Shown here: positions 1-64,000 of the stretch, piece by piece | Layout: each line of letters starts with the position of its first letter | Position numbering within the stretch: position 1 is the stretch's first letter | Assembly: GCA_963978895.1 (NCBI GenBank) | Contig: OZ022238.1 | Span: 24,092,515 to 24,156,514, forward strand | Source of the DNA: Erpobdella octoculata | Taxonomy: Eukaryota; Annelida; Clitellata; Hirudinida; Erpobdellidae | DNA: 64,000 nucleotides | Direction of reading: 5' to 3' | Made by a program: the position numbers and the translations under genes | Notes under the pieces: model-generated | Seen by the model: the letters and a program-made list of their open reading frames with translations, nothing else | The model's database searches: none | Told to the model about the DNA's origin: nothing

Positions 1-1074
1 ATTTCATGAGAGTTATCATAACAAAAGTTTGAAATATCGAAAGAGGATGTACTCAAAAGTAAACAGCAACGTTAATTAAATTTTATTGTGTTTACACTAA
101 CCCACAATCTGAACATGTATGTGTCATGCTCGTTCTACGATCGTTGGGCGTATAGAGTACTTTATGCGAACGAGTCGAAACTAGTTTATTCAGCTTATAG
201 TTGTGCAGTGGTTGAATTGGTGATAGTGTTTTTTGCAAATTTCATTCTTCGAATGAAATGTTTGTAAAGTTTAAAAATGAAAGGCGTCAAACAGAACGTT
301 TTTTCACGTTGAAAGAAGCTATGTAACAAATTCTTGATGATGATGATAGCATTGAGGTTGACATACTTGTCATTCTTCCGCCCGGCGCATCATAACACGT
401 GACAGTTGAATAAGCAAATGAGATGCCGAGAGTCATTGCAGCTGAATAGTACCAATATAAAGTAGGAAATGCATCTTTATAGTCCAGCATAAAATCTATC
501 CCTTCATGGAGACTGCAGCCTGGTTGAAATTTGTTTTTTAGAAACCTATTTGCAATGAGAGCCTCGTCTGCAATATATTTTTCAACATCGTCATGCCTGT
601 CATGTTTTAGCAGTTGCGTAAACAGTTTAAGGTCATTGACATCTAAAAATTTGTCTGATGTTGGTAGAAGGGCAGACACTGCACAAGTCAAATCCTTATA
701 AAAACCATCAACAAACCTCTCCATCAACTCTCCTAATATACTGTCCAACATGCTAAAATAAACAGCACGAAGCTGATTCCACTCTTGTGAACACTCTTGC
801 TCATCACTCTGTCCAAGAGTAGACATAACTACAGAATCACGTAGCGTGCTACTCTGTAACTTTTGCTCTTTTGGTATAGGTTGTAGCAATGGTTCATCTA
901 TTATCTCGACTTCATTCACTTTTTTTATTTAATTTTATTTAATACATTTATATTTAAATTTAAATTGCGGATCGTAACGTCCTAATCATTTGGCTGGCTT
1001 AAGTGTAAATAAGGTGAAAAAACTGCCAAAAATTCTAGTGGGGGGGGCTTAAATTTTTAGCTAGCTACGGGCCT
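1..1074 (-). mobile_element. hAT element, family A copy 1 (left end outside window or lost)
   Basis: The right boundary is a terminal inverted repeat: read on the minus strand it begins CAGGCCCGTAGCTAGC and is followed by a run of C, as in the complete family A copy at 2307-4103. The minus-strand transposase fragment at 287-919 starts about 155 bp inside this end, the same arrangement as in the other copy. No left inverted repeat is visible before base 1, so the element is either cut by the window or truncated. Bases 1-286 show no recognisable gene. Confidence 0.65.
287..919 (-). pseudogene. hAT transposase fragment (ZMYM1-like), family A
   Basis: This is a 210-codon open stretch on the minus strand. 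The middle part (about residues 50-165) reads like the region before the dimerisation domain of ZMYM1-like hAT transposases, with a motif of the type LDSILGELMERF followed by ALLPTSDKFLDVNDL. The last ~35 residues are low in complexity and do not fit the family, so the frame probably runs off the conserved part. The ribonuclease-H core and the C-terminal dimerisation domain are missing, so it cannot be an active transposase. A decayed copy of the same region lies on the plus strand at 2569-2960. The assignment rests on motif likeness only. Confidence 0.6.
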
Positions 1075-1118
1075 GTTGTATTAGAGAGATCAGTGGTCAA
1101 AACGGAGAGAGTTTAGAC

Positions 1119-1375
1119 CAGGGGTGGGCAAACATTTTCAACGGAGGGCCACATTGAGAACCGTTTTGTTATCGCGAGCCGCTAATATAAATTAAAATTT
1201 GAATATAAATGTATTAAATAACATTAAATACAAATAAAGAAATAAAGATAAATTTAAATATTAAGTTAGTAATAATAATGTGCATGCTTAGTTTGAGCAT
1301 TTCTAGTTCTAGTCCGGAAAATGATGAATATCTATAATAAATTATACAGACGAATTACTATGTTTAATAATAACA
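1119..1375 (-). mobile_element. Terminal region of a Charlie8-like hAT element
   Basis: The sequence from 1119 begins CAGGGGTGGGCAAAC and continues with text on a 'gggccacattgagaaccg' theme, the typical terminus of Charlie8/Tip100-like hAT elements. It points inward to a minus-strand reading frame start at 1854, so it is probably the 3' end of that element. Family A DNA (1376-1782) now separates the two parts. Confidence 0.5.
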
Positions 1376-1782
1376 GTTATTGTATTGTGGACTATAGCAG
1401 TTGTCTTAATCAATAATTAAATTTGGACAATTTGATTCAGTGCTGCCATCCCAGTGGTGAGCCATGCACGCATCAAAAATCAAGATTGTCGATAACAACA
1501 AGCATACTGTTATTTCACGAAATTGCCTGTGAAAATTGTTAATTTTTTTTATTACGGGCAACAATATTGCAACTCTTAGAAAACCTAAAATCACATAATA
1601 GGATATCCAAAATTGGATGCCATTTTGTGCCAACTGATACAAAATGCTTTAGTGAATCTCCTTATCGTGAGGGGCTTCGCACCTTTGGCGCTCGCGCTCA
1701 GGCTTCTTTGGTGCCCTCATTCGTCAGTAGCCCCCTACTACTTTTCAGAGCTCCCACTCACTAAATCTTGCATATGGGCCTG
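1376..1782 (+). mobile_element. hAT family A, solo 3' terminal segment
   Basis: About 400 bp closely match the last 400 bp of the complete family A element (about 3700-4103), including the shared text around 'ggacaatttgattcagtgctg' and the degenerate inverted repeat ending atgggcctg. The left part of the element is absent. The segment lies between a Charlie8-like terminus (1119) and the N-terminal codons of a Charlie8-like protein (1783-1854), so it probably inserted into that older element. Confidence 0.65.
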
Positions 1783-1854
1783 GTACTTAGCAGTCCATTC
1801 TTCATTAAAAACACGACATTCGTCCTCAATTTTTCTTTTCTTGGCAGCACTCAT
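1783..1854 (-). pseudogene. N-terminal codons of a GTF2IRD2/Charlie8-like hAT transposase
   Basis: On the minus strand an ATG at 1854 opens 24 codons beginning MSAAKKRKIEDECRVF and continuing with NEEW. This matches the characteristic start of Charlie8-type hAT transposases and the GTF2IRD2-like proteins derived from them. The frame then runs directly into family A DNA at 1782, so the gene was broken by that insertion. The remaining DNA to 2298 is AT-rich with no further recognisable coding sequence. Confidence 0.5.
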
Positions 1855-2306
1855 CGTTAAATCAACGCTTATTTACTTAAAAATTACAATTTTTAAAACC
1901 TTCGAAATGCAAAAAAAAACAAACTTTTGGTTAAACGCAAACCCAATTTTGAATAGGAATGTTGTGAGTTTTATGTAAAAAAGAACCAGCAAGAAAAACG
2001 TTAATATAATTTATTTTAATCGAAACCGATAATCAAAATAACAATTTTAAAGACTTAGCGAAAATTCTAAACGGGCGCATAAAATACTTTGGCGGGCGCA
2101 TTTGGGTTTAAAAAATATTTGAAAAAATAGATAAAATAAAAACGTTTTGCGGATGATAAAAAAACCTGTCTAACCTTTTACTTCTGATGAAGCAATATAG
2201 TCTGTACAGAAAATCATCCGTCCTCAAGACCCCTCCATTTGGCTCCCCGACTCCCCTTTAACTTTTTCTGCATACGCCAGTGTTCACGACAAACGTTCTA
2301 ACGAGT

Positions 2307-4103
2307 CAGGCCCGTAGTTAGCGGGGGGGCTGGGGGGCTGCAGCCCCCCCACTAAAAATGTAAGCCCCCCCACTAAAATTTTAAATAAAAATAAATAAAT
2401 AAAGGTAAAATTAAATATAAATATAAAATTAATAATAATAATTTGCATGCCTGTAGAATGAATAATTGGTAAAAACCCATACCAAAAAAGAGCAAAAGTA
2501 CAAATTAGCACGCTACGTGATTCTGTAATGAGCAACATAGTGTTCACCAGAGTAGAATCAGCTTTGTGATGTTTATTTTAGCATGTTGGATGGTATATTA
2601 GGAGAGTTGATGGAAAGCTTTGTTGATAGTTATTTAAGTTATTCTAAAGGTTTGACTTGTGCAGTGTCTGCCCTTTTACCAACATCAGACAAGTTTTTAG
2701 ATGTTAACGACCTTAAACCGTTGACGTAACTGCTAAAACAAGACAGGCATGACGATGATGTTGAAAAATATATTGCAGACGAGGCTCTCATTACAAGTAG
2801 GTTTTTAAAAAACAAATTTCAACCAGGCTACAGTCTCCAGGAAATGATGGATTTTATGCTGGACTAAAAAGATGCATTTCCTACTCTAAATTGGCACTAT
2901 TCAGCTGCAATGACTCTCGGCATCTCGATTGCCACTTGTAAAAATTCATTTTATTGTCTAACACGAGTACTACAAACACAGAGAAGATCAATGTCCCATG
3001 AGAGAAAAAACAAACTTGTACTTCTGGCATTTGAAAAATCGCTCTGTAAAGCAATAACCTATCAAATACCAAGAATGCAATAAAATAAAATCGGATTCAA
3101 ATAATTGTCTTGACAATGATCAAACCATATTATAATGAAATGGACTTTTTAGTTTAGTTTTTCATTTCAAGCTACTACACATCCGTTCATGTTTTACACA
3201 TGAAAATTGTCATGAGTTTCATAATCAGTGCTTGGACGTAGTCTTACAATATTATAATAACTTTAATCTTACAGTTTTAGAACAGAGAAAGAAGCTAATT
3301 CAGCTTAGCTGACAAACTTTGGCTTTTGATTTTTGAATGACTCTCAATAATTCAAACTATTTTCATAATTTAGTATTTTTTAGTGCTAGTCTGACACTGC
3401 AATACTATTAACCCCAATATTCTGAACTGATTAATTCAAAGAAACAATTTAAAGCTTACTGTCAAACCACACAATCTTTTCAACAATATAAGTTTAATGA
3501 TAGACTTGATATATAATCTAATCTTCTATTTAGATTGTTTAGAAACTGATGACAAGTTTTATGGGTTGAACATGAATGGATGTTTAGTAACTTAAAATGA
3601 GAAAGTAAACTAAATAGTACATTTTATTATAATGTGGTTTGATCTTTGTCAAAACAAATATTTAAATTCAATTTTATTTTATTGATTTCTTGTCATTATT
3701 GTATTGTGGACTATAACGGTTGTCTTAATCAATAATTAAATTTGGACAATTTGATTCAGTGCTGTCATCCTAGTGGTGTGCCATGCACGCATCAAAAATC
3801 AAGATTGTGGATAACAACAAGCATACTGTTATTTGACAAAATTGCCTGTGGAAATTGTTAATTTTTGTTCTTACGAGCAACATATTGCAACTTTTAGAAA
3901 ATCTAAAATTAAATAATAGGATATCCAAAATTGGATGCCATTTTTTGTCAAATGCTACAAAATGCTTTAGTGAATCTCCTTATCGTGAGGGGCTTCGCAC
4001 CTGCGGCGCTCGCGCTCAGGCTTCTTCGGTGCCTTCGTTCGTCAGTAGCCCCCCTACTAACTTTCATAGCCCCCCCACTCACTAAATCCTGCCTACGGGC
4101 CTG
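2307..4103 (+). mobile_element. Complete non-autonomous hAT element, family A, with 8-bp target duplication
   Basis: The ends are inverted repeats: CAGGCCCGTAG at the left and CTACGGGCCTG at the right. The 8 bp before the element (2299-2306, TAACGAGT) are repeated exactly after it (4104-4111), which is diagnostic for hAT transposition. The element is 1797 bp long and carries a decayed transposase fragment at 2569-2960. It sits inside an older hAT transposase remnant (4104-4360). Related copies lie at 1-1074 and 1376-1782, and an isolated terminus begins near 9203. Confidence 0.9.
2569..2960 (+). pseudogene. Decayed hAT transposase fragment, family A
   Basis: Plus-strand sequence here parallels the minus-strand fragment at 287-919 over about 110 codons: LDGILGELMES, then ALLPTSDKFLDVNDLK, then YIADEALI. 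In-frame stops occur after the DLKPLT and FMLD segments, so it is not translatable. It lies inside the element at 2307-4103 in the expected orientation. Confidence 0.6.
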
Positions 4104-4360
4104 TAACGAGTTAGCTTTCAGTGAAATGTATGAACAAGCCGCAACCATATCTCGCCTCATTGGAGTTGAACCAGCAAGTCCCAGAATCACTGCAAACAGA
4201 GGAATAACATGAATGCTCCAACAGTCTCAATTGAAAATCACTTCCGATATGTTTCATCCGTTCATTGACCATGTGTTACAGGAATTGAATGAACTACTTT
4301 CAGATGATCAAGTTTAATTGTTTAAAGTGACTTTTTTGCTGCCAACTGCCAAACAAAGAA
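4104..4360 (+). pseudogene. Older ZMYM1-like hAT transposase remnant hosting the family A insertion
   Basis: Directly after the family A element the plus strand reads FSEMYEQAATISRLIGVEPASPR and onward, interrupted by stop codons and frame changes. This resembles the segment before the ribonuclease-H fold in ZMYM1-like hAT transposases. It is too decayed to function. The matching upstream half should lie left of 2299 but could not be recognised. Confidence 0.45.
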
Positions 4361-4497
4361 AAGCCTGAAAGAACTGGTTGATCGGTTTGCAGACTCGTTT
4401 TGGTTTTTCCTAGTACTACCTATTTGCCTATGTTACGCACCTTCACAGACATATAGTTTTATAAGCTTTTTTGAGAGGGGACAAACTTTTTCGGCTA

Positions 4498-4500
<3 letters not shown>

Positions 4501-4585
<85 letters not shown>
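4501..4585. repeat. (TA)n microsatellite
   Basis: An almost perfect TA dinucleotide run directly abutting the 5' truncation point of the LINE at 4586. Isoleucine-tyrosine ORFs crossing it are artefacts. Confidence 0.98.
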
Positions 4586-4586
<1 letters not shown>

Positions 4587-6899
4587 CATCGGCTAGGAGG
4601 GCAGCTTGATCTCGTGATTTCACGTGATGATATGGTAGATCTTCAAGTTTCTGTGCAAGAAACTGGCTTATCTGATCATCTAATGCTATTGTTTCGACTT
4701 CCACTCCAAAAACCAACTAAGCCTGTTGCCACTTTTTGGGGACGTTCATGGAAGAGATTTGATTATAATGCATTCCTGACTGATTTACGTTTGAGTGAAC
4801 TTTGTCATAATCCAGAAAATTTCGATCATCATTCAACTGATGAACTTTTCCAGTGCTATTCATCTACTCTATTAAAGCTTCTCGATAATCACGCTCCGTT
4901 TACATTAATCAAAAGAAAACCTCGAAATCTACTAACGCCATGGTTTGATAGTGAATGCCGGGCATTTAAGCGGTCCACGAGACGACTTGAACGGATTTAT
5001 CGTCGGCATCACACAACGGCGAGTAAATCTATATGGATTGACGGCCTGCGGACCATGCGATATTTGTTCCAGAAAAAAGAGCATGAATACTGGGAAGCCA
5101 GGATTGCCGCTAATCAGAAAGCTCCAAAAAAGCTCTGGAGTAACTTGTCAACACTTCTTGGTAAAGAAAAGTCCTCATCTAATGTGAGCTCTTCTATTAC
5201 TCCAGACCAGTTTGTGAGGTTTTTTCAAGACAAGGTAGAGCAAGTTAGAACACATACAGCGCTTGCAAAGCCACCATCTATACTTTTGACCAGCACGTTG
5301 TTCATGGATGAATTCCAACCAGTCACCGCTGATGAGATAATAAAATTGATAATGGCTGCTCCGAACAAATATTGTTCATTGGATCCATCCCCTACTTGGA
5401 TTATCAAAAAATGTTGTGTCCACATTGCATCTTTTGTCGCTTTGATGTGCACTCGATCTCTACAAGAAGGATATTTTCCTGCTAGTCAGAAGTCAGCACT
5501 TGTCACTCCGCTTATTAAAAAAGACGGACTTGACCCTGCTGACATGAAGAGCTATCGACCAGTCTCTAACCTGACCTTTATGTCAAAACTGGTAGAGCGG
5601 ATTGTTGCTAAACGATTGAATGTACATCTAGGTCTTTCTGGCAGTCTCCCATCGAACCAATCTGCGTATCGCCGGTTTTACTCTACAGAATCTGCACTAC
5701 TCAAAGTAGTGAATGATCTGGCAGTTGCTACTGATAGTGGTAAGGTGTCGCTACTGAGTCTCTTAGATCTGAGTGCCGCATTCGATACTGTTGACCATGG
5801 AATCCTTATTGAGAGACTTGAAAAAACTCATGGCATCTGTGGAGTTGTCTTAAAATGGATTATTTCATATTTAACTAACCGCACGCAACGGGTTAGTGTG
5901 GGTGGGAACTTGTCATTGTCCGTGTCGCTTAGTAGTGGAGTACCCCAGGGATCAGTTTTGGGCCCACTACTCTTTCTATTGTACACCACTGATTTACTTG
6001 AAATTATTCATCGTTCTGGACTCGAGGGACACTGCTATGCCGACGACACCCAAACATATGTTCACTGCTCTGTTGATGATGCGGAGAATGTTCACCTTCG
6101 CTTATTGCCCTGCATAGAGAACATTGAACAGTGGATGGCCTCTAATCGTCTAAAACTGAATGGCGATAAGACTGAATTAATCTGGATAGGTGCAAGATCA
6201 AATTTGCAACAGAGTAAAACAAAAGCCTTGCTAGTTGCTGGGGCTTTGGTTGCCCCCACAGAAGTTGTTCGAAACCTAGGTGTTTATGTCGATTCTGAGC
6301 TTTCCATGAAAGATCATATATCTAAACTGTCAAAAACCTGTTTTTTCCAACTACGACAACTTAGAACCATACGAAGGTCTCTGACAAGTGAAGCAACACG
6401 TCTCCTGCTGCATTCGTTTGTTGTAAGTAGACTTGACTACTGCAACTCTCTATTTACAGGCTTACCTCTTAGTGCTGTTGGAAAGATTCAACGTATTCAA
6501 AATGCAGCTGCTCGTCTTTTTGGTGGACTAAAGAAACATGATCATGTGACTGCAATAATGAAAACTGAACTCCGGTGGCTGCGTATCTCTGAGCGAATTA
6601 CTTTCAAAATTGGGACTTTAGTCTACAAGGCGCTCCATGGCGAAGCCCCCTCATATTTGCAAGAGCTGTGTGTCACTGTGTCTGATAACAATTCTTACTT
6701 ATCTCGTCACAGATCTGCTAGTCGTGGTGATCTAGTTGTTCCCATAACTCAAACAAAAACTTACGGCAGTCGAGCCTTCAGTATAGCAGGACCGGCAACA
6801 TGGAACATGTTGCCTGCCAGCATCCGAGAAGCCACTACATTGAGTTTATTCAAGGCCGAGCTAACGACATTTCTGTTTGCGAAATCCTATCCAAATTGA
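4586..6899 (+). CDS. CR1/L2-like LINE ORF2: endonuclease C-terminus plus reverse transcriptase
   Basis: The frame is open from the (TA)n junction. The first Met is at 4614 (761 codons), but codons before it (GGQLDLVISRDD) already match the C-terminus of an apurinic-type endonuclease, so the true start was lost by 5' truncation. The endonuclease end reads SDHLMLLF. The reverse transcriptase follows with YRPVSNL, SAAFDTVDH, GVPQGSVLGPLLF and the catalytic YADD (about residues 470-473). The C-terminal domain has the SRLDYCNSL and GPATWNMLP signatures of the CR1/L2/Jockey group. There are no stops or frameshifts, so the copy is young or recently active. It copies LINE RNA by target-primed reverse transcription. 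The first ORF and most of the endonuclease are absent, so this copy could not move by itself. Confidence 0.9.
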
Positions 6900-7262
<363 letters not shown>

Positions 7263-7320
7263 AAATAATTACTAGCTTTTATATATGTAAAAGTTTGACG
7301 ACCTGAATCTCTTCAACGAT

Positions 7321-8163
7321 TTTGGTTCTCCGGCGTCTACCAAATTTGGATGGCTGTTCAACATCAGCATTGTATTTTCTGTCAGCCGTGATACTTCATC
7401 GCAATTCGTTTCAGCACTCGTATCTAGTGGTTAAAGACCCTCGCCTGCCGGTGTCTTTCTCATCTGATTGTACCATGTTTACATGTTTTCAGATCTTGCC
7501 AGGACTTATGTTCTCATTTTTGACTTTGTGAATGAATGGTTGTTTTTTAGTCAATCGTTTTTTGTATAGTTTTGCTATATTTTTGTTTGAATTGATTATG
7601 GTCTGAAGTGTTATTCAATTTTTTCGTGGAGTTTTCTTCACTAATTGATTTGTTGGTTTGTATTTTTTTTAAATAAGGGCTTTGATGTGTTTTAATTTGA
7701 TTTAATATTTGATTTGTTAGTATTTTTTTTATTCTCCTGATTATTTTTTCCAGAATGTTTATCATCACCACTGATGCTTTTTCATAGTGTTTTTTCCTGT
7801 CAGTGATTAAAAATAATTTTTTTTAGTTTCAGTATGGTATCATGTTAGTGATTAAAAAAGGATTGTTTATAGTGGTTAGTTTTAGGGTCATTGGTAGTGC
7901 TGCCTTATAGAGGCCATTTAAAAAACATTTTCATATTTAATTATAATTGTTTCTTTTTTTAGCTATCTGTGTTTTTGTTGAATGTTTGATTTCTTGTGTC
8001 TGTTGGTAAATTATGCTGATAGTCCCGTTTTCTAATTAGGTATGCATGTTGTAATTCATTGTTGTTTTTCGTGGTTTTTTAGAACATTTTTATTTAGGGA
8101 ATTTATTGGAGAGCAAGCGCCTTTGAATTTAAAAAAAAGCGCTTTATAAGTTTGATTGATTGA
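7321..8163 (+). mobile_element. LINE 3' end remnant with a TTGA-type tail
   Basis: The region is T-rich without an open frame and ends 'gcgctttataagtttgattgattga', the tail form of CR1/L2-like LINEs. The first 200 bp may be the decayed end of an ORF, but no motif was certain. A second LINE piece begins directly after the tail. Confidence 0.5.
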
Positions 8164-8850
8164 TTATCTCAGCCACAGAATGCAACAGGTCCATTACAAT
8201 GATGCTACTTCATTGACGAAACAGGTGACCTGTGGGGTGCCTCAAGGATCGGTAATGGGTCCACTCTTATTTCTTATTTATATTAACGTTTTTTGTTTCG
8301 TTTCAAATCGTTTTGAATTGAAATTGTTTGCGGATGATAAGAACCTTTTCACAACTGGCGATAACTTAGAAGATTTGTATTTGCGATACTAACCGCGAAC
8401 TGCAGTCTGTTTTCAAATGGTTCTCTGCTAATAGACTTTCTTTAAACATAAATAAAACAAATTATATCTTGTTCTACCAGAGAAATAAAAATATCTTCTC
8501 TAATTGTCAACTTCAGATTAATGATACGCCAATTCTGCGTGTTCCGTTATGTAAGTTCCTAGGCGTACAACTTGATGAACACCTCACATTAAATAAAGGT
8601 TCGTATTGATTATGTTACGTCTAAGGTTGAAAAAAACTGCGGAGTGTTATCTCGTATACATCAATTTGTTGATCCTAATATCTCTATGATGTTATACTAT
8701 GCTCTTATTTTTCCGTACCTATCATATTGCAATATTGTTTGGGTTTCTAATTATCCTACACGTTTAATGCTTCTTCATATTTTAGAGAAGCGAATTGTCC
8801 GAACTATTCTCCACATGCCCCCCGCATCGTCTTGCAGAGTCAAAATTTAA
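8155..8850 (+). pseudogene. Jockey/CR1-type reverse transcriptase fragment
   Basis: The first 78 codons contain CGVPQGSVMGPLLFLIY and the catalytic segment LFADD, followed after a stop and frame changes by WFSANRLSLNINKTNYILF and KFLGVQLDEHLT. A further frame (8644-8850) reads like the following C-terminal domain. The 5' half, including the fingers, is missing. At least two frameshifts make it non-functional. A related minus-strand fragment is at 59225-59925. Confidence 0.8.
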
Positions 8851-8959
8851 TTAAGTAAGGAATACATAATTTTTTTAATTTCTATATTTTTATATTTATT
8901 TCTAATTTTTTAAGTTTTATAATTATAACATTTTAGTATTTGGTTTTAGGTCCTTTAAC

Positions 8960-9180
8960 ACTGCGGTACTCAAACTGCGGACCGCGGTAGCTTTTAAGTG
9001 GACCTCCAATTATTTCCAAAAAAAATTAAATTTTTTTTTACAAAATTTAAATTATTTTTACAAAATTTAAATTTTTTTTTACAAAATTTGAATTTTTTTT
9101 TACAAAATTTAAATTTTTTTACAAAATTTAAATTTTTTTTTACAAAAATATCATTTTGTTTCGTGTTATGTTGATTCTCT
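8960..9180 (+). mobile_element. hAT-like terminus with A/T-rich internal 22-bp repeats
   Basis: The text 'ctcaaactgcggaccgcgg' at 8966 is the form of a hAT terminus. It is followed by about four tandem copies of a unit on the theme caaaatttaaattttttt (about 9050-9150). No target duplication was found. Bases 8851-8959 hold nothing recognisable. Confidence 0.4.
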
Positions 9181-9202
9181 CTAGTAAGGCCTTGATGTCA
9201 AC

Positions 9203-9260
9203 TCAGGCCCGTAGCCAGGATTTAAATTAAGAGGAGGCAAAAAACTTTGATAAAGAGGGT
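9203..9260 (+). mobile_element. Isolated hAT family A terminus
   Basis: CAGGCCCGTAGCCAGG at 9203 repeats the left inverted repeat of the family A elements and is followed by the usual aattt-rich text. No matching right end or transposase was found in the following kilobases, which are AT-rich and non-coding up to the (TTA)n run at 9860. Confidence 0.45.
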
Positions 9261-9859
9261 TTGGTGAGGGGCTCGGTGAGCTTCTTCTCAAGATTTCTTT
9301 TTAATAATGCAGTTGATAAGTACTTTATAGTAGCCTCTACTAATGATTTACTGCACTTTGGAGGTTATATTCAAGCAACATATTCAAGCTTCGGCCTTTG
9401 ATTTGTTATGTACAAAATCTCTTCACTACGGGGCCATCCATATATTACATATGCAAAGTTTGACAATGAATGACAGTTTAAATTAAATCACTACTAGTAA
9501 TTACTAGCCATCAACACCACCCCGCCAATTTAACCACTGCCGGTGAGACAAAAATAAAGTTGATTTACATTTTTTTTAAAGTTATAATTTGGCGCCAATA
9601 TTTTTGTATTAGTTAACATTCTATCAGCAATTGGTTCAACAGTTTGATGAATGACTGAAAAAAGCATTTTCTTCTTTTTTATTTATCGCCGAAAAATTAT
9701 TGAATGTTTTGAAATTTAAAAACGTTTAATAGCCGTTAAAATTGAAAAAAACTGTTAAGAAATCAAAAAATAAATGAAAATAACATATTGTAAAAACTAT
9801 GCTTTATCCAACAACAAACAATATAATAATGTATTATAAATAGGTTATTGAACATATTC

Positions 9860-10065
<206 letters not shown>

Positions 10066-11084
10066 AGAACACTGTAGTTTCAATTGGATTTTAGGAACCG
10101 TTTGAGTTTGTTTATAATAAACAAATTGGTATGTTGAAAAAAATAAAAAATAAATGTTTGCAAACAATATCAAACAAAGTAATTCAATTTTTAAATTTGC
10201 GTTTTTATTATTATATATTTAAACAAGTTTTTGTTATAAATAAACACGCGGACTTGTGGAATCGCTCACTTTAATCTCAGTTTTGTGAAGAATTGCCGCA
10301 ATAATAAGTGAAAATCTTCTGTACAAAATCTTATTATTCACTATTATAACAATATCTAAGTTATTATTAGTTATTTCAGCTATTATTTTCGAAGAAAAAA
10401 AATTGTTAAAATTTTTGAGTAGTTTGATGTTACTTCTGTGCCGACCTTAATCTCGAAACTGCAAAAAGCGTTTACGCCTATACTAAAACACTAAAATATA
10501 CAAAATTAATTATTTTAAAGGATTAACTAAAACTTTATTATGTATATTAAATGAATATTTTAAAAAAATTTGAATACAATCGTTATATTCCAGTAATTTG
10601 ATAGTAAAATGAAATGGCTAAAATGGTTCCGTAAATCCAATAATTTGAATTGTTGTTTTCTGCTATAAATGCTATTTTGAAAAAAAAACAAATTTACATA
10701 ATTGTTTTGCTTCATTGATCAGTAGTACCTACATGAAAAACAAATGCTACTGTAAATAAAATAATCCTTATTATAATGGTTCAAACAATTTAAAGCACGA
10801 TGTTTACGATGCTTAAAATCCGCTTTACTTTTTTATAATAATTTTTAAAGAATTCTGTGTTTTGTCTGCTCGTTGTCATATTTTAAATATTTGATGGAAA
10901 AATGCATTTGACTTTATAAAAGTTCTTAGTTTCACTTATATGACTAAGAAATGCTTATGTTCCCGTTTACGATTATCTAAAAACCGTGTTCTGGTTCATG
11001 GCTTTTAAATTTTAAGATTTACAATTTACAAAAATTTCATCTAAACAGTACCAATTTTTAAATTTTTTCTATATAAACTTCATG

Positions 11085-11400
11085 GCCGGCCTTGTTTGCT
11101 TGTATGCAAAACTTAAAAGTGAAATTTAACTAACTTTCCGTTATCCAATTAAGCTGAAAATTTTAATATATATTATTTTTTAAAAATTTTCTGAAATTTT
11201 TGTTTTACTTTTTAATTTAAAAAAATTATCTAAGTTTTGAAAAAGCAATAATTCAAACGTTATTAAATTAATAAATAAATTTGTAAAAAACTTTCACTAA
11301 AAAAGTTCTGCATTTAATGAAAAATCGCCGAATCATAATAAATGTAATAAGGAATTTGTGAAAAAACCTGGATTTTATGGCTAACTTGTTTGTTTTTGGA
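11085..11400 (+). repeat. Dispersed repeat, copy 1 of 3 (Helitron-like 5' module)
   Basis: It shares text with 49915-50290 and 52030-52400. Shared blocks include 'cttgtttgcttg', 'gaaatttaactaacttt', 'ccaattaagctgaaaattt' and further on 'atttgtgaaaaaacctgg'. Sentences of this kind near the start are typical of non-autonomous rolling-circle elements, but no 5' TC or 3' CTRR end was fixed here. Confidence 0.55.
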
Positions 11401-11471
11401 GAAATACATGGGTATGAGATCAGAGTTGTTATATTTTGCCAAACTGCACACTTTCTCAACATAATGACACT

Positions 11472-11606
11472 CAGTGGCGTGGCGAAGGGAGGCAGGGAGG
11501 GGCATCTGCTCCCGGGCGCCAGGCTTTGGGGCGCAAAAAAGCAAAAGAAAAGACAACAATTTTTATACCTTGCCCCCGGGCGCCAGATACTCTCGCTACG
11601 CCACTG
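11472..11606. mobile_element. 135-bp hAT MITE with 8-bp target duplication
   Basis: Inverted ends CAGTGGCGTGGCG and CGCTACGCCACTG enclose a 135-bp element. ATGACACT precedes it (11464-11471) and follows it exactly (11607-11614). The interior is itself a long imperfect inverted repeat around a gggcgcca motif, so the element can fold back. It has no coding capacity and would depend on a hAT transposase. Confidence 0.9.
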
Positions 11607-11744
11607 ATGACACTACACGATCCGACTCAAATATATTTTAAATATGGTTGTTTTAATAACATGGATTTGTGATTTTTTAATTGCAACTAATTAAACACAA
11701 TTGAAATTAACTTATTATTGCATAAAATGTTTTTTAGGTGCTAG

Positions 11745-11915
11745 GTTAGCTGAGTTGGTAGAGTGTTATCCTTAAATGTGAGAGCTTCACGGTTCGACTC
11801 CCACTCACTGCCTAGTACCTCTTGTAAACGGAAATCTTAGTGGGTAAAATCGTTCTCTCCGTGGGGCATGAACAGCGCCTTTGAACTCTGGAAAAGGCGC
11901 TATATAAACTATCAA
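11745..11915 (+). mobile_element. tRNA-headed SINE
   Basis: The head has a box A-like segment 'tagctgagttggtagag' and a box B 'ggttcgactcc' at tRNA spacing. The body ends 'ggaaaaggcgctatataaac' plus an A-run. The tail resembles the LINE tails in this window, as expected of a SINE mobilised by a CR1/L2-type LINE. The cloverleaf is imperfect, so it is not a functional tRNA gene. Confidence 0.7.
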
Positions 11916-12239
11916 AAAAAACCCGATCGACCACGGGGGTTTAAAACGCTAGACTCGACGTGTAGACTATGGAGGAAAAATCACAAGGTTGACTTTTTAG
12001 ATTCATAAGTTTTAAATGATTTAGTTTGGGTTTCGAATTTTTTAAAAACCCGTTTTTTATTTTATGAAATGTGCACCAGGTAAAGATGTCACTCTATTAA
12101 CCTTTTGGATTCTAAAACTTTATTGCATCAACTGTTCAATAAAATGTTTTGTCTGCACCTATTCTAGATTCAGAATTTTAATTTTTCAAGCAATTCAATA
12201 ATTAATAAAAAATTAAATGGCTAATTTTAAAACAATTTA

Positions 12240-12952
12240 AAACTATTGAGTGATAGAAAACAAAGCTAAAGCTAAGTCAGCTAAGATTGTGACTATGATG
12301 ATGATGTAATTAAATAAAATACTATGAAAACAAATTGAAAATAAATGAAGAAAATTTAATGATTGAATTACTAATCAACAGGATTTGATTGATAAGTGAT
12401 TTGAAATTAATAAAATTAGATGATTATAAAGTGTCTTAGACAATTTAATTGCAGCTTTATCTTTTGACGATGCTGCTCCTCAAATCATAGAACTAGTATT
12501 CAAAGAATGAAGCAATTTGTGATTGATAAAATTTCTGAAGATAATTAAATATTATCATCAATAATTTTTGAATTGAGAAAGAGCATAAATTATAAAGACT
12601 TAGTTCAAAAACTTTTTGCCAGTGAAATAAGTCAGCAATATTTAAATCAAATTAGTTTTAAAAAATGTACAAAAGATTTTATGGTGAGTTGAAACAAAAT
12701 GCTCAAAAGCAACACATGAAGCTTAACACAAAGCTTACACACTAAAAAGGAAGCTGAAACTAACTTTTCAAAAGGCTTACACACTCAGACTAAGCTAAAA
12801 AAACGTAAAAAAAAACAAGAAGCTTATAAAAATGGATAAAAACAGCTTCACACTAAGCTTTACAAATATACAAAACGTTATATGTGAAGCTTAAAATGTG
12901 TACAAAAACTAAAATTATATACGATGAATATACATTCATTTATAAGAAAAGG
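12240..12952 (-). repeat. 3' flank of the small minus-strand gene, shared with 17780-18420
   Basis: Several blocks match the 3' flank of the recombinase locus: 'gagtgatagaaaacaaa', 'taaataaaatactatga', 'gaattgagaaagagca', 'ttagttcaaaaacttt' and 'aaaagcaacacatga'. From about 12700 it carries degenerate copies of an 'aagctta-cac' unit, an eroded form of the 41-bp array at 18437-19045. Both gene-like loci therefore belong to one element or duplicated-locus family. Confidence 0.6.
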
Positions 12953-13524
12953 TTATAGGCATGTAAATGTGCTATAAATGTCATTTATGATATCCTTAAA
13001 CAAAATAGCATTTGACTGTAGAGAATTAATTTCTGCAGCTTCGCTTGAGTTAACCATATTCTTTGCAATTTTCTTTCTTTTAAGATGATTTTGTGTTTTC
13101 TGAAAAAATGAATTAAAGCATTATACACAAAAGCTTACACTTGAACCTCAATTTTTGCTTATTGTTGTAATATTAATGTGTTTTGCATTGAAAAAGATTT
13201 TGCACAAAAATAACTAAACATTTGATGCAGTTGAAAACTTCATAACATTATTTATTTATCAATTGCATTCTGGCCATAAAATATACATGAATCAATAAAC
13301 TTATAGAAAGCCATTATAAATGCTATACTAAAGTGATTTCACCTTGTTATCATGATGATGTACTGTAAATACTTCATTTTCTTCTGATTTTTCATCATCC
13401 TGTTAACATTATCATGAATTATGACTATTGAACATTCAATTGAGTTATTTTAAAGAAAGGTAAGTTCTACCTCACTGTCAGGATTTAAAAATAAGAGATC
13501 TGATTTTTCTGATATGTTGTCATC
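12953..13524 (-). CDS. Small spliced gene, three phase-0 exons (paralogue of the exon-array locus)
   Basis: On the minus strand three short exons fit together without breaking frame. Exon 13524-13471 (18 codons, DDNISEKSDLLFLNPDSE) ends at GAG|GTAGAA. Exon 13399-13343 (19 codons, beginning DDEKSEENEVFTVHH) has acceptor TTAACAG and donor AAG|GTGAAA. Terminal exon 13099-12953 (48 codons, beginning KTQNHLKRKKIAKN, ending FTCL, stop) has acceptor TTTTTTCAG. A further exon may lie upstream near 13925-13790 (FIIHITKLDIDENKSEL and onward). The 5' start was not found. The peptide is acidic then basic and I recognise no domain. Flanking DNA on both sides matches the recombinase locus (about 13150-13310 against 20870-20985), so this may be a non-autonomous relative. 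Splicing is inferred from sequence only. Confidence 0.5.
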
Positions 13525-14798
13525 CTTGATAAAATGAATATCATAAGAATTAAAAAAAAAGTTTTTCTAAAGATAGCTTTTTGCCAAATATATCAAGTAT
13601 CTTGATATCCTTTTTAACTTTTTTCACAATGGGGAAAATGTTAACTCAATATTAATAAAAAAAACCTAATCAATTTTATTAAAAAAAAAGTATTAATGTG
13701 ATATCCAAAAATAGACTACTGACATTTATTCCAAGAATTAAATCATACAAATTAGAATAACAAATCTAAATAATCATACAAGCAAATTTTTCTTCACTTT
13801 TTTCTATTTTCTTCTTTTTGTCTATCATTAAAGAAGCTTCTCTCTTCTTTAGGTTTTTTTGAATAATTTCTTCAGAGAGTTCTGACTTATTTTCATCAAT
13901 ATCCAATTTTGTAATATGAATAATAAACTGAAAAATAAAAAATAGTTAATTCTGTGGTTATAATATATTTCCAATGCAAGATAAGACAAGATAGCTAAGC
14001 CCTGTTAACTATTAACTTAAACCACTAATTGACTATACTACTATACTATACTTTATACTAATACTATTTACTAGTATACACAAAAATAATTGATGCAATA
14101 AAACAAATTGAAAATTAACTAATAATAAATTATATTTGATTGAATTTTTAAAACACTGACGAATCAATTCATTGAATAATAACGCCGAACCCTTAAAGTT
14201 ATAACTATTACCCAGCCGGCAGCCGGGGCAATAAGCGGTAAAAGTGCTGTTGTCCCGTCGGTTTTGCCAAAACGATTTATTCCTCTATTAATTAATAAAG
14301 ATGTTTATATTTTCTAAAGGTCTTAAACATATGTTTTGATTTTTTTTATAGATGTACATATATTCTAATGATTTTGTAATTTACTTTGATTTTTGTCAGT
14401 AGGTATTTTCTAAAGGTTTTTGGCAAATGTTTTGATTTTTATATAGATGTACATATATTCTAAAGATTTTTCACTTTGCTTTGATTTTTTCAAGTAGACA
14501 TACGGGACTGCCGCCGGCACAGTAACAATTTTAACGATTGCAACCTGGACGAACCGCCGAGGCATTAGCTGGTACCGAACGTAATCACCAGATATCGTTC
14601 CCGATGTTTTTTTAAACATGTTGAAAAAGCCCCTTCAACCTGCTGGGGACCCACTTAAAAAAATAGAATATTTCACAATGTTGAATTTGCCAGTTATTTG
14701 ACGATAGAAATAATATGTGATGAAAGTGAATATTTATTTTCTATTGAGATAAATAAATCATATAATTTGTTTTTAAAATTATTTGTATTGCTGCCGCG

Positions 14799-14935
14799 CA
14801 CTGTAAATAGCCTTTTGTGCTATAATATAGTGCGCTCACTGTTAATAACGAATGCCTATTAGCAGTACTTAACCGCTCACTGTCAATAGCCAATCGCGTT
14901 ATTTTACAGTGCGCGCACTGTCAATAGATTCTACG
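14799..14935. repeat. Four spaced copies of a 'gcactgtcaatag' motif
   Basis: The motif cgc(t/g)cactgt(c/a/t)aata(g/a) occurs at about 14799, 14831, 14873 and 14914, spaced 32-42 bp apart in the same direction. It looks like a short degenerate tandem array. The surrounding 13.9-15.5 kb shows no gene. Confidence 0.5.
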
Positions 14936-15457
14936 TTTTTTAAATCACAGCTATTTATAACAATAAAACTTAAACAAAAATTACTCTATTGAACAACTGA
15001 CCTTATAAAGTTTTCGAAACTTCAGCATCAAAACAAATCTACTTCGTTTAACAACCGAGAAAAACGCTATAATATGGCGAAATGCGCGGCCGAATGACTA
15101 GCCGAAAAGCATTATCGTTAATGATTTCGGTTGATTATTTCAAAAAATTGCTGTTTCAAGCAGTAATTTGATTAATTAATCGATTAGGTTTTATAAATTT
15201 ATTAACATTAAAAGAATAATTTATTTTACATTTACTATATCAAGTAAATATACAACTTGTAATAAAAAGAGTTTTAAAATCCACTGAATTGTTTACGAAG
15301 CCTAAAATCCAACGGTTCCTAAAATCCGATTTCGGTTCCTTAAATCCACTAAAACGGTGCAACAAGTCCATATAAATATAAACAAAAAATTTACAGAACT
15401 GGACTTCTTGAACCGCTACGGTTCGTAAAGTCCATTTTCGCGGTTTGGCAAATCCAC

Positions 15458-15462
<5 letters not shown>

Positions 15463-15534
<72 letters not shown>
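15463..15534. repeat. (TTA)n microsatellite
   Basis: About 24 tandem TTA/ATT triplets. The flanking text around 15290-15450 repeats a short 'aaatccactaaaacgg / ttcctaaaatcc' theme. Confidence 0.97.
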
Positions 15535-15536
<2 letters not shown>

Positions 15537-16019
15537 ATCCTACTCGGATTACAGATTGCCATTAGACGACGTAGTAGTTCTGAGTGCGGAGAGTTTAATT
15601 AAAATGCGGTTTTCACTTTAATATGTTCAGATAGACAAACATAAAAGAATTGATCGAAAAAAAAAATTTTTGAAAGTCAAAATTTTGAATTTTCAGCTTT
15701 TGAAAAATTTGCGCGATTTTACATTTTTCGAATAATAAGCCGAATTAAAAGCGTTAAAGAGCTGAAATTTTCAGTAACCACTTAAAAAAACGTATTATTT
15801 ACTATTATTCTAAGTAAATTTAATTATTTTAATTATATTTTGAGTTTCGTAAAAAAAGGCACTTAGACCACTATAATGAAGCATCTGACACAAAGCTCGA
15901 ATATGAGTTCTCGATACACTCAAGTTTTTTAATTTACTTTTCTCGAATATCTTTTCAACCGCTTGATAGTTTCTTACCAAATTTCATACAATAAACATAT
16001 TGCTACTATTTAAAATAAA

Positions 16020-16900
16020 TCTGAATTTAAAACTTTGTAGCTCAACGATTAATGCCAAAATAAAGATATTTCATAAACGGTTAGGTCTATATTAGCTTCG
16101 TTTCGTAGGTTTTTCACGAATTACGCCCAAACCGCTTGAAATATTTCATCCAAACTTTACATGTTAAAACCTTAACTAATTCGTAAAAAAAAGCCAAAAA
16201 TTTGAGTTTTGAAGGTCAACGTTTACAGCCATGGTAAAGATATTTAAGTAATGGTTAGCACTCGTGCAATTTTTTGGCTCGATTTTTCGCCAATAAAATT
16301 TTAACCAATTAATATTTCTCAACCAAATTTGAGGCAGTAATAGAAAGGGTAATTTAAGACAGTTATCTGTAACTGTAGTTTTATAGGTCATCCATTAACT
16401 GTTTAATTGATAAAAAGACTTTTATTCCGTACAGTGAATATCTTTTTTACCAATTGAAGATTTTTAACCATACTTGATATTCGAAAAATGATAGTAATTT
16501 TTAATACGTTTCTTTAGATTATTAAATTTTAACGTTGTAGCTAAACGTTTAATGTTAAATTTAAGCTACAGTATATTTTGTAAAGTGTACGGTTTCAATG
16601 AAGCTTTCGGTCCTTTGTTTTAAGTAAATAAGTTTTAAACAAAAGCGAATTTTTTAACCAAACTTCATAGGATGAAACTTTAGATAATTTTGGACAATTA
16701 TCTGAATTTATTGTTTTGTAGCTCAACATTTAACAATATAGGGAATTAAAATGTTAACAAAGGTGATTTCATTGCTTTGCTTCAATAATTTTTAAACTAA
16801 TTAAAAGTTAGTGACCAAATTTTATATTTTTTCAACCTAGCTTTTTCTGAATGAGTATTTAAAGTTTTAACTTTATAATTGCACGACTAGTGCTAAATAA
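16020..16900. repeat. Degenerate long-period repeats, no gene
   Basis: The phrase 'ttgtagctcaacgattaatg' recurs in altered form near 16036, 16206, 16534, 16716 and 16872, spaced roughly 160-330 bp apart. Each copy is followed by text on the theme 'aaccgcttgaaatatttca...caaactt'. This resembles the 157-bp internal repeats of the Helitron at 33070-34984, but no Helitron ends were found. The region 16900-17440 is AT-rich without supported features. Confidence 0.4.
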
Positions 16901-17439
16901 AAACCTTTTCATTTAAGGTATAATTAATAAATTTTGACAAAAAAAGTTTTTTTTTAGAGAGTTAAGCTATCCATCAAATTAAACTGTTTGTACTTAAAAT
17001 GATAGATCAATTTTATCTATTTAAAGAGATATTAGAAGAAACTCCTGTAAACAATTTTTTTGAAAATTTAAAAATTGTAGCGCGCAAATATCTCACATTT
17101 TAAGAATTATGATGGTTTCCAATAAAATTATGAAAATTAAAAATTAATTAAGATTTCAGAGATACACCCTTCTGTCTATTTATAAACTTTATGGTAATAA
17201 TGTCGATTTTTGGCTTCTGATTCGTTATAAAATATCACGTGCTTATATACGTATAATAAGTCAATAGTTGTTTGCGATATAATATATTTAAATATATTTT
17301 TATCGGAACAATTGTTCCGTTAAACTTTAAACCACACTTAAAAGAGTTTTTTAACAAGTTTTAAAGTAAAATTTAAAGAGCAAGTTGTTTTATTGAATTC
17401 AATAACATTTTGGTGTATCAACCCCCCCAGGACCCAGGT

Positions 17440-17580
17440 ACCTGGAAAGATGAGACATGGACTACTAGTCAACTAGACTAGTGACTACTTTGAAAAACTT
17501 GAAAAAGACATACATAAGGACCTAGTGAACTAGTGACCTAATTTATAGTAGTCTAGTCTAGTGTAGTCCTAAGGACATAA
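17440..17580. repeat. CTAGT-rich imperfect palindrome
   Basis: The left arm 'ggactactagtcaactagac' and the right arm 'agtctagtctagtgtagtcc' are imperfect inverted complements about 75 bp apart, both dense in CTAGT. A perfect 12-bp palindrome CCAGGTACCTGG lies just before. It may be a small fold-back element. No duplication of target was seen. Confidence 0.45.
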
Positions 17581-17779
17581 AAGTAAGACTTACATCTTTT
17601 ATTTAAAAGCATTTGTGTTTTGTTCACCATTGGTCCAAAATGAGATCTTAATAAAGAAAGTTGATGAAAAGGTGAGAGATTATAAGACAAGAACACTTAA
17701 GATTGTTTGTGTCGAGGATGTCACGGTATATTATGGTGATAAATAATTTATAACTTAATTTAATGATTGTTACTGGTGA

Positions 17780-18420
17780 TTGAAAATGATGAAACTACTT
17801 AGACTTAGTAACTGATATGATGAATGAGTGATAGAAGACAAACTAAGATTAACTTAATATGATAAGGGAAATAAATAAAATACTATGATTTAAAATAATT
17901 TAGATTTATTGTAAATTAAAATAATTAGATGATAATGTGTCTTAGACAATTGAATCACAGCACTTTGTGATTGATAACATTTTTGATGAGAATTTAAAGT
18001 TATCTTTAGTGGTTCTGGAATTGAGAAAGAGCAGGTATTATAAGAATTAGTTCAAAAACTTTGTGACAGTTTTATAGTATATTTGCTGAAGTGAAAAAAT
18101 TGATATTTTACATTACCATCTTTTGATTTTTTTTCTTATACTTTTCCCATAATTTTGACAGCATCTTATTCTCACCCGAGTTTCTAGCTTTGAATTTAAC
18201 CTATGTGCCACAATTTTCAACTTTTCACAATCTTGCACATACCAGGGAAATAAGTCAAACAATATTGAAATTAAATTATTTCAAAAATGTAAAAACTAAC
18301 AGTATGTTGAAACAAAATCTACAAAAGCAACACATGACGCTAAAAAAGGTTTACATGCAAAACTTGAACAAGATGAAAGAAAAAGTAATTTATATGCAAT
18401 AAAAAAATTAAACAACATAA
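17780..18420 (-). repeat. 3' flank of the recombinase locus, shared with 12240-12720
   Basis: See the matching region at 12240. The shared blocks occur in the same order and orientation relative to the minus-strand genes. The small plus-strand frame at 18190-18402 in it is not supported as a gene. Confidence 0.6.
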
Positions 18421-18436
18421 AAAATGTACACAAAGC

Positions 18437-19045
18437 TTACACGGGAAGCTGAAAGAAAATGAAATGTACAAAAACAATAACACGGGAAGCTGAAAGAAAA
18501 TAAAATGTACAAAATCGCTTACACGGGAAGCTGAAAGAAATTGAAATGTACAAAATCGCTTACACGGGAAGCTGAAAAAAATTGAAATTTACAAAAGCGC
18601 CTACACTGGAAGCTGAAGGAAAATAAAATGTACAAAATCGCTTACACGGGAAGCTGAAAAAAATTAAAATGTACAAAAAGCTTACACGGGAAGCTGAAGG
18701 AAAATGAAATGTACAAAACGATTACACGGAAAGCTGAAAGAAAATGAAATGTACAAAATCGCTTACACGGGAAGCTGAAAGAAAATAAAATGTACAAAAT
18801 CGCTTACACGGGAAGCTGAAAAAATTGAAATTTACAAAAGCGCCTACACTGGAAGCTGAAGGAAAATAAAATGTACAAAATCGCCTACACTGGAAGCTGA
18901 AGGAAAATAAAATGTACAAAATCGCTTACACGGGAAGCTGAAAGAAAATAAAATGTACAAAATCGCTTACACGGGAAGCTGAAAGAAAATAAAATGTACA
19001 AAATCGCTTACACGGGAAGCTGAAAGAAAAAACTGTACAAAAGCG
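18437..19045 (-). repeat. 41-bp tandem array in the 3' region of the recombinase gene
   Basis: About 15 copies of a 41-42-bp unit on the theme 'cgggaagctgaaagaaaata' plus 'aaatgtacaaaatcgcttaca'. The array begins just after the recombinase stop codon. Read on the minus strand, every unit contains a pyrimidine tract ending TTTCTTTCAG and, about 8 nt later, GTAAGC, that is, a splice-acceptor-like and a donor-like sequence. It may be 3' UTR or an element terminal array. Confidence 0.85.
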
Positions 19046-19048
19046 GTC

Positions 19049-20800
19049 TTAAAAAAAACTTTTTATTTTTGCTAGGATAGCATAATTTAACTTATCAATA
19101 TCCTTTTTAATTTTAACATTTATACATCTTTTAATAATTAACTCTTGATAAAAGTCTTGATTGTTACTTAAAATATCGCGAAGTTGTTCCAGTGTAGGCG
19201 CTTTTTTATTTACAATATAGTATTTGAAAAGGGATTTTATACTGTTGCCATGTTCATACTCCCACCGTACCCTCTGGCTGGAGAGTTTGTCTGCAGGCTG
19301 GTCTGGAGGGATATCAGAAGAAGCAGCTAAAGTTTCATGGAAGGGTTCAGTTATTGTGCTAGTTGATGCAGATGTTTTTTTATTATATGCATATCTAGCT
19401 TCCTCCAAGAACAAATTGGCAGCCCCCTTTTTAGACTGAACAGAATAATGTATTTCAGCAGTTTTGCTTGAGTGCTGCATGTGTTTCGCTGCCATGTATC
19501 GGCTGTTGGGATTGTTTGCAGCAATTTCAGAGGCCATGAATCTTCTTATGGTATTACAAGAAACATCATGAGGAAAACCGAGGGAGTTATAGCACTTTGT
19601 CAGGATTATTCTAATGAGTGATGATGTAATTTGTTTGCCTGAGGATGTGATGAATATGTATGTTGTGTCTATGTTAATATTTTTTAAATGCTTGTTTCTT
19701 ATTTTTAAATAATAATTGAATAAGTTAAAAAGTTGGGGTTCGAAAATTATGGTTGCGCCTCCGTAAACTCCCGCAGTTTTGTGTTTATCAATTAAAAATG
19801 TTGCACAATCTGAATCATCATTTATATCAACAAGATGTTCTAGGGTGAAGTTTGTGAGAACGCACGGGCGTGGAGCGTTACAAGCGGTTAATGAGATAAT
19901 AAAGTGATTTCGTAAACTAAGCATAATATTATTTAAAGTATCTTTATCATAACTGTTAATTAAACTATTGGGAAATGTTTTATAGAGTTGTAAGATATCA
20001 TGACTTTTCGTGTATGCAGGATAAAATTTAGTGGTGAGTCTGTCTCTATATCTACGACCCTCTAACTCTGCACGATGACGGGAACCCTCCTTGTGGACCG
20101 TCTTTATCCAGTTAGGTATTACATGAATCCAATTAGAAAAATTTAATTCATTACTTATTTCGGGGTGTTTATACAATATATACTTTACAAATTGTCGAAA
20201 GGAATACAGATAGGTTGCTATCGATGAAGGTTTAACTTGTCGGACTCCTCGACCATTTACTATAACTAATTTACATTTAAGAAACAAAGGATTAAAATAC
20301 TTCTCTTCTACATTTTCAATATTTAATTTATCTAAAGACGATCCACAAGCGTCAACTATTGTTTTACAGTGTTTAACTATTCTATGGGAACCAAGTTTGT
20401 TGCCCCCCCCCGCCGATGCCAAATAGTTAGAAAAATTAAAAAACATTTTTTTATCTATAATTAATTTTTTGCTAGGGCCAGTTATTTTTAAAACATTGTC
20501 ATGATTAGGGTGCAGAGTTAGAGGGTTGCATGCATTTATTTCAGTTACATCCGGATTATTGTAAATAGTTTCGGGATGAAAAAGTTTAACGTGCATGTCC
20601 ATTCTTATAACATTTACATTACAAAATTTACACGTTTTCCTATCCTTTTTAATACCAGTCTTCCGTCTTTTATAGTCGGCTGCGGAAGTTACCAGAGCAA
20701 TAGGATTTTCTATATTGTGTTTCTTGCTGCGCAAGTGAGGAGGCAACTTGGAAACAAATTTGTGGCACAGCGGACACTCAAATTTTTTTCGTTGTTTTAC
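19049..20800 (-). CDS. Tyrosine recombinase with two C2H2-like fingers (Crypton-like)
   Basis: This is an uninterrupted 583-codon exon on the minus strand. It starts after a good acceptor (ATTTTTACAG at 20801-20810), not at an ATG. The first codons give a finger FECPLCHKFV...HLRSKKH (about residues 7-28) and a second CKFCNVNVIRMDMHVKLFH (about 57-75). The C-terminal half fits a tyrosine recombinase: first catalytic Arg in NAPRPCVL, then HKTAG, then TIRRFMASEIA holding the second Arg, then MQHSSKTAEIHYS with His and the nucleophilic Tyr. The His normally in the H-x-x-R box appears to be Asn (CNTIR). Such enzymes cut and rejoin DNA through a 3'-phosphotyrosine. Without reverse transcriptase, a Crypton element or a gene domesticated from one is likeliest. 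The upstream acceptor in phase 0 implies at least one 5' exon. The array gene immediately upstream could supply it. Confidence 0.85.
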   Translation of the reverse strand, partial: VKQRKKFECPLCHKFVSKLPPHLRSKKHNIENPIALVTSAADYKRRKTGIKKDRKTCKFCNVNVIRMDMHVKLFHPETIYNNPDVTEINACNPLTLHPNHDNVLKITGPSKKLIIDKKMFFNFSNYLASAGGGNKLGSHRIVKHCKTIVDACGSSLDKLNIENVEEKYFNPLFLKCKLVIVNGRGVRQVKPSSIATYLYSFRQFVKYILYKHPEISNELNFSNWIHVIPNWIKTVHKEGSRHRAELEGRRYRDRLTTKFYPAYTKSHDILQLYKTFPNSLINSYDKDTLNNIMLSLRNHFIISLTACNAPRPCVLTNFTLEHLVDINDDSDCATFLIDKHKTAGVYGGATIIFEPQLFNLFNYYLKIRNKHLKNINIDTTYIFITSSGKQITSSLIRIILTKCYNSLGFPHDVSCNTIRRFMASEIAANNPNSRYMAAKHMQHSSKTAEIHYSVQSKKGAANLFLEEARYAYNKKTSASTSTITEPFHETLAASSDIPPDQPADKLSSQRVRWEYEHGNSIKSLFKYYIVNKKAPTLEQLRDILSNNQDFYQELIIKRCINVKIKKDIDKLNYAILAKIKSFF

Positions 20801-20941
20801 CTGTAAAAATAATTATGATTGATGAGAGTCTATATATTATGTTTGTCACAGGTAAATATTCAGTTTTGGCTTATTGTAATATTGGTGGTTTTGCCATATA
20901 TAATAAATTTTGATGCAGTTGACAACTTCTTTATAACAATT

Positions 20942-20947
20942 TTTATT
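20942..20947 (-). terminator. Poly(A) signal AATAAA of the short array transcript
   Basis: AATAAA on the minus strand, 36 bp after the TAA at 20983-20985. If the terminal exon is instead spliced at 20991, this site would be an intronic polyadenylation signal and would decide between short and long products. Confidence 0.55.
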
Positions 20948-20982
20948 AATTGCAGTCTAGCCATAAAACATACAAAAATAAA

Positions 20983-23563
20983 TTAGCTCACCGATGGCAA
21001 AGATGTCAACTCTGAATTTGGAACGAGAGAGCTAAAAGTTTTAAGTAAATGCTTTATTTAAGATTTTTAAGCTCAACACTTTTAAATAGTGAACGGTAAT
21101 TACTTGTCAACTGAAGTGAAGTAAACCGAAGCAGCTTCTTGGCCAATACGAGCAGGCAAAACCTGGCGCATTGGAACGAAAGAGCTGAAAGTGTTAAGTA
21201 AATGCTTTAATTAGGATTTCAAATTATATAACGATTAAGCTCAACACTTTTAAAAGGTGAACTGTAATTACTTGTCGACAGAAGCCAAATGAATGGAAGG
21301 AGCTTGTTGGCCAATACGAGCAGGCAAAACCTGGCGCATTGGAACGAAAGAGCTGAAAGTGTTAAGTAAATGCTTTAATTAGGATTTTAAATTATATAAC
21401 GATTAAGCTCAACACTTTTAAAAGGTGAACTGTAATTACTTGTCGACAGAAGCCAAATGAATGGAAGGAGCTTGTTGGCCAATACGAGCAGGCAAAACCT
21501 GGCGCATTGGAACGAAAGAGCTGAAAGTGTTAAGTAAATGCTTTAATTAGGATTTTAAATTATATAACGATTAAGCTCAACACTTTTAAAAGGTGAACTG
21601 TAATTACTTGTCGACAGAAGCCAAATGAACGGAAGGAGCTTGTTGGCCAATACGAGGAGGCAAAACCTGGCGCATTGGAACGAAAGAGCTGAAAGTGTTA
21701 AGTAAATGCTTTAATTAGGATTTTATTTTAAATAACGATTGAGCTCAACACTTTTAAAAGGTGAACTGTAATTACTTGTCGACAGAAGCCAAATGAACGG
21801 AAGGAGCTTGTTGGCCAAGACGAGCAGGCAAAACTTGCGGAATTTGCACGAAAGAGCTGAAAGTGTTAAGTAAATGCTTTAATTAGGATTTTATTTTAAA
21901 TAACGATTGAGCTCAACACTTTTAAAAGGTGAACTGTAATTACTTGTCGACAGAAGCCAAATGAACGGAAGGAGCTTGTTGGCCAAGACGAGCAGGCAAA
22001 ACTTGCGGAATTTGCACGAAAGAGCTGAAAGTGTTAAGTAAATGCTTTAATTAGGATTTTAAATTATATAACGATTAAGCTCAACACTTTTAAAAGGTGA
22101 ACAGTAATTACTTGTCAACTGAAGTGAAGTAAACCGAAGCAGCTTCCTGGCCAAAACGAGGAGGCAAAACTTGCGGAATTTGCACGAAAGAGCTGAAAGT
22201 GTTAAGTAAATGCTTTAATTAGGATTTTATTTTAAATAACGATTGAGCTCAACACTTTTAAAAGGTGAACATTAATTACTTGTTCACTAAAGCGAAGAAA
22301 GGCAAATCATGTTCCTGTCCAAAACGTGCGGTCAAAACCTGGCGCATTGGAGCGAAAGAGCTAAAGTGTTAAGTAAATGCTTTAATTAGGATTTTAAATT
22401 AAATAATTAGTAAGTTCAAGACTTTTAAAAGGCGAACGGTAATTACTTGTCAACAGAAACCAAAGGAGCTTGCTGGCCAAAACGAGCAGGCAAAACCTTG
22501 CGCATTGGAACGAAAGAGCTGAAAGTTTTAAGCAAATGCTTTAATTAGGATTTTAAATAAAATAACAATTAAGGTCAACACTTTTAAGAGGTGAACTGTA
22601 ATTACTTGTCAACAGAAGCCAATTGAGCCGAAACATGCTGGCCAAGACGTTGAGGCAAAACTTGGCGATTAGGCATGAGCGAACTGAAAGTGTTAAGTTA
22701 TATCTATCAATTTTTTTAAATTTTTTTTCAAACAGTCAAGCCGCTGTTATCTATCATTTGTAGGTCCATTAAATTCAACCAGAGTTAGCCGTTTTTCCAG
22801 GCGCCCACATCACTTTAGGTGTTGATAAACTCATTAGGACTCAAACTGCCAACCTTCAGGTTTACAGACGAACGCCTTACCATCATACCACCAGCCTTGG
22901 CGAAAAAAATTGAAAATAGTAATTACTCTGTGACATCAGCGTCTTCTGAAGGTGACTTCAATATGTTGGGCTTGTCTACCAGACCACTGGAGAGTATTGC
23001 GCTCTCTGAAGCAAGGTGGACTACCTAAAAAAGTTTCACTTTAAAATAAGTTTCAAAACACATACAACGCCGGAACAATATGTCATTTTGTTATGAGTTC
23101 AAAATTTTTGTTTGAATTAAGGGAAAGTTGCCTGAGATAAGACGATTTTTAGACAACTCAACTATATAATAGAAACGTAACAAAAAAAGCGCTGTACAAA
23201 AAGTCTACCTCTTATAATTAGTTGCATGACTTTAAATTAATATGTAAATAAAGTATATAATATAAATAAATATATGAAGACATAAACGCAGCCATAGATT
23301 CTGTTACCAAGGAAACCATGGTAGTATATTTCTTAGAGAAAAATGTTAGAAGTTAAAGGTGTAATTACCAGCGGTAGAGACAAATTTTTTGCTAAAAATT
23401 TATGTTTAAATCATAAATAAATTGAAATTAATTGAATTTTAGATTTCATTTATAAATTTTTAACGGGCGCCATCGGCGTCCAAGAACAGCCCAACATTAA
23501 GTTTAAAATACTTACCTCTATCACTTCACTTTCCAAAATTTCACTCAAGAACGTACGAGACAT
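20983..23563 (-). CDS. Exon-array gene: ten tandem 72-81-bp exons encoding a 24-27-residue repeat
   Basis: Minus strand. Exon 1 (23563-23516) starts with ATG (MSRTFLSEILESEVIE) and ends GAG|GTAAGT. Exon 2 (23391-23369) is a 23-nt microexon that changes phase exactly as needed. Then come ten internal exons: 22683-22606, 22518-22447, 22360-22280, 22192-22112, 22024-21944, 21856-21776, 21688-21608, 21520-21440, 21352-21272, 21184-21104. Most are 81 nt, each with acceptor (C)TTTCAG or TTTAG and donor AA|GTAATTAC, all of the same symmetric phase. The peptide unit is about SFVPMRQVLPARIGQ then QAPSIHLASVDN. Only this frame is open in all units; the other two meet stops. The terminal exon starts at 21031, reads SLVPNSELTSLPSVS and stops at 20983, with AATAAA 36 bp later: 305 aa in all. 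A donor G|GTGAGC at 20991 would instead join it in phase 0 to the recombinase exon (20800), giving 886 aa. I recognise no known family. Confidence 0.75.
21032..22690 (-). repeat. 168-bp tandem array (exon plus intron per unit)
   Basis: Exon starts are spaced exactly 168 bp apart over eight units (21104 to 22280), then 167 and 159 bp. Each unit is an 81-bp exon plus an 87-bp intron. Introns share 'ttaattaggattttaaat' and 'gctcaacacttttaaaagg' on the plus strand. Units at 21272 and 21440, and at 21776 and 21944, are nearly identical, which indicates recent unequal crossing-over. Units at the 5' end of the gene (22447, 22606) are the most diverged. Confidence 0.95.
22700..23040 (-). mobile_element. 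tRNA-headed SINE inside intron 2 of the array gene
   Basis: On the minus strand a tRNA-like head reads 'ggtggtatgatggtaagg' (box A-like) and 'ggttggcagtttgagtcc' (box B-like) around 22915-22830. It has downstream text without coding meaning. The boundaries are approximate. It lies between exon 2 and the first array exon, in a 685-bp intron. Confidence 0.5.
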
Positions 23564-24221
23564 TATTTCTAACAAACTGAAAATCTAACAGAAAATTTGT
23601 CAAGCTAAAATGACTAAAGGCGGGCTTTGAGAATGCGGGAATGTGGTAAGTTAAGTTAAATATGCGAGATGTGCATGACCTCACCACACAAAACTAATTA
23701 TTATAAATTTAATAATTTGGGCGTCTTGATGTTTCATTCTTCTAAGTGTTTTATAGGTAAACGTTCATTTTAACCCAAGAAACAGGAAAGTGGTGAAAAA
23801 GGCCAGTATTAATTATTTCAATCCCGGCGAAAGATATAAGATGACATGTATGCTACATTTTTCATCTGCAAGTTAAGCAAGGCCAAGGTGAGGGCTGCAC
23901 CAAAGTTCTTAGGGATACAAATATGCTCACAGTAAATCTTACGTTTGAAGATTTCAGTATTTCCCCTTGGAAACAAAATTGAAGCAATTTATTGTAAAAA
24001 AAACCTAGTTCAGAATGTCTGAAAATGAATTTTTAAACCTTTATCGGAAAGATTATGGCTACGTATATAGATAATTAAATCCAAAAACATAGGAGAAACT
24101 ACACGGAAATTATTTTCTTTATAAATATCTTTTTTCAATAGATTTATTTTTTTTGTTTCATTTAAAAACTAATTTGGACAAGCGAACTCGTTTAATTAAG
24201 CGCGCATCAAAACCAGGAAAT

Positions 24222-24380
24222 GCCAATAGTTCGTCTCAAAGCAAAAACGGCGTCTCAAAGCAAAAACGGCGTCTCAAGGCAGAAAAACGGCGTCTCACGG
24301 CAACTATTCGGCGTCTCAAGGCACGTTGCTTTTAAACGAGGCAACTAACAGCTAAAAACGGCGTCTCAAGGCAGGGTAGA
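24222..24380 (+). repeat. Short tandem repeats of 'aacggcgtctcaaggc'
   Basis: About seven imperfect copies of a 16-20-bp unit on the theme aaaaacggcgtctcaaggca. The array directly precedes the (TTA)n run. The 60-codon frame across it is not supported as a gene. Between 23564 and 24150 nothing else is recognised. Confidence 0.8.
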
Positions 24381-24381
24381 A

Positions 24382-24642
<261 letters not shown>

Positions 24643-25390
24643 TTCTCCTCCTCCTTGTGAAACAAAAGTCCCCTGTCGATATAGAAGTTTTTACACTTGT
24701 CTTTACCTAATAACCAAAAGGACTTAAGTGAAGGACAATCATGTTGCTCCTTAGCAAACGCATTTTGATCATTACTATCGTCTACCCCTTGACAATCATC
24801 GTTAACTGTTACAAATCGAGCGTCGGTTTGTGAATCATTTCCCCCCGCATCAGCACCTGGACAAACATCTTCACCCGGAACAACAGAAACATGACAAGTA
24901 TCGGCCTGTGAATTAACTTTTCCAGCCTCAGCAGCACGAGAAACATTTTTATTTACTTCAAGTCTAGGAGCATTTTCATCAGAGTCATGTGCATTTTGTT
25001 TGTTTTTAATAGGATACGCAATAGTGTCATATAATGTTATTATTTTTAATAGGTTATTTACAGAGGAAGTAATAATAATTTGTTCATTAAGATTTGGGAC
25101 GACAGCGAACCATGCTCGAACCTTGGGTGCTAGGTTCACAATGTCATCACCCACAATATCAGGTCGAACAACTAATCTGACACATCCTACAATCTCTGGT
25201 TGACCTTTAAGGCCAGACAATTTAATAAATTTATGTGGTACCATATGAAGAGGTAGGATTAAATCTTCTCTAATGCAACACACTTCTGCACCACCATCAA
25301 TCAATGCCGGAATAGATGGTAATTGATCGATAAGTACATTCTCATAAGACCCAATGTGATAATCATCAGCATCTATGATGGAACATGCTT
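24643..25390 (-). pseudogene. Gypsy-type retrotransposon remnant: protease joined to integrase N-terminus
   Basis: The minus-strand frame begins before the annotated Met: DQLPSIPALIDGGAEVCCI, with DGGA in place of the usual retroviral-type protease D(T/S)GA. About 200 residues later comes HDCPSLKSFWLLGKDKC followed by DRGLLFHKE, typical of the N-terminal zinc-binding segment of Gypsy integrases (GLLYh-like end). Reverse transcriptase and RNase H, which normally lie between these domains, are missing, yet the frame is open. The sequence then runs into the (TTA)n tract. No LTRs were found. It is an internally deleted or non-autonomous relic. Confidence 0.65.
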
Positions 25391-25559
25391 CTAGACAGGG
25401 AAAGATTTTTGATCATCAAACAATATTTCCCTATCAACGAGACCATTAAGGGAATTTTCTGAATAAGAATTAAGACAATTTTGTTATCATCAAACAATGT
25501 TTTCTATCAACGAGACAATTAAGGGAATTTTCTGTCTGACAATTAATTCTAGTATTAGG

Positions 25560-25690
25560 AAAGGGGACGTCCATTAATTATGTCAACAATTTTTAGGCGA
25601 TTTGTTACCCCCTCCCTCCCCCTTGTCAACAACTGTCAAACTTTCAGTCACCCCCTAACAAAATTATGTCAAACAAATTTTACCCCCAAA
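25560..25690 (+). mobile_element. Terminal region of a DNA transposon ('ggggacgtccattaatta' type)
   Basis: Text of the form 'ggacgtccattaattatgtc' followed by C-rich 'ttaccccctccctcccccttg' is a widely seen invertebrate transposon end. The superfamily is uncertain and no partner end was located. An internal repeat 'caaacaatgtttcctatcaacgag' occurs twice upstream, at about 25418 and 25492. Confidence 0.4.
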
Positions 25691-25861
25691 AAAACAACAA
25701 CAAAATAACTAACAATATTTTATACGACTGGCTTTTATGCTAAAAATAGAATTAAAAGTTATACAAATAAATTTTTCATACAGTTTTTTAGTCTTGCGTA
25801 ACAGATTTCAAATTGACTATAACAACGCTTGAACGTCATTAACAAATTGAGAATTTATATT

Positions 25862-26152
25862 CTAGCTTCTAACATCTTCCCATGGGGAATTCAAATGTTC
25901 CTCAATTGTTACAATGGGCATAGTAGTTGATTGATCAATTTCTTGTCGAATCGATACACACGACAAGTCAACATCATCTTCATCTAACCATTTTGCGCTT
26001 AACATCTCTCTATGTGCAATAATTGCCATCAGTTCTTTCTGTCTGTTGGTAGTCACTCGCTTTGGTCTAATTCTTTGCGGTTGAGGAGCATGTGGCATGA
26101 ATTGCCTAGCCCCAAGATCGCATTGTCGGTGGTGTTGAGCATGCTCCTCCAA
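25862..26152 (-). CDS. Unknown repeated ORF (96 codons), second copy at 47040-47350
   Basis: I do not recognise this protein. It is hydrophilic: a [10 protein letters not shown] segment in the middle, then [19 protein letters not shown] and [16 protein letters not shown] near the end. A diverged copy on the plus strand at 47040-47350 keeps the same reading frame apart from one small deletion. Both copies begin beside a (TA)n tract after 'gttgcttcacaagtca'. Conservation of the amino-acid sequence suggests a coding segment of a mobile element or a captured exon. Confidence 0.45.
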
Positions 26153-26178
26153 CCTGACTTGTGAAGCAACATAAAAGT

Positions 26179-26306
<128 letters not shown>

Positions 26307-26433
26307 CAATGAAGAAATATCCTCCTTAGAAAAAACTTAGATGTTCTACATGCTTATATAGCGATAATAAAGAATTTCAAATATTTAGCCGAGTTGTAAC
26401 TGACTTCTATTTTCATTATCTGTTTCTTTAACA

Positions 26434-26631
26434 ATGAATGCATTATTTGCAATTAATCTGAATAAATGCAAGCATTTATTTGCCAAATTAGATATAGCAA
26501 CAGAATGTTTGCTAAAGATGTCCGTAAGAAATAAGTTTTCACCGGTAGTTTTTACAGGATCAGATGAAAAACGGTTCCAGAAATATTTGAAGAAAACTGC
26601 TGACATGGTGTCTGGTAATTATAAAAAGTAA
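26434..26631 (+). CDS. Unknown 65-codon ORF
   Basis: A short open frame, beginning MNALFAINLNKCKHLF and ending KKTADMVSGNYKK, with ordinary amino-acid composition unlike the repeat artefacts nearby. No acceptor lies just upstream, and no family is recognised. It might be a terminal exon or chance. The confidence is low for that reason. Confidence 0.25.
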   Translation: MNALFAINLNKCKHLFAKLDIATECLLKMSVRNKFSPVVFTGSDEKRFQKYLKKTADMVSGNYKK

Positions 26632-26779
26632 ATAAATTTATTCTACACAAGGAGAGTCAAATTGGTGTTTGATAATTCATTGATTTATTGGAGGGGTTTT
26701 TATGAATAAAGTAGCATACTTTTAATTTTAGGATATCAATCTTTTAATTTTGTGGTATTAACCTTTTATTGTCACTATT

Positions 26780-27230
26780 ATTAACTAGATATAGCCCATA
26801 AAAAATAACGGAATTTTTTAAATATATATTATTTTTCGATTTCAGCGCCATCTCTTTTGATATTTTGGGCTAACAGTGAACAATTTTGTAATAACTTTTC
26901 TCATGCACCTGCGCACACTAATTTTTGTAACAGCTGACCCCAGCGGCCGTTGCGTTATGCAAAATTGCTAACGTACATACATACAGATGTCGGAAATTAT
27001 GTATGCTGATAGTGTATTTTTCATTCTCATATAAGTAATTTCTTAGTATAGCAGCCTGGGCCAATTTTGATGGGAGTTAACTGTTATTTTAACGTAAATG
27101 ACATGGAAAACATAAAAAAGACTAATTAAGACAGAAATAAATAATCAAAAATTATAGTTTTTTTAGAACATTTAAAAATGGCTCTATTAGCTAAATAGTT
27201 CTCAGTGAAGATCTATTTATCAGTGGCAAT
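26780..27230. repeat. Dispersed repeat shared with 48040-48560
   Basis: Two blocks match: 'acgattacagcgccacctt'-like text at 26845 and 48440, and 'gcagcctgggccaattttg' with following 'taacgtaaatgac' at 27050 and 48064. The start 'aactagatata' resembles a minus-strand Helitron 3' end (CTAG), so this may be a non-autonomous Helitron. The orders differ between the copies. Confidence 0.45.
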
Positions 27231-27235
27231 ATTCT

Positions 27236-27238
27236 TAT

Positions 27239-27293
<55 letters not shown>

Positions 27294-27294
27294 T
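27236..27294. repeat. (TTA)n microsatellite
   Basis: About 17 tandem ATT/TTA triplets. Confidence 0.95.
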
Positions 27295-27389
27295 AGTTTA
27301 TTTTATTTTTTTTTAATTCGAAGTGGTTGTCTATAGGCGTAAAGTCTTCTAAACCACTATAATAAACGTTATCTTATCTTATCAATAGA

Positions 27390-27595
27390 AGTGAAAATTT
27401 AAAAAAAATTAAACCAAATTTAGTAAAAAATTAATCAAAAATTAAACCAAATTTAGTAAAAATTAAACCAAATTTAGTAAAAATTAAACCAAATTTAGTA
27501 AAAATTAAACCAAATTTAGTAAAAATTAAACCAAATTTAGTAAAAATTAAACCAAATTTAGTAAAAATTAAACCAAATTTAGTAAAAATTCTGCA
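27390..27595. repeat. 22-bp tandem repeat
   Basis: About nine copies of 'aaattaaaccaaatttagta' with period 22, the last ones perfect. No dyad or spacer diversity, so it is not a CRISPR-like array. Confidence 0.9.
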
Positions 27596-27829
27596 AAAAT
27601 TAAATTGGTAAAGTTAAAAATTAAACAAATAATATTTTTGATTATATAAATATTGTACGAATTCCGAAGCTGCTCCATGTCTACTTGACATAACAGTTTC
27701 TTTAAAGGTGGTGGTTTGGTCAATATGCCTTAACACTTAACACGAATAAAATAAACATAAATAAATAGTAATGAAACTCCAGCGACCTCAAGCAAGTTGC
27801 AGAAATCCATTTTTAATGTAATTATTTAA

Positions 27830-28083
27830 GAGAGAAAGAGAAACAAAAAGGAAGGAAGAAAATGGAGAGATATAGAGAAGAAAAAAGAAAGAGAAAAAAA
27901 GAGAGAAAGAACCGATAAAAAAGAGAGAAAAGAGACAAAAAAGAAAAATGCACTAAGGTACAACATACATTTCAATAGAAAGAGGGAGAGAGAAGAAAAG
28001 CACAAAAAGAAGAATGAAAAGAAGAGAAAGAGACATAACAAAGCAAGAAAGGATAATAGAGAGAGAATTCTAGCAAGAGAAAC
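27830..28083. repeat. Purine-rich (GA/AAG) low-complexity tract
   Basis: Strongly purine-biased plus strand (gagagaaagag-type text). It resumes after the hAT element at 30573-30640, showing that the element inserted into this tract. The minus-strand frame rich in Phe/Leu/Ser is an artefact. Confidence 0.85.
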
Positions 28084-28517
28084 ATATAAAATAGTGATGG
28101 CAAGTCCGATTCTTTTTACTGAATCCATTCATTTGATTCAGTTGACCTTGAAGATTCATTCAATTAACCCATTTGCTGTGCCAGCCAATGATACGCGCAT
28201 TCACACTCATTCAATGAGTTGTTTATTCTTTAACTCGTTCAGAATCGTTAACTGACTCGTTGAAAGATTCATACTGCGAACTTTTTATACTTATTAGTCA
28301 GATAAAACCGTTAGTAAAATGAATAAGAATTAATTTGTGTTTATTTTAATAAATCAACAGTCCAAAAAAATAACGTTTTTATATACTCAGATTAACATTT
28401 AAAAAAGACAGTTTTGCTACATTTGATGTTGTGAGACGATTTCTTCTTTCCATGATTGTTTGTCCTGCTTTAGAAAAAATATGCTCATAAGGTACAGATG
28501 TTGCCACTATACACAAT

Positions 28518-29826
28518 CAGGGACGTAAATTGCGGGGGGAGCAGGAGGGAATTTGCCCCCCCTTTATTTTCAAATTTTGAAATTTTTTTTACCTAGAGTT
28601 TACTATATACTTATTTAATTTTAACTTTACTTAACCTAGTGATGAATCAATGCATATTGGAATCCTTCTGGCGTGTGTAGACAATCCCTCCCCTCGATTT
28701 CCAAAATTTACGTATTTTTGCACCTAGAGTTTATTACATAAATTGCTAATTTTAACTTTACTTAACCTCGTGATGATTCAATGCGTATTGGATTTCTTTT
28801 TGCGTGTGTAGACAATTTTATATCTGAACTCGATGCTGGATGTACCAATAAATGCATAGTAATAAATTGTGTATCAGCGTTGGTTCAAAGTTTAGCTATT
28901 TCCTGTGCCAAAATACAATCAGCGAACTCGTGTAACTTTACCCTATTAGTGGTATTGATACAATGTTGATTCCCTCACAGCTGTCTACATCAAAGTTATT
29001 ATTATTTACTACGCAAAAATAAAATACAATTATACACACACCATTTTGGACATCTTTTTTACTAATCCTGTACCTGCCCCTGCAATATGTGGCGGATCCA
29101 GAAATTCCTGGGAGGATACATTTCAGAAGTTGAGGCGCTGGTGGCAGAGCGGTAGAGCGTTCGCCTGTCGATCGTTAGGTCGGCAGTTCGAACCTCGCCG
29201 GCGTCACCAGCGTAACTCCCTTAAGCAAGGAGTTCACTCGCATTGCTAAAAGGGTAGGCGCCTATAAATGGCTGCCTCTGCAAATGCCATTTCTCGCCTT
29301 TGAACAAGACTTAAGTCTTGGAAAAGGCGTTGTGAAAGAAAAATTAAATAAGTTGTTCACATTCTCTTCAAAAAAGCTGATGACCAGTGAGGGATAGTAG
29401 TAAGTATTTTTCCAATTTTTCCAAATACTTCCACTTTATCTCTCAAAAAAGCTACGGTCATTTTTAAAAAATAGGTATTATACCCTAAAAAATATCAATT
29501 GATGGTCTGGTGGGAGGATGCATCTCTCCATTCCTCCCTGCTTGTACTTACGTATTTATATAGATATAAAGGTAATGTGTGTGTGAGAGCATTCGCTTAT
29601 CATATCCAAGTCGCAGGCGCAACATTTGGCCTGCAGGTATACTTCATTGATAAGAAAATTTTTAAAAATTAAAAAAATCTGTTATTTATTTGATATTTCA
29701 TTGGCAGGAAAAAGGAAAAATCTAAGTAAAAAACAACCCGGGCAACACCGGGTAACCCTGTGAGTAGGCTAAATAATGGCGGGAAAATTTTGCCCCTTCC
29801 TGGAAAATGCTGAATTTACGTCCCTG
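28518..29826. mobile_element. Nested DNA element with CAGGGACGTAAATT ends
   Basis: The left end CAGGGACGTAAATTGC and the right end GAATTTACGTCCCTG are inverted. The element splits the hAT transposase reading frame, so it is younger than family C. No intact 8-bp duplication is visible. It contains two tandem ~120-bp repeats ('tttacttaacctagtgatga' theme, about 28575-28810) and a SINE at 29131-29345. No transposase was recognised. Confidence 0.7.
29131..29345 (+). mobile_element. tRNA-headed SINE (family S1, copy 1)
   Basis: The head 'tggcagagcggtagagcg' (box A-like) and 'ggcagttcgaacctcgcc' (box B-like) form a tRNA-like 75-bp unit. The body holds 'cttaagcaaggagttcactc' and 'aggcgcctataaatggctgc', then 'tcttggaaaaggcgttgtg' and an A-rich end. 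A second copy in reverse orientation lies at 56851-57070, about 85-90% alike by eye. Mobilisation by a LINE is inferred. Confidence 0.85.
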
Positions 29827-30739
29827 TTCCTTGACAACCTTTACTAAACGGGGATATACACCAGCTCTGTCACTCCACCATTTCAAAGGGTCAGCATCCC
29901 TTGCAATTAAGGGTTCATCAGTAAGCCGCTTTACTTTAATGATGGCTTCCGACATCGGGGTTTGGGAGTTGATACAGTCTGCATATCTGCTGTCAAACTC
30001 ATCCCATATTGAAGATCGGGGTTTTGGTTGTTTTAAAACATCATCTACTTGAGGCTGCACTAGATTATTGTTATTCTTTCTGCACGCCAAGAGTTTTGCA
30101 TTCTTTACTGCCTGTTCTAGTGCTGAAGCATCGCTAAATTTTTTTCTTTTTAACCGAGGGTCCAGCAAGGTTGACTCTGCGCAGAGAGTTTGCGTTTCTA
30201 CACCAGTAAACCTTTTCTGTAGTCAACTAGCTAATGCATTGGCCAAGTTTATGACTTTCGGATTGAGGGAATTGTTATTCTTAGGGGCACACGAATTTTT
30301 TAATAGCGCTTTTGATATCAAAATAACTTTGATAGAGACACTGTTTTTTCTTAGCTAATTTCTATAGTGAGTTAATATAAATAAGCCAAGCTTGAGGCAC
30401 TTTGATATTGGCTGGTTAGTCCGGTAAGCTCCGCCTCTAAGCTAATTACGTAAATGAACCAAATAAGATTGAGCGATTCTTTTTAGAATTAATGAATCGA
30501 CTCAGTTGGTTCACCTCAATGAATCGTTCAAAATGAACGATTCGTTCGAAATCGCCCATCACTAATATAAAAAGAAGGAGGGAGAGAGAGACATGCATTA
30601 CACTAGGATCCAAGAGAAAGAGAGAGAGGGAGAAACTAAGGTACTTCTTAAGTCCAGCTTTAATAAATCAAATAACCACCTTTACAGTTACATTTACTTC
30701 TAGATGTGCAGCACGCTAGTGTTTATTGACTATGTTACA

Positions 30740-31898
30740 TTTTCTATTACTGAATTAGTGTCACTTGGTGATGGAACAAAATGCAATGCTATTGGAATTG
30801 GACATGATGCTGTTAAAATGTTAAGCAATGGTATTCTGAAGAAGTATGTCAGATGTACTGCATGTACCTAAACTGAAAAACAATCTCTTCTGTAACAGCT
30901 GCAACACTGGAAGGTCAGGAGATTTTATTTTGACATTATTTCTGCACAATTTGTCTCAATGGTAACATGATTGCAATGGGACATAATGTGAATAATCTGT
31001 GGTATATTGACTCTGGATCAGATGATACTTGTGGTGACCTGAAAGCTTAAACAGAAGTTAATAAATTGAATTTGTGGCATCATCGTCTTGGTCTTGTAAT
31101 TGATGAATTTAATGGTGAATTACAGTTTTGTGAAGCTTTTATAAGAGCCTACTTGTCAGTCGCCACATTTTGAAACATGGTGCATCTTAAAAACAACAAA
31201 ATTTAATTTTACATAAAAACACATTTTCATGAAATATTTCTGACTAATCAGACCGGAATTGGCAAAATTTGATACCATAAATCCGGAATCGGAAATTAAG
31301 TTGTTTTATCAATCATTAGTTGGAATTTCAATTTATATTGCATTGTGTACAAGACTAGACATTCAGTTTGCTGTTTCAGAATTGTTCGATATTCGAAGAA
31401 GAGAATTGTTCGATATTCGAAGAAGACAGAAGAATTTGTTTTGTGGTTCAGAGAAGTTAATGAATGTCAACATACGGGTTTTGTGATGCAGATTTTGCTA
31501 GATATGTTGTTGACGGACACTCAACATCTGGCTATGCATTTAATTTTGGTGGAGGTGCTATTAGCTGGCAAAGTATCAAACAGAAAGCAATTGCCACATT
31601 GACTGCACAAGCTGAATATATGGCATTTACGAATGCTGCAAAAGAGGCTAATGTGGGATGTATATTAATTCAAGAAGACAACCAGGCAACATTGGCAATC
31701 TCAAGGAATCCAGTTTATTATTCCAAAATGAAGCATATTGACATAGCTTATCATTTTACTCGTGAGGCCAGTGCTGACTAATTGAATTACAATATTGTAA
31801 TACATTGGAGATAGTTGCAGACGTTCTCACTGAGCCATTGTCAAAATCTCAATTTGAGAAATTGTGTTGTAAACTTGTGATTGTAATGAGTGGGAAAC
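30740..31898 (+). pseudogene. Copia retrotransposon remnant (pre-integrase, then RNase H)
   Basis: The first part reads VSLGDGTKCNAIGIG and later LWHHRLGL, the gag-pre-integrase segment of Copia polyproteins, with several stops. After a large internal deletion, integrase and reverse transcriptase are missing. The frame at 31464 then gives the Copia RNase H: CDADFARYVVDGHSTSGYAF, ATLTAQAEYMAF, EDNQATLAISRNP, and the C-terminal VADVLTEPLSKSQFEKL. A purine-rich tract (gagtgggaaac) precedes the presumed LTR. Confidence 0.8.
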
Positions 31899-32310
31899 TG
31901 TTAGATAGTATCACTAATTATTTATGCTGTCTGTTTCGAACAGTTCTGTTTCTGTTGTTGGTTGCTCCTCTCTCAGTACGTTGATTTCTCATTTTCAGTT
32001 GCAATTTTGAGTTTAATTTAAGTTACAGTTACAGTTTGAGTTAACTTTATCGGATTTTTGAGTTAATCTGCAATTTCAGTTACAGTTCCAGCTAACTGGA
32101 ACATTACTGCTCTTTACGTCTTTTGTTTTAATTTGGCCGGATATGTCAACGATTTTGTTCATAGCTTTATCAAGCTTTTTGATCACATATTGGCTTCAGT
32201 TTGACTATGAACAAACATGGCCACAATTTATTGTTGTTCTTTCTGTTTTAGACTCTCAAACCAACCAAAGAATATAATCAATAAAGGTTTATACCAAAGA
32301 AGAATATATT
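31899..32310 (+). repeat. Presumed 3' LTR of the Copia remnant
   Basis: The region begins TGTTAGATAG directly after the polypurine tract, as in many Copia elements, and holds an 'aataaagg' signal near its end. The right boundary is approximate and the 5' LTR was not found. Bases 32345-32560 repeat a short 'ggagtc / gagttgactc' theme without a gene. Confidence 0.5.
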
Positions 32311-33069
32311 TACTTTATTCATTCTATTTAATCTTGAATATTAAAAAAAAATATTTTTTGAGGAGTCAAAGAAATTGAAGGAGTCAATTCAGTAAACTAA
32401 TTCCGGAGTTGACTTCACTGGAGTCGGTCAAAAATAGCGAATCCGAGTCGAGTTGACCCGGAGTCCAGAGTTAACTCCAAAACGCTGATTGGTGTTATTT
32501 GTGGAGTCAAACAATATATTAGAAGAGACCGCAACATTTTGGTTTCAACAGCCAGAGTTACTTACATTTTCCATAAAATTGAATCAATTTATAATACTTT
32601 TTTTATGAAGTGGTTTTTCAAGTATATTCATATAAAGGTACAAAAACTGAGTTCAAATATACCAAAAAATCCAAAATAACTTTAAAATTAGTAAAGATAT
32701 AATGGTTCTAAGATAGTTTCTCATGATCTTACATCTACTGCGTTAGGTTTTAAAAACTTAAATAGTGTATTAAATCAAGCATTTGCAAACAAAAGCTTAT
32801 AGAATCATAGTAAAGGCGGAAACTATTTTAGTGTGATAGTTTTATTATTATTTTCATGACAACAGTTATTGTAATGATATCCTGAACTACTTAATAATGG
32901 TTTTTATACTATACATTTTTGTTTGATAGAATATTTAAAAAAATTTCAAGCAGTTAAATTATATTTTAAATCTTGGAATGATGTATTAAATATGCTACTT
33001 ATTTCATTAAAAGCCACAGAAATAATTTTTCTGCCAAAGCACTTTTGTCATAAAGAGATTATATATATA

Positions 33070-34981
33070 CTAGCAGTGCCCGTAGCGGCTTCGCTCGCAT
33101 GAAATTAGAGAGTTTGAATTGTGCATCCATAGTAGAGATCAATTTTTTAGGTCTCGGTTCGGCCCGTCGACAACTTAGCCCAGCCCGTTTTAAAAACCTA
33201 AACTCCTGGCCCGGAACAACCCGTTTGAATTAGGCCCGGCCCATTCTTACAGGCCTAGAAGTTCTATATACTTGATGAAAAACTTCGGCCCGTCCTACCT
33301 TGACTTCAGGTTTGGCCCGGCCCAACTGAAGACCCTAAAATCACTAAAATATCTATATACTTGGTGAAAAACCTCGGCCAGTCCCACTTTGATTTAAGGT
33401 TTGGCCTGGCCCGTGTGAAGACTCTAAAACAACGGCTTGGCCCAACCGGTGATAAACAGGACTTAGCTACTTTTAACCGGCACAAAACTTCAAAATACTA
33501 ATTTTTACATTTGTAGCACTTACAGTTTTTGAGTAGCAGTTATTTTGAAATCAAATAACCCTTATTTCCACCCCACATTTGAGGTCCTGGAAACCAAATT
33601 TTTAAAAAATGTTGAAACACTTATATCATTATTTTTTGAGTAAATACTAAATACTAATTTTGACATCTGTAGCATTCACAGTTTTTGAGTAGCAGTTACT
33701 TTAAAAACCAAAGAAACCTTTTTCCACCCCACATTTGAGATCATGAAAACCAAAATTTCATATATCCTTATTTTTAGAGTAGAAACTAAATACTAATTTT
33801 TACTTTTGTAGCATTTACAGTTTTTGAGTAGCAGTTACTTTAAACACCAAGTAACCCAATTTTCCACCCCACATTTGAGGTCCTGAAAACCAAATTTTCA
33901 AAAAATAGTGAAACACGTATATCATTATTTTTAGAGTAGAAACTAAATACTAATTTTTACTTTTGTAGCATTTACAGTTTTTGAGTATCAGTTACTTTAA
34001 AAACCAAGTAATCCTATTGTCCAGCCCAAATTTAAGGTCCTGGAAACCAAATTTATAAAAAAAATGGTGAAACACGTATATCTTTATTTTTAGAATAGAA
34101 ACTAAATACTAATTTTTAAATCTGTGGTATTTACAGTTTTTGAGTAGCAGTTACTTTAAAAAACAAATAACCCTATTTTCCACCCCACATTTGAAGTCCT
34201 GGAAACCAAATTTTCAAAAAATTGTGAAACCCGTCTATCATTATTTTTAGAGTAGAAACTATATACTAATTTTTACTTTTGTAGCATTAACAGTTTTTGA
34301 GTAAAAGCTACTTTAAAAACCAAATAACCCAATTTTCCAACCCACATTTGAGGTCCGGGAAACCAAATTTGTAAAAAATGGTGAAACACGTATATCTTTA
34401 TTTTTAGAAAAGAAACTAAATAATAATTTTTACATCTGTGGTATTTACTGTTTTTGAGTAGCAGTTACTATAAAAGACAATTAGCCCTATTTTCCACCCC
34501 ACATTTGAAGTCCTGGAAACCAAATTTTCAAAAAATGCTAAAACACGTATTTCATTATTTTTGGAGTAGAAACTAAATACTAATTTTTACTCCTGTAGCA
34601 TTAACAGATTTTGAGTAGAAGCTACTTTAAAAACCAAATAACCAAATTTTCCAACCCACATTTGAGGTCCGGGAAACCGAATTTTCAAAAAATGGTGAAA
34701 CACGTATCTTTTTATTTTTCAAAAAAATCTATATACCAAATTTCAAAATCTCCTCATTTTTGGCTTTCGAGATATACATTGTTTTATAAAAAAGTTTGTT
34801 TTCCAGTTTTTTCCCCTCAGGAGCAAAATTTTCAAAAATCCTTTCTTAGCGGATGTTTACGCTATAAAAGTAATATAAGTTCCAAATTTCACGTTCCTAG
34901 GATGAGGCGTTTGAGCTCGGCATTGATTATCACTCGGTCATCTGTCAGTCAGTCAGTCAGGACATGTTCTTTTATATATAT

Positions 34982-34984
<3 letters not shown>
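33070..34984 (-). mobile_element. Helitron-type element with internal 157-bp repeats
   Basis: Read on the minus strand, the element begins TCTATATATATAAAAGAAC (5' TC, preceded by A) and ends GGGCACTGCTAG followed by T, the expected A|TC...CTRR|T arrangement of rolling-circle transposons. It is 1915 bp long and non-coding. Most of the interior is a tandem array (33486-34720) and a stretch rich in 'ggcccg' (33140-33450). The plus-strand frame at 34611-35015 crosses it and is not a gene. Confidence 0.75.
33486..34720. repeat. 157-bp tandem repeats (8 copies)
   Basis: The phrase 'acagtttttgagtagcagtt' recurs near 33515, 33671, 33810, 33967, 34126, 34283, 34440 and 34598, spaced 156-159 bp apart except one 139-bp step. 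The units alternate between two subtypes ('tagcattaacag' and 'ggtatttac'), suggesting duplication of a two-unit block. Confidence 0.9.
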
Positions 34985-35137
<153 letters not shown>

Positions 35138-35349
35138 TGACAGAAATGTGAAGGTTTTAAATAAAAGTACTTTTATTAATTTCCAGAAAAAAGAATAAAA
35201 GTCAAGTAAATGAGGTAAAGTTCTTTGTTATGTTTTGTTGTAGACTGCTATAGCATATGGAGCATGCAGCTTATTTGAGCCTATACATTAGGATCCAGCG
35301 TGTAAACTATTAAAAGTTAAAATAACAAGTTGTTAATGAAAGGGAAATT

Positions 35350-35538
35350 ATCTAATCTTAATTTAAAATGATTGCTAATCTTAATTTAAAATGATTGCTA
35401 ATCTTAATTTAAAATGATTGCTAATCTTAATTTAAAATGATTGCTAATCTTAATTTAAAATGATTGCTAATCTTAATTTAAAATGATTGCTAATCTTAAT
35501 TTAAAATGATTGCTAATCTTAATTTAAAATGATTGTAT
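35350..35538. repeat. 23-bp tandem repeat, 8 near-perfect copies
   Basis: Unit 'cttaatttaaaatgattgct' plus 'aat', repeated without variation, so it is young. No spacer structure. Bases 35540-36180 are AT-rich without a supported feature. Confidence 0.95.
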
Positions 35539-36189
35539 GCTTTTCTGTATGTGAATTTAATTAGCTGATAATTTGCTAAAAATGAATCGTTTTAGTGAAA
35601 ACACAAAGAGACATAAAAATATTTCAACATTTTTTATTCAAGTTGTTTTGCCTCAGCTCTTCTGATGTTATCATTCATTTGTTTAATTAGGATTTTTAAC
35701 ATGACATTGAACATTCTTCCACTAATTATCCACACATGTTTTTCGATTGGGCATTGCCCATCTTTACAGACTTTTGAAATTGGAATTTTTTATAGCTTTT
35801 CTGGCAAATCAAACTAATATAAGATACTTGTACAATACATTAAACTCGTTTTTAAATTGGAATTTTTCATAGCATTTTTAGCAAATCAAACAAATAATAT
35901 ATTGCCAAATGTTGCCGTAAAAATTTTAAGCTAGCTGTGAACCGTAAATTGAGTAGAACAAATTTCAAAATCAGCCCATCTTTTAATTATTATTATTGCC
36001 AAATGCTGTATTAAATTTAAAATCTTCCCATTTCTTTATCGGTAAAGTTATTGCCGATTAATAGAAATAATGAATATTCATGAAACCAAACAGAAGACTC
36101 TAAATTGTTTTCGGAGGCCATCTTGGCATCTCACTCAAAACTTGCTCATCTCCGATATACCTATTCTATAGATATGGGTTTGAGGCACA

Positions 36190-36513
36190 ATGGGTCAACT
36201 GGAATTTCTTTGGTATGTTGTCAGATGTTTGCTGCAGGGAAGTTTTAGCAACCATCGAGTTGTTGCATCAAGAATTTTTTTTCAAAAAATTTGTTATGAT
36301 GGTCAAGGTCACAATCTGGAAAAGGCAAAAACAGAAGGTTGCTGTAGGCTAGAAAATTGTGGCAAAACCACACTGTACATGCCAAGTGTCACAAATGACT
36401 TTATCAGAAGTGTTTTTTGGCTTTATACTCACTCCAGTTCTGAAACAACTATCATGAACTGTTTGACTGATTTATTGAGTGTTATATTTTTAGAATTACT
36501 GAATTTTTTATAG
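36190..36513 (+). CDS. Unknown 107-codon ORF upstream of RBFA
   Basis: The frame opens MGQLEFLWYVVRCLLQGSF and continues with SNHRVVASRIFFQK, a basic amphipathic start that could serve as a mitochondrial presequence. It lies 2.4 kb upstream of the RBFA last exon on the same strand. No similarity to RBFA is evident beyond residue 35 and no good donor was fixed, so linkage is only a possibility. It could equally be chance. Confidence 0.2.
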   Translation: MGQLEFLWYVVRCLLQGSFSNHRVVASRIFFQKICYDGQGHNLEKAKTEGCCRLENCGKTTLYMPSVTNDFIRSVFWLYTHSSSETTIMNCLTDLLSVIFLELLNFL

Positions 36514-36759
36514 CTTTTTTGCTTATAGCCTAAAAATTGTTTGCATTGAAAAAAAATTCACGTTTAAAAATCTTGTAGTTTTCAGTAGTGTATTGGACCA
36601 CCGTTCGAAAAATGAACATAGGCAATTTTTAAGGTTTTCTTTAAAATAAAAAATAAATCTGTTAAAACATAAGCAAGTAATTTAAAAAAAATAATAGAAA
36701 TCTCATTAATAAGGTTTCCTTCTTAAACGGGTTAAAGATCTTGCAGAAAAGCGGACAAC

Positions 36760-37086
36760 CTAAGGTCTTATGGAAACGTCCATCTCTTCTTGATCATCTA
36801 AGTAACAACAAGTCATGGGCTTCCTAGTACTCGAATCAATATCCAGCTTCTCCTCTGCCTCTGCAGCAGAAAAATCACTATGCACATGCTTATCTTCCAT
36901 GGAGAAGTTTGAAAATTTAACTAGAGATTGTAGCTTAAATATTTTTTCAGCTTGAAGAACTTGTCTTACTGATATAAAAAATTTAGAACCGTGCAGCTGT
37001 CTGTACCAACCAAATCTTTCTTCAAAAAATTTATAATTAAAACATTTATAATTAATTGTAACAACTGTGACTCTTTCCATTGTCAT
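36760..37086 (-). pseudogene. Possible Tigger-type (Tc5 HTH) transposase fragment
   Basis: A 108-codon minus-strand frame with FEERFGWYRQLHGSKFF, reminiscent of the second helix-turn-helix of pogo/Tigger transposases, followed by FSAAEAEEKLD and an acidic stretch. The resemblance is weak and no catalytic DDE motif is present. Confidence 0.3.
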
Positions 37087-37161
37087 ATCGATATCATCAT
37101 TATCTTTGAGGATGCATCTCCCGATGCTCTACTTTTTATTCCATTCGTGTTTCTCTAAACA

Positions 37162-38038
37162 ATCACGAAGTGTCGGACTGGAATGGGACAGGTGAAGAAG
37201 TCGGGTATATGTCCGCAGTATATGGCCATGCAGTGTATGCTGAAAAGGTGTTGGCTCCAACTCTATTTGTTGTGTGGATTGTAAGAGTTGGGTCCATAAA
37301 AGGTGCAGTGGCATTTTGGGTAGTTTGAAAGATCTTGTTGGCTTCCATTGTAAGAGTTGTGTGGCTGGTGGTTCTGCTCAGGAAGAGTTGTTGGGTGAGG
37401 TTGAGCCAGGTGTAAAGGTGGAGTGTGTGTCTAAGTTCTGTTACCTAGATGACACATTAGGTGTAGGAGGAGGTGTAGAAGAGGCGGTTAAAGCTAGAGT
37501 GCATTCTGCCTGGGTTAAATGCAAAGAGTTTTATCTCCTATCTTGACTACTTGTGGTGCATCCTTTCATGTGAAAGGAAAGATGTATAGGGCCTGTGTTC
37601 AAAGTGTCCTTGTTTATGGCACTGAAACATGGTCTATGAAGTTGGAGAATCTAAGAAGTTTAGAAAGGGCAGAGCATATGATGGTTAGATGGATGTGTGG
37701 TGTTTGGTTGAATGATCGTGCATGTAGAGTAGATTTGTATAGCCTTCTGGATGTTCCTTGTGTGGCTGATGTGGTGGGGCGTGGAAGACTAAGGTGGTTT
37801 GGACATTTGGAGTGTAAAAGTGCAGATGGCATGTAGAGATGTGGATGTTGTAGGAGTGAAAAGTAAAGGTAGAAGTAGGAAGACTTGGTGGGAATGTGTG
37901 AAGAAAGACATGGATGAGCTCGGCCTGAAGCAGCAGTCTGCCCTGGATCGTGAGTTGTGGAGGGTCCTGATATGGAAAAAAACGTCCAACCCTAGCCTAG
38001 CGTGGAAAAGGGACGTTTCAAAAATAAATGATGATGAT
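37162..38038 (+). mobile_element. 5'-truncated RTE-like LINE with 15-bp target duplication
   Basis: GTGTTTCTCTAAACA occurs at 37147-37161 and again at 38039-38053, bounding an 877-bp insertion that ends in 'aataaatgatgatgat'. The 15-bp duplication and the truncated 5' end are the marks of target-primed reverse transcription. The insert codes in three shifted frames for the C-terminus of a LINE protein (see 37270-38035). Confidence 0.9.
37270..38035 (+). pseudogene. LINE ORF C-terminus with PHD-like linker
   Basis: Frames 37274-37546, 37519-37836 and 37799-38050 follow one another. The first holds CKSWVHKRCSGI, a zinc-finger-like segment typical of this LINE group, and KFCYLDDTLG. The second holds YRACVQSVLVYGTETWSM and RGRLRWFGHLE. 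The third holds KTWWECVKKDMDELGL and ALDRELWRVLI. The shifts between frames show that the copy is dead. Confidence 0.85.
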
Positions 38039-38499
38039 GTGTTTCTCTAAACACTATGGTGTATGCATGAATCATTCCAATACGTATCTCTAGCATCTCC
38101 ATGGAGATAGCTTTCTCAGACTAAATGTGAACTATTTCGACTGTCGATTGCGGTCCTAGCTTTCGCCTGAAGTGGTGTATCTTACTTAGCCTGTGCTGCA
38201 CAAGCTATTTGGACCGTGATTGTATGTCCTAGCTTATGCTTGTAGATGTGTGCTTTACTTTCTCCCTGGAGATGTGAGTTCTAGGTTTAGCCTTGAGTTG
38301 TGCATCCTATCCTGTGCTGCTCAGGGAAAGCGGACAAATATGTAAAGCTGAACTTTTTTTTCCAGTTTTTAATTTTTACTGTTTACGATACGAGTGCTAT
38401 GTTGAGTAGATTTCTAATTCGTTTAAAAGTTATTTTAAGATAATTTCAGAAAATCTACATTAAAACATTACTAAAAATATTTCCCCCATAGAAAATTTT

Positions 38500-38726
38500 C
38501 TGTGGGTGCCCATGTTACGCAATAACCTTTGATGTTCATACATAGGGACATTTGGCCTAGGAGGTTTTTTGCTCATACAAAATAAAATAATAAGTCGATT
38601 TAAAAAAAAATAGATGAAAATCTTCTTGAGTTCCATGTTGTGTTAAAATTTCGTAGCATTTGACCCAGCCGTTCTTGAGCTTAGTGCTTAGCAACACATT
38701 TAGCGACTTATTTTTATTTATATAGA
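38500..38726 (-). mobile_element. Helitron 5' end (family shared with 50674-51215)
   Basis: On the minus strand the end reads TCTATATAAATAAAAATAAG, with A before it, then 'gttgctaagcac' and 'caagaacggctgggtcaaat'. The inner text 'caataacctttgatgttcat' also occurs, inverted, at about 50855-50875 inside the Helitron there. The 3' end was not located. Confidence 0.55.
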
Positions 38727-38938
38727 TATTTAACTTCAATTTAATGTATTAGTCCACTTACATTTATAAAGAAAAAATTGGACGGGGACCAACTGAAGTT
38801 TACTAATTGCTAATTGGTTGTTTCTGTTTGCTATTACCTCTTCTGTAGGTGGAAAACACAGCTGACTTGAGCCGCATGCTCCATATAGTTTGGAATTGTT
38901 TATATTGATTTAAAACATTAAGGTATTACTTATTGCAG

Positions 38939-39553
38939 TTACAATATTCTGCTGCACTTGCTAACCAAACAAGTGGAAATGATATAATTGCCCACAGAGT
39001 TCCAAAAATTACCAGCCCAAGAGTGAAACAACTCAGTACAATTTTTCATGATCACATTGCTCAACTCTTGTGGTCTGGTGAAGCCTGTTATGATCTTACA
39101 CAGCTCGGGTTTGAAATGACTCAAGTAACAATTGCTCCGCATTTTGAATCAGTTCGTATATCATGGATGACTTCCAATCTAGAAACGGAAAATGAAATAA
39201 CAAAACTTTTACCTCAAGCTTCTTCTGAATTACGATCTGCTTTATCGGAGTTAAAGGTAATGGGAAGTGTTCCTCGCGTGCTTTTCCATAGAGATTACTC
39301 ACAAGACATGCAGTTAAAGGTTGAGAAATTGCTAAGTATTGCAGACATGGGACCTGAAAAAGACTGCACTGCTGATACCACACAGACTCAGAAAAATTCT
39401 CCTGCTCCTCAGCCTAAAGAATCTTTTAATCTTTATGGAATCGATTATGAAAGTTTGAAAGGTGAAGTGATGAATTCAAAAAATAAGGTTCAAAAGAAAT
39501 TAAAAGTGGAATCTGCCTTAAATAGAAAAATAATAGAAGTTGATATAGAGTAA
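38939..39553 (+). CDS. RBFA: Mitochondrial ribosome-binding factor A, last exon
   Basis: The exon starts after ACTTATTGCAG (to 38938) and is open to a TAA at 39551-39553, giving 204 codons. The N-terminal part fits the RBFA KH-like fold: ITSPRVKQLSTIFHDHIAQLL, then QVTIAPHFESVRISWMTS. The metazoan mitochondrial C-terminus follows: VLFHRDYSQDMQLKVEKLL, IADMGPEKDC, and NLYGIDYESLKGEVM with a basic end. RBFA binds the small mitoribosomal subunit during maturation of its rRNA in the matrix. Upstream exons, including the mitochondrial presequence, are not identified: 36190 is a weak candidate, and the first part of the KH region should begin just before this exon. AATAAA occurs about 25 bp after the stop. 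No frame damage is seen, so this is a live host gene. Confidence 0.85.
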   Translation, partial: LQYSAALANQTSGNDIIAHRVPKITSPRVKQLSTIFHDHIAQLLWSGEACYDLTQLGFEMTQVTIAPHFESVRISWMTSNLETENEITKLLPQASSELRSALSELKVMGSVPRVLFHRDYSQDMQLKVEKLLSIADMGPEKDCTADTTQTQKNSPAPQPKESFNLYGIDYESLKGEVMNSKNKVQKKLKVESALNRKIIEVDIE

Positions 39554-39867
39554 CTATTTGCATTTTAAAATAATGAAAAATAAATATACTAGGATTAGTA
39601 TGTTGAATTAATATATCGAGATAAAGAGATGTATTTGTGGTCTTTAATTTTTATTTATGTGAAGCAGTTGGGATTCTGGTGCATGCAGAGGCATGGATTC
39701 AGCAAAATGTTGAGTGGGGTGAAGATTTTCAAATTTAACCCAGAGAATCTTCAAACAAAAATGACCATTTGAATATACACTTGTATGTTGTATTTTCATG
39801 TAAAACATCATATTAATTAAAAAAAAAAACAGTTTAAAAAACGTGTATTTAATATTGAATGCAGACT

Positions 39868-40036
39868 CGGAGTCAGTGAACGATTCTGAACGAGTGAAAG
39901 AATAAACGACTCATTGAATGAGTGTGAGTGCGCGTATCATTGGCTGGCTCAGCAAATGGGTTAATTGAACGATTGTTCAAGCTGAACTGAATCACATGAA
40001 TCGATTCAGTAAAAAGAATCGAATTTTCCATCACTA
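39868..40036 (-). mobile_element. Solo terminus of hAT family C
   Basis: On the minus strand the sequence starts TAGTGATGGAAAATTCGATT and continues with the same ~160 bp that begin the element at 28092, including 'gccagccaatgatacgcgc'. The rest of the element is missing. Downstream to 40720 I see no gene. A possible promoter or host sequence cannot be excluded. Confidence 0.7.
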
Positions 40037-40724
40037 CTAGAGTTAGTGAGAGCCTGACAGCTGCACGAAGAGAGTTCCAGAGTAGGAAAAAAATTTAAGA
40101 GGTAAATCAAAAGAATACCATTGTTTATTAATCAAAGGCTTGAATTTATTAATGGCTAAGGCTAAGGCTTCTTTTAATTTTAACTTTAAACATCATTACA
40201 GATAATTTAAAATTAATTTATATTAATAGCTGGTCCTCAGCTGTCGAAAAGATTAATTTAAAAGATCAATTTTAAGTAATTTCTACACAATACCTCATAA
40301 CAAACTGTTCCTTGTGTCACAAATGAGAGCTCACAGATTTGATTAACACTGTGACATAAAACAATCACTAATTTAGCCAGTCCAAAAATCCAAAACATTT
40401 GTAATTGCCCAGTTTGTATGGTCTTAAGTTAAGCATTGTATGTAAATGTATTGAACATTAGGGCGCTAAGTCGTATTGATAATACCACAGCAGCGCCGGG
40501 AACTGCTCGTGCATATGGGATCACACAGTGTTACCTGCCACTTGCCACCCGTTGTTTAGCTTTTCGGTACTTTCTTCTGTAACTTTGCAAGTTTTTTTTT
40601 ATTAAACCTATTATTACAAGACTACATACGCGTAATGTGTAATGTAAGTGAAATGTAATGCAAAGTTGTATGTATCATTATAGAGGACATCCTTTATTTA
40701 TGTCAAAAAAATACTGGGGGCATA

Positions 40725-41795
40725 TCTATATATATAAAAATGAATGTTTGTATATATGTATATATGTTTATATGTTAATGTCCTTTATGCATTGCTACAC
40801 CATTCATCCGATCGTAATAAAATTTTCACACAACCCTGAGAGTCAATGGAAGTCAAAAATAAAAAAAAAATTTTTGAAATCCGTCACAAAATGAGCGGAG
40901 CGGAGCGGGTGAGCGAGCGGGAACTATATATATATGTATGTATGTGCGTATGTATGTGTGTATGTCGCTTTTCCGCTCTCGGTCGTTTTCCAGCTCCCGG
41001 TCGCTTTCCCGCTCAGAAGTTTTGTTATCGATTTTCTCTCTTGCTCGCGTTTCCTTCCAAGCTTGCTCTCCCGATTCCAGTCGCTTTCCGCGTTCCCGGT
41101 CGCTTTCCGCGTTCCCGGTCGCTTTCCGCGTTCCCGGTCGCTTTCCCGTTCCCGATCGCTTTCCCGTTCCCGGTCGCTTTCCCGTTCTCGGTCGCTTTCC
41201 CGTTCCCGGTCGATTTCCCGTTCCCGGTCGCTTTCCCGTTCCTGGTCGCTTTCCCGTTTCCGGTCGCTTTCCCGTTCCCGCTCACGCTTGCTCTCCCGTT
41301 CCCGGTCATGCTTGCTCTCCCATTCCCGGTCACGGTTGCTCTCCCGTTCCCGTTCACGCTCATTTTCTCTTTTACATTCTTTCATAACTTCTGTTAGCCT
41401 ATAAAACGTAAAATAGATTTGCTAAGACTATATATATATATGAATGTTTGTGGGTTAGTTTGTCTATTATAGAAACAGGAAAGCGACCCGGAACGGACAG
41501 CGAGCTGGAACGGAAAAGCAAGCGTGAGCGGGAATGGGAGAGCAAACGTGAGCGGGAACGGGACAGCGACCGGGAACGGGAAAACGACCGGGAGCGGGAA
41601 AGCGACCGGGAGCGGGAAAGCGACCGGGAGCGGGAAAGGGAGCGGGAAAGCGACCGGGAGCGGGAAAGTGACCGGCAGCGGGAAAACGACCGAAAACGGG
41701 AAAGCGAACAGGAGTGGGAAAGGAAATGGGAGAGAAAGAGACAAACATTAGAAAAACCTCTAAAAAACCTGGGCAACGCCTGGTATCTCCGCTAG
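40725..41795 (+). mobile_element. Minisatellite Helitron, copy M1
   Basis: It starts A|TCTATATATATAAAAATG and ends GGTATCTCCGCTAG|T, the A|TC...CTAG|T form of Helitrons, with a 3' hairpin sequence gggcaacgcctgg before the end. The 5' module (to about 40920) contains 'cattcatccgatcgtaat' and 'gagcggagcggagcgggtg'. The remainder is two inverted arms of 18-bp units meeting at an AT-rich centre near 41430. It has no real coding capacity: the long ORFs in all six frames arise because the 18-bp unit lacks stops in any frame. Confidence 0.75.
41100..41280. repeat. 18-bp minisatellite, left arm of M1
   Basis: About ten units of 'cgttcccggtcgctttcc', with single-base variants. The inverted partner, 'gaccgggagcgggaaagc', is at about 41565-41690. 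Confidence 0.95.
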
Positions 41796-41806
41796 TATAT
41801 ATATAT

Positions 41807-41996
41807 TGTTACGATATCACCAAATCGTATACCGGGCTCAATAGAATGGTTTTGATGTTTTATTGGAAAATAATAAATGAAGCTTTGTTACGGCTAGTTA
41901 TACCTTCTGGTTTAATAATAATGTCCATAATAGTTATTCGAAGTCCTTTAAAAGTCTATCAATGCGAAAACCTATTGTAAAAACAGCGATTTTACA
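41807..41996 (-). repeat. 3' LTR of the gag-only element
   Basis: 190 bp; differs from the other LTR around 41951-41968 ('aaaagtctatcaatgcg' against 'aacgtctatcaatggg'). Confidence 0.9.
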
Positions 41997-42043
41997 TTAT
42001 TACCCCCTTCTTAATTCTGTTCGTCCCGAACAGCATATCGCTT

Positions 42044-43567
42044 TTAAGAAATGCGACTCGGCCACGAACACCAAAATACCTTAATCTTTACTCGTGGCTT
42101 TGACCGCAATTCGCAAACCACATGGTCAAGTCTCTTGACCGTTTGACACAGTTTCTTCCAGTCCTTCTTTGGCTCATCAACAGAGTCTTTCTTTGGCTCA
42201 TCGTCGCCATTTTTGCACGGTTCATCACAGCCTTTTTTGCATGCCTCGTCCTGAACATCTTTGCACGGTTTATCGGAATTGTCTGCTTTTTCTTCTTCCT
42301 TCACATCCTTTAGATCTTTCTCAAGAAACTCTTCAAAAGGTTTTTCGAAAACACGTCGTTCCATAAATCCAATAAATCCCTTCATCAAACTGTTATTTGA
42401 TTTTACAATGACTCTTAGTCTATCTGATCTAGAATCTTCTGTGGATTCATCTGATTTAAAACCCTCGGTACCGTTCTCTGTTCTTGTCTCATTTTTTCCA
42501 GAGTTTTTGCTTGCTGCATTGCTATTGTTGTTTTGGAGAAGTTCATCGCCGTCATGTTTGTTTTCTTCCAAGCTACAATCGAACGTTTTCTTTTCACATT
42601 CCAACTCGGCTCTTTCGTCGGTGTCAACTTTCGTATCGTCCAGCGGATCTTTCTTCAAATTATCGCCATCGTCTCTCAAATCAGTGTCTTCTTTTCTTGT
42701 CAAGTTAACTTTGACGTATTTTTCCATTGGAGTTTCGTCCGTTTCTAAATCCTCGGTTGCTTCATCCGAGTCAGATTCTTCACTAAAATCTGACCCTGAA
42801 TATTCGGTGCCGTCGTCTGTTATGGAGGCTTCCGTTTCAGAACCGTCGCTGTATGGGTGAAAGCCATAGTTGTTATTGCCATTATTATAATCATCATCGT
42901 CACTTTCATCCTCATCGTTTTGCATTTCGTTTTCAACATTCTTCTCATCTTCTTTAGTTTGGTTTTTGACGTCCAAACCGACTGTATCACTGTCACCATC
43001 TTTGCATGGTTCATCTTGAGCATCTTTGCAAGGTTCCTTATCATGACCGTCTTTGACAGGCTCATCATCATGACCCACCTGACTTGTGCAGTCTGTACGG
43101 CCGTCATCCGTCACATGCTCTGAGACACAGCTGGTGGACTCCATTTCAAATTGGGTTTCGCCGCAGCAACCCACATCACCAGCAGCCCGCTGGTCCAGAA
43201 CCGTGTCCACCACTGCCTCAGTCAACCCTGCGACCAAACTCTCAACAGTTGTACCGGCTGCTGCCACTTTGTTTCCGTGGCCAAGAATCATTCCTTCTCC
43301 TGTCTTCTTCTGTGCTGCCATGTTTTCTTTCGCTCGTTGTCTTTCTTCCTCCAGCAATTTGTTTTTTAATTTCCTTCGCTTGACCACAGCTTCCTCGTCA
43401 ATGTCGAATAGATATTCGTCGTCGTCAGGCCCATAGCCCTCATTCACTAACGCGGCTAAGAGGCGTTCCATAAGTTCGTCCTTTTTACCTGTATCGCTCA
43501 GGCCACGTTTCTCCAGCTCGTCTTTCATTTCACTCGCCCAAAGCTCATCCAATGATTTCAAAACCAT
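42044..43567 (-). CDS. SAP-domain Gag-like protein of the LTR element
   Basis: The ATG lies 26 bp inside the 5' LTR. Residues about 1-42 form a SAP motif: LDELWASEMKDELEKRGLSD followed by TGKKDELMERLLAAL, a helix-extended loop-helix that binds AT-rich DNA and is found at the N-terminus of several animal Gypsy Gag proteins. A charged helix KRRKLKNKLLEEERQR follows. The centre (about 170-430) is very acidic and of low complexity, with repeated DEPCKDG-type units. The C-terminus (VKRLDHVVCELRSKPR and onward) is basic. There is no CCHC knuckle and no protease. The frame is intact at 507 codons. Plus-strand ORFs opposite it are shadows. It probably packages element RNA or acts in trans with an autonomous relative. 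This is inference. Confidence 0.8.
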   Translation of the reverse strand: MVLKSLDELWASEMKDELEKRGLSDTGKKDELMERLLAALVNEGYGPDDDEYLFDIDEEAVVKRRKLKNKLLEEERQRAKENMAAQKKTGEGMILGHGNKVAAAGTTVESLVAGLTEAVVDTVLDQRAAGDVGCCGETQFEMESTSCVSEHVTDDGRTDCTSQVGHDDEPVKDGHDKEPCKDAQDEPCKDGDSDTVGLDVKNQTKEDEKNVENEMQNDEDESDDDDYNNGNNNYGFHPYSDGSETEASITDDGTEYSGSDFSEESDSDEATEDLETDETPMEKYVKVNLTRKEDTDLRDDGDNLKKDPLDDTKVDTDERAELECEKKTFDCSLEENKHDGDELLQNNNSNAASKNSGKNETRTENGTEGFKSDESTEDSRSDRLRVIVKSNNSLMKGFIGFMERRVFEKPFEEFLEKDLKDVKEEEKADNSDKPCKDVQDEACKKGCDEPCKNGDDEPKKDSVDEPKKDWKKLCQTVKRLDHVVCELRSKPRVKIKVFWCSWPSRIS

Positions 43568-43574
43568 TCTTGTA

Positions 43575-43592
43575 TCCCAATTCTGACACCAA
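43575..43592 (-). promoter_or_regulatory. Primer-binding site
   Basis: TTGGTGTCAGAATTGGGA on the minus strand, one base after the LTR ends, is where a tRNA would prime minus-strand DNA synthesis. The matching tRNA is not determined. Confidence 0.75.
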
Positions 43593-44984
<1,392 letters not shown>

Positions 44985-45000
44985 TATATATATATATATA

Positions 45001-46146
45001 TCTATATATATAAAAATGAATGTTTGTATATATGTATATATGTATGTTAATGTCCTTTATGCATTGCTACACCATTCATCCGATCGTAATGAAATTTTCA
45101 CACAATCTTGAGAGTCAAGGGGAGTCAAATAAAAAAAAAATTTTGAAATCCGTCACAAAATGAGCGGAGCGGAGCGGGTGAGCGAGCGGGAACTATATAT
45201 ATATGTATGTGCGTATGTATGTGTGTATGTATGTATGTGTATGTGCATGTATGTGTGTCTGTGTGTGTGTGTGTTTATGTATGTACTAGCGGAGATACCC
45301 GGCGTTGCCCGGGTTTTTTAGAGGTTTTTCTAATGTTTGTCTCTTTCTCTCCCGTTTCCTTTCCCACCTGCTTTCCCACTCCCGTTCGCTTTCCCGTTTT
45401 CGGTCTTTTTCCCGCTCCCGGTCGCTTTCCCGCTCCCGGTCGCTTTACCACTCCCGGTCGCTTTCCCGCTCACGTTTGCTCTCCCATTCCCGCTTACGCT
45501 TGCTTTTCCGTTCCCGCTCGCTGTCCGTTCCGGGTCGCTTTCCCGTTTCTATAATAGACAAACTAACCCACAAACATTCATATATATATATATATATATA
45601 GTCTTAGCAAATCTATTTTACGTTTTATAGGCTAACAGAAGTTATGAAAGAATGGAAAAGAAAAAATGAGCGTGAACGGGAGAGCAACCGTGACCGGGAA
45701 TGGGAGAGCAAGCATGACCGGGAACGGGAGAGCAAGCGTGAGCGGGAACGGGAAAGCGACCGGGAACGGGAAAGCGACCGGGAACGGGAAAGCGACCGGA
45801 AACGGGAAAGCGACCGGGAACGGAAAAGCCACCGGGAACGGGAAAGCGACCGGGAACGGGAAAGCGACCGGGAACGGGAAAGCGACCGGGAACGCGGAAA
45901 GCGACCGGGAACGTGGAAAGCGACTGGAATCGGGAGAGCAAGCTTGGAAGGAAACGCGAGCAAGAGAGAAAATCGATAACAAAACTTCTGAGCGGGAAAG
46001 CGAACGGGAGCTGGAAAACGACCGAGAGCGGAAAAGCGACCGGGAACGCGACGAAAACGGGAAAGTGGAGAAGGAAACGGGAGCGAGAGAGACAAACATT
46101 AGAAAAACCTCTAAAAAACCCCGGGCAACGCCGGGTAACCCCACTA

Positions 46147-46147
<1 letters not shown>
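45001..46147 (+). mobile_element. Minisatellite Helitron, copy M3
   Basis: It starts A|TCTATATATATAAAAATG directly after a short TA run behind M2 and ends GGGTAACCCCACTAG|T. The 5' module (45001-45200) matches M1. An internal inverted CTAG end at 45286 opens a twin-tailed section identical in plan to M2 but in reverse order (45286-46147). The terminal hairpin sequence is ccgggcaacgccggg. Only repeat-derived ORFs are present. Confidence 0.75.

Positions 46148-46214
<67 letters not shown>
46148..46214. repeat. (TA)n microsatellite
   Basis: TA run between M3 and the next Helitron unit. Confidence 0.97.
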
Positions 46215-46218
<4 letters not shown>

Positions 46219-46228
46219 CATATTCTAT

Positions 46229-46800
<572 letters not shown>

Positions 46801-47039
46801 GATGATATGCTGCCTTTTTTGCCTAAAATTGATTTACAATTTCCTTAATTCTTGAAATGCATACATGCAGGTTTGAAGAGTTTGACAATTGTTGACGTGG
46901 GGAGGTGGAGTTCAAGATAAATTGACGTCAAAAATGTATTTTTTAAAAGAGTTAATTAATTTAAAAAAATAGGAAAGTAATAAATGCATTGTATGCCAGT
47001 CAGTCAATTAGAATCTACCTACCCAAAACAATCAAAATA

Positions 47040-47350
47040 CGACACAGTTTGTCACCTCTATGTTGCTTCACAAGTCATGTTGACATGTTGAAGCATGTTC
47101 AACAGCAACGACAATTCGATCTTGGGACTAGGCAATTACCACATGCTCCTCAACCGCAAAGAATTCGACCAAAGCGAGTGGCTGCCAAAAGACAGAGAGA
47201 ACTGATGGCAATTATTGCATGGAGAGATGTTAAGCGCCGAATGGTTAAATGAAGATGATATTGACTTGTCGTGTGTATCGATTCCACAAGAAATTGATCA
47301 ATCAACCACTATGCTCATTATAACAATTGAGGAACATTTGAATTCCCGAT
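47040..47350 (+). pseudogene. Unknown repeated ORF, diverged copy of 25862-26152
   Basis: The plus strand reads [19 protein letters not shown] and, after a two-base deletion near 47220, EMLSAEWLNEDDIDLSCVSI and TIEEHLNS, closely paralleling the other copy. The preserved protein sequence but broken frame shows a formerly coding repeat. Family unknown. Confidence 0.5.
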
Positions 47351-48039
47351 CAGGGGCGGATTTAGGCATAGGCTGCAGCCTATGGGCGCCACGAGGCAAG
47401 GAGCGCCACGAAAAAAGAAAGAAAAAGTATAGAAAAAAGTAAATTCATCTAAAGCTTTTCCACTTCACCACTACTTAACTATATCTTCAAACGACAGGTT
47501 TAGTGCGAGAAGAAAAATGATAATATGGACACTTTAATATTATTTTTAATCCTTTAGTACATTAGTGTAAAAGCATCGTTTTAAAAAAATATTTTTTATA
47601 CTTTTTATTATATTATTTTTTATATATTTAGATATATGCTTATATTCTCTATGCAGCACAGCCCGTGTAAAATGTTTATTCGTTTAAGTTATTAACTGAT
47701 CTTTTTTAATATCGATATTCAGATTTTTGAATTCAGCAGTAAATTATCCTTGAAATAAAGTTGTTTTTAACGTTGGTTCTACTATAATATAACACGCCTG
47801 TTTTGAAAATAAAAATCGTTGACCGATTCGGTGCTAACGTCCTGGACTCTTTGATGTTATCTCTTTGGTATATATTAGTAGTAGTAGCTAGTTAGATGAG
47901 CCTACAAGGAACACCTATCAAACGATACGAAACAAATAAGCATCCCTTACTTCGCTCGTCCGAATCATCGGACGAAGATGCGGAAGCTCCCTGTAAAGGT
48001 GTCATGTGATGTGATTTTCCATATACCAATGATAAAATT

Positions 48040-48560
48040 CATGGCAATCTCTTAGTTAGTGTGGCAGCCTGGACCAATTTTGGTGGGAATTAGCCGTTAC
48101 TTTAACGCAAATGACTTTGAAAACAAAAGAAAAACTATTTAGAACAGAAACGAATAAATACAAACAACAATTATAGCATTTTAGAACTTTTAAAAGTTGC
48201 TCCCAAAGCTGAATAGTTTCTGGTTAATATCTTTTCATCAATGGTGATAAAAGTAAAAGGTTGGGAAAAATTTAAATGAATTAAAATTTGGTGCAAAAAT
48301 TAATAGACATCAAATTTGGAGAGTTAAAAATTAAATAAAAATATTTAAAAAACACTGCTTATATATATATAAACTAGATATATCTTGTGAAAACTGATGG
48401 ATTTTTAAAAAATTTTATTATTTATTATTTTATTTTACGATTACAGCGCCACCTTTAAAAAAAATTATTTTTAGGGTTGACAGTGTACAATTGCGAAATA
48501 ACTTTAATATTAAATAAATTATTATTAAAAAATATTTACCTTACTTAAATTATATAGCAA
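48040..48560. repeat. Dispersed repeat shared with 26780-27230
   Basis: The shared blocks are described at 26780. The region 47450-48040 has no supported gene. Confidence 0.45.
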
Positions 48561-48670
48561 AATTATTTATATAAAATTTTATTAATGTTATATATAAATT
48601 AATTTACCATAGATAGCAGATCGTCACACAAAAACGTCTTACACAGACATGGGCTATTATATATATTAAC

Positions 48671-48800
48671 TAGCAACCCGGGGTTTTCAGAGATTTTTTT
48701 ATTGTTTTTCTCTCGCTCCCGTTTCCTTCCCCGCTTGCTCTCAGACTCCCGGTCGCTCTCCCATTCCTGTTTACTCTCCTTTTTGTTCAGAAGATAAAAA
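48671..48800 (-). mobile_element. Minisatellite Helitron 3' end, eroded copy
   Basis: CTAGCAACCCGGGG at 48671 is an inverted Helitron 3' end, followed by 'tctcgctcccgtttccttcc' and two eroded 18-bp units. The rest of the element is gone. Confidence 0.55.
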
Positions 48801-48887
48801 AGCATTAAACATTAGTCGAATATCTACACTTTTGGATCTATATGATCCGAACGGAAAGTTTGTTTCAAAAATTTTTATTATGTACAT

Positions 48888-49167
48888 TTAAATGTTACCT
48901 TGTGACCAAAATGTACCATGCGACGAAATGGCTTTTGCGACAACTTGGCCGGTATTCGTCACTGGATATACGTCTGCATGCTAAAAATCAAACTTTTTAG
49001 AACCATTAGAAGTGCTTTAAGAAAAATTTAGAAAATCTTATGAAATAAACAACAAACATCGAAGCAAGTTAATGAAAGCTATGTAAAAAACATTAATTTG
49101 TTTTAGATAAATATTTTACAAGTTCCGCAGGATGCTTCATATCATCGACAAATTTTTGATCAATGCT
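48888..49167 (-). CDS. Possible two-exon terminal part of an unknown gene
   Basis: Exon 49167-49120 (48 nt, acceptor AAAAACAG) reads SIDQKFVDDMKHPAEL and meets a weak donor CTT|GTAAAA. Exon 48980-48888 (acceptor TTTTTAG) reads HADVYPVTNTGQVVAKAISS then HGTFWSQGNI and stops, with AATAAA about 9 bp further on. Both are phase 0 and of ordinary protein composition. Upstream exons and any family are unknown. Without transcripts this stays a suggestion. Confidence 0.4.
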
Positions 49168-49914
49168 CTGTTTTTAAAAATTTAAAATTTGAAGTGCTTA
49201 TTAAATAATTAACTAACTAAGTTATTTAATTTTACTATTAACTTTTCTTTACTTTTCATGTCTTGAAATTTTATTAGTCTGCATATGGTCACTACTTTTA
49301 GGTATTTTGCTTAAGTCACTTTTTAAGGAGTTTTCTGTCAAAATATTTTTTTATCATATGTTCTATCTAATTCTGTGCTTATTTTATTAATATGTTTTAA
49401 AACTGGGTTATAATGGAAATTGGTTCAAGCTGCTATACTAGATTACCAAATTCATAGTGTTCGAAAAAATTCATTCAATTTTAGTTTAGAGACGATAGCT
49501 TTTTTTTTTAGATTGTTGACTTCCTACTACTGTTGGTATAGAGGTGTGCACAGTAATGGAGACAGCGGGAATACCACGGATTTTGTGGTAATTTCATGGA
49601 AATGGGGACTAGTGTGTGGGAATAGTGCGGTAGTGGGGATGAAGTTGCGGTATTACCGTGGCGATGGAAAGAAATGTTGTGGTGTTTCCATGGGTATGGA
49701 GATGAGTTTTTCAAAATCATATTATATAATAAAAATTTCTTTCAATGTCATATAACCAAAAATTTTATCAACTACTCCATCTTATTCATTAATATTTTTT
49801 ACTCTTTGCAATGTGTTGTTGTATCAATAGAATTTTATTTCTGAAGTAGTTGTGTTCATTTCTTAGATTTGCTAAGTCATTGATTGATTTTTAAATCTCT
49901 TATATTAACTTCAC

Positions 49915-50290
49915 TAACGGTCTTGCTTGCTTGAATGTTTGCAAACCTTGAAAGTGAAAATTAACTTACTTCCCGTCATTCAGTCATTCAATCGAGTTGA
50001 AATTTTAAATATAGGCTTGCCTCATGACAATGCATTCTAATAAAGTTTGAAAAATTTCTGAAAAAAAACTTTGTAATTACAAATAATAATTATCTTTGTT
50101 TAAAAAAAAATAAATACAGTTATATAGATGTTTACATATATAAATTCAAAAAATTTTGTTTTAAAAGACACATTTTTGCTGCAAATAAAAAGCCAGCATA
50201 TCACAAAATGTAAGGGATTTGTGAAAAAACCTGGTTTTTTATGGTTTACTTGTTTTTATAAGGAAAAAGCTGCAAATCAAATTTAGCAAA
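49915..50290 (+). repeat. Dispersed repeat, copy 2 of 3
   Basis: Matches 11085-11400, including 'ggatttgtgaaaaaacctgg' near 50215. Confidence 0.55.
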
Positions 50291-50673
50291 CTTGCGAATC
50301 TGACTAAGCTAACAAAGGGTGGAGAGAGTTTTGTTTGAAAATCATTCAAAGTCATTCGAGGTGACATGCCAGTTGCATCTGAACATTTTCAATAAACATT
50401 CAATTGGGTTGCTAATTATTGGGCAATAAATAAATAAAGGATGTGCAAGAAAATTTGCAAGTTTTAGAGAAAAGAGGCTAGGAAATGGCCAACATTTTCT
50501 CAAGTGGCAAGAAATATTTTGATTGTGCCTGATGCTAGCTGAGCTAGCACATTTTCAGTTAGATTCTAACTGTTACAACATTCTCCATGGGTAAATTATG
50601 TTAATAATCATAGAACTCAACTAAGTCGAAACAACATTAATATACTTTTATTTATTTGTTGACTTCAATAAAA

Positions 50674-51215
50674 TCTGTCTATTTAAAAATTACTGTCTGT
50701 TTGTCTTTTATACAAATTGAAACCGCTGGACCAACTTTAATGAAATTTGGCGTGGAGGTAGATCTCAAAGAGGAGAAAAAGGGTAGTTTTCAATTTTAAA
50801 TTTTGTTTAATTTTTTTATGGCTAAAATACCCAGGCCAAAAGTGCCTATGTACGAACATCAAAGGTTATTGCATAACAAAATTCAAATTTAGTTTATGTA
50901 GCAATGTTTGAAGGTTTCAAGCAACCTTTAACATATCTTGTGTGTTTTATCTGCAAAAAGAAGTTAGGAGGGGGAGGAAGAAAGAAAGGAAGCAGGAAAA
51001 CGAGTGTGATTTGGAAAGGGAGCTAAGCAGGAACGGGAGAGCGACCGGGATTTGGAAAGGGAGTTAAGCAGGAAAGGGAGAGGGAGGGGAAACAGGAAGG
51101 CGAGAAAGAGCGTGAGAGCGAACGGGAGCAGGAGAGGGAAGGAAACGGTAGTGAGAGAAAAAGCGAGATAGAAAAACCTCTAAAAACCCTGGGCAAAGCC
51201 AGGTAACCCTGCTAG
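50674..51215 (+). mobile_element. Helitron with a primitive purine-rich core
   Basis: It starts TCTGTCTATTTAAAAATTAC and ends CCAGGTAACCCTGCTAG|T with the hairpin 'cctgggcaaagccagg'. The interior (50960-51150) holds irregular 'gggagagcgaccggg' text, like an unamplified forerunner of the 18-bp minisatellite in M1-M5. Confidence 0.7.
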
Positions 51216-51646
51216 TAATAAATATTATTTAGTCTTGTTACAGTGCTATTGTAATTTTAAATATCAATCCTTATTTGTAATTTAGGTGAAATGACACACT
51301 GAAGAATAATTGCCACTGCTCCTGAAAATAGGGACGAAACAGTGTGGGGATGGATGAGGGGCTGGGGGATGAAGACTCATGGGGATGGATATAACACTTG
51401 CGGGTCCCGTAAATCTGCACACCTCTATGTTGTTATTCATGTTTGAATTTAAATTTTTTGCTCTTAGAGTTTGAAAAAATATTTACTTGAGTCAGCTTGG
51501 CAATTTTATTTAATGGTATTTTTGAGTAAAATGAGAATTCTTTATGTGCATTTTTAGGGACTGGCTTATTAATGTCTTGGCTGTTTTTGAAAAATTTTTG
51601 CTATTTTCAAGAAATCTGAAATAAAAGTCTGAAAATACTTTTTCAG

Positions 51647-53922
51647 ATGAGTTCCGATCTAGTATTAGGAGTCAGTCAGAAAACAGTGGTAAAGGAAGAC
51701 AGCATTCTAAGAATCCCAGAGTTGTGGATGAATCACATCAAAGATTGACCTCTCTTAATTGCTCTTTGTTTGAAAAGCTGACTTACAGATTATGGTCGAG
51801 CTTTGAACATTACAACTCTGTGCTACATCAAGCTCTTGCATTATCCCCCTTTCGAAGACACAGAGCTGTTAAAATAACTGAAAGTGATAGTCGCACTGAA
51901 GAAGGTGATTATTTCTACTCAGATCTGGTTACAGAAAAAAGAAACATTATTGAGCTTAGCCAGGTTGTCGGAATTTTAAAGGTGCTGTGCTTCTTCTTTT
52001 CTCATTGGTATTTATCTCGTTTTTTTAAATCTCTTGTATTAACTTCACCATGTTTGCTTGCTTGCTTAATGCTTTGCTTTGGTAACTTGTAATGCTTAAA
52101 AAAAACATTCTTCCTGTCATCCAATCGAGTTAAAATTTGGTGTATTGCATTGTTGTCGATGACAGTGCAATCTATTAAACTTCCAGATTGATGGACAAAT
52201 TTTATTTAAAAATTAAAACAAATTAAATTTACACCTTTTTATAAAGAAATTGCATTATAATTAACATAAGTGAAAATTGATTTATCAAATCAAGAATATA
52301 TAGTAAAAACTTTGTTTTTTCACTGCCATTGCAGGTTTGTTATGACAAAATTTTTAAATGTTTAAAATGACATCCAAAGTTCATCAAACTACATTGACCT
52401 CAATTTTATTTTACTTTTTCTAATGAAAATAAATACTCGCAAATATAGCTACATCTGAAAAGCAAAACAAGTTTTAATATATATATCGCGGTGGATTTGT
52501 CGGTACAAACGAACTATCGCTTTATTTTATATTATTGTTGAACGTTACATAATGGAACTACAGAATAAAAGAAAAAAAACCAAAGTACAACAACATAAAA
52601 TTAAAAATTGTTGCGACATAGATTTTTCAAAGCAAAATTATTTTAATGCTCCTCCTCCACGATTTAATCTTAAAAAACTGTTACAATAAAAAATTAGGTT
52701 AGACCTAATTGCTTCATGTAATTGTGGGTAAAAAAACATCAAACGTCGTTCTGTGCTCGAGCCTCTGGTTGCGTTCAACCCAGTGACTGTCAAGGAGGCG
52801 CCGTAGCACAGTGGTGAAAGTAGTTATGCTATCATCCTGCTGTTGTGGGTTCAAATCTCAGTCACGGCAAGGAGTTATGGCATACTTTAGAAATGCTCCT
52901 ACAAAGCATTGCAGCCTCGGCTCTGTTCCCACTTGGTTACTAAAAAAAATTCCTGCCGTCATCACAAACATGTGCAATGCTTCACTGATGCGGCACTGTT
53001 TGCCTCCAATCCAAAAGAGAGAAATCACATGCCCTGTTCTAGAAAAATTGTCATTGGATCCTCAAGACCTTAGCTCATATATGCCAATCTCGAACCTCTG
53101 TTTTGTTTCTAAAATGGTTGAATGAATTGTTGATAAAAGGCTGATGGCTTACTGCGAGAAAAACATGCTCATCCCCCAAAATCATTTGGCATATCGATGC
53201 TCCCATTCGACGGAAAAAGCACTCGTTCGTCTTTACAACGACATGATCCATGGGATCGATAAGGGTTGAACGTAACACAACAGAACTACAAAATGAAAGT
53301 ACAACAAATAAAATTATAGATTTCCCAAAACAAACTTATTTTAACATGTCTATGATGGTGGGATACACGGATTTATTCGAGCATTTTAAGACTTCTAAAT
53401 TATCTGTGCATTTCATTATCGATGTAAAAAATAGAAGATGGCTGCAAGTCAATGAGTTCTGACACAATTTCGGTAATGGACGATTGAATGAAAAGGTTGT
53501 AGATCAGCCTTTTAATTCCTAAATTAGTAAACCTGACTTCACATTATATTTGCAGTTGTTCAACATATAAAACAAATATTGTGCCTGCCATTATTTGAAA
53601 AAAAACCTTCAAAAACAAATCTAGCACTCATAATGTATGTTTAGTTATGTTGAAACATTTATTTATCTGTAGAAAGGATCTGCATCACAGGACTATGGTC
53701 ATGACTTTGCTTCAGTCATAATGAGCAAAGCAACTTGGTGTGACCACTGTGGTAAGTACATTCTCGGCTACTACCACCACTGTCTTCAATGTCCTAGTAA
53801 GGAACATTTTATTAATAGGGTATTAATTATAATTAATCAATAATTATTGATTTTAACATTTTATTTAATGAAGAATATTGAAAGTCAATATTTTGTTATT
53901 AAATTAGTGAGCCCTTAATATC

Positions 53923-53959
<37 letters not shown>

Positions 53960-56900
53960 CTCGTGTCATAGTGTTTGACTTCAAACTCCTCCGAAACGGA
54001 TGAACCGATTTTTATGAGTTTTAGGTTGTGGGCTATTTAGAATATTTTTCTAAAATTATTTTAAAAAGTTATTTTCGAAAAACAATATTATCAGTTCCCT
54101 GTCGCTTTCTCGCTAATTCTTTCGCTCTTAGTTGCCCCCCTAGATCTGCTCATTTTGTGATGGATTTCAAAATTTTTTTCTCTATATTTGATTCCCGTTG
54201 ACTCTCAAGGTTGTGTGAAAATTTCATTACGATCGGATGAATGGTGTGGCAATGCATAAATAACATACATATATACATACATACATATATACATATATAC
54301 AAACATTCATTTTTATATATATAGATATATATGTATATATCTATATATATAAAAGAGAGTTGCCAAAATGTATGCAAACGCATAACTCCTGAACAACTGC
54401 ACCAAATTTGATTATTCTTTTTTTGTTGTGCTTGTTATTGTCATGAGAAGGTTTAGCCATATATTTAAAAAGTATTTATTAAAAAAAACTAATTCTGGTC
54501 TATGCATTTCGTCTCACGTCGAAGTTTGAGCGAAATTACCACTTATCCTCGATTGTTTATTGAATGTAATACAGTGGTTTATGATAATACAATGACACCA
54601 TTGAAGCGTCAATGTATTGGTCGACGTTCGCATAGAGCAAATTATTATAATAATCATCGAAACAATGAGACTCAAGAGGATCGTGGGCTGTGTTAGTTTG
54701 GAGGCAAACAAAATGCCATTTTCTCGAGTGAGTTCTACCACGGTTATAGAAGTTGATTACGCCAGTGATAAATCGGTCGATTTTGGAACAATGAGTACTA
54801 TTTGTCCACCAGGGTTATGCTGTTTGTACGGAAAGGTCAAATTACCGCAACTGACAACGCCACTTTAACCATTAAAATCATTACTTTCTAGACAAGAAGC
54901 TCTATTAAGGCTGTTCCGATATTACTTTTTGCCGATTATGCCGATAAAGAGTATAGCCGATTATTAAAATTGCCGATACCGATTATGACGCCGATTATTT
55001 TATAATTACTATTTCTTAAGTGAAAATGCTTGTTCCGAAACATACCGGCATAATACAAGCGCGTGTTTTGCTGCTTGCATGCGCTCGCTCGCCGTGATAT
55101 TGGTTAGTGGTTGTCCCGCTAACACTAAAATATCTGCAAGATCAAAGAGAATTAAAAATTAAAATTTTTTTTGATGATTTAATTTTTAAACCAGTTAATT
55201 TTCAAAACATGCCGCCCAACTCTTTGATGTCATTTTTATATTCTTTTATCAATTTAATTTTCTTTCAATCAATACTTTACTTTCATTCGCGAATGACTGA
55301 AGAACACCGACATTTCCTTTGATGTCATTTTTATTTCTATTATTTCAACTTTCATTCACTGCACAGTGAAAGATTTTTTTATTAGTTGTCGTACTTTCAC
55401 TAGATAATATACGAACAAATTGTAAGTGGGTAGTTTTTCAGAAAAAGTTTTTTCCCTTGCCGATTATGCCGATTACGGCAATAATCGGCCCGATTATGCG
55501 TGCCCGATTAATCGAGCCCAGCCTTAAGCTCTATCAAAGCATTTCTTGCAGAATATTTAAACTTACAACAGTGTGTTCCAAATGAACATCTTTTGGTGCT
55601 AATATAATAGAGAAAAGGAGTTTCATTCTGACTATTAAGGTAGTTTTTAATTCTTTAACATATAACTATGATTAGAAAAATCTATGGAGGTTCATAAATG
55701 AATTTTATTATTACAGATTCAAGCACAGATTCACCATCGTGCAGGAGTATTGTTGCCATCAGTTGGTTGTGAATACAAATTTCTCCAAATTTAATTTCTT
55801 GGGAATCTTGAAGCTGAAGTAAATCAAAGCTGTGCCATCAATCGAGCAATTAAGAGATATATCATCGTGTAACTGCAACAACTCTTGCATGATCACAATC
55901 AGTTGATCCGATTGTTTAAAACGGCCTTAGAAATTATGCTATCGAACTATCATAAAATAGTGTTCCGAGCAAAAAACCAGCAGGAAAACATTAGACGCTT
56001 CAATGCACTGACGTTAAATGAAGTTGCCATTGTGGTTGTTGGAGAGGATATGGAGTCTCATGATATTATAATTCAACGACAAGATTGTGGCAACCTTCAG
56101 CGTATCAACGAAACACATCGTTCATATGATGCATTACAATACTCTCTAATATTTTGCCGAGGAGAAGATGGATACTGGATACCATTTATTGATCAAGATG
56201 ATTAATCCAGCGACAAGTATGTATTAATTCAAAATTAAAAATCACTGTAAGAGACCAACAATGTTACCTATCTAAATGAATATGCAAGTTTTTTTTAAAT
56301 TTCCTAATGTTATTAATGTATGTATGTATAATGTATGCATAGTTCATTGATGTGCCCTTCTCCGTTAATTTTTATCACCTTCACTACAACTGTCAGAGTG
56401 GGGTGCATCTATTTAAATTGAATTATCTTTATCAATGTAAGCATAACAGAAATAATTACAGAAGTAACCCAATAAATAATGGTTTTTAAACTGATTCCAT
56501 TTCTATCCTTAATCAAAGTAGATTATTCTTTTATAGGTCAAAAACACACAAAAAGGTCAGCTCGATGAATTTTTATGCATGCCGTTTCAGGATTTGTCTG
56601 AAAGAAGACAACCACATTTTGAAATGTCGCCGATTGCTTCATCAGTTTGCAGGGGATATGTATGTCAAAATTGAAACGGAACGTTTGACAAATATACGTC
56701 TAAATCAGAAAAAATTACGGTCTTAAGAATACATTCATTTATTCATTTACGCGATGCCATGAATGCAGATGGAAATGGAAATAATTTATTTTGGCAGACT
56801 TACCATTTTACCAGCAACATATGTGGGAAGCCGAGACACATGCACGAATTTTTTTTTTTTACTGAGATTTAGCACACGCCTTTTCCAAGGCAAGTCTTGC

Positions 56901-58221
56901 TCAAAGGTGAGAAAGGGTCCTTGCAAAGGCAGCCATTTATAGGCGCCTACTCTGTTAGCAATGCGAGTGAACTCCTTGCTTAAGGGAGTTACGCTGGTGA
57001 CGCCGGTGAGATTCGAACTGCTGACCTAATGATCGAAAGGCGAACGCTCTACCGCTCTGCCACCAGCGCCGAATATGCACAAGATGCTATGACTTATATG
57101 CACAAGATGCTATGACTTATGTCAGCCAGATTTATTTATTACTTTCACATGCAACCCAAATGGAAAGAAATCTCAAATCTGTTATTACCTGGCAAATCCT
57201 GTTGACACTTCTACTGGCCTCATTTCGTTTCCACCAAATTTTTGTCAATTCACAATGTCAAAAGAAGAATTAATTTTTAAATTGTTCTTGAACATTGGTG
57301 AAAATTTAGAAAAACATGCTTGGTTGAGCAAACAAACCATTTTAGCTGCGAACAAAATAAGGATGTAGATGATTTAAATATAACAATTCAGAGTGAATTA
57401 ATGGACAAATTCATTCATTCAAGCCGATTGATTCCATTACTGATCCAAATGAGGTCGTCAACTATCCAACTGAATTTTTAAATTAACCTGATTTGCCAGG
57501 ATTACCGCCACAGAATTTACACCTCATGGTTGGATCGGTGATTATCATGCTACAAAATCTATATCAACCAAAATTGTGCAACGGAACATGGCTCGCTGTT
57601 AAGAAACTTATGAAAAATTTGATTGAGGTTACTATAATTATAGGAAAGCTCAAAGGCGAAGATGTGCTTATTCCAAGAACACCAACTGATTTTCTTTTTG
57701 AATTTAAACGTGTCCAGTTTTGGGTGTGTCTGGCATTCGCAATGACGATTAATTAATCCCAAGGTCAATCGTAAGAAGTGTGTGGAATAAACCTTGAATT
57801 CCCGTGTTTTTCCCATGGGCAGTTGTATGTAACTTGCTCGAGAGTCTGCTGCAAACCACCAGCGCTATTTGTTCTGTGTACAGATGGAAAAATTAAAAAC
57901 ATTGTTCACTATAAGGCATTACATTAGAGTGCCTACGTGCGATTGAATATTTTTATTTTAACTAATTTTATTTTATTACACAGAGGTTTAGTGAACGGTA
58001 ACTTTGTATTCATTTAATTTATTAGGTTCACCATCCATTAGGCTCAACAATAACATTCAATTTGATGTCAATAAATATTTAAAAAATAATCTCAATTGCC
58101 TCATTTCAACTGATTCTAAAATGGCCGGACAACATGTGTGTTTTTAATTTCAATTCTAAACTGAACAAGCTATTTGCATAAAAAACCAAAAAAGTACTCA
58201 GGCGACGCCGGGTTGCCAGCT

Positions 58222-58292
<71 letters not shown>

Positions 58293-59156
58293 TTATATAT
58301 ATACAGTAGGACCTCGCTTATACGACCCCCGCTATACGACTTTGGTGCTTATATGACCTGAAAATTGTGCACGGATTGAAATATCCCTACTCTTCCATAG
58401 TAATCTGTTTCTGTTATGCGACAAACTCTGACCAACGACCTTGTTTTTGTGGCATTATTTGCATAAATAAGTCTATTAAGCGACCTGCCCTTGAAATTGA
58501 TTGTGGGTTTGTGTAATAAAAGCCAGTGGGATTTTGTTAATTTTCACGTTCCTTTGGACTATCTACTCTTCAGTAACCAATACTGTTGTTCAGACCAAAC
58601 CAACTTTATATTTTGGTCCATGTGATGTCAAAAATTCTACATAGGCTCTAGAGTTCGATGATGATATGGTAGACGAATCCTGGCGGGAGTCAATTTGAAG
58701 AGTATGTCAGTTGTGATGCTAATGAGCCAAAAATTTTGAATGTCCGGGGTGTCCCAGTTGTTGTTGAACAAGAAGAGGAAAACATTGAAGAAATTAATTC
58801 AAAAGATTCGGATGATGAATTCATTAGCAGTCAAACTGCAATTTTATATGTTAATAGGCTTTTAAAGTATGCTTGTAAGCACGACAATAATACGCTAGCT
58901 AGTCATCTCATTAAAGCGTCTTTGGAGTTGTGTAGTGTTAAATTAAATAATTTAAAACAACAAACAATCTGGAACTATTTTAAATTATATTTTTCAGTCA
59001 TCTGTTAGTTGATTTAAAAAACTACTGATTACTCTTTGTTGTCTGTATATGTAATTCTGAAAAAAATGTGACTTTTTCTCTTATGCGACTCACCCACGTA
59101 TGCGACAGATTTTACGTGGCAATGGAGAAATCGCATAAGAGAGGTTCTACTGTATT

Positions 59157-59196
<40 letters not shown>

Positions 59197-60548
59197 TATT
59201 TGTCAACATATCTGCATAATGAAATGAAATGTCAACAGGGAGACTACTATTAAGCAATGCTTGTAGTGTAGCCACCCTTTACAAAAATGACACAAAAAAA
59301 TCAAATATAAACACAATGCTCAGTTTTTCAAAGAAACGATTCTAAATTATGTTCACAAATAAATTTCTTGACAAAAATTTTAAAAATGTGAACTGAAGAT
59401 ACACATCTGATGTCTTCTGGTAAAATGTTCCATAATTTTGGTCCAATGACTTAAACACTTGTATAAAGTATTTTCAATCTGCAGTAAGATAAATGAAAGA
59501 TACCTGTATGTCTTGTTTGTCTATTCTTTATATCTGATGATAACATAAAATTATCAAAGACAGGGCAATGCATAATATTATTAATGAGCTTAAACATGAA
59601 AACCAAGATGCTATAGCAATGAATCCAATAGATTTGCTTATTTTTCTTCTAACCGCATTTATATGATCTGTCCAAGACGAACTTTCCATAATGGTAACAC
59701 CAAGAAACTTTGTGAACCCCACTCTAGGCAGTGAAGTTCCACCATATTCAATACGAAATAGAGGAAGAGCATTTAATTTAATTTTTGGTCCAAATATCAT
59801 GTAGTTTGTTTTGCTGATGTTAATTTTGAGACGATTTGCAGAGAACCACTGAGAAAATTTCACTAATTCAATGTTCATCACAGCTGTAACTTCATCTATA
59901 GAATTTCCAGAATAAAACAAATATATATATATATATATATAGTTTGATCAATGATTTACATTTATACTGTTTCCCATAAAAGAAATTGAAAATGATCATC
60001 TTCTTGCATTTTGAGGTCAAAAACATGGCAGATTCCTTTCAGGTGAACTGCGATACAATATTGTAGAAATGGCAGCGATTACTCGCTATGTTCCACTAAT
60101 GACTAATGAACAAAGAATCATTTACGACCGCATTACACTGGCAGTTTTGGAAGGACATGGTGGATTCTTTTTTTTGGATGCACCAGGTGGAACTGGGAAA
60201 ACATTTCTCACTTCTCTAATTCTCGCCGAAATACGATCAAATAATGGCGTAGCTTTGGCCGTTGCATCGTCTGGCATTGCACCAATTTTATTGGATGGAG
60301 GCAGAACAGCTCATTCAGCACTTAAGCTGCCACTGAATATTAAAAATAACCTAGAAGCAATGTGCAACATAAACAAGTAAAGATGAAATATTAATTTTAA
60401 AAAAATGCTTTGATTTGCCTCTAAGCAAATTACATGTTTAAATTAGTAAACGCTATTGGAAACTCGGACTTCGATGCGAAATATCGATCGCCAGAGCTTT
60501 GTGGCCGGTTGTCAAACAATTTTATTAGTTGCTAGATGGTAGGAATTA

Positions 60549-60636
<88 letters not shown>

Positions 60637-61852
60637 CTTGTGTCATAGTGTTTGAAATTGAACTCCTCCGAAACTGCTGAACTGATTTTTATGAAATTTT
60701 TAGTGTACATTTGGTAGGTCTGAAGATAGGGGTAGGCTATTTATTGATAGATTTGCTGCAACCTCAAACCGCTACAAAAACTTTTAATTAAATAAACTTG
60801 GATTTGGATTTATAGTTTTAAATGAATTTTTTAATATTAAGGTGTGTTGTTTTCCTGCGGTTGAGTTTTATACCGAAGTTAGACAAATTATTGAGGAAAA
60901 TGTGTATAGTAAGAACACAAAAGTGTGTTAAAACTCAAACACTATATATATATATATATATATATATCTATATATATATATAAATGAATGTTTGTATATA
61001 TGTATTTATATATTCATGTCCTTTATGCATTGCTACACCATTCATCCGATCGTAATGAAATTTTCACACAACCTTGAGAGTCAAGGGGAATCAAATATAG
61101 AGAAAATTTTTTTGAAATCCGTCACAAAATGACCGGAGCGGAGCGGGAACTATATGTATATGTATGTGCGTATGTATGTGTGTATGTATGTATTGTATGT
61201 GCATGTATGTGTGTCTGTGTCTGTGTTTATGTATGTACTAGCGGAGATACCCGGCGTTGCCCGGGTTTTTTAGAGGTTTTTCTAATGTTTGTCTCTTTCT
61301 CTCCCGTTTCCTTTTCCACTTGCTTTCCCACTCCTGTTCGCTTTCCCGTTTTCGGTCGTTTTCCCGCTGCCGGTCGCATTCCCGCTCCCGCGCGCTGTCC
61401 GTTCCGGGTCGCATTCCCGCTCCCACTCACTGTCCGTTCCGGGTCGCTTTCCCGTTTCTATAATAGACAAACTAACCCACAAACATTCATATATATATAT
61501 AGTCTTAGCAAATCTATTTTATGTTTTATAGGCTAACAGAAGTTATGAAAGAATGGAAAAGAGAAAATGAGCGTGAACGGGAACGGGAGAACAACCGTGA
61601 CCGGGAATGGGAGAGCAAGCATGACCGGGAACGGGAGAGCAAGCGTGAGCGGGAACGGGAAAGCGACCGAGAACGGGAAAGCGACCGGGAACGCGGAAAG
61701 CGACTGGAATCGGGAGAGCAAGCTTGGAAGGAAACGCGAGCAAGAGAGAAAATCGATAACAAAACTGGAAAGTGGAGAAGGAAACGGGAGCGAGAGGGAC
61801 AAACAGAAAAACCTCTAAAAACCCCGGGCAACGCCGGGTAACCCCGCTAGTA

Positions 61853-61899
<47 letters not shown>

Positions 61900-63587
61900 T
61901 GAAACAATAAAAAAATATGGTGGTTGCAAATTGGAGGAGGGGGGAAAGTTTAGCTATATTGTTATTTTTTACTGTTAAAATTTTTTTAAAATCTAAATCT
62001 ATGATTCCGTCTCTTATCTCAGGTGATAGAACATTTCAGTTTGTTCAAGGTGTTTTTTAATAAACAACCATGCTCTGAGTTGTTGTAGTGGATGTGCTTA
62101 TTCGCACTCTATGTGTTTATTCGCACTCGATGGGCTTATTCGCACTCGACGTTGCGCTGAAATAAACAAACAAATTACAAACAAACAACGTTGATGTGCT
62201 TATTCGCACTTGAGGCTGAAGCAAACAAATTACAAACAAACAACATTGCATGTTAATATCAGCGTTATAAAAAGAAGTTTCAACTTTTTTTGCTGGACCT
62301 GCCAGTGGAGGTCTAAATGTTTTTTTGAATTATATTTTGCTTTGAATTGGTTTGAAAAATTTGTTTAGTTAAAACTTCTAAGGGGGCGGTGGTCCCCTTA
62401 TCTGCCGCTGTATGTATGTATTGTATATTTTGTATCCATATTCCCAAAAAATAATTTTAGTTTGTTATTATTTAGTGGCGTTTCATTTGCAGTATGCCTG
62501 TTCACTTGTCATGTGGCATGTAGGAACCAAGTTGTTCTAAAGTGTCCCTCTCTGCAATTGGATGAAATCTTAGGAATCAGTCGAAGATTACTTTACGAAA
62601 CCACCGTCAATTCTCGTCCACGATTGGGCGTCTCTGTATGTTGTACATGATTATTCTTTCAAAAATTATGTTGTAGCTGATTGATTATTTCATATCATAC
62701 TAGAATTATCTGATGCGGCTTTGCTCGTGTAAAAACTTGAGAATAGAGCCCAGCACTTGTTGATTTTTGGGCCCTGCCCATTTCATGGGCTCAAAAGTCA
62801 TGATCTGGCCTAGCTGTTTCTTAATTGATACGAAACAGCTGATTTTGGCGACTGTGCGCAGTCGAAATGGGTTTTCGAAAGTTCGGAACAAAAGTTTTTT
62901 CAAAACTGATTAAGGCCGAACGTTCAGAAGAAAATTATTTCCGAAACAGAAAAAAAACCAAACATCAAACTTCCATTCTTAGTTAACTTACATTTTTTTC
63001 AAAAATAATAAACATTTATTGGTTTTTTTTATTGGTCTTATGTTTATATCTACGCAAGAGGCAAATTACAAAATTTGACTAATTAGAAAATAGAATCCCA
63101 CGCCTCATTTGCGAGTGGATGAATTGTCAAACACGAAGTTCGATTTCTAATAGTTATGTGTGTGAGTGAAGCTGATCTGAAAAAATATTTAAAATTGCTT
63201 TCTTTGTTGCACAAAGATGATGAAAATATTTATTTCCACATCAATTATGAATTTGCTTCTTAAAGACTGTTGGACTCATTTGTTAGTCATTTTTGTAACT
63301 GTTATTATTCTGAGTTTAAAAATTCAATATTGATGTCATTTTACAGCCACTAATAATAAAACCAATCAATATTATTGAAAACTTTATGGTAGATGTCTCA
63401 TGACAACAGCAACAAAGAAAACAAAAAATCAAAAGGAAAAAAAATGTCAGTCAACCTTAATTCAAATTGTACGAAGGTCGGGGAGCTGGAAGAAACTTAT
63501 TCAATTTCATCATGTGAATCACAGGAGGAGTTTGAACAGAGGATTCACTCATTTAATGACAACAGGTTTGGACTGTCTCTCAAGCTG
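51647..63587 (+). CDS. RASSF1/5-like gene, four exons (3' end beyond window)
   Basis: Exons: 51647-51981 (or to 51963), 53673-53796, 62493-62635 and 63393-63587. Phases agree at every junction. The first is an unconserved linker ([20 protein letters not shown] and onward). The second and third build a C1 zinc domain: [19 protein letters not shown], then YYHHCLQCP, then across the intron [17 protein letters not shown]. The spacing C-x2-C-x13-C-x2-C-x4-H-x2-C-x7-C is exact. Order and sequence match RASSF1A and RASSF5 (CKFTCHYRC in RASSF1). The fourth exon holds [18 protein letters not shown], matching the linker helix before the Ras-association domain. That domain and the SARAH domain should follow after 64000, and the first exon lies upstream. 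These proteins couple Ras-type GTPases to MST/Hippo kinases. Donors: AAG|GTGCTG, A|GTAAGG, TCT|GTATGT, CTG|GTAAGG. Confidence 0.85.
52030..52400 (+). repeat. Dispersed repeat, copy 3 of 3, in RASSF intron 1
   Basis: Shares 'tgtttgcttgcttg' and 'catccaatcgagttaaaatt' with 49915-50290. Confidence 0.5.
52797..52880 (+). mobile_element. tRNA-headed SINE fragment
   Basis: 'gcgccgtagcacagtggtga' (box A-like) and 'gtgggttcaaatctc' (box B) at tRNA spacing. It is joined directly to LINE coding sequence, so the body is missing or replaced by the LINE. Confidence 0.55.
52881..53270 (+). pseudogene. CR1/L2 reverse transcriptase fragment
   Basis: Reads [19 protein letters not shown], then [19 protein letters not shown] and, past a stop, [20 protein letters not shown] and [18 protein letters not shown]. 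This is the fingers region found in the LINE at 4586 (its YCSLDPSPTWIIKK and SYRPVSNLTF). It is truncated before the YADD. A ~100-bp degenerate direct repeat flanks it (about 52535-52640 and 53266-53345). Confidence 0.8.
53938..54325. mobile_element. Two Helitron 5' modules back to back (includes M5)
   Basis: From 53938 the plus strand reads 'aaaaatctcgtgtcatagtg' and 'actcctccgaaacggatgaa', a widespread Helitron 5' theme that recurs at 60634. From 54325 the minus strand reads TCTATATATATAAAAATGAA followed by the M1-type 5' module ('attacgatcggatgaatgg'). The inner ends are worn and no 3' ends remain. Confidence 0.6.
54906..55526. mobile_element. 621-bp hAT MITE inside the Helitron, with 8-bp target duplication
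   Basis: Ends TAAGGCTG and CAGCCTTA are inverted, and AGCTCTAT flanks both sides (54898-54905 and 55527-55534). Both subterminal regions are made of 'gccgattatgccgatta' repeats. The small frame at 55107-55322 has no recognisable function. The insertion splits the Helitron coding region, so the MITE is younger. Confidence 0.92.
56851..57070 (-). mobile_element. tRNA-headed SINE (family S1, copy 2)
   Basis: The reverse complement of the S1 SINE at 29131: it starts at 57070 with GGCGCTGGTGGCAGAGCGG and ends in a T-run (plus strand) at 56851-56861. It interrupts the Helitron text '[13 protein letters not shown]'. Only a 3-4-bp repeat ('cgaa') flanks it. Just downstream a 24-bp piece ('atgcacaagatgctatgact') is tandemly doubled. 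Confidence 0.85.
58224..58290. repeat. (TA)n microsatellite
   Basis: TA run between the Helitron 3' end and the Tigger-like element. Confidence 0.96.
58304..59152 (+). mobile_element. Deleted Tigger/pogo-like element with TA duplication
   Basis: Ends CAGTAGGACCTCGCTTATAC and (inverted) CAGTAGAACCTCTCTTATGC are followed inward by 'gcgactcacc / cgacccccgc' text, as in Tigger elements. TA flanks both sides. The ORF at 58736-59008 (acidic [17 protein letters not shown], then helices) matches the C-terminal tail of such transposases. The DNA-binding and DDE parts are deleted. Confidence 0.8.
59225..59925 (-). pseudogene. Jockey-type LINE reverse transcriptase C-terminus
   Basis: The minus-strand frame 59920-59528 reads [20 protein letters not shown] then [18 protein letters not shown], close to the 8155-8850 fragment, so both derive from one LINE family. 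Beyond a stop, a degraded C-terminus continues (text like '[11 protein letters not shown]') towards 59225. The 5' part is missing. Confidence 0.75.
59941..60385 (+). pseudogene. Helitron PIF1-type helicase N-terminal fragment
   Basis: The 103-codon frame from 60069 holds [20 protein letters not shown], the Walker A motif [15 protein letters not shown], and [20 protein letters not shown] (motif Ia region). It stops after 'AMCNINK', a natural intron or break position in such genes. It lies 2 kb after the element that contains only the helicase C-terminus, so it may be a fragment of a second Helitron or of a rearranged one. It is not a complete enzyme. Confidence 0.8.
60552..60632. repeat. (TA)n microsatellite
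   Basis: TA run abutting a Helitron 5' module. Confidence 0.97.
60634..60945 (+). mobile_element. Helitron 5' module, second type
   Basis: 'aatcttgtgtcatagtgttt' and 'aactcctccgaaactgctga' match 53945-54010. No 3' end remains before the next unit at 60967. Confidence 0.55.
60967..61850 (+). mobile_element. Minisatellite Helitron, copy M6
   Basis: It starts A|TCTATATATATATATAAATG and ends GGGTAACCCCGCTAG|T. The 5' module (60967-61150) matches M1 and M3, an inverted CTAG end lies at 61238, and two short inverted arms follow with only a few 18-bp units each. This 884-bp copy shows the same plan with contracted arrays, so unit number varies between copies. Confidence 0.78.
62090..62245 (+). repeat. 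Irregular repeats of 'gtgcttattcgcactc'
   Basis: Four to five copies of a 17-20-bp unit, plus a doubled 'acaaattacaaacaaacaac'. No function is evident. Confidence 0.75.
62700..62905 (-). mobile_element. Probable Helitron-like end in RASSF intron 3
   Basis: 'gatgcggctttgctcgtgt' at 62712 resembles the 'gtagcggcttcgctcgc' terminus at 33083. The 'ccatttcatgggctc' text following it is of the ggcccg-rich type seen in 33140-33450. Boundaries are not fixed. Confidence 0.35.
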
Positions 63588-63727
63588 GTAAGGAATTTTA
63601 TTTTATAATATTGGTATAAATGTTGCTGTTGCTATTAACATTAAAATTTTATTTGGACATTAACCCATATAAGCCGACAATCCTTTATAAAGGATCTATG
63701 TTAGACTAATTGCAAATTCTTAATTTT

Positions 63728-63820
63728 TCAAGATAATATCAGTGTTGCAATAAGATAATATCAGTGTTGCAATAAGATAATATCAGTGTTGCAATAAGAT
63801 AATATCAGTGTTGCAATAAA
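63728..63820. repeat. 22-bp tandem repeat (4 copies)
   Basis: Perfect copies of 'aagataatatcagtgttgca' plus 'at'. Young array in a RASSF intron. Confidence 0.93.
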
Positions 63821-63845
63821 AATCAATTATGTGATATCTATAGAA

Positions 63846-63972
63846 AACGATAGTATTTTCTGTTCTATTTATATTTTTCATGTTGGTTAAAATATAGATA
63901 CGTTTTGAAAACAATAGTATTTTTTGTTTTATTTATATTTTTCATGTTGGTTAAAATATAGATACGTTTTGA
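63846..63972. repeat. 64-bp tandem duplication
   Basis: Two adjacent copies containing 'tttttcatgttggttaaaat' and 'atagatacgttttga', almost identical. Confidence 0.93.
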
Positions 63973-64000
63973 AGTTCAATTGTTTTTTATGGAAACCGGA

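Follow-up and report, generated by a model that had tools for sequence, protein, structure and literature searches.

According to an earlier description, tyrosine-recombinase elements are rather rare and little understood (PMC4157794). For Cryptons, it has been proposed that the intermediate is circular and that recombination takes place at short direct repeats located at the termini (Kojima and Jurka 2011, PMC3212892). The recombinases of nimaviruses belong to viral genomes (300 to 360, presumably kb, in one genus) located in (TAACC)n or 28S rDNA; they are reported to lack a close relationship to Cryptons, DIRS and Enterprise, and concatemers across the repeat are suggested for the telomere-repeat nimaviruses (PMC10871703). 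Short or tandemly duplicated exons have been described in genes of other kinds, namely, the micro-exon genes of schistosomes, which encode secreted proteins and have long introns (PMC10526429, PMC5825161), and Dscam-type host genes with mutually exclusive splicing (PMC1397879, PMC9013439).

Here, we analysed a 64,000-nt stretch of the 386-Mb genome of Erpobdella octoculata (hereafter, the window; G000:C1:24092515-24156514), in which an earlier note had read a 168-bp tandem array as a hidden stand-alone gene. Our analysis places that region in the 5' part of a recombinase gene within a repeated mobile element. Judging from the sequence, the locus is very probably an 8.85-kb DNA transposon that resides in (TTA)n microsatellites and carries one predicted spliced gene of 14 exons, encompassing both the tandem array and the recombinase.

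The mobile element, its copies and its TTA-flanked ends

The element spans 15535-24384 (8850 bp, with its gene on the minus strand), and its ends, which are common to copies with different flanks, are exact except for the phase of the adjoining TTA runs. The left (3') flank is a (TTA)n run at 15460-15534 (period-3 repeat 15460-15535) and the right (5') flank a longer run at 24385-24644 (period-3 repeat 24384-24644); the left end of the element reads TAATCCTACTCGGATTACAG and the right end GGGTAGAATCA. Subterminal direct repeats of the CGTCTCAAGGCA type at 24232-24380, with periods of 19, 21 and 40 over 24232-24323 and more identified by eye, are possible recombinase sites. Within 15535-24384, stop-to-stop ORFs of at least 120 aa are limited to the recombinase and to repeat-coded frames at the right edge. 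Directly after its stop lies a 41-bp tandem array (18421-19042, 15.3 copies), which contains a 19-bp exact inverted match to the 3' part of the recombinase ORF itself (19205).

The array DNA yielded at least 41 genomic matches, a lower bound with 40 of 59 candidates scored, and the recombinase search at least 80 (74 of 351 candidates scored), including an intact near-identical copy and intact divergent ones. The near-identical copy, on C7 (C7:24471717; C7:24473735), differs from the window by zero substitutions and one 3-nt gap over window positions 17004-24384, and the DNA beyond its right TTA run is different from that of the window. The element looks recently active. Furthermore, there are short derivatives (L016-L025), with long 41-bp arrays, in which the match jumps from 21306 to 23291 in all ten copies fetched.

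Exact-pattern searches, which pass over degenerate copies and any copy whose outermost pattern base is G, found a TTA-type run at 45 of 45 right ends and at 57 of 57 left ends, compared with 0 for the control pattern in each case. Among the right ends, 40 are perfect TTA over the 15 bases shown, three have one changed base and two leave the repeat after two units; among the left ends, 54 are perfect over 14 bases and three are irregular at one or two bases. The sole 5' end examined from family B, a related recombinase family of the same genome, also adjoins (AAT)n. In addition, at three places one copy follows another in head-to-tail order with only a short TTA run between them; one of these pairs (C3:11280410/11280451) is seen as sequence in L014, and the other two (C7:30846422/30846443 and C8:17076449/17076470) are deduced from match coordinates.

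These features are compatible with a scheme in which the recombinase would excise the element as a circle and insert it through recombination between TTA cores; the head-to-tail copies fit integration beside a resident element, or concatemers. A TTA-type run at every exactly matched end would also be expected if the runs were made by the element, through a small target duplication and later slippage, rather than chosen as a target. However, long runs are present on both sides of the window copy, and elements are joined head to tail across short ones, and we consider this origin of the runs rather doubtful.

The DNA around the element is repeat-rich. At 40840-46420 and 61078-61953, several minisatellite blocks with units of 18-24 bp look coding (RERESD/GKRP frames) and are flanked by ORFs that resemble one another; they are probably copies of one repeat element. 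Pfam matches outside the element comprise a reverse transcriptase (RT) ORF (4587-6899) and a SAP-domain ORF (42044-43594), with a hAT-like dimerisation piece at 29722-30222 (below cut-off) and a PIF1-like helicase piece at 60015-60380. The ORF at 24645-25412 adjoins the right TTA run, and its frame enters the AAT repeat where the element sits; it has no Pfam match and, as a guess, could possibly come from a retroelement polyprotein.

A predicted 14-exon gene ending in a zinc-finger recombinase

The predicted gene encodes 911 aa and is stop-free and phase-correct from its ATG to the recombinase stop. In this model, the conserved start is short (exons 1 and 2) and leads into the tandem array (exons 3-12); the small exon 13 would link the array to exon 14, which holds the fingers and the recombinase, and all array units would be included in the spliced transcript.

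Tandem Repeats Finder reported the array as a 168-bp repeat (9.8 copies, 89% matches) at 21067-22698. Within it, ten exon-like segments on the minus strand (21104-22683; 78, 72 and 8 x 81 nt) alternate with spacers that would be introns of 86-87 nt, and each encodes a module of 23-26 residues (24-27 counting the split codon) centred on VLPARIGQ. The acceptor is CTTTCAG, or CACTTTAG in one unit, the donor is AA|GTAATTA, and every unit has symmetric phase 2; all ten units keep intact splice edges. Each unit is open in the phase-2 frame, compared with five and nine of the ten in the other two sense frames. Exon lengths vary by 3 and 9 nt and intron lengths by 1 nt. These results bear out the description in the earlier note of ten symmetric exon-like segments on the minus strand, with the chosen frame alone open in every unit. 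We read the array as a row of small exons, predicted from their splice edges and phase, within the recombinase gene of a mobile element.

The coding part of exon 1 (23516-23563, minus strand; MSRTFLSEILESEVIE) is a 48-nt ATG exon that ends in phase 0 at a GTAAGT donor. We assign exon 2 to 22927-23024 (minus strand), an open 98-nt segment running from phase 0 to phase 2 and beginning VVHLASESAIL... The exon 1 junction motif is also present in families B and C, the exon 1/exon 2 junction being EVIE|VVHLAS in the window, EVQ|VLHISE in family B and EVK|VVHVSD in family C. Exon 1 reads MFADGFYSGELQEVQ in family B (L046, L033), where exons VLHISEVATVSCSEVVP come next, and MSFLCDDWEEVK in family C (L047, L039), where VVHVSDGPQT comes next. 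When scored against these two families, the exon 2 acceptor ranks first among the 35 AG sites in the intron (score 36, next 5) and alone reaches 36 among the 6431 AG sites of the window, in a test that was not blind because the family C exon 2 was picked partly by eye and by its likeness to the exon in the window; the family B exon was first found as a tandem array. The 23-nt microexon previously proposed at this position (23369-23391, minus strand) does have splice-like edges and the right phase, but the 98-nt exon is preferred by the junction motif. The join made by the 23-nt segment is without the motif common to families B and C, and the segment is probably intronic.

At the 3' end of the array, exon 13 (20992-21031, minus strand; 40 nt, phase 2 to 0) ends at the donor ATCG|GTGAGC. 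An acceptor in phase 0 at 20800, TTTTTACAG|GTAAAACAACG, opens into 583 codons ending at 19049, which form exon 14 (19049-20800, minus strand; 583 aa plus stop) with C2H2-type finger motifs and a tyrosine recombinase. An AG acceptor ahead of the finger is also found in L033, L041 and, by eye, L042. Furthermore, the first in-frame ATG of the recombinase ORF is at codon 67, beyond the first CPLCH finger, and therefore the first finger needs upstream exons. Thus, the terminal exon proposed earlier does not hold, its stop lying past the donor from which exon 13 would join the acceptor at 20800; the 305-aa reading drawn with it is open as stated, and its ATG exon is kept in the 911-aa model. A search for spliced, intronless copies with an exon-exon junction pattern (two mismatches) gave 41 matches versus 41 for the reversed control, and therefore splicing is unsupported by any processed copy.

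The in-frame stop directly past the exon 13 donor, together with an AATAAA at 20947 in the same intron, would also allow two products, the full recombinase and a truncated array-module protein made by polyadenylation in the last intron, perhaps as a self-regulator. The letters of exon 13 are identical in L009, L010 and L011 over the stretch compared, and the following intron, with its donor and the stop, is unchanged save for 3 nt within the intron. However, these three copies are close relatives, and such hexamers arise by chance in AT-rich DNA, with 11 AATAAA/ATTAAA on the minus strand in 18000-21100; we consider a second product unlikely.

We take the exon 14 product to be a C2H2-finger tyrosine recombinase, on the basis of relatives that are 38-46% identical and of a low-confidence structural model. 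The relatives within the same genome share 46, 45, 44 and 38% identity with the window protein, the first two belonging to family B. The window recombinase itself had zero Pfam matches up to E 10, and in the alignment of five members, PF00589 (Phage_integrase) was matched in the four others (E up to 5). Only the family C member L039 is above the curated cut-off (3.2e-6, 27.5 bits versus 27.1), with L033 (3e-4) and L041 (0.11) below it. The PHROG_216 integrase profile was likewise matched in four of the five members, the window member giving E 0.036. The finger motifs CPLCH and CKFC are present in the window protein, with weak profile matches. Searched against the PDB by sequence, the single protein retrieved only a zinc-finger chain (E 0.27), and the alignment profile retrieved the integrase 3nkh (E 0.015) and two unrelated chains (0.36 and 0.47). 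No sequence homologs outside this genome were found for the recombinase or the five-member alignment, the predicted first 330 residues had zero protein homologs at E up to 1, and viral_contigs yielded no relative, in collections that may contain few eukaryotes.

The AlphaFold2 model of the window recombinase has a mean pLDDT of 59.4 and a pTM of 0.36. In a Foldseek search, 39 of the first 40 PDB rows are titled tyrosine recombinase (XerA, XerH, XerD, lambda Int, Cre and others); the remaining one, 3c28 in row 17, has a title that names no recombinase and is, we presume, Cre. The best match has E 3.5e-5 and probability 1.00, with TM-scores of at most 0.49 among the matches listed, and integrases by name are among the top viral models. 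Candidate catalytic motifs are APRP 309, IDKHK 337, CNTIRR 415, KHMQH 439 and HYSV 451, assigned by eye from the R-K-[H/N]xxR-H-Y motifs, with N rather than H at the HxxR position. In family D (L041, G000:C3:5081375-5083123), we observed an intact 576-aa recombinase-like ORF without the expected catalytic arginine and tyrosine (AQKA in place of APRP, ACHFKQ in place of HYSV), which may have been domesticated or may be a dead copy.

In comparisons between families (A, B, C and D), the recombinase shows pN of 0.35-0.41 and pS of 0.64-0.79, values that purifying selection would give, although synonymous sites are near saturation. The near-identical family B copies L033 and L038 differ at 3 synonymous and 10 non-synonymous sites, with no sign of constraint.

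Variation of the array among copies and families

The array differs between copies by whole units. When fragments of exons 2 and 13 and pattern matches located elsewhere than in the array are excluded, there are 10 units in the window and in L009, 11 in L010, 6 in L011 and L012, and 5 in L013; L014 retains three recognisable units, and L015 is degraded. The decayed copies L012 and L013 are also damaged at single points, with loss of an acceptor, a stop and an insertion of 1 nt. Over 17173-24440, L010 departs from the window by 9 substitutions and by one 168-bp unit, with 41-bp gaps in two neighbouring bins and further gaps of 1 and 3 nt; over 16372-24410, L011 departs from it by 54 substitutions, four units and smaller gaps. 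Unequal exchange or slippage could add and remove units, and such changes would be tolerated because each array exon is phase-symmetric, keeping the recombinase in frame. The modules might form a repetitive N-terminal arm, for multivalent binding of host proteins or for spacing of the recombinase and its fingers.

Tandem exons ahead of the recombinase exon were found in three of the six recombinase lineages inspected, each with a different unit; the recombinase search also showed further lineages, for example, C5:23367684, C3:32409008 and C62:124735. In family B, the array comprises five exons of 51 nt and phase 0, in units of ~333 bp (C5:4868318-4869641; spacing 333, 333, 333 and 324 bp), and a 30-nt and a 63-nt exon follow. 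Family C carries a 153-bp repeat (2.2 copies) with a 63-nt exon and the donor AA|GTAATT, as in the window, the last repeat copy being fused to the recombinase exon. The family C model (exons of 36, 92, 69, 126 and 63 nt) stays open in a single frame over 780 residues into its recombinase, with CPLCH preceded by 156 residues; its exon 2 donor (AG|GTTTTA) is weak. In both families, the array runs open and in frame into the recombinase exon. No tandem array was detected in the flanks examined of family D (L041), L052 and L042; L042 has one 81-nt unit-like segment.

Comparison of synonymous with non-synonymous change among units, a check proposed in the earlier note, gave a pooled pN/pS of 0.65 over the ten units (pS 0.254, pN 0.164), which is below 1 but a weak sign of selection. 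Between units, exons diverge more than introns (0.18 versus 0.065), with 41 of 81 variable columns in exons and 17 of 87 in introns (Fisher p 2e-5); for units 4-10 only, the values are 0.119 and 0.032 (p 0.004). The units have a common history, and therefore these p-values are only indicative. Synonymous divergence of the array exons is also above the intron value, so that either the short introns are constrained or the exons have been exchanged with more distant units.

Higher divergence in exons than in introns would also suit alternative exons of the Dscam kind, with one or a few of the ten used per transcript to give combinatorial recombinases, and the units are symmetric, so that any subset preserves the frame. 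However, unit number varies among close copies (10, 11 and 6) and some units are identical (in the window, 5 = 6 and 8 = 9), and we think it improbable that the array works in this way. Much less likely still is satellite DNA within the transposon, with a frame open by chance and no splicing: the pN/pS is weak, another sense frame is open in nine of ten units, and the units are related, so that their open frames are not independent, but families B and C resemble the window gene in their flanking exons and carry arrays of other units that are likewise in frame, the splice edges are intact throughout, and exon lengths differ by multiples of 3. Finally, a stand-alone gene of the micro-exon type, with the ATG exon, the 23-nt microexon, the array and a stop just past the last small exon, is very hard to maintain, for its open reading, correct phases and AATAAA past the stop are outweighed by a stop beyond the donor, by a next acceptor that runs on in phase for 583 codons, by the shared junction motif of the 98-nt exon and by the family B and C arrays that likewise enter the recombinase exon in frame.

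The locus is best read as a Crypton-like DNA transposon of the integrase type that resides in TTA microsatellites and has an N-terminal exon array able to expand. The exon-array reading of the earlier note keeps its strand, phase and frame, now backed by families B and C, and loses its first junction and 3' end. The families differ in array period and in exon or phase, and we tentatively raise the possibility that a lineage of zinc-finger recombinases living in microsatellites repeatedly and independently multiplies its N-terminal exons, array length serving as an evolvable dial; if so, array length would tune the binding valency of the recombinase, its target reach or its escape from host silencing. 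Given the apparent recent activity, exact ends, TTA location and variable array, two questions become testable, namely, how elements of this kind select microsatellites and whether the number of exons tunes a recombinase. More generally, a satellite-looking repeat can conceal coding sequence from the 5' part of a transposon gene.

Comparison with described systems

Micro-exon genes of schistosomes have exons of symmetric phase. The window gene resembles them in this respect. It also has many short exons, as they do (PMC10526429, PMC5825161), and the comparison made in the earlier note is apt as an analogy of exon size and phase and for nothing beyond that; in contrast to those genes, the window gene encodes a transposon recombinase, has introns of 87 nt in its array and owes the array to tandem amplification of one exon. 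Assignment to the micro-exon gene class was rejected, the array continuing in frame into the recombinase exon. Dscam-type exon duplication likewise gives homologous exons in tandem (PMC1397879, PMC9013439), whereas the window array lies inside a transposon recombinase gene and its exon number varies from copy to copy. Among the literature matches listed, no report was found of exon arrays in a transposon recombinase gene or of a recombinase transposon of TTA microsatellites, which is not proof of absence.

With respect to DIRS/Ngaro elements, no RT was detected among the ORFs of at least 120 aa inside the element, the RT ORF at 4587-6899 lying outside, and a DIRS element was rejected for lack of an RT ORF inside 15535-24384. 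As in Cryptons, the element is a DNA transposon with a tyrosine recombinase as its only large ORF, and short non-autonomous copies are common (PMC3212892). The TTA-type repeat at both types of exactly matched end amounts to short direct repeats, a Crypton trait; however, the element ends in TTA runs, whereas animal Cryptons are reported to be without terminal repeats (PMC3212892). The element further differs from Cryptons in the C2H2-type fingers before the recombinase and in its 14 predicted exons with a tandem array. Pfam contains a DUF3504 model, and no DUF3504-type match was obtained for the window protein (E up to 10) or for the five members (E up to 5); Crypton membership of the element is unproven.

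The telomere-repeat recombinases of nimaviruses combine a C2H2 zinc-binding domain with insertion into a simple repeat, features that the finger motifs and TTA flanks of the window element may parallel, and those of the 28S group likewise have predicted multi-exon genes (PMC10871703). Unlike these viral genomes, the window element measures 8.85 kb, resides in (TTA)n and has no other large ORF. Compared by description, the nimavirus group is nevertheless the closest published parallel that we found for fingers combined with simple-repeat insertion.
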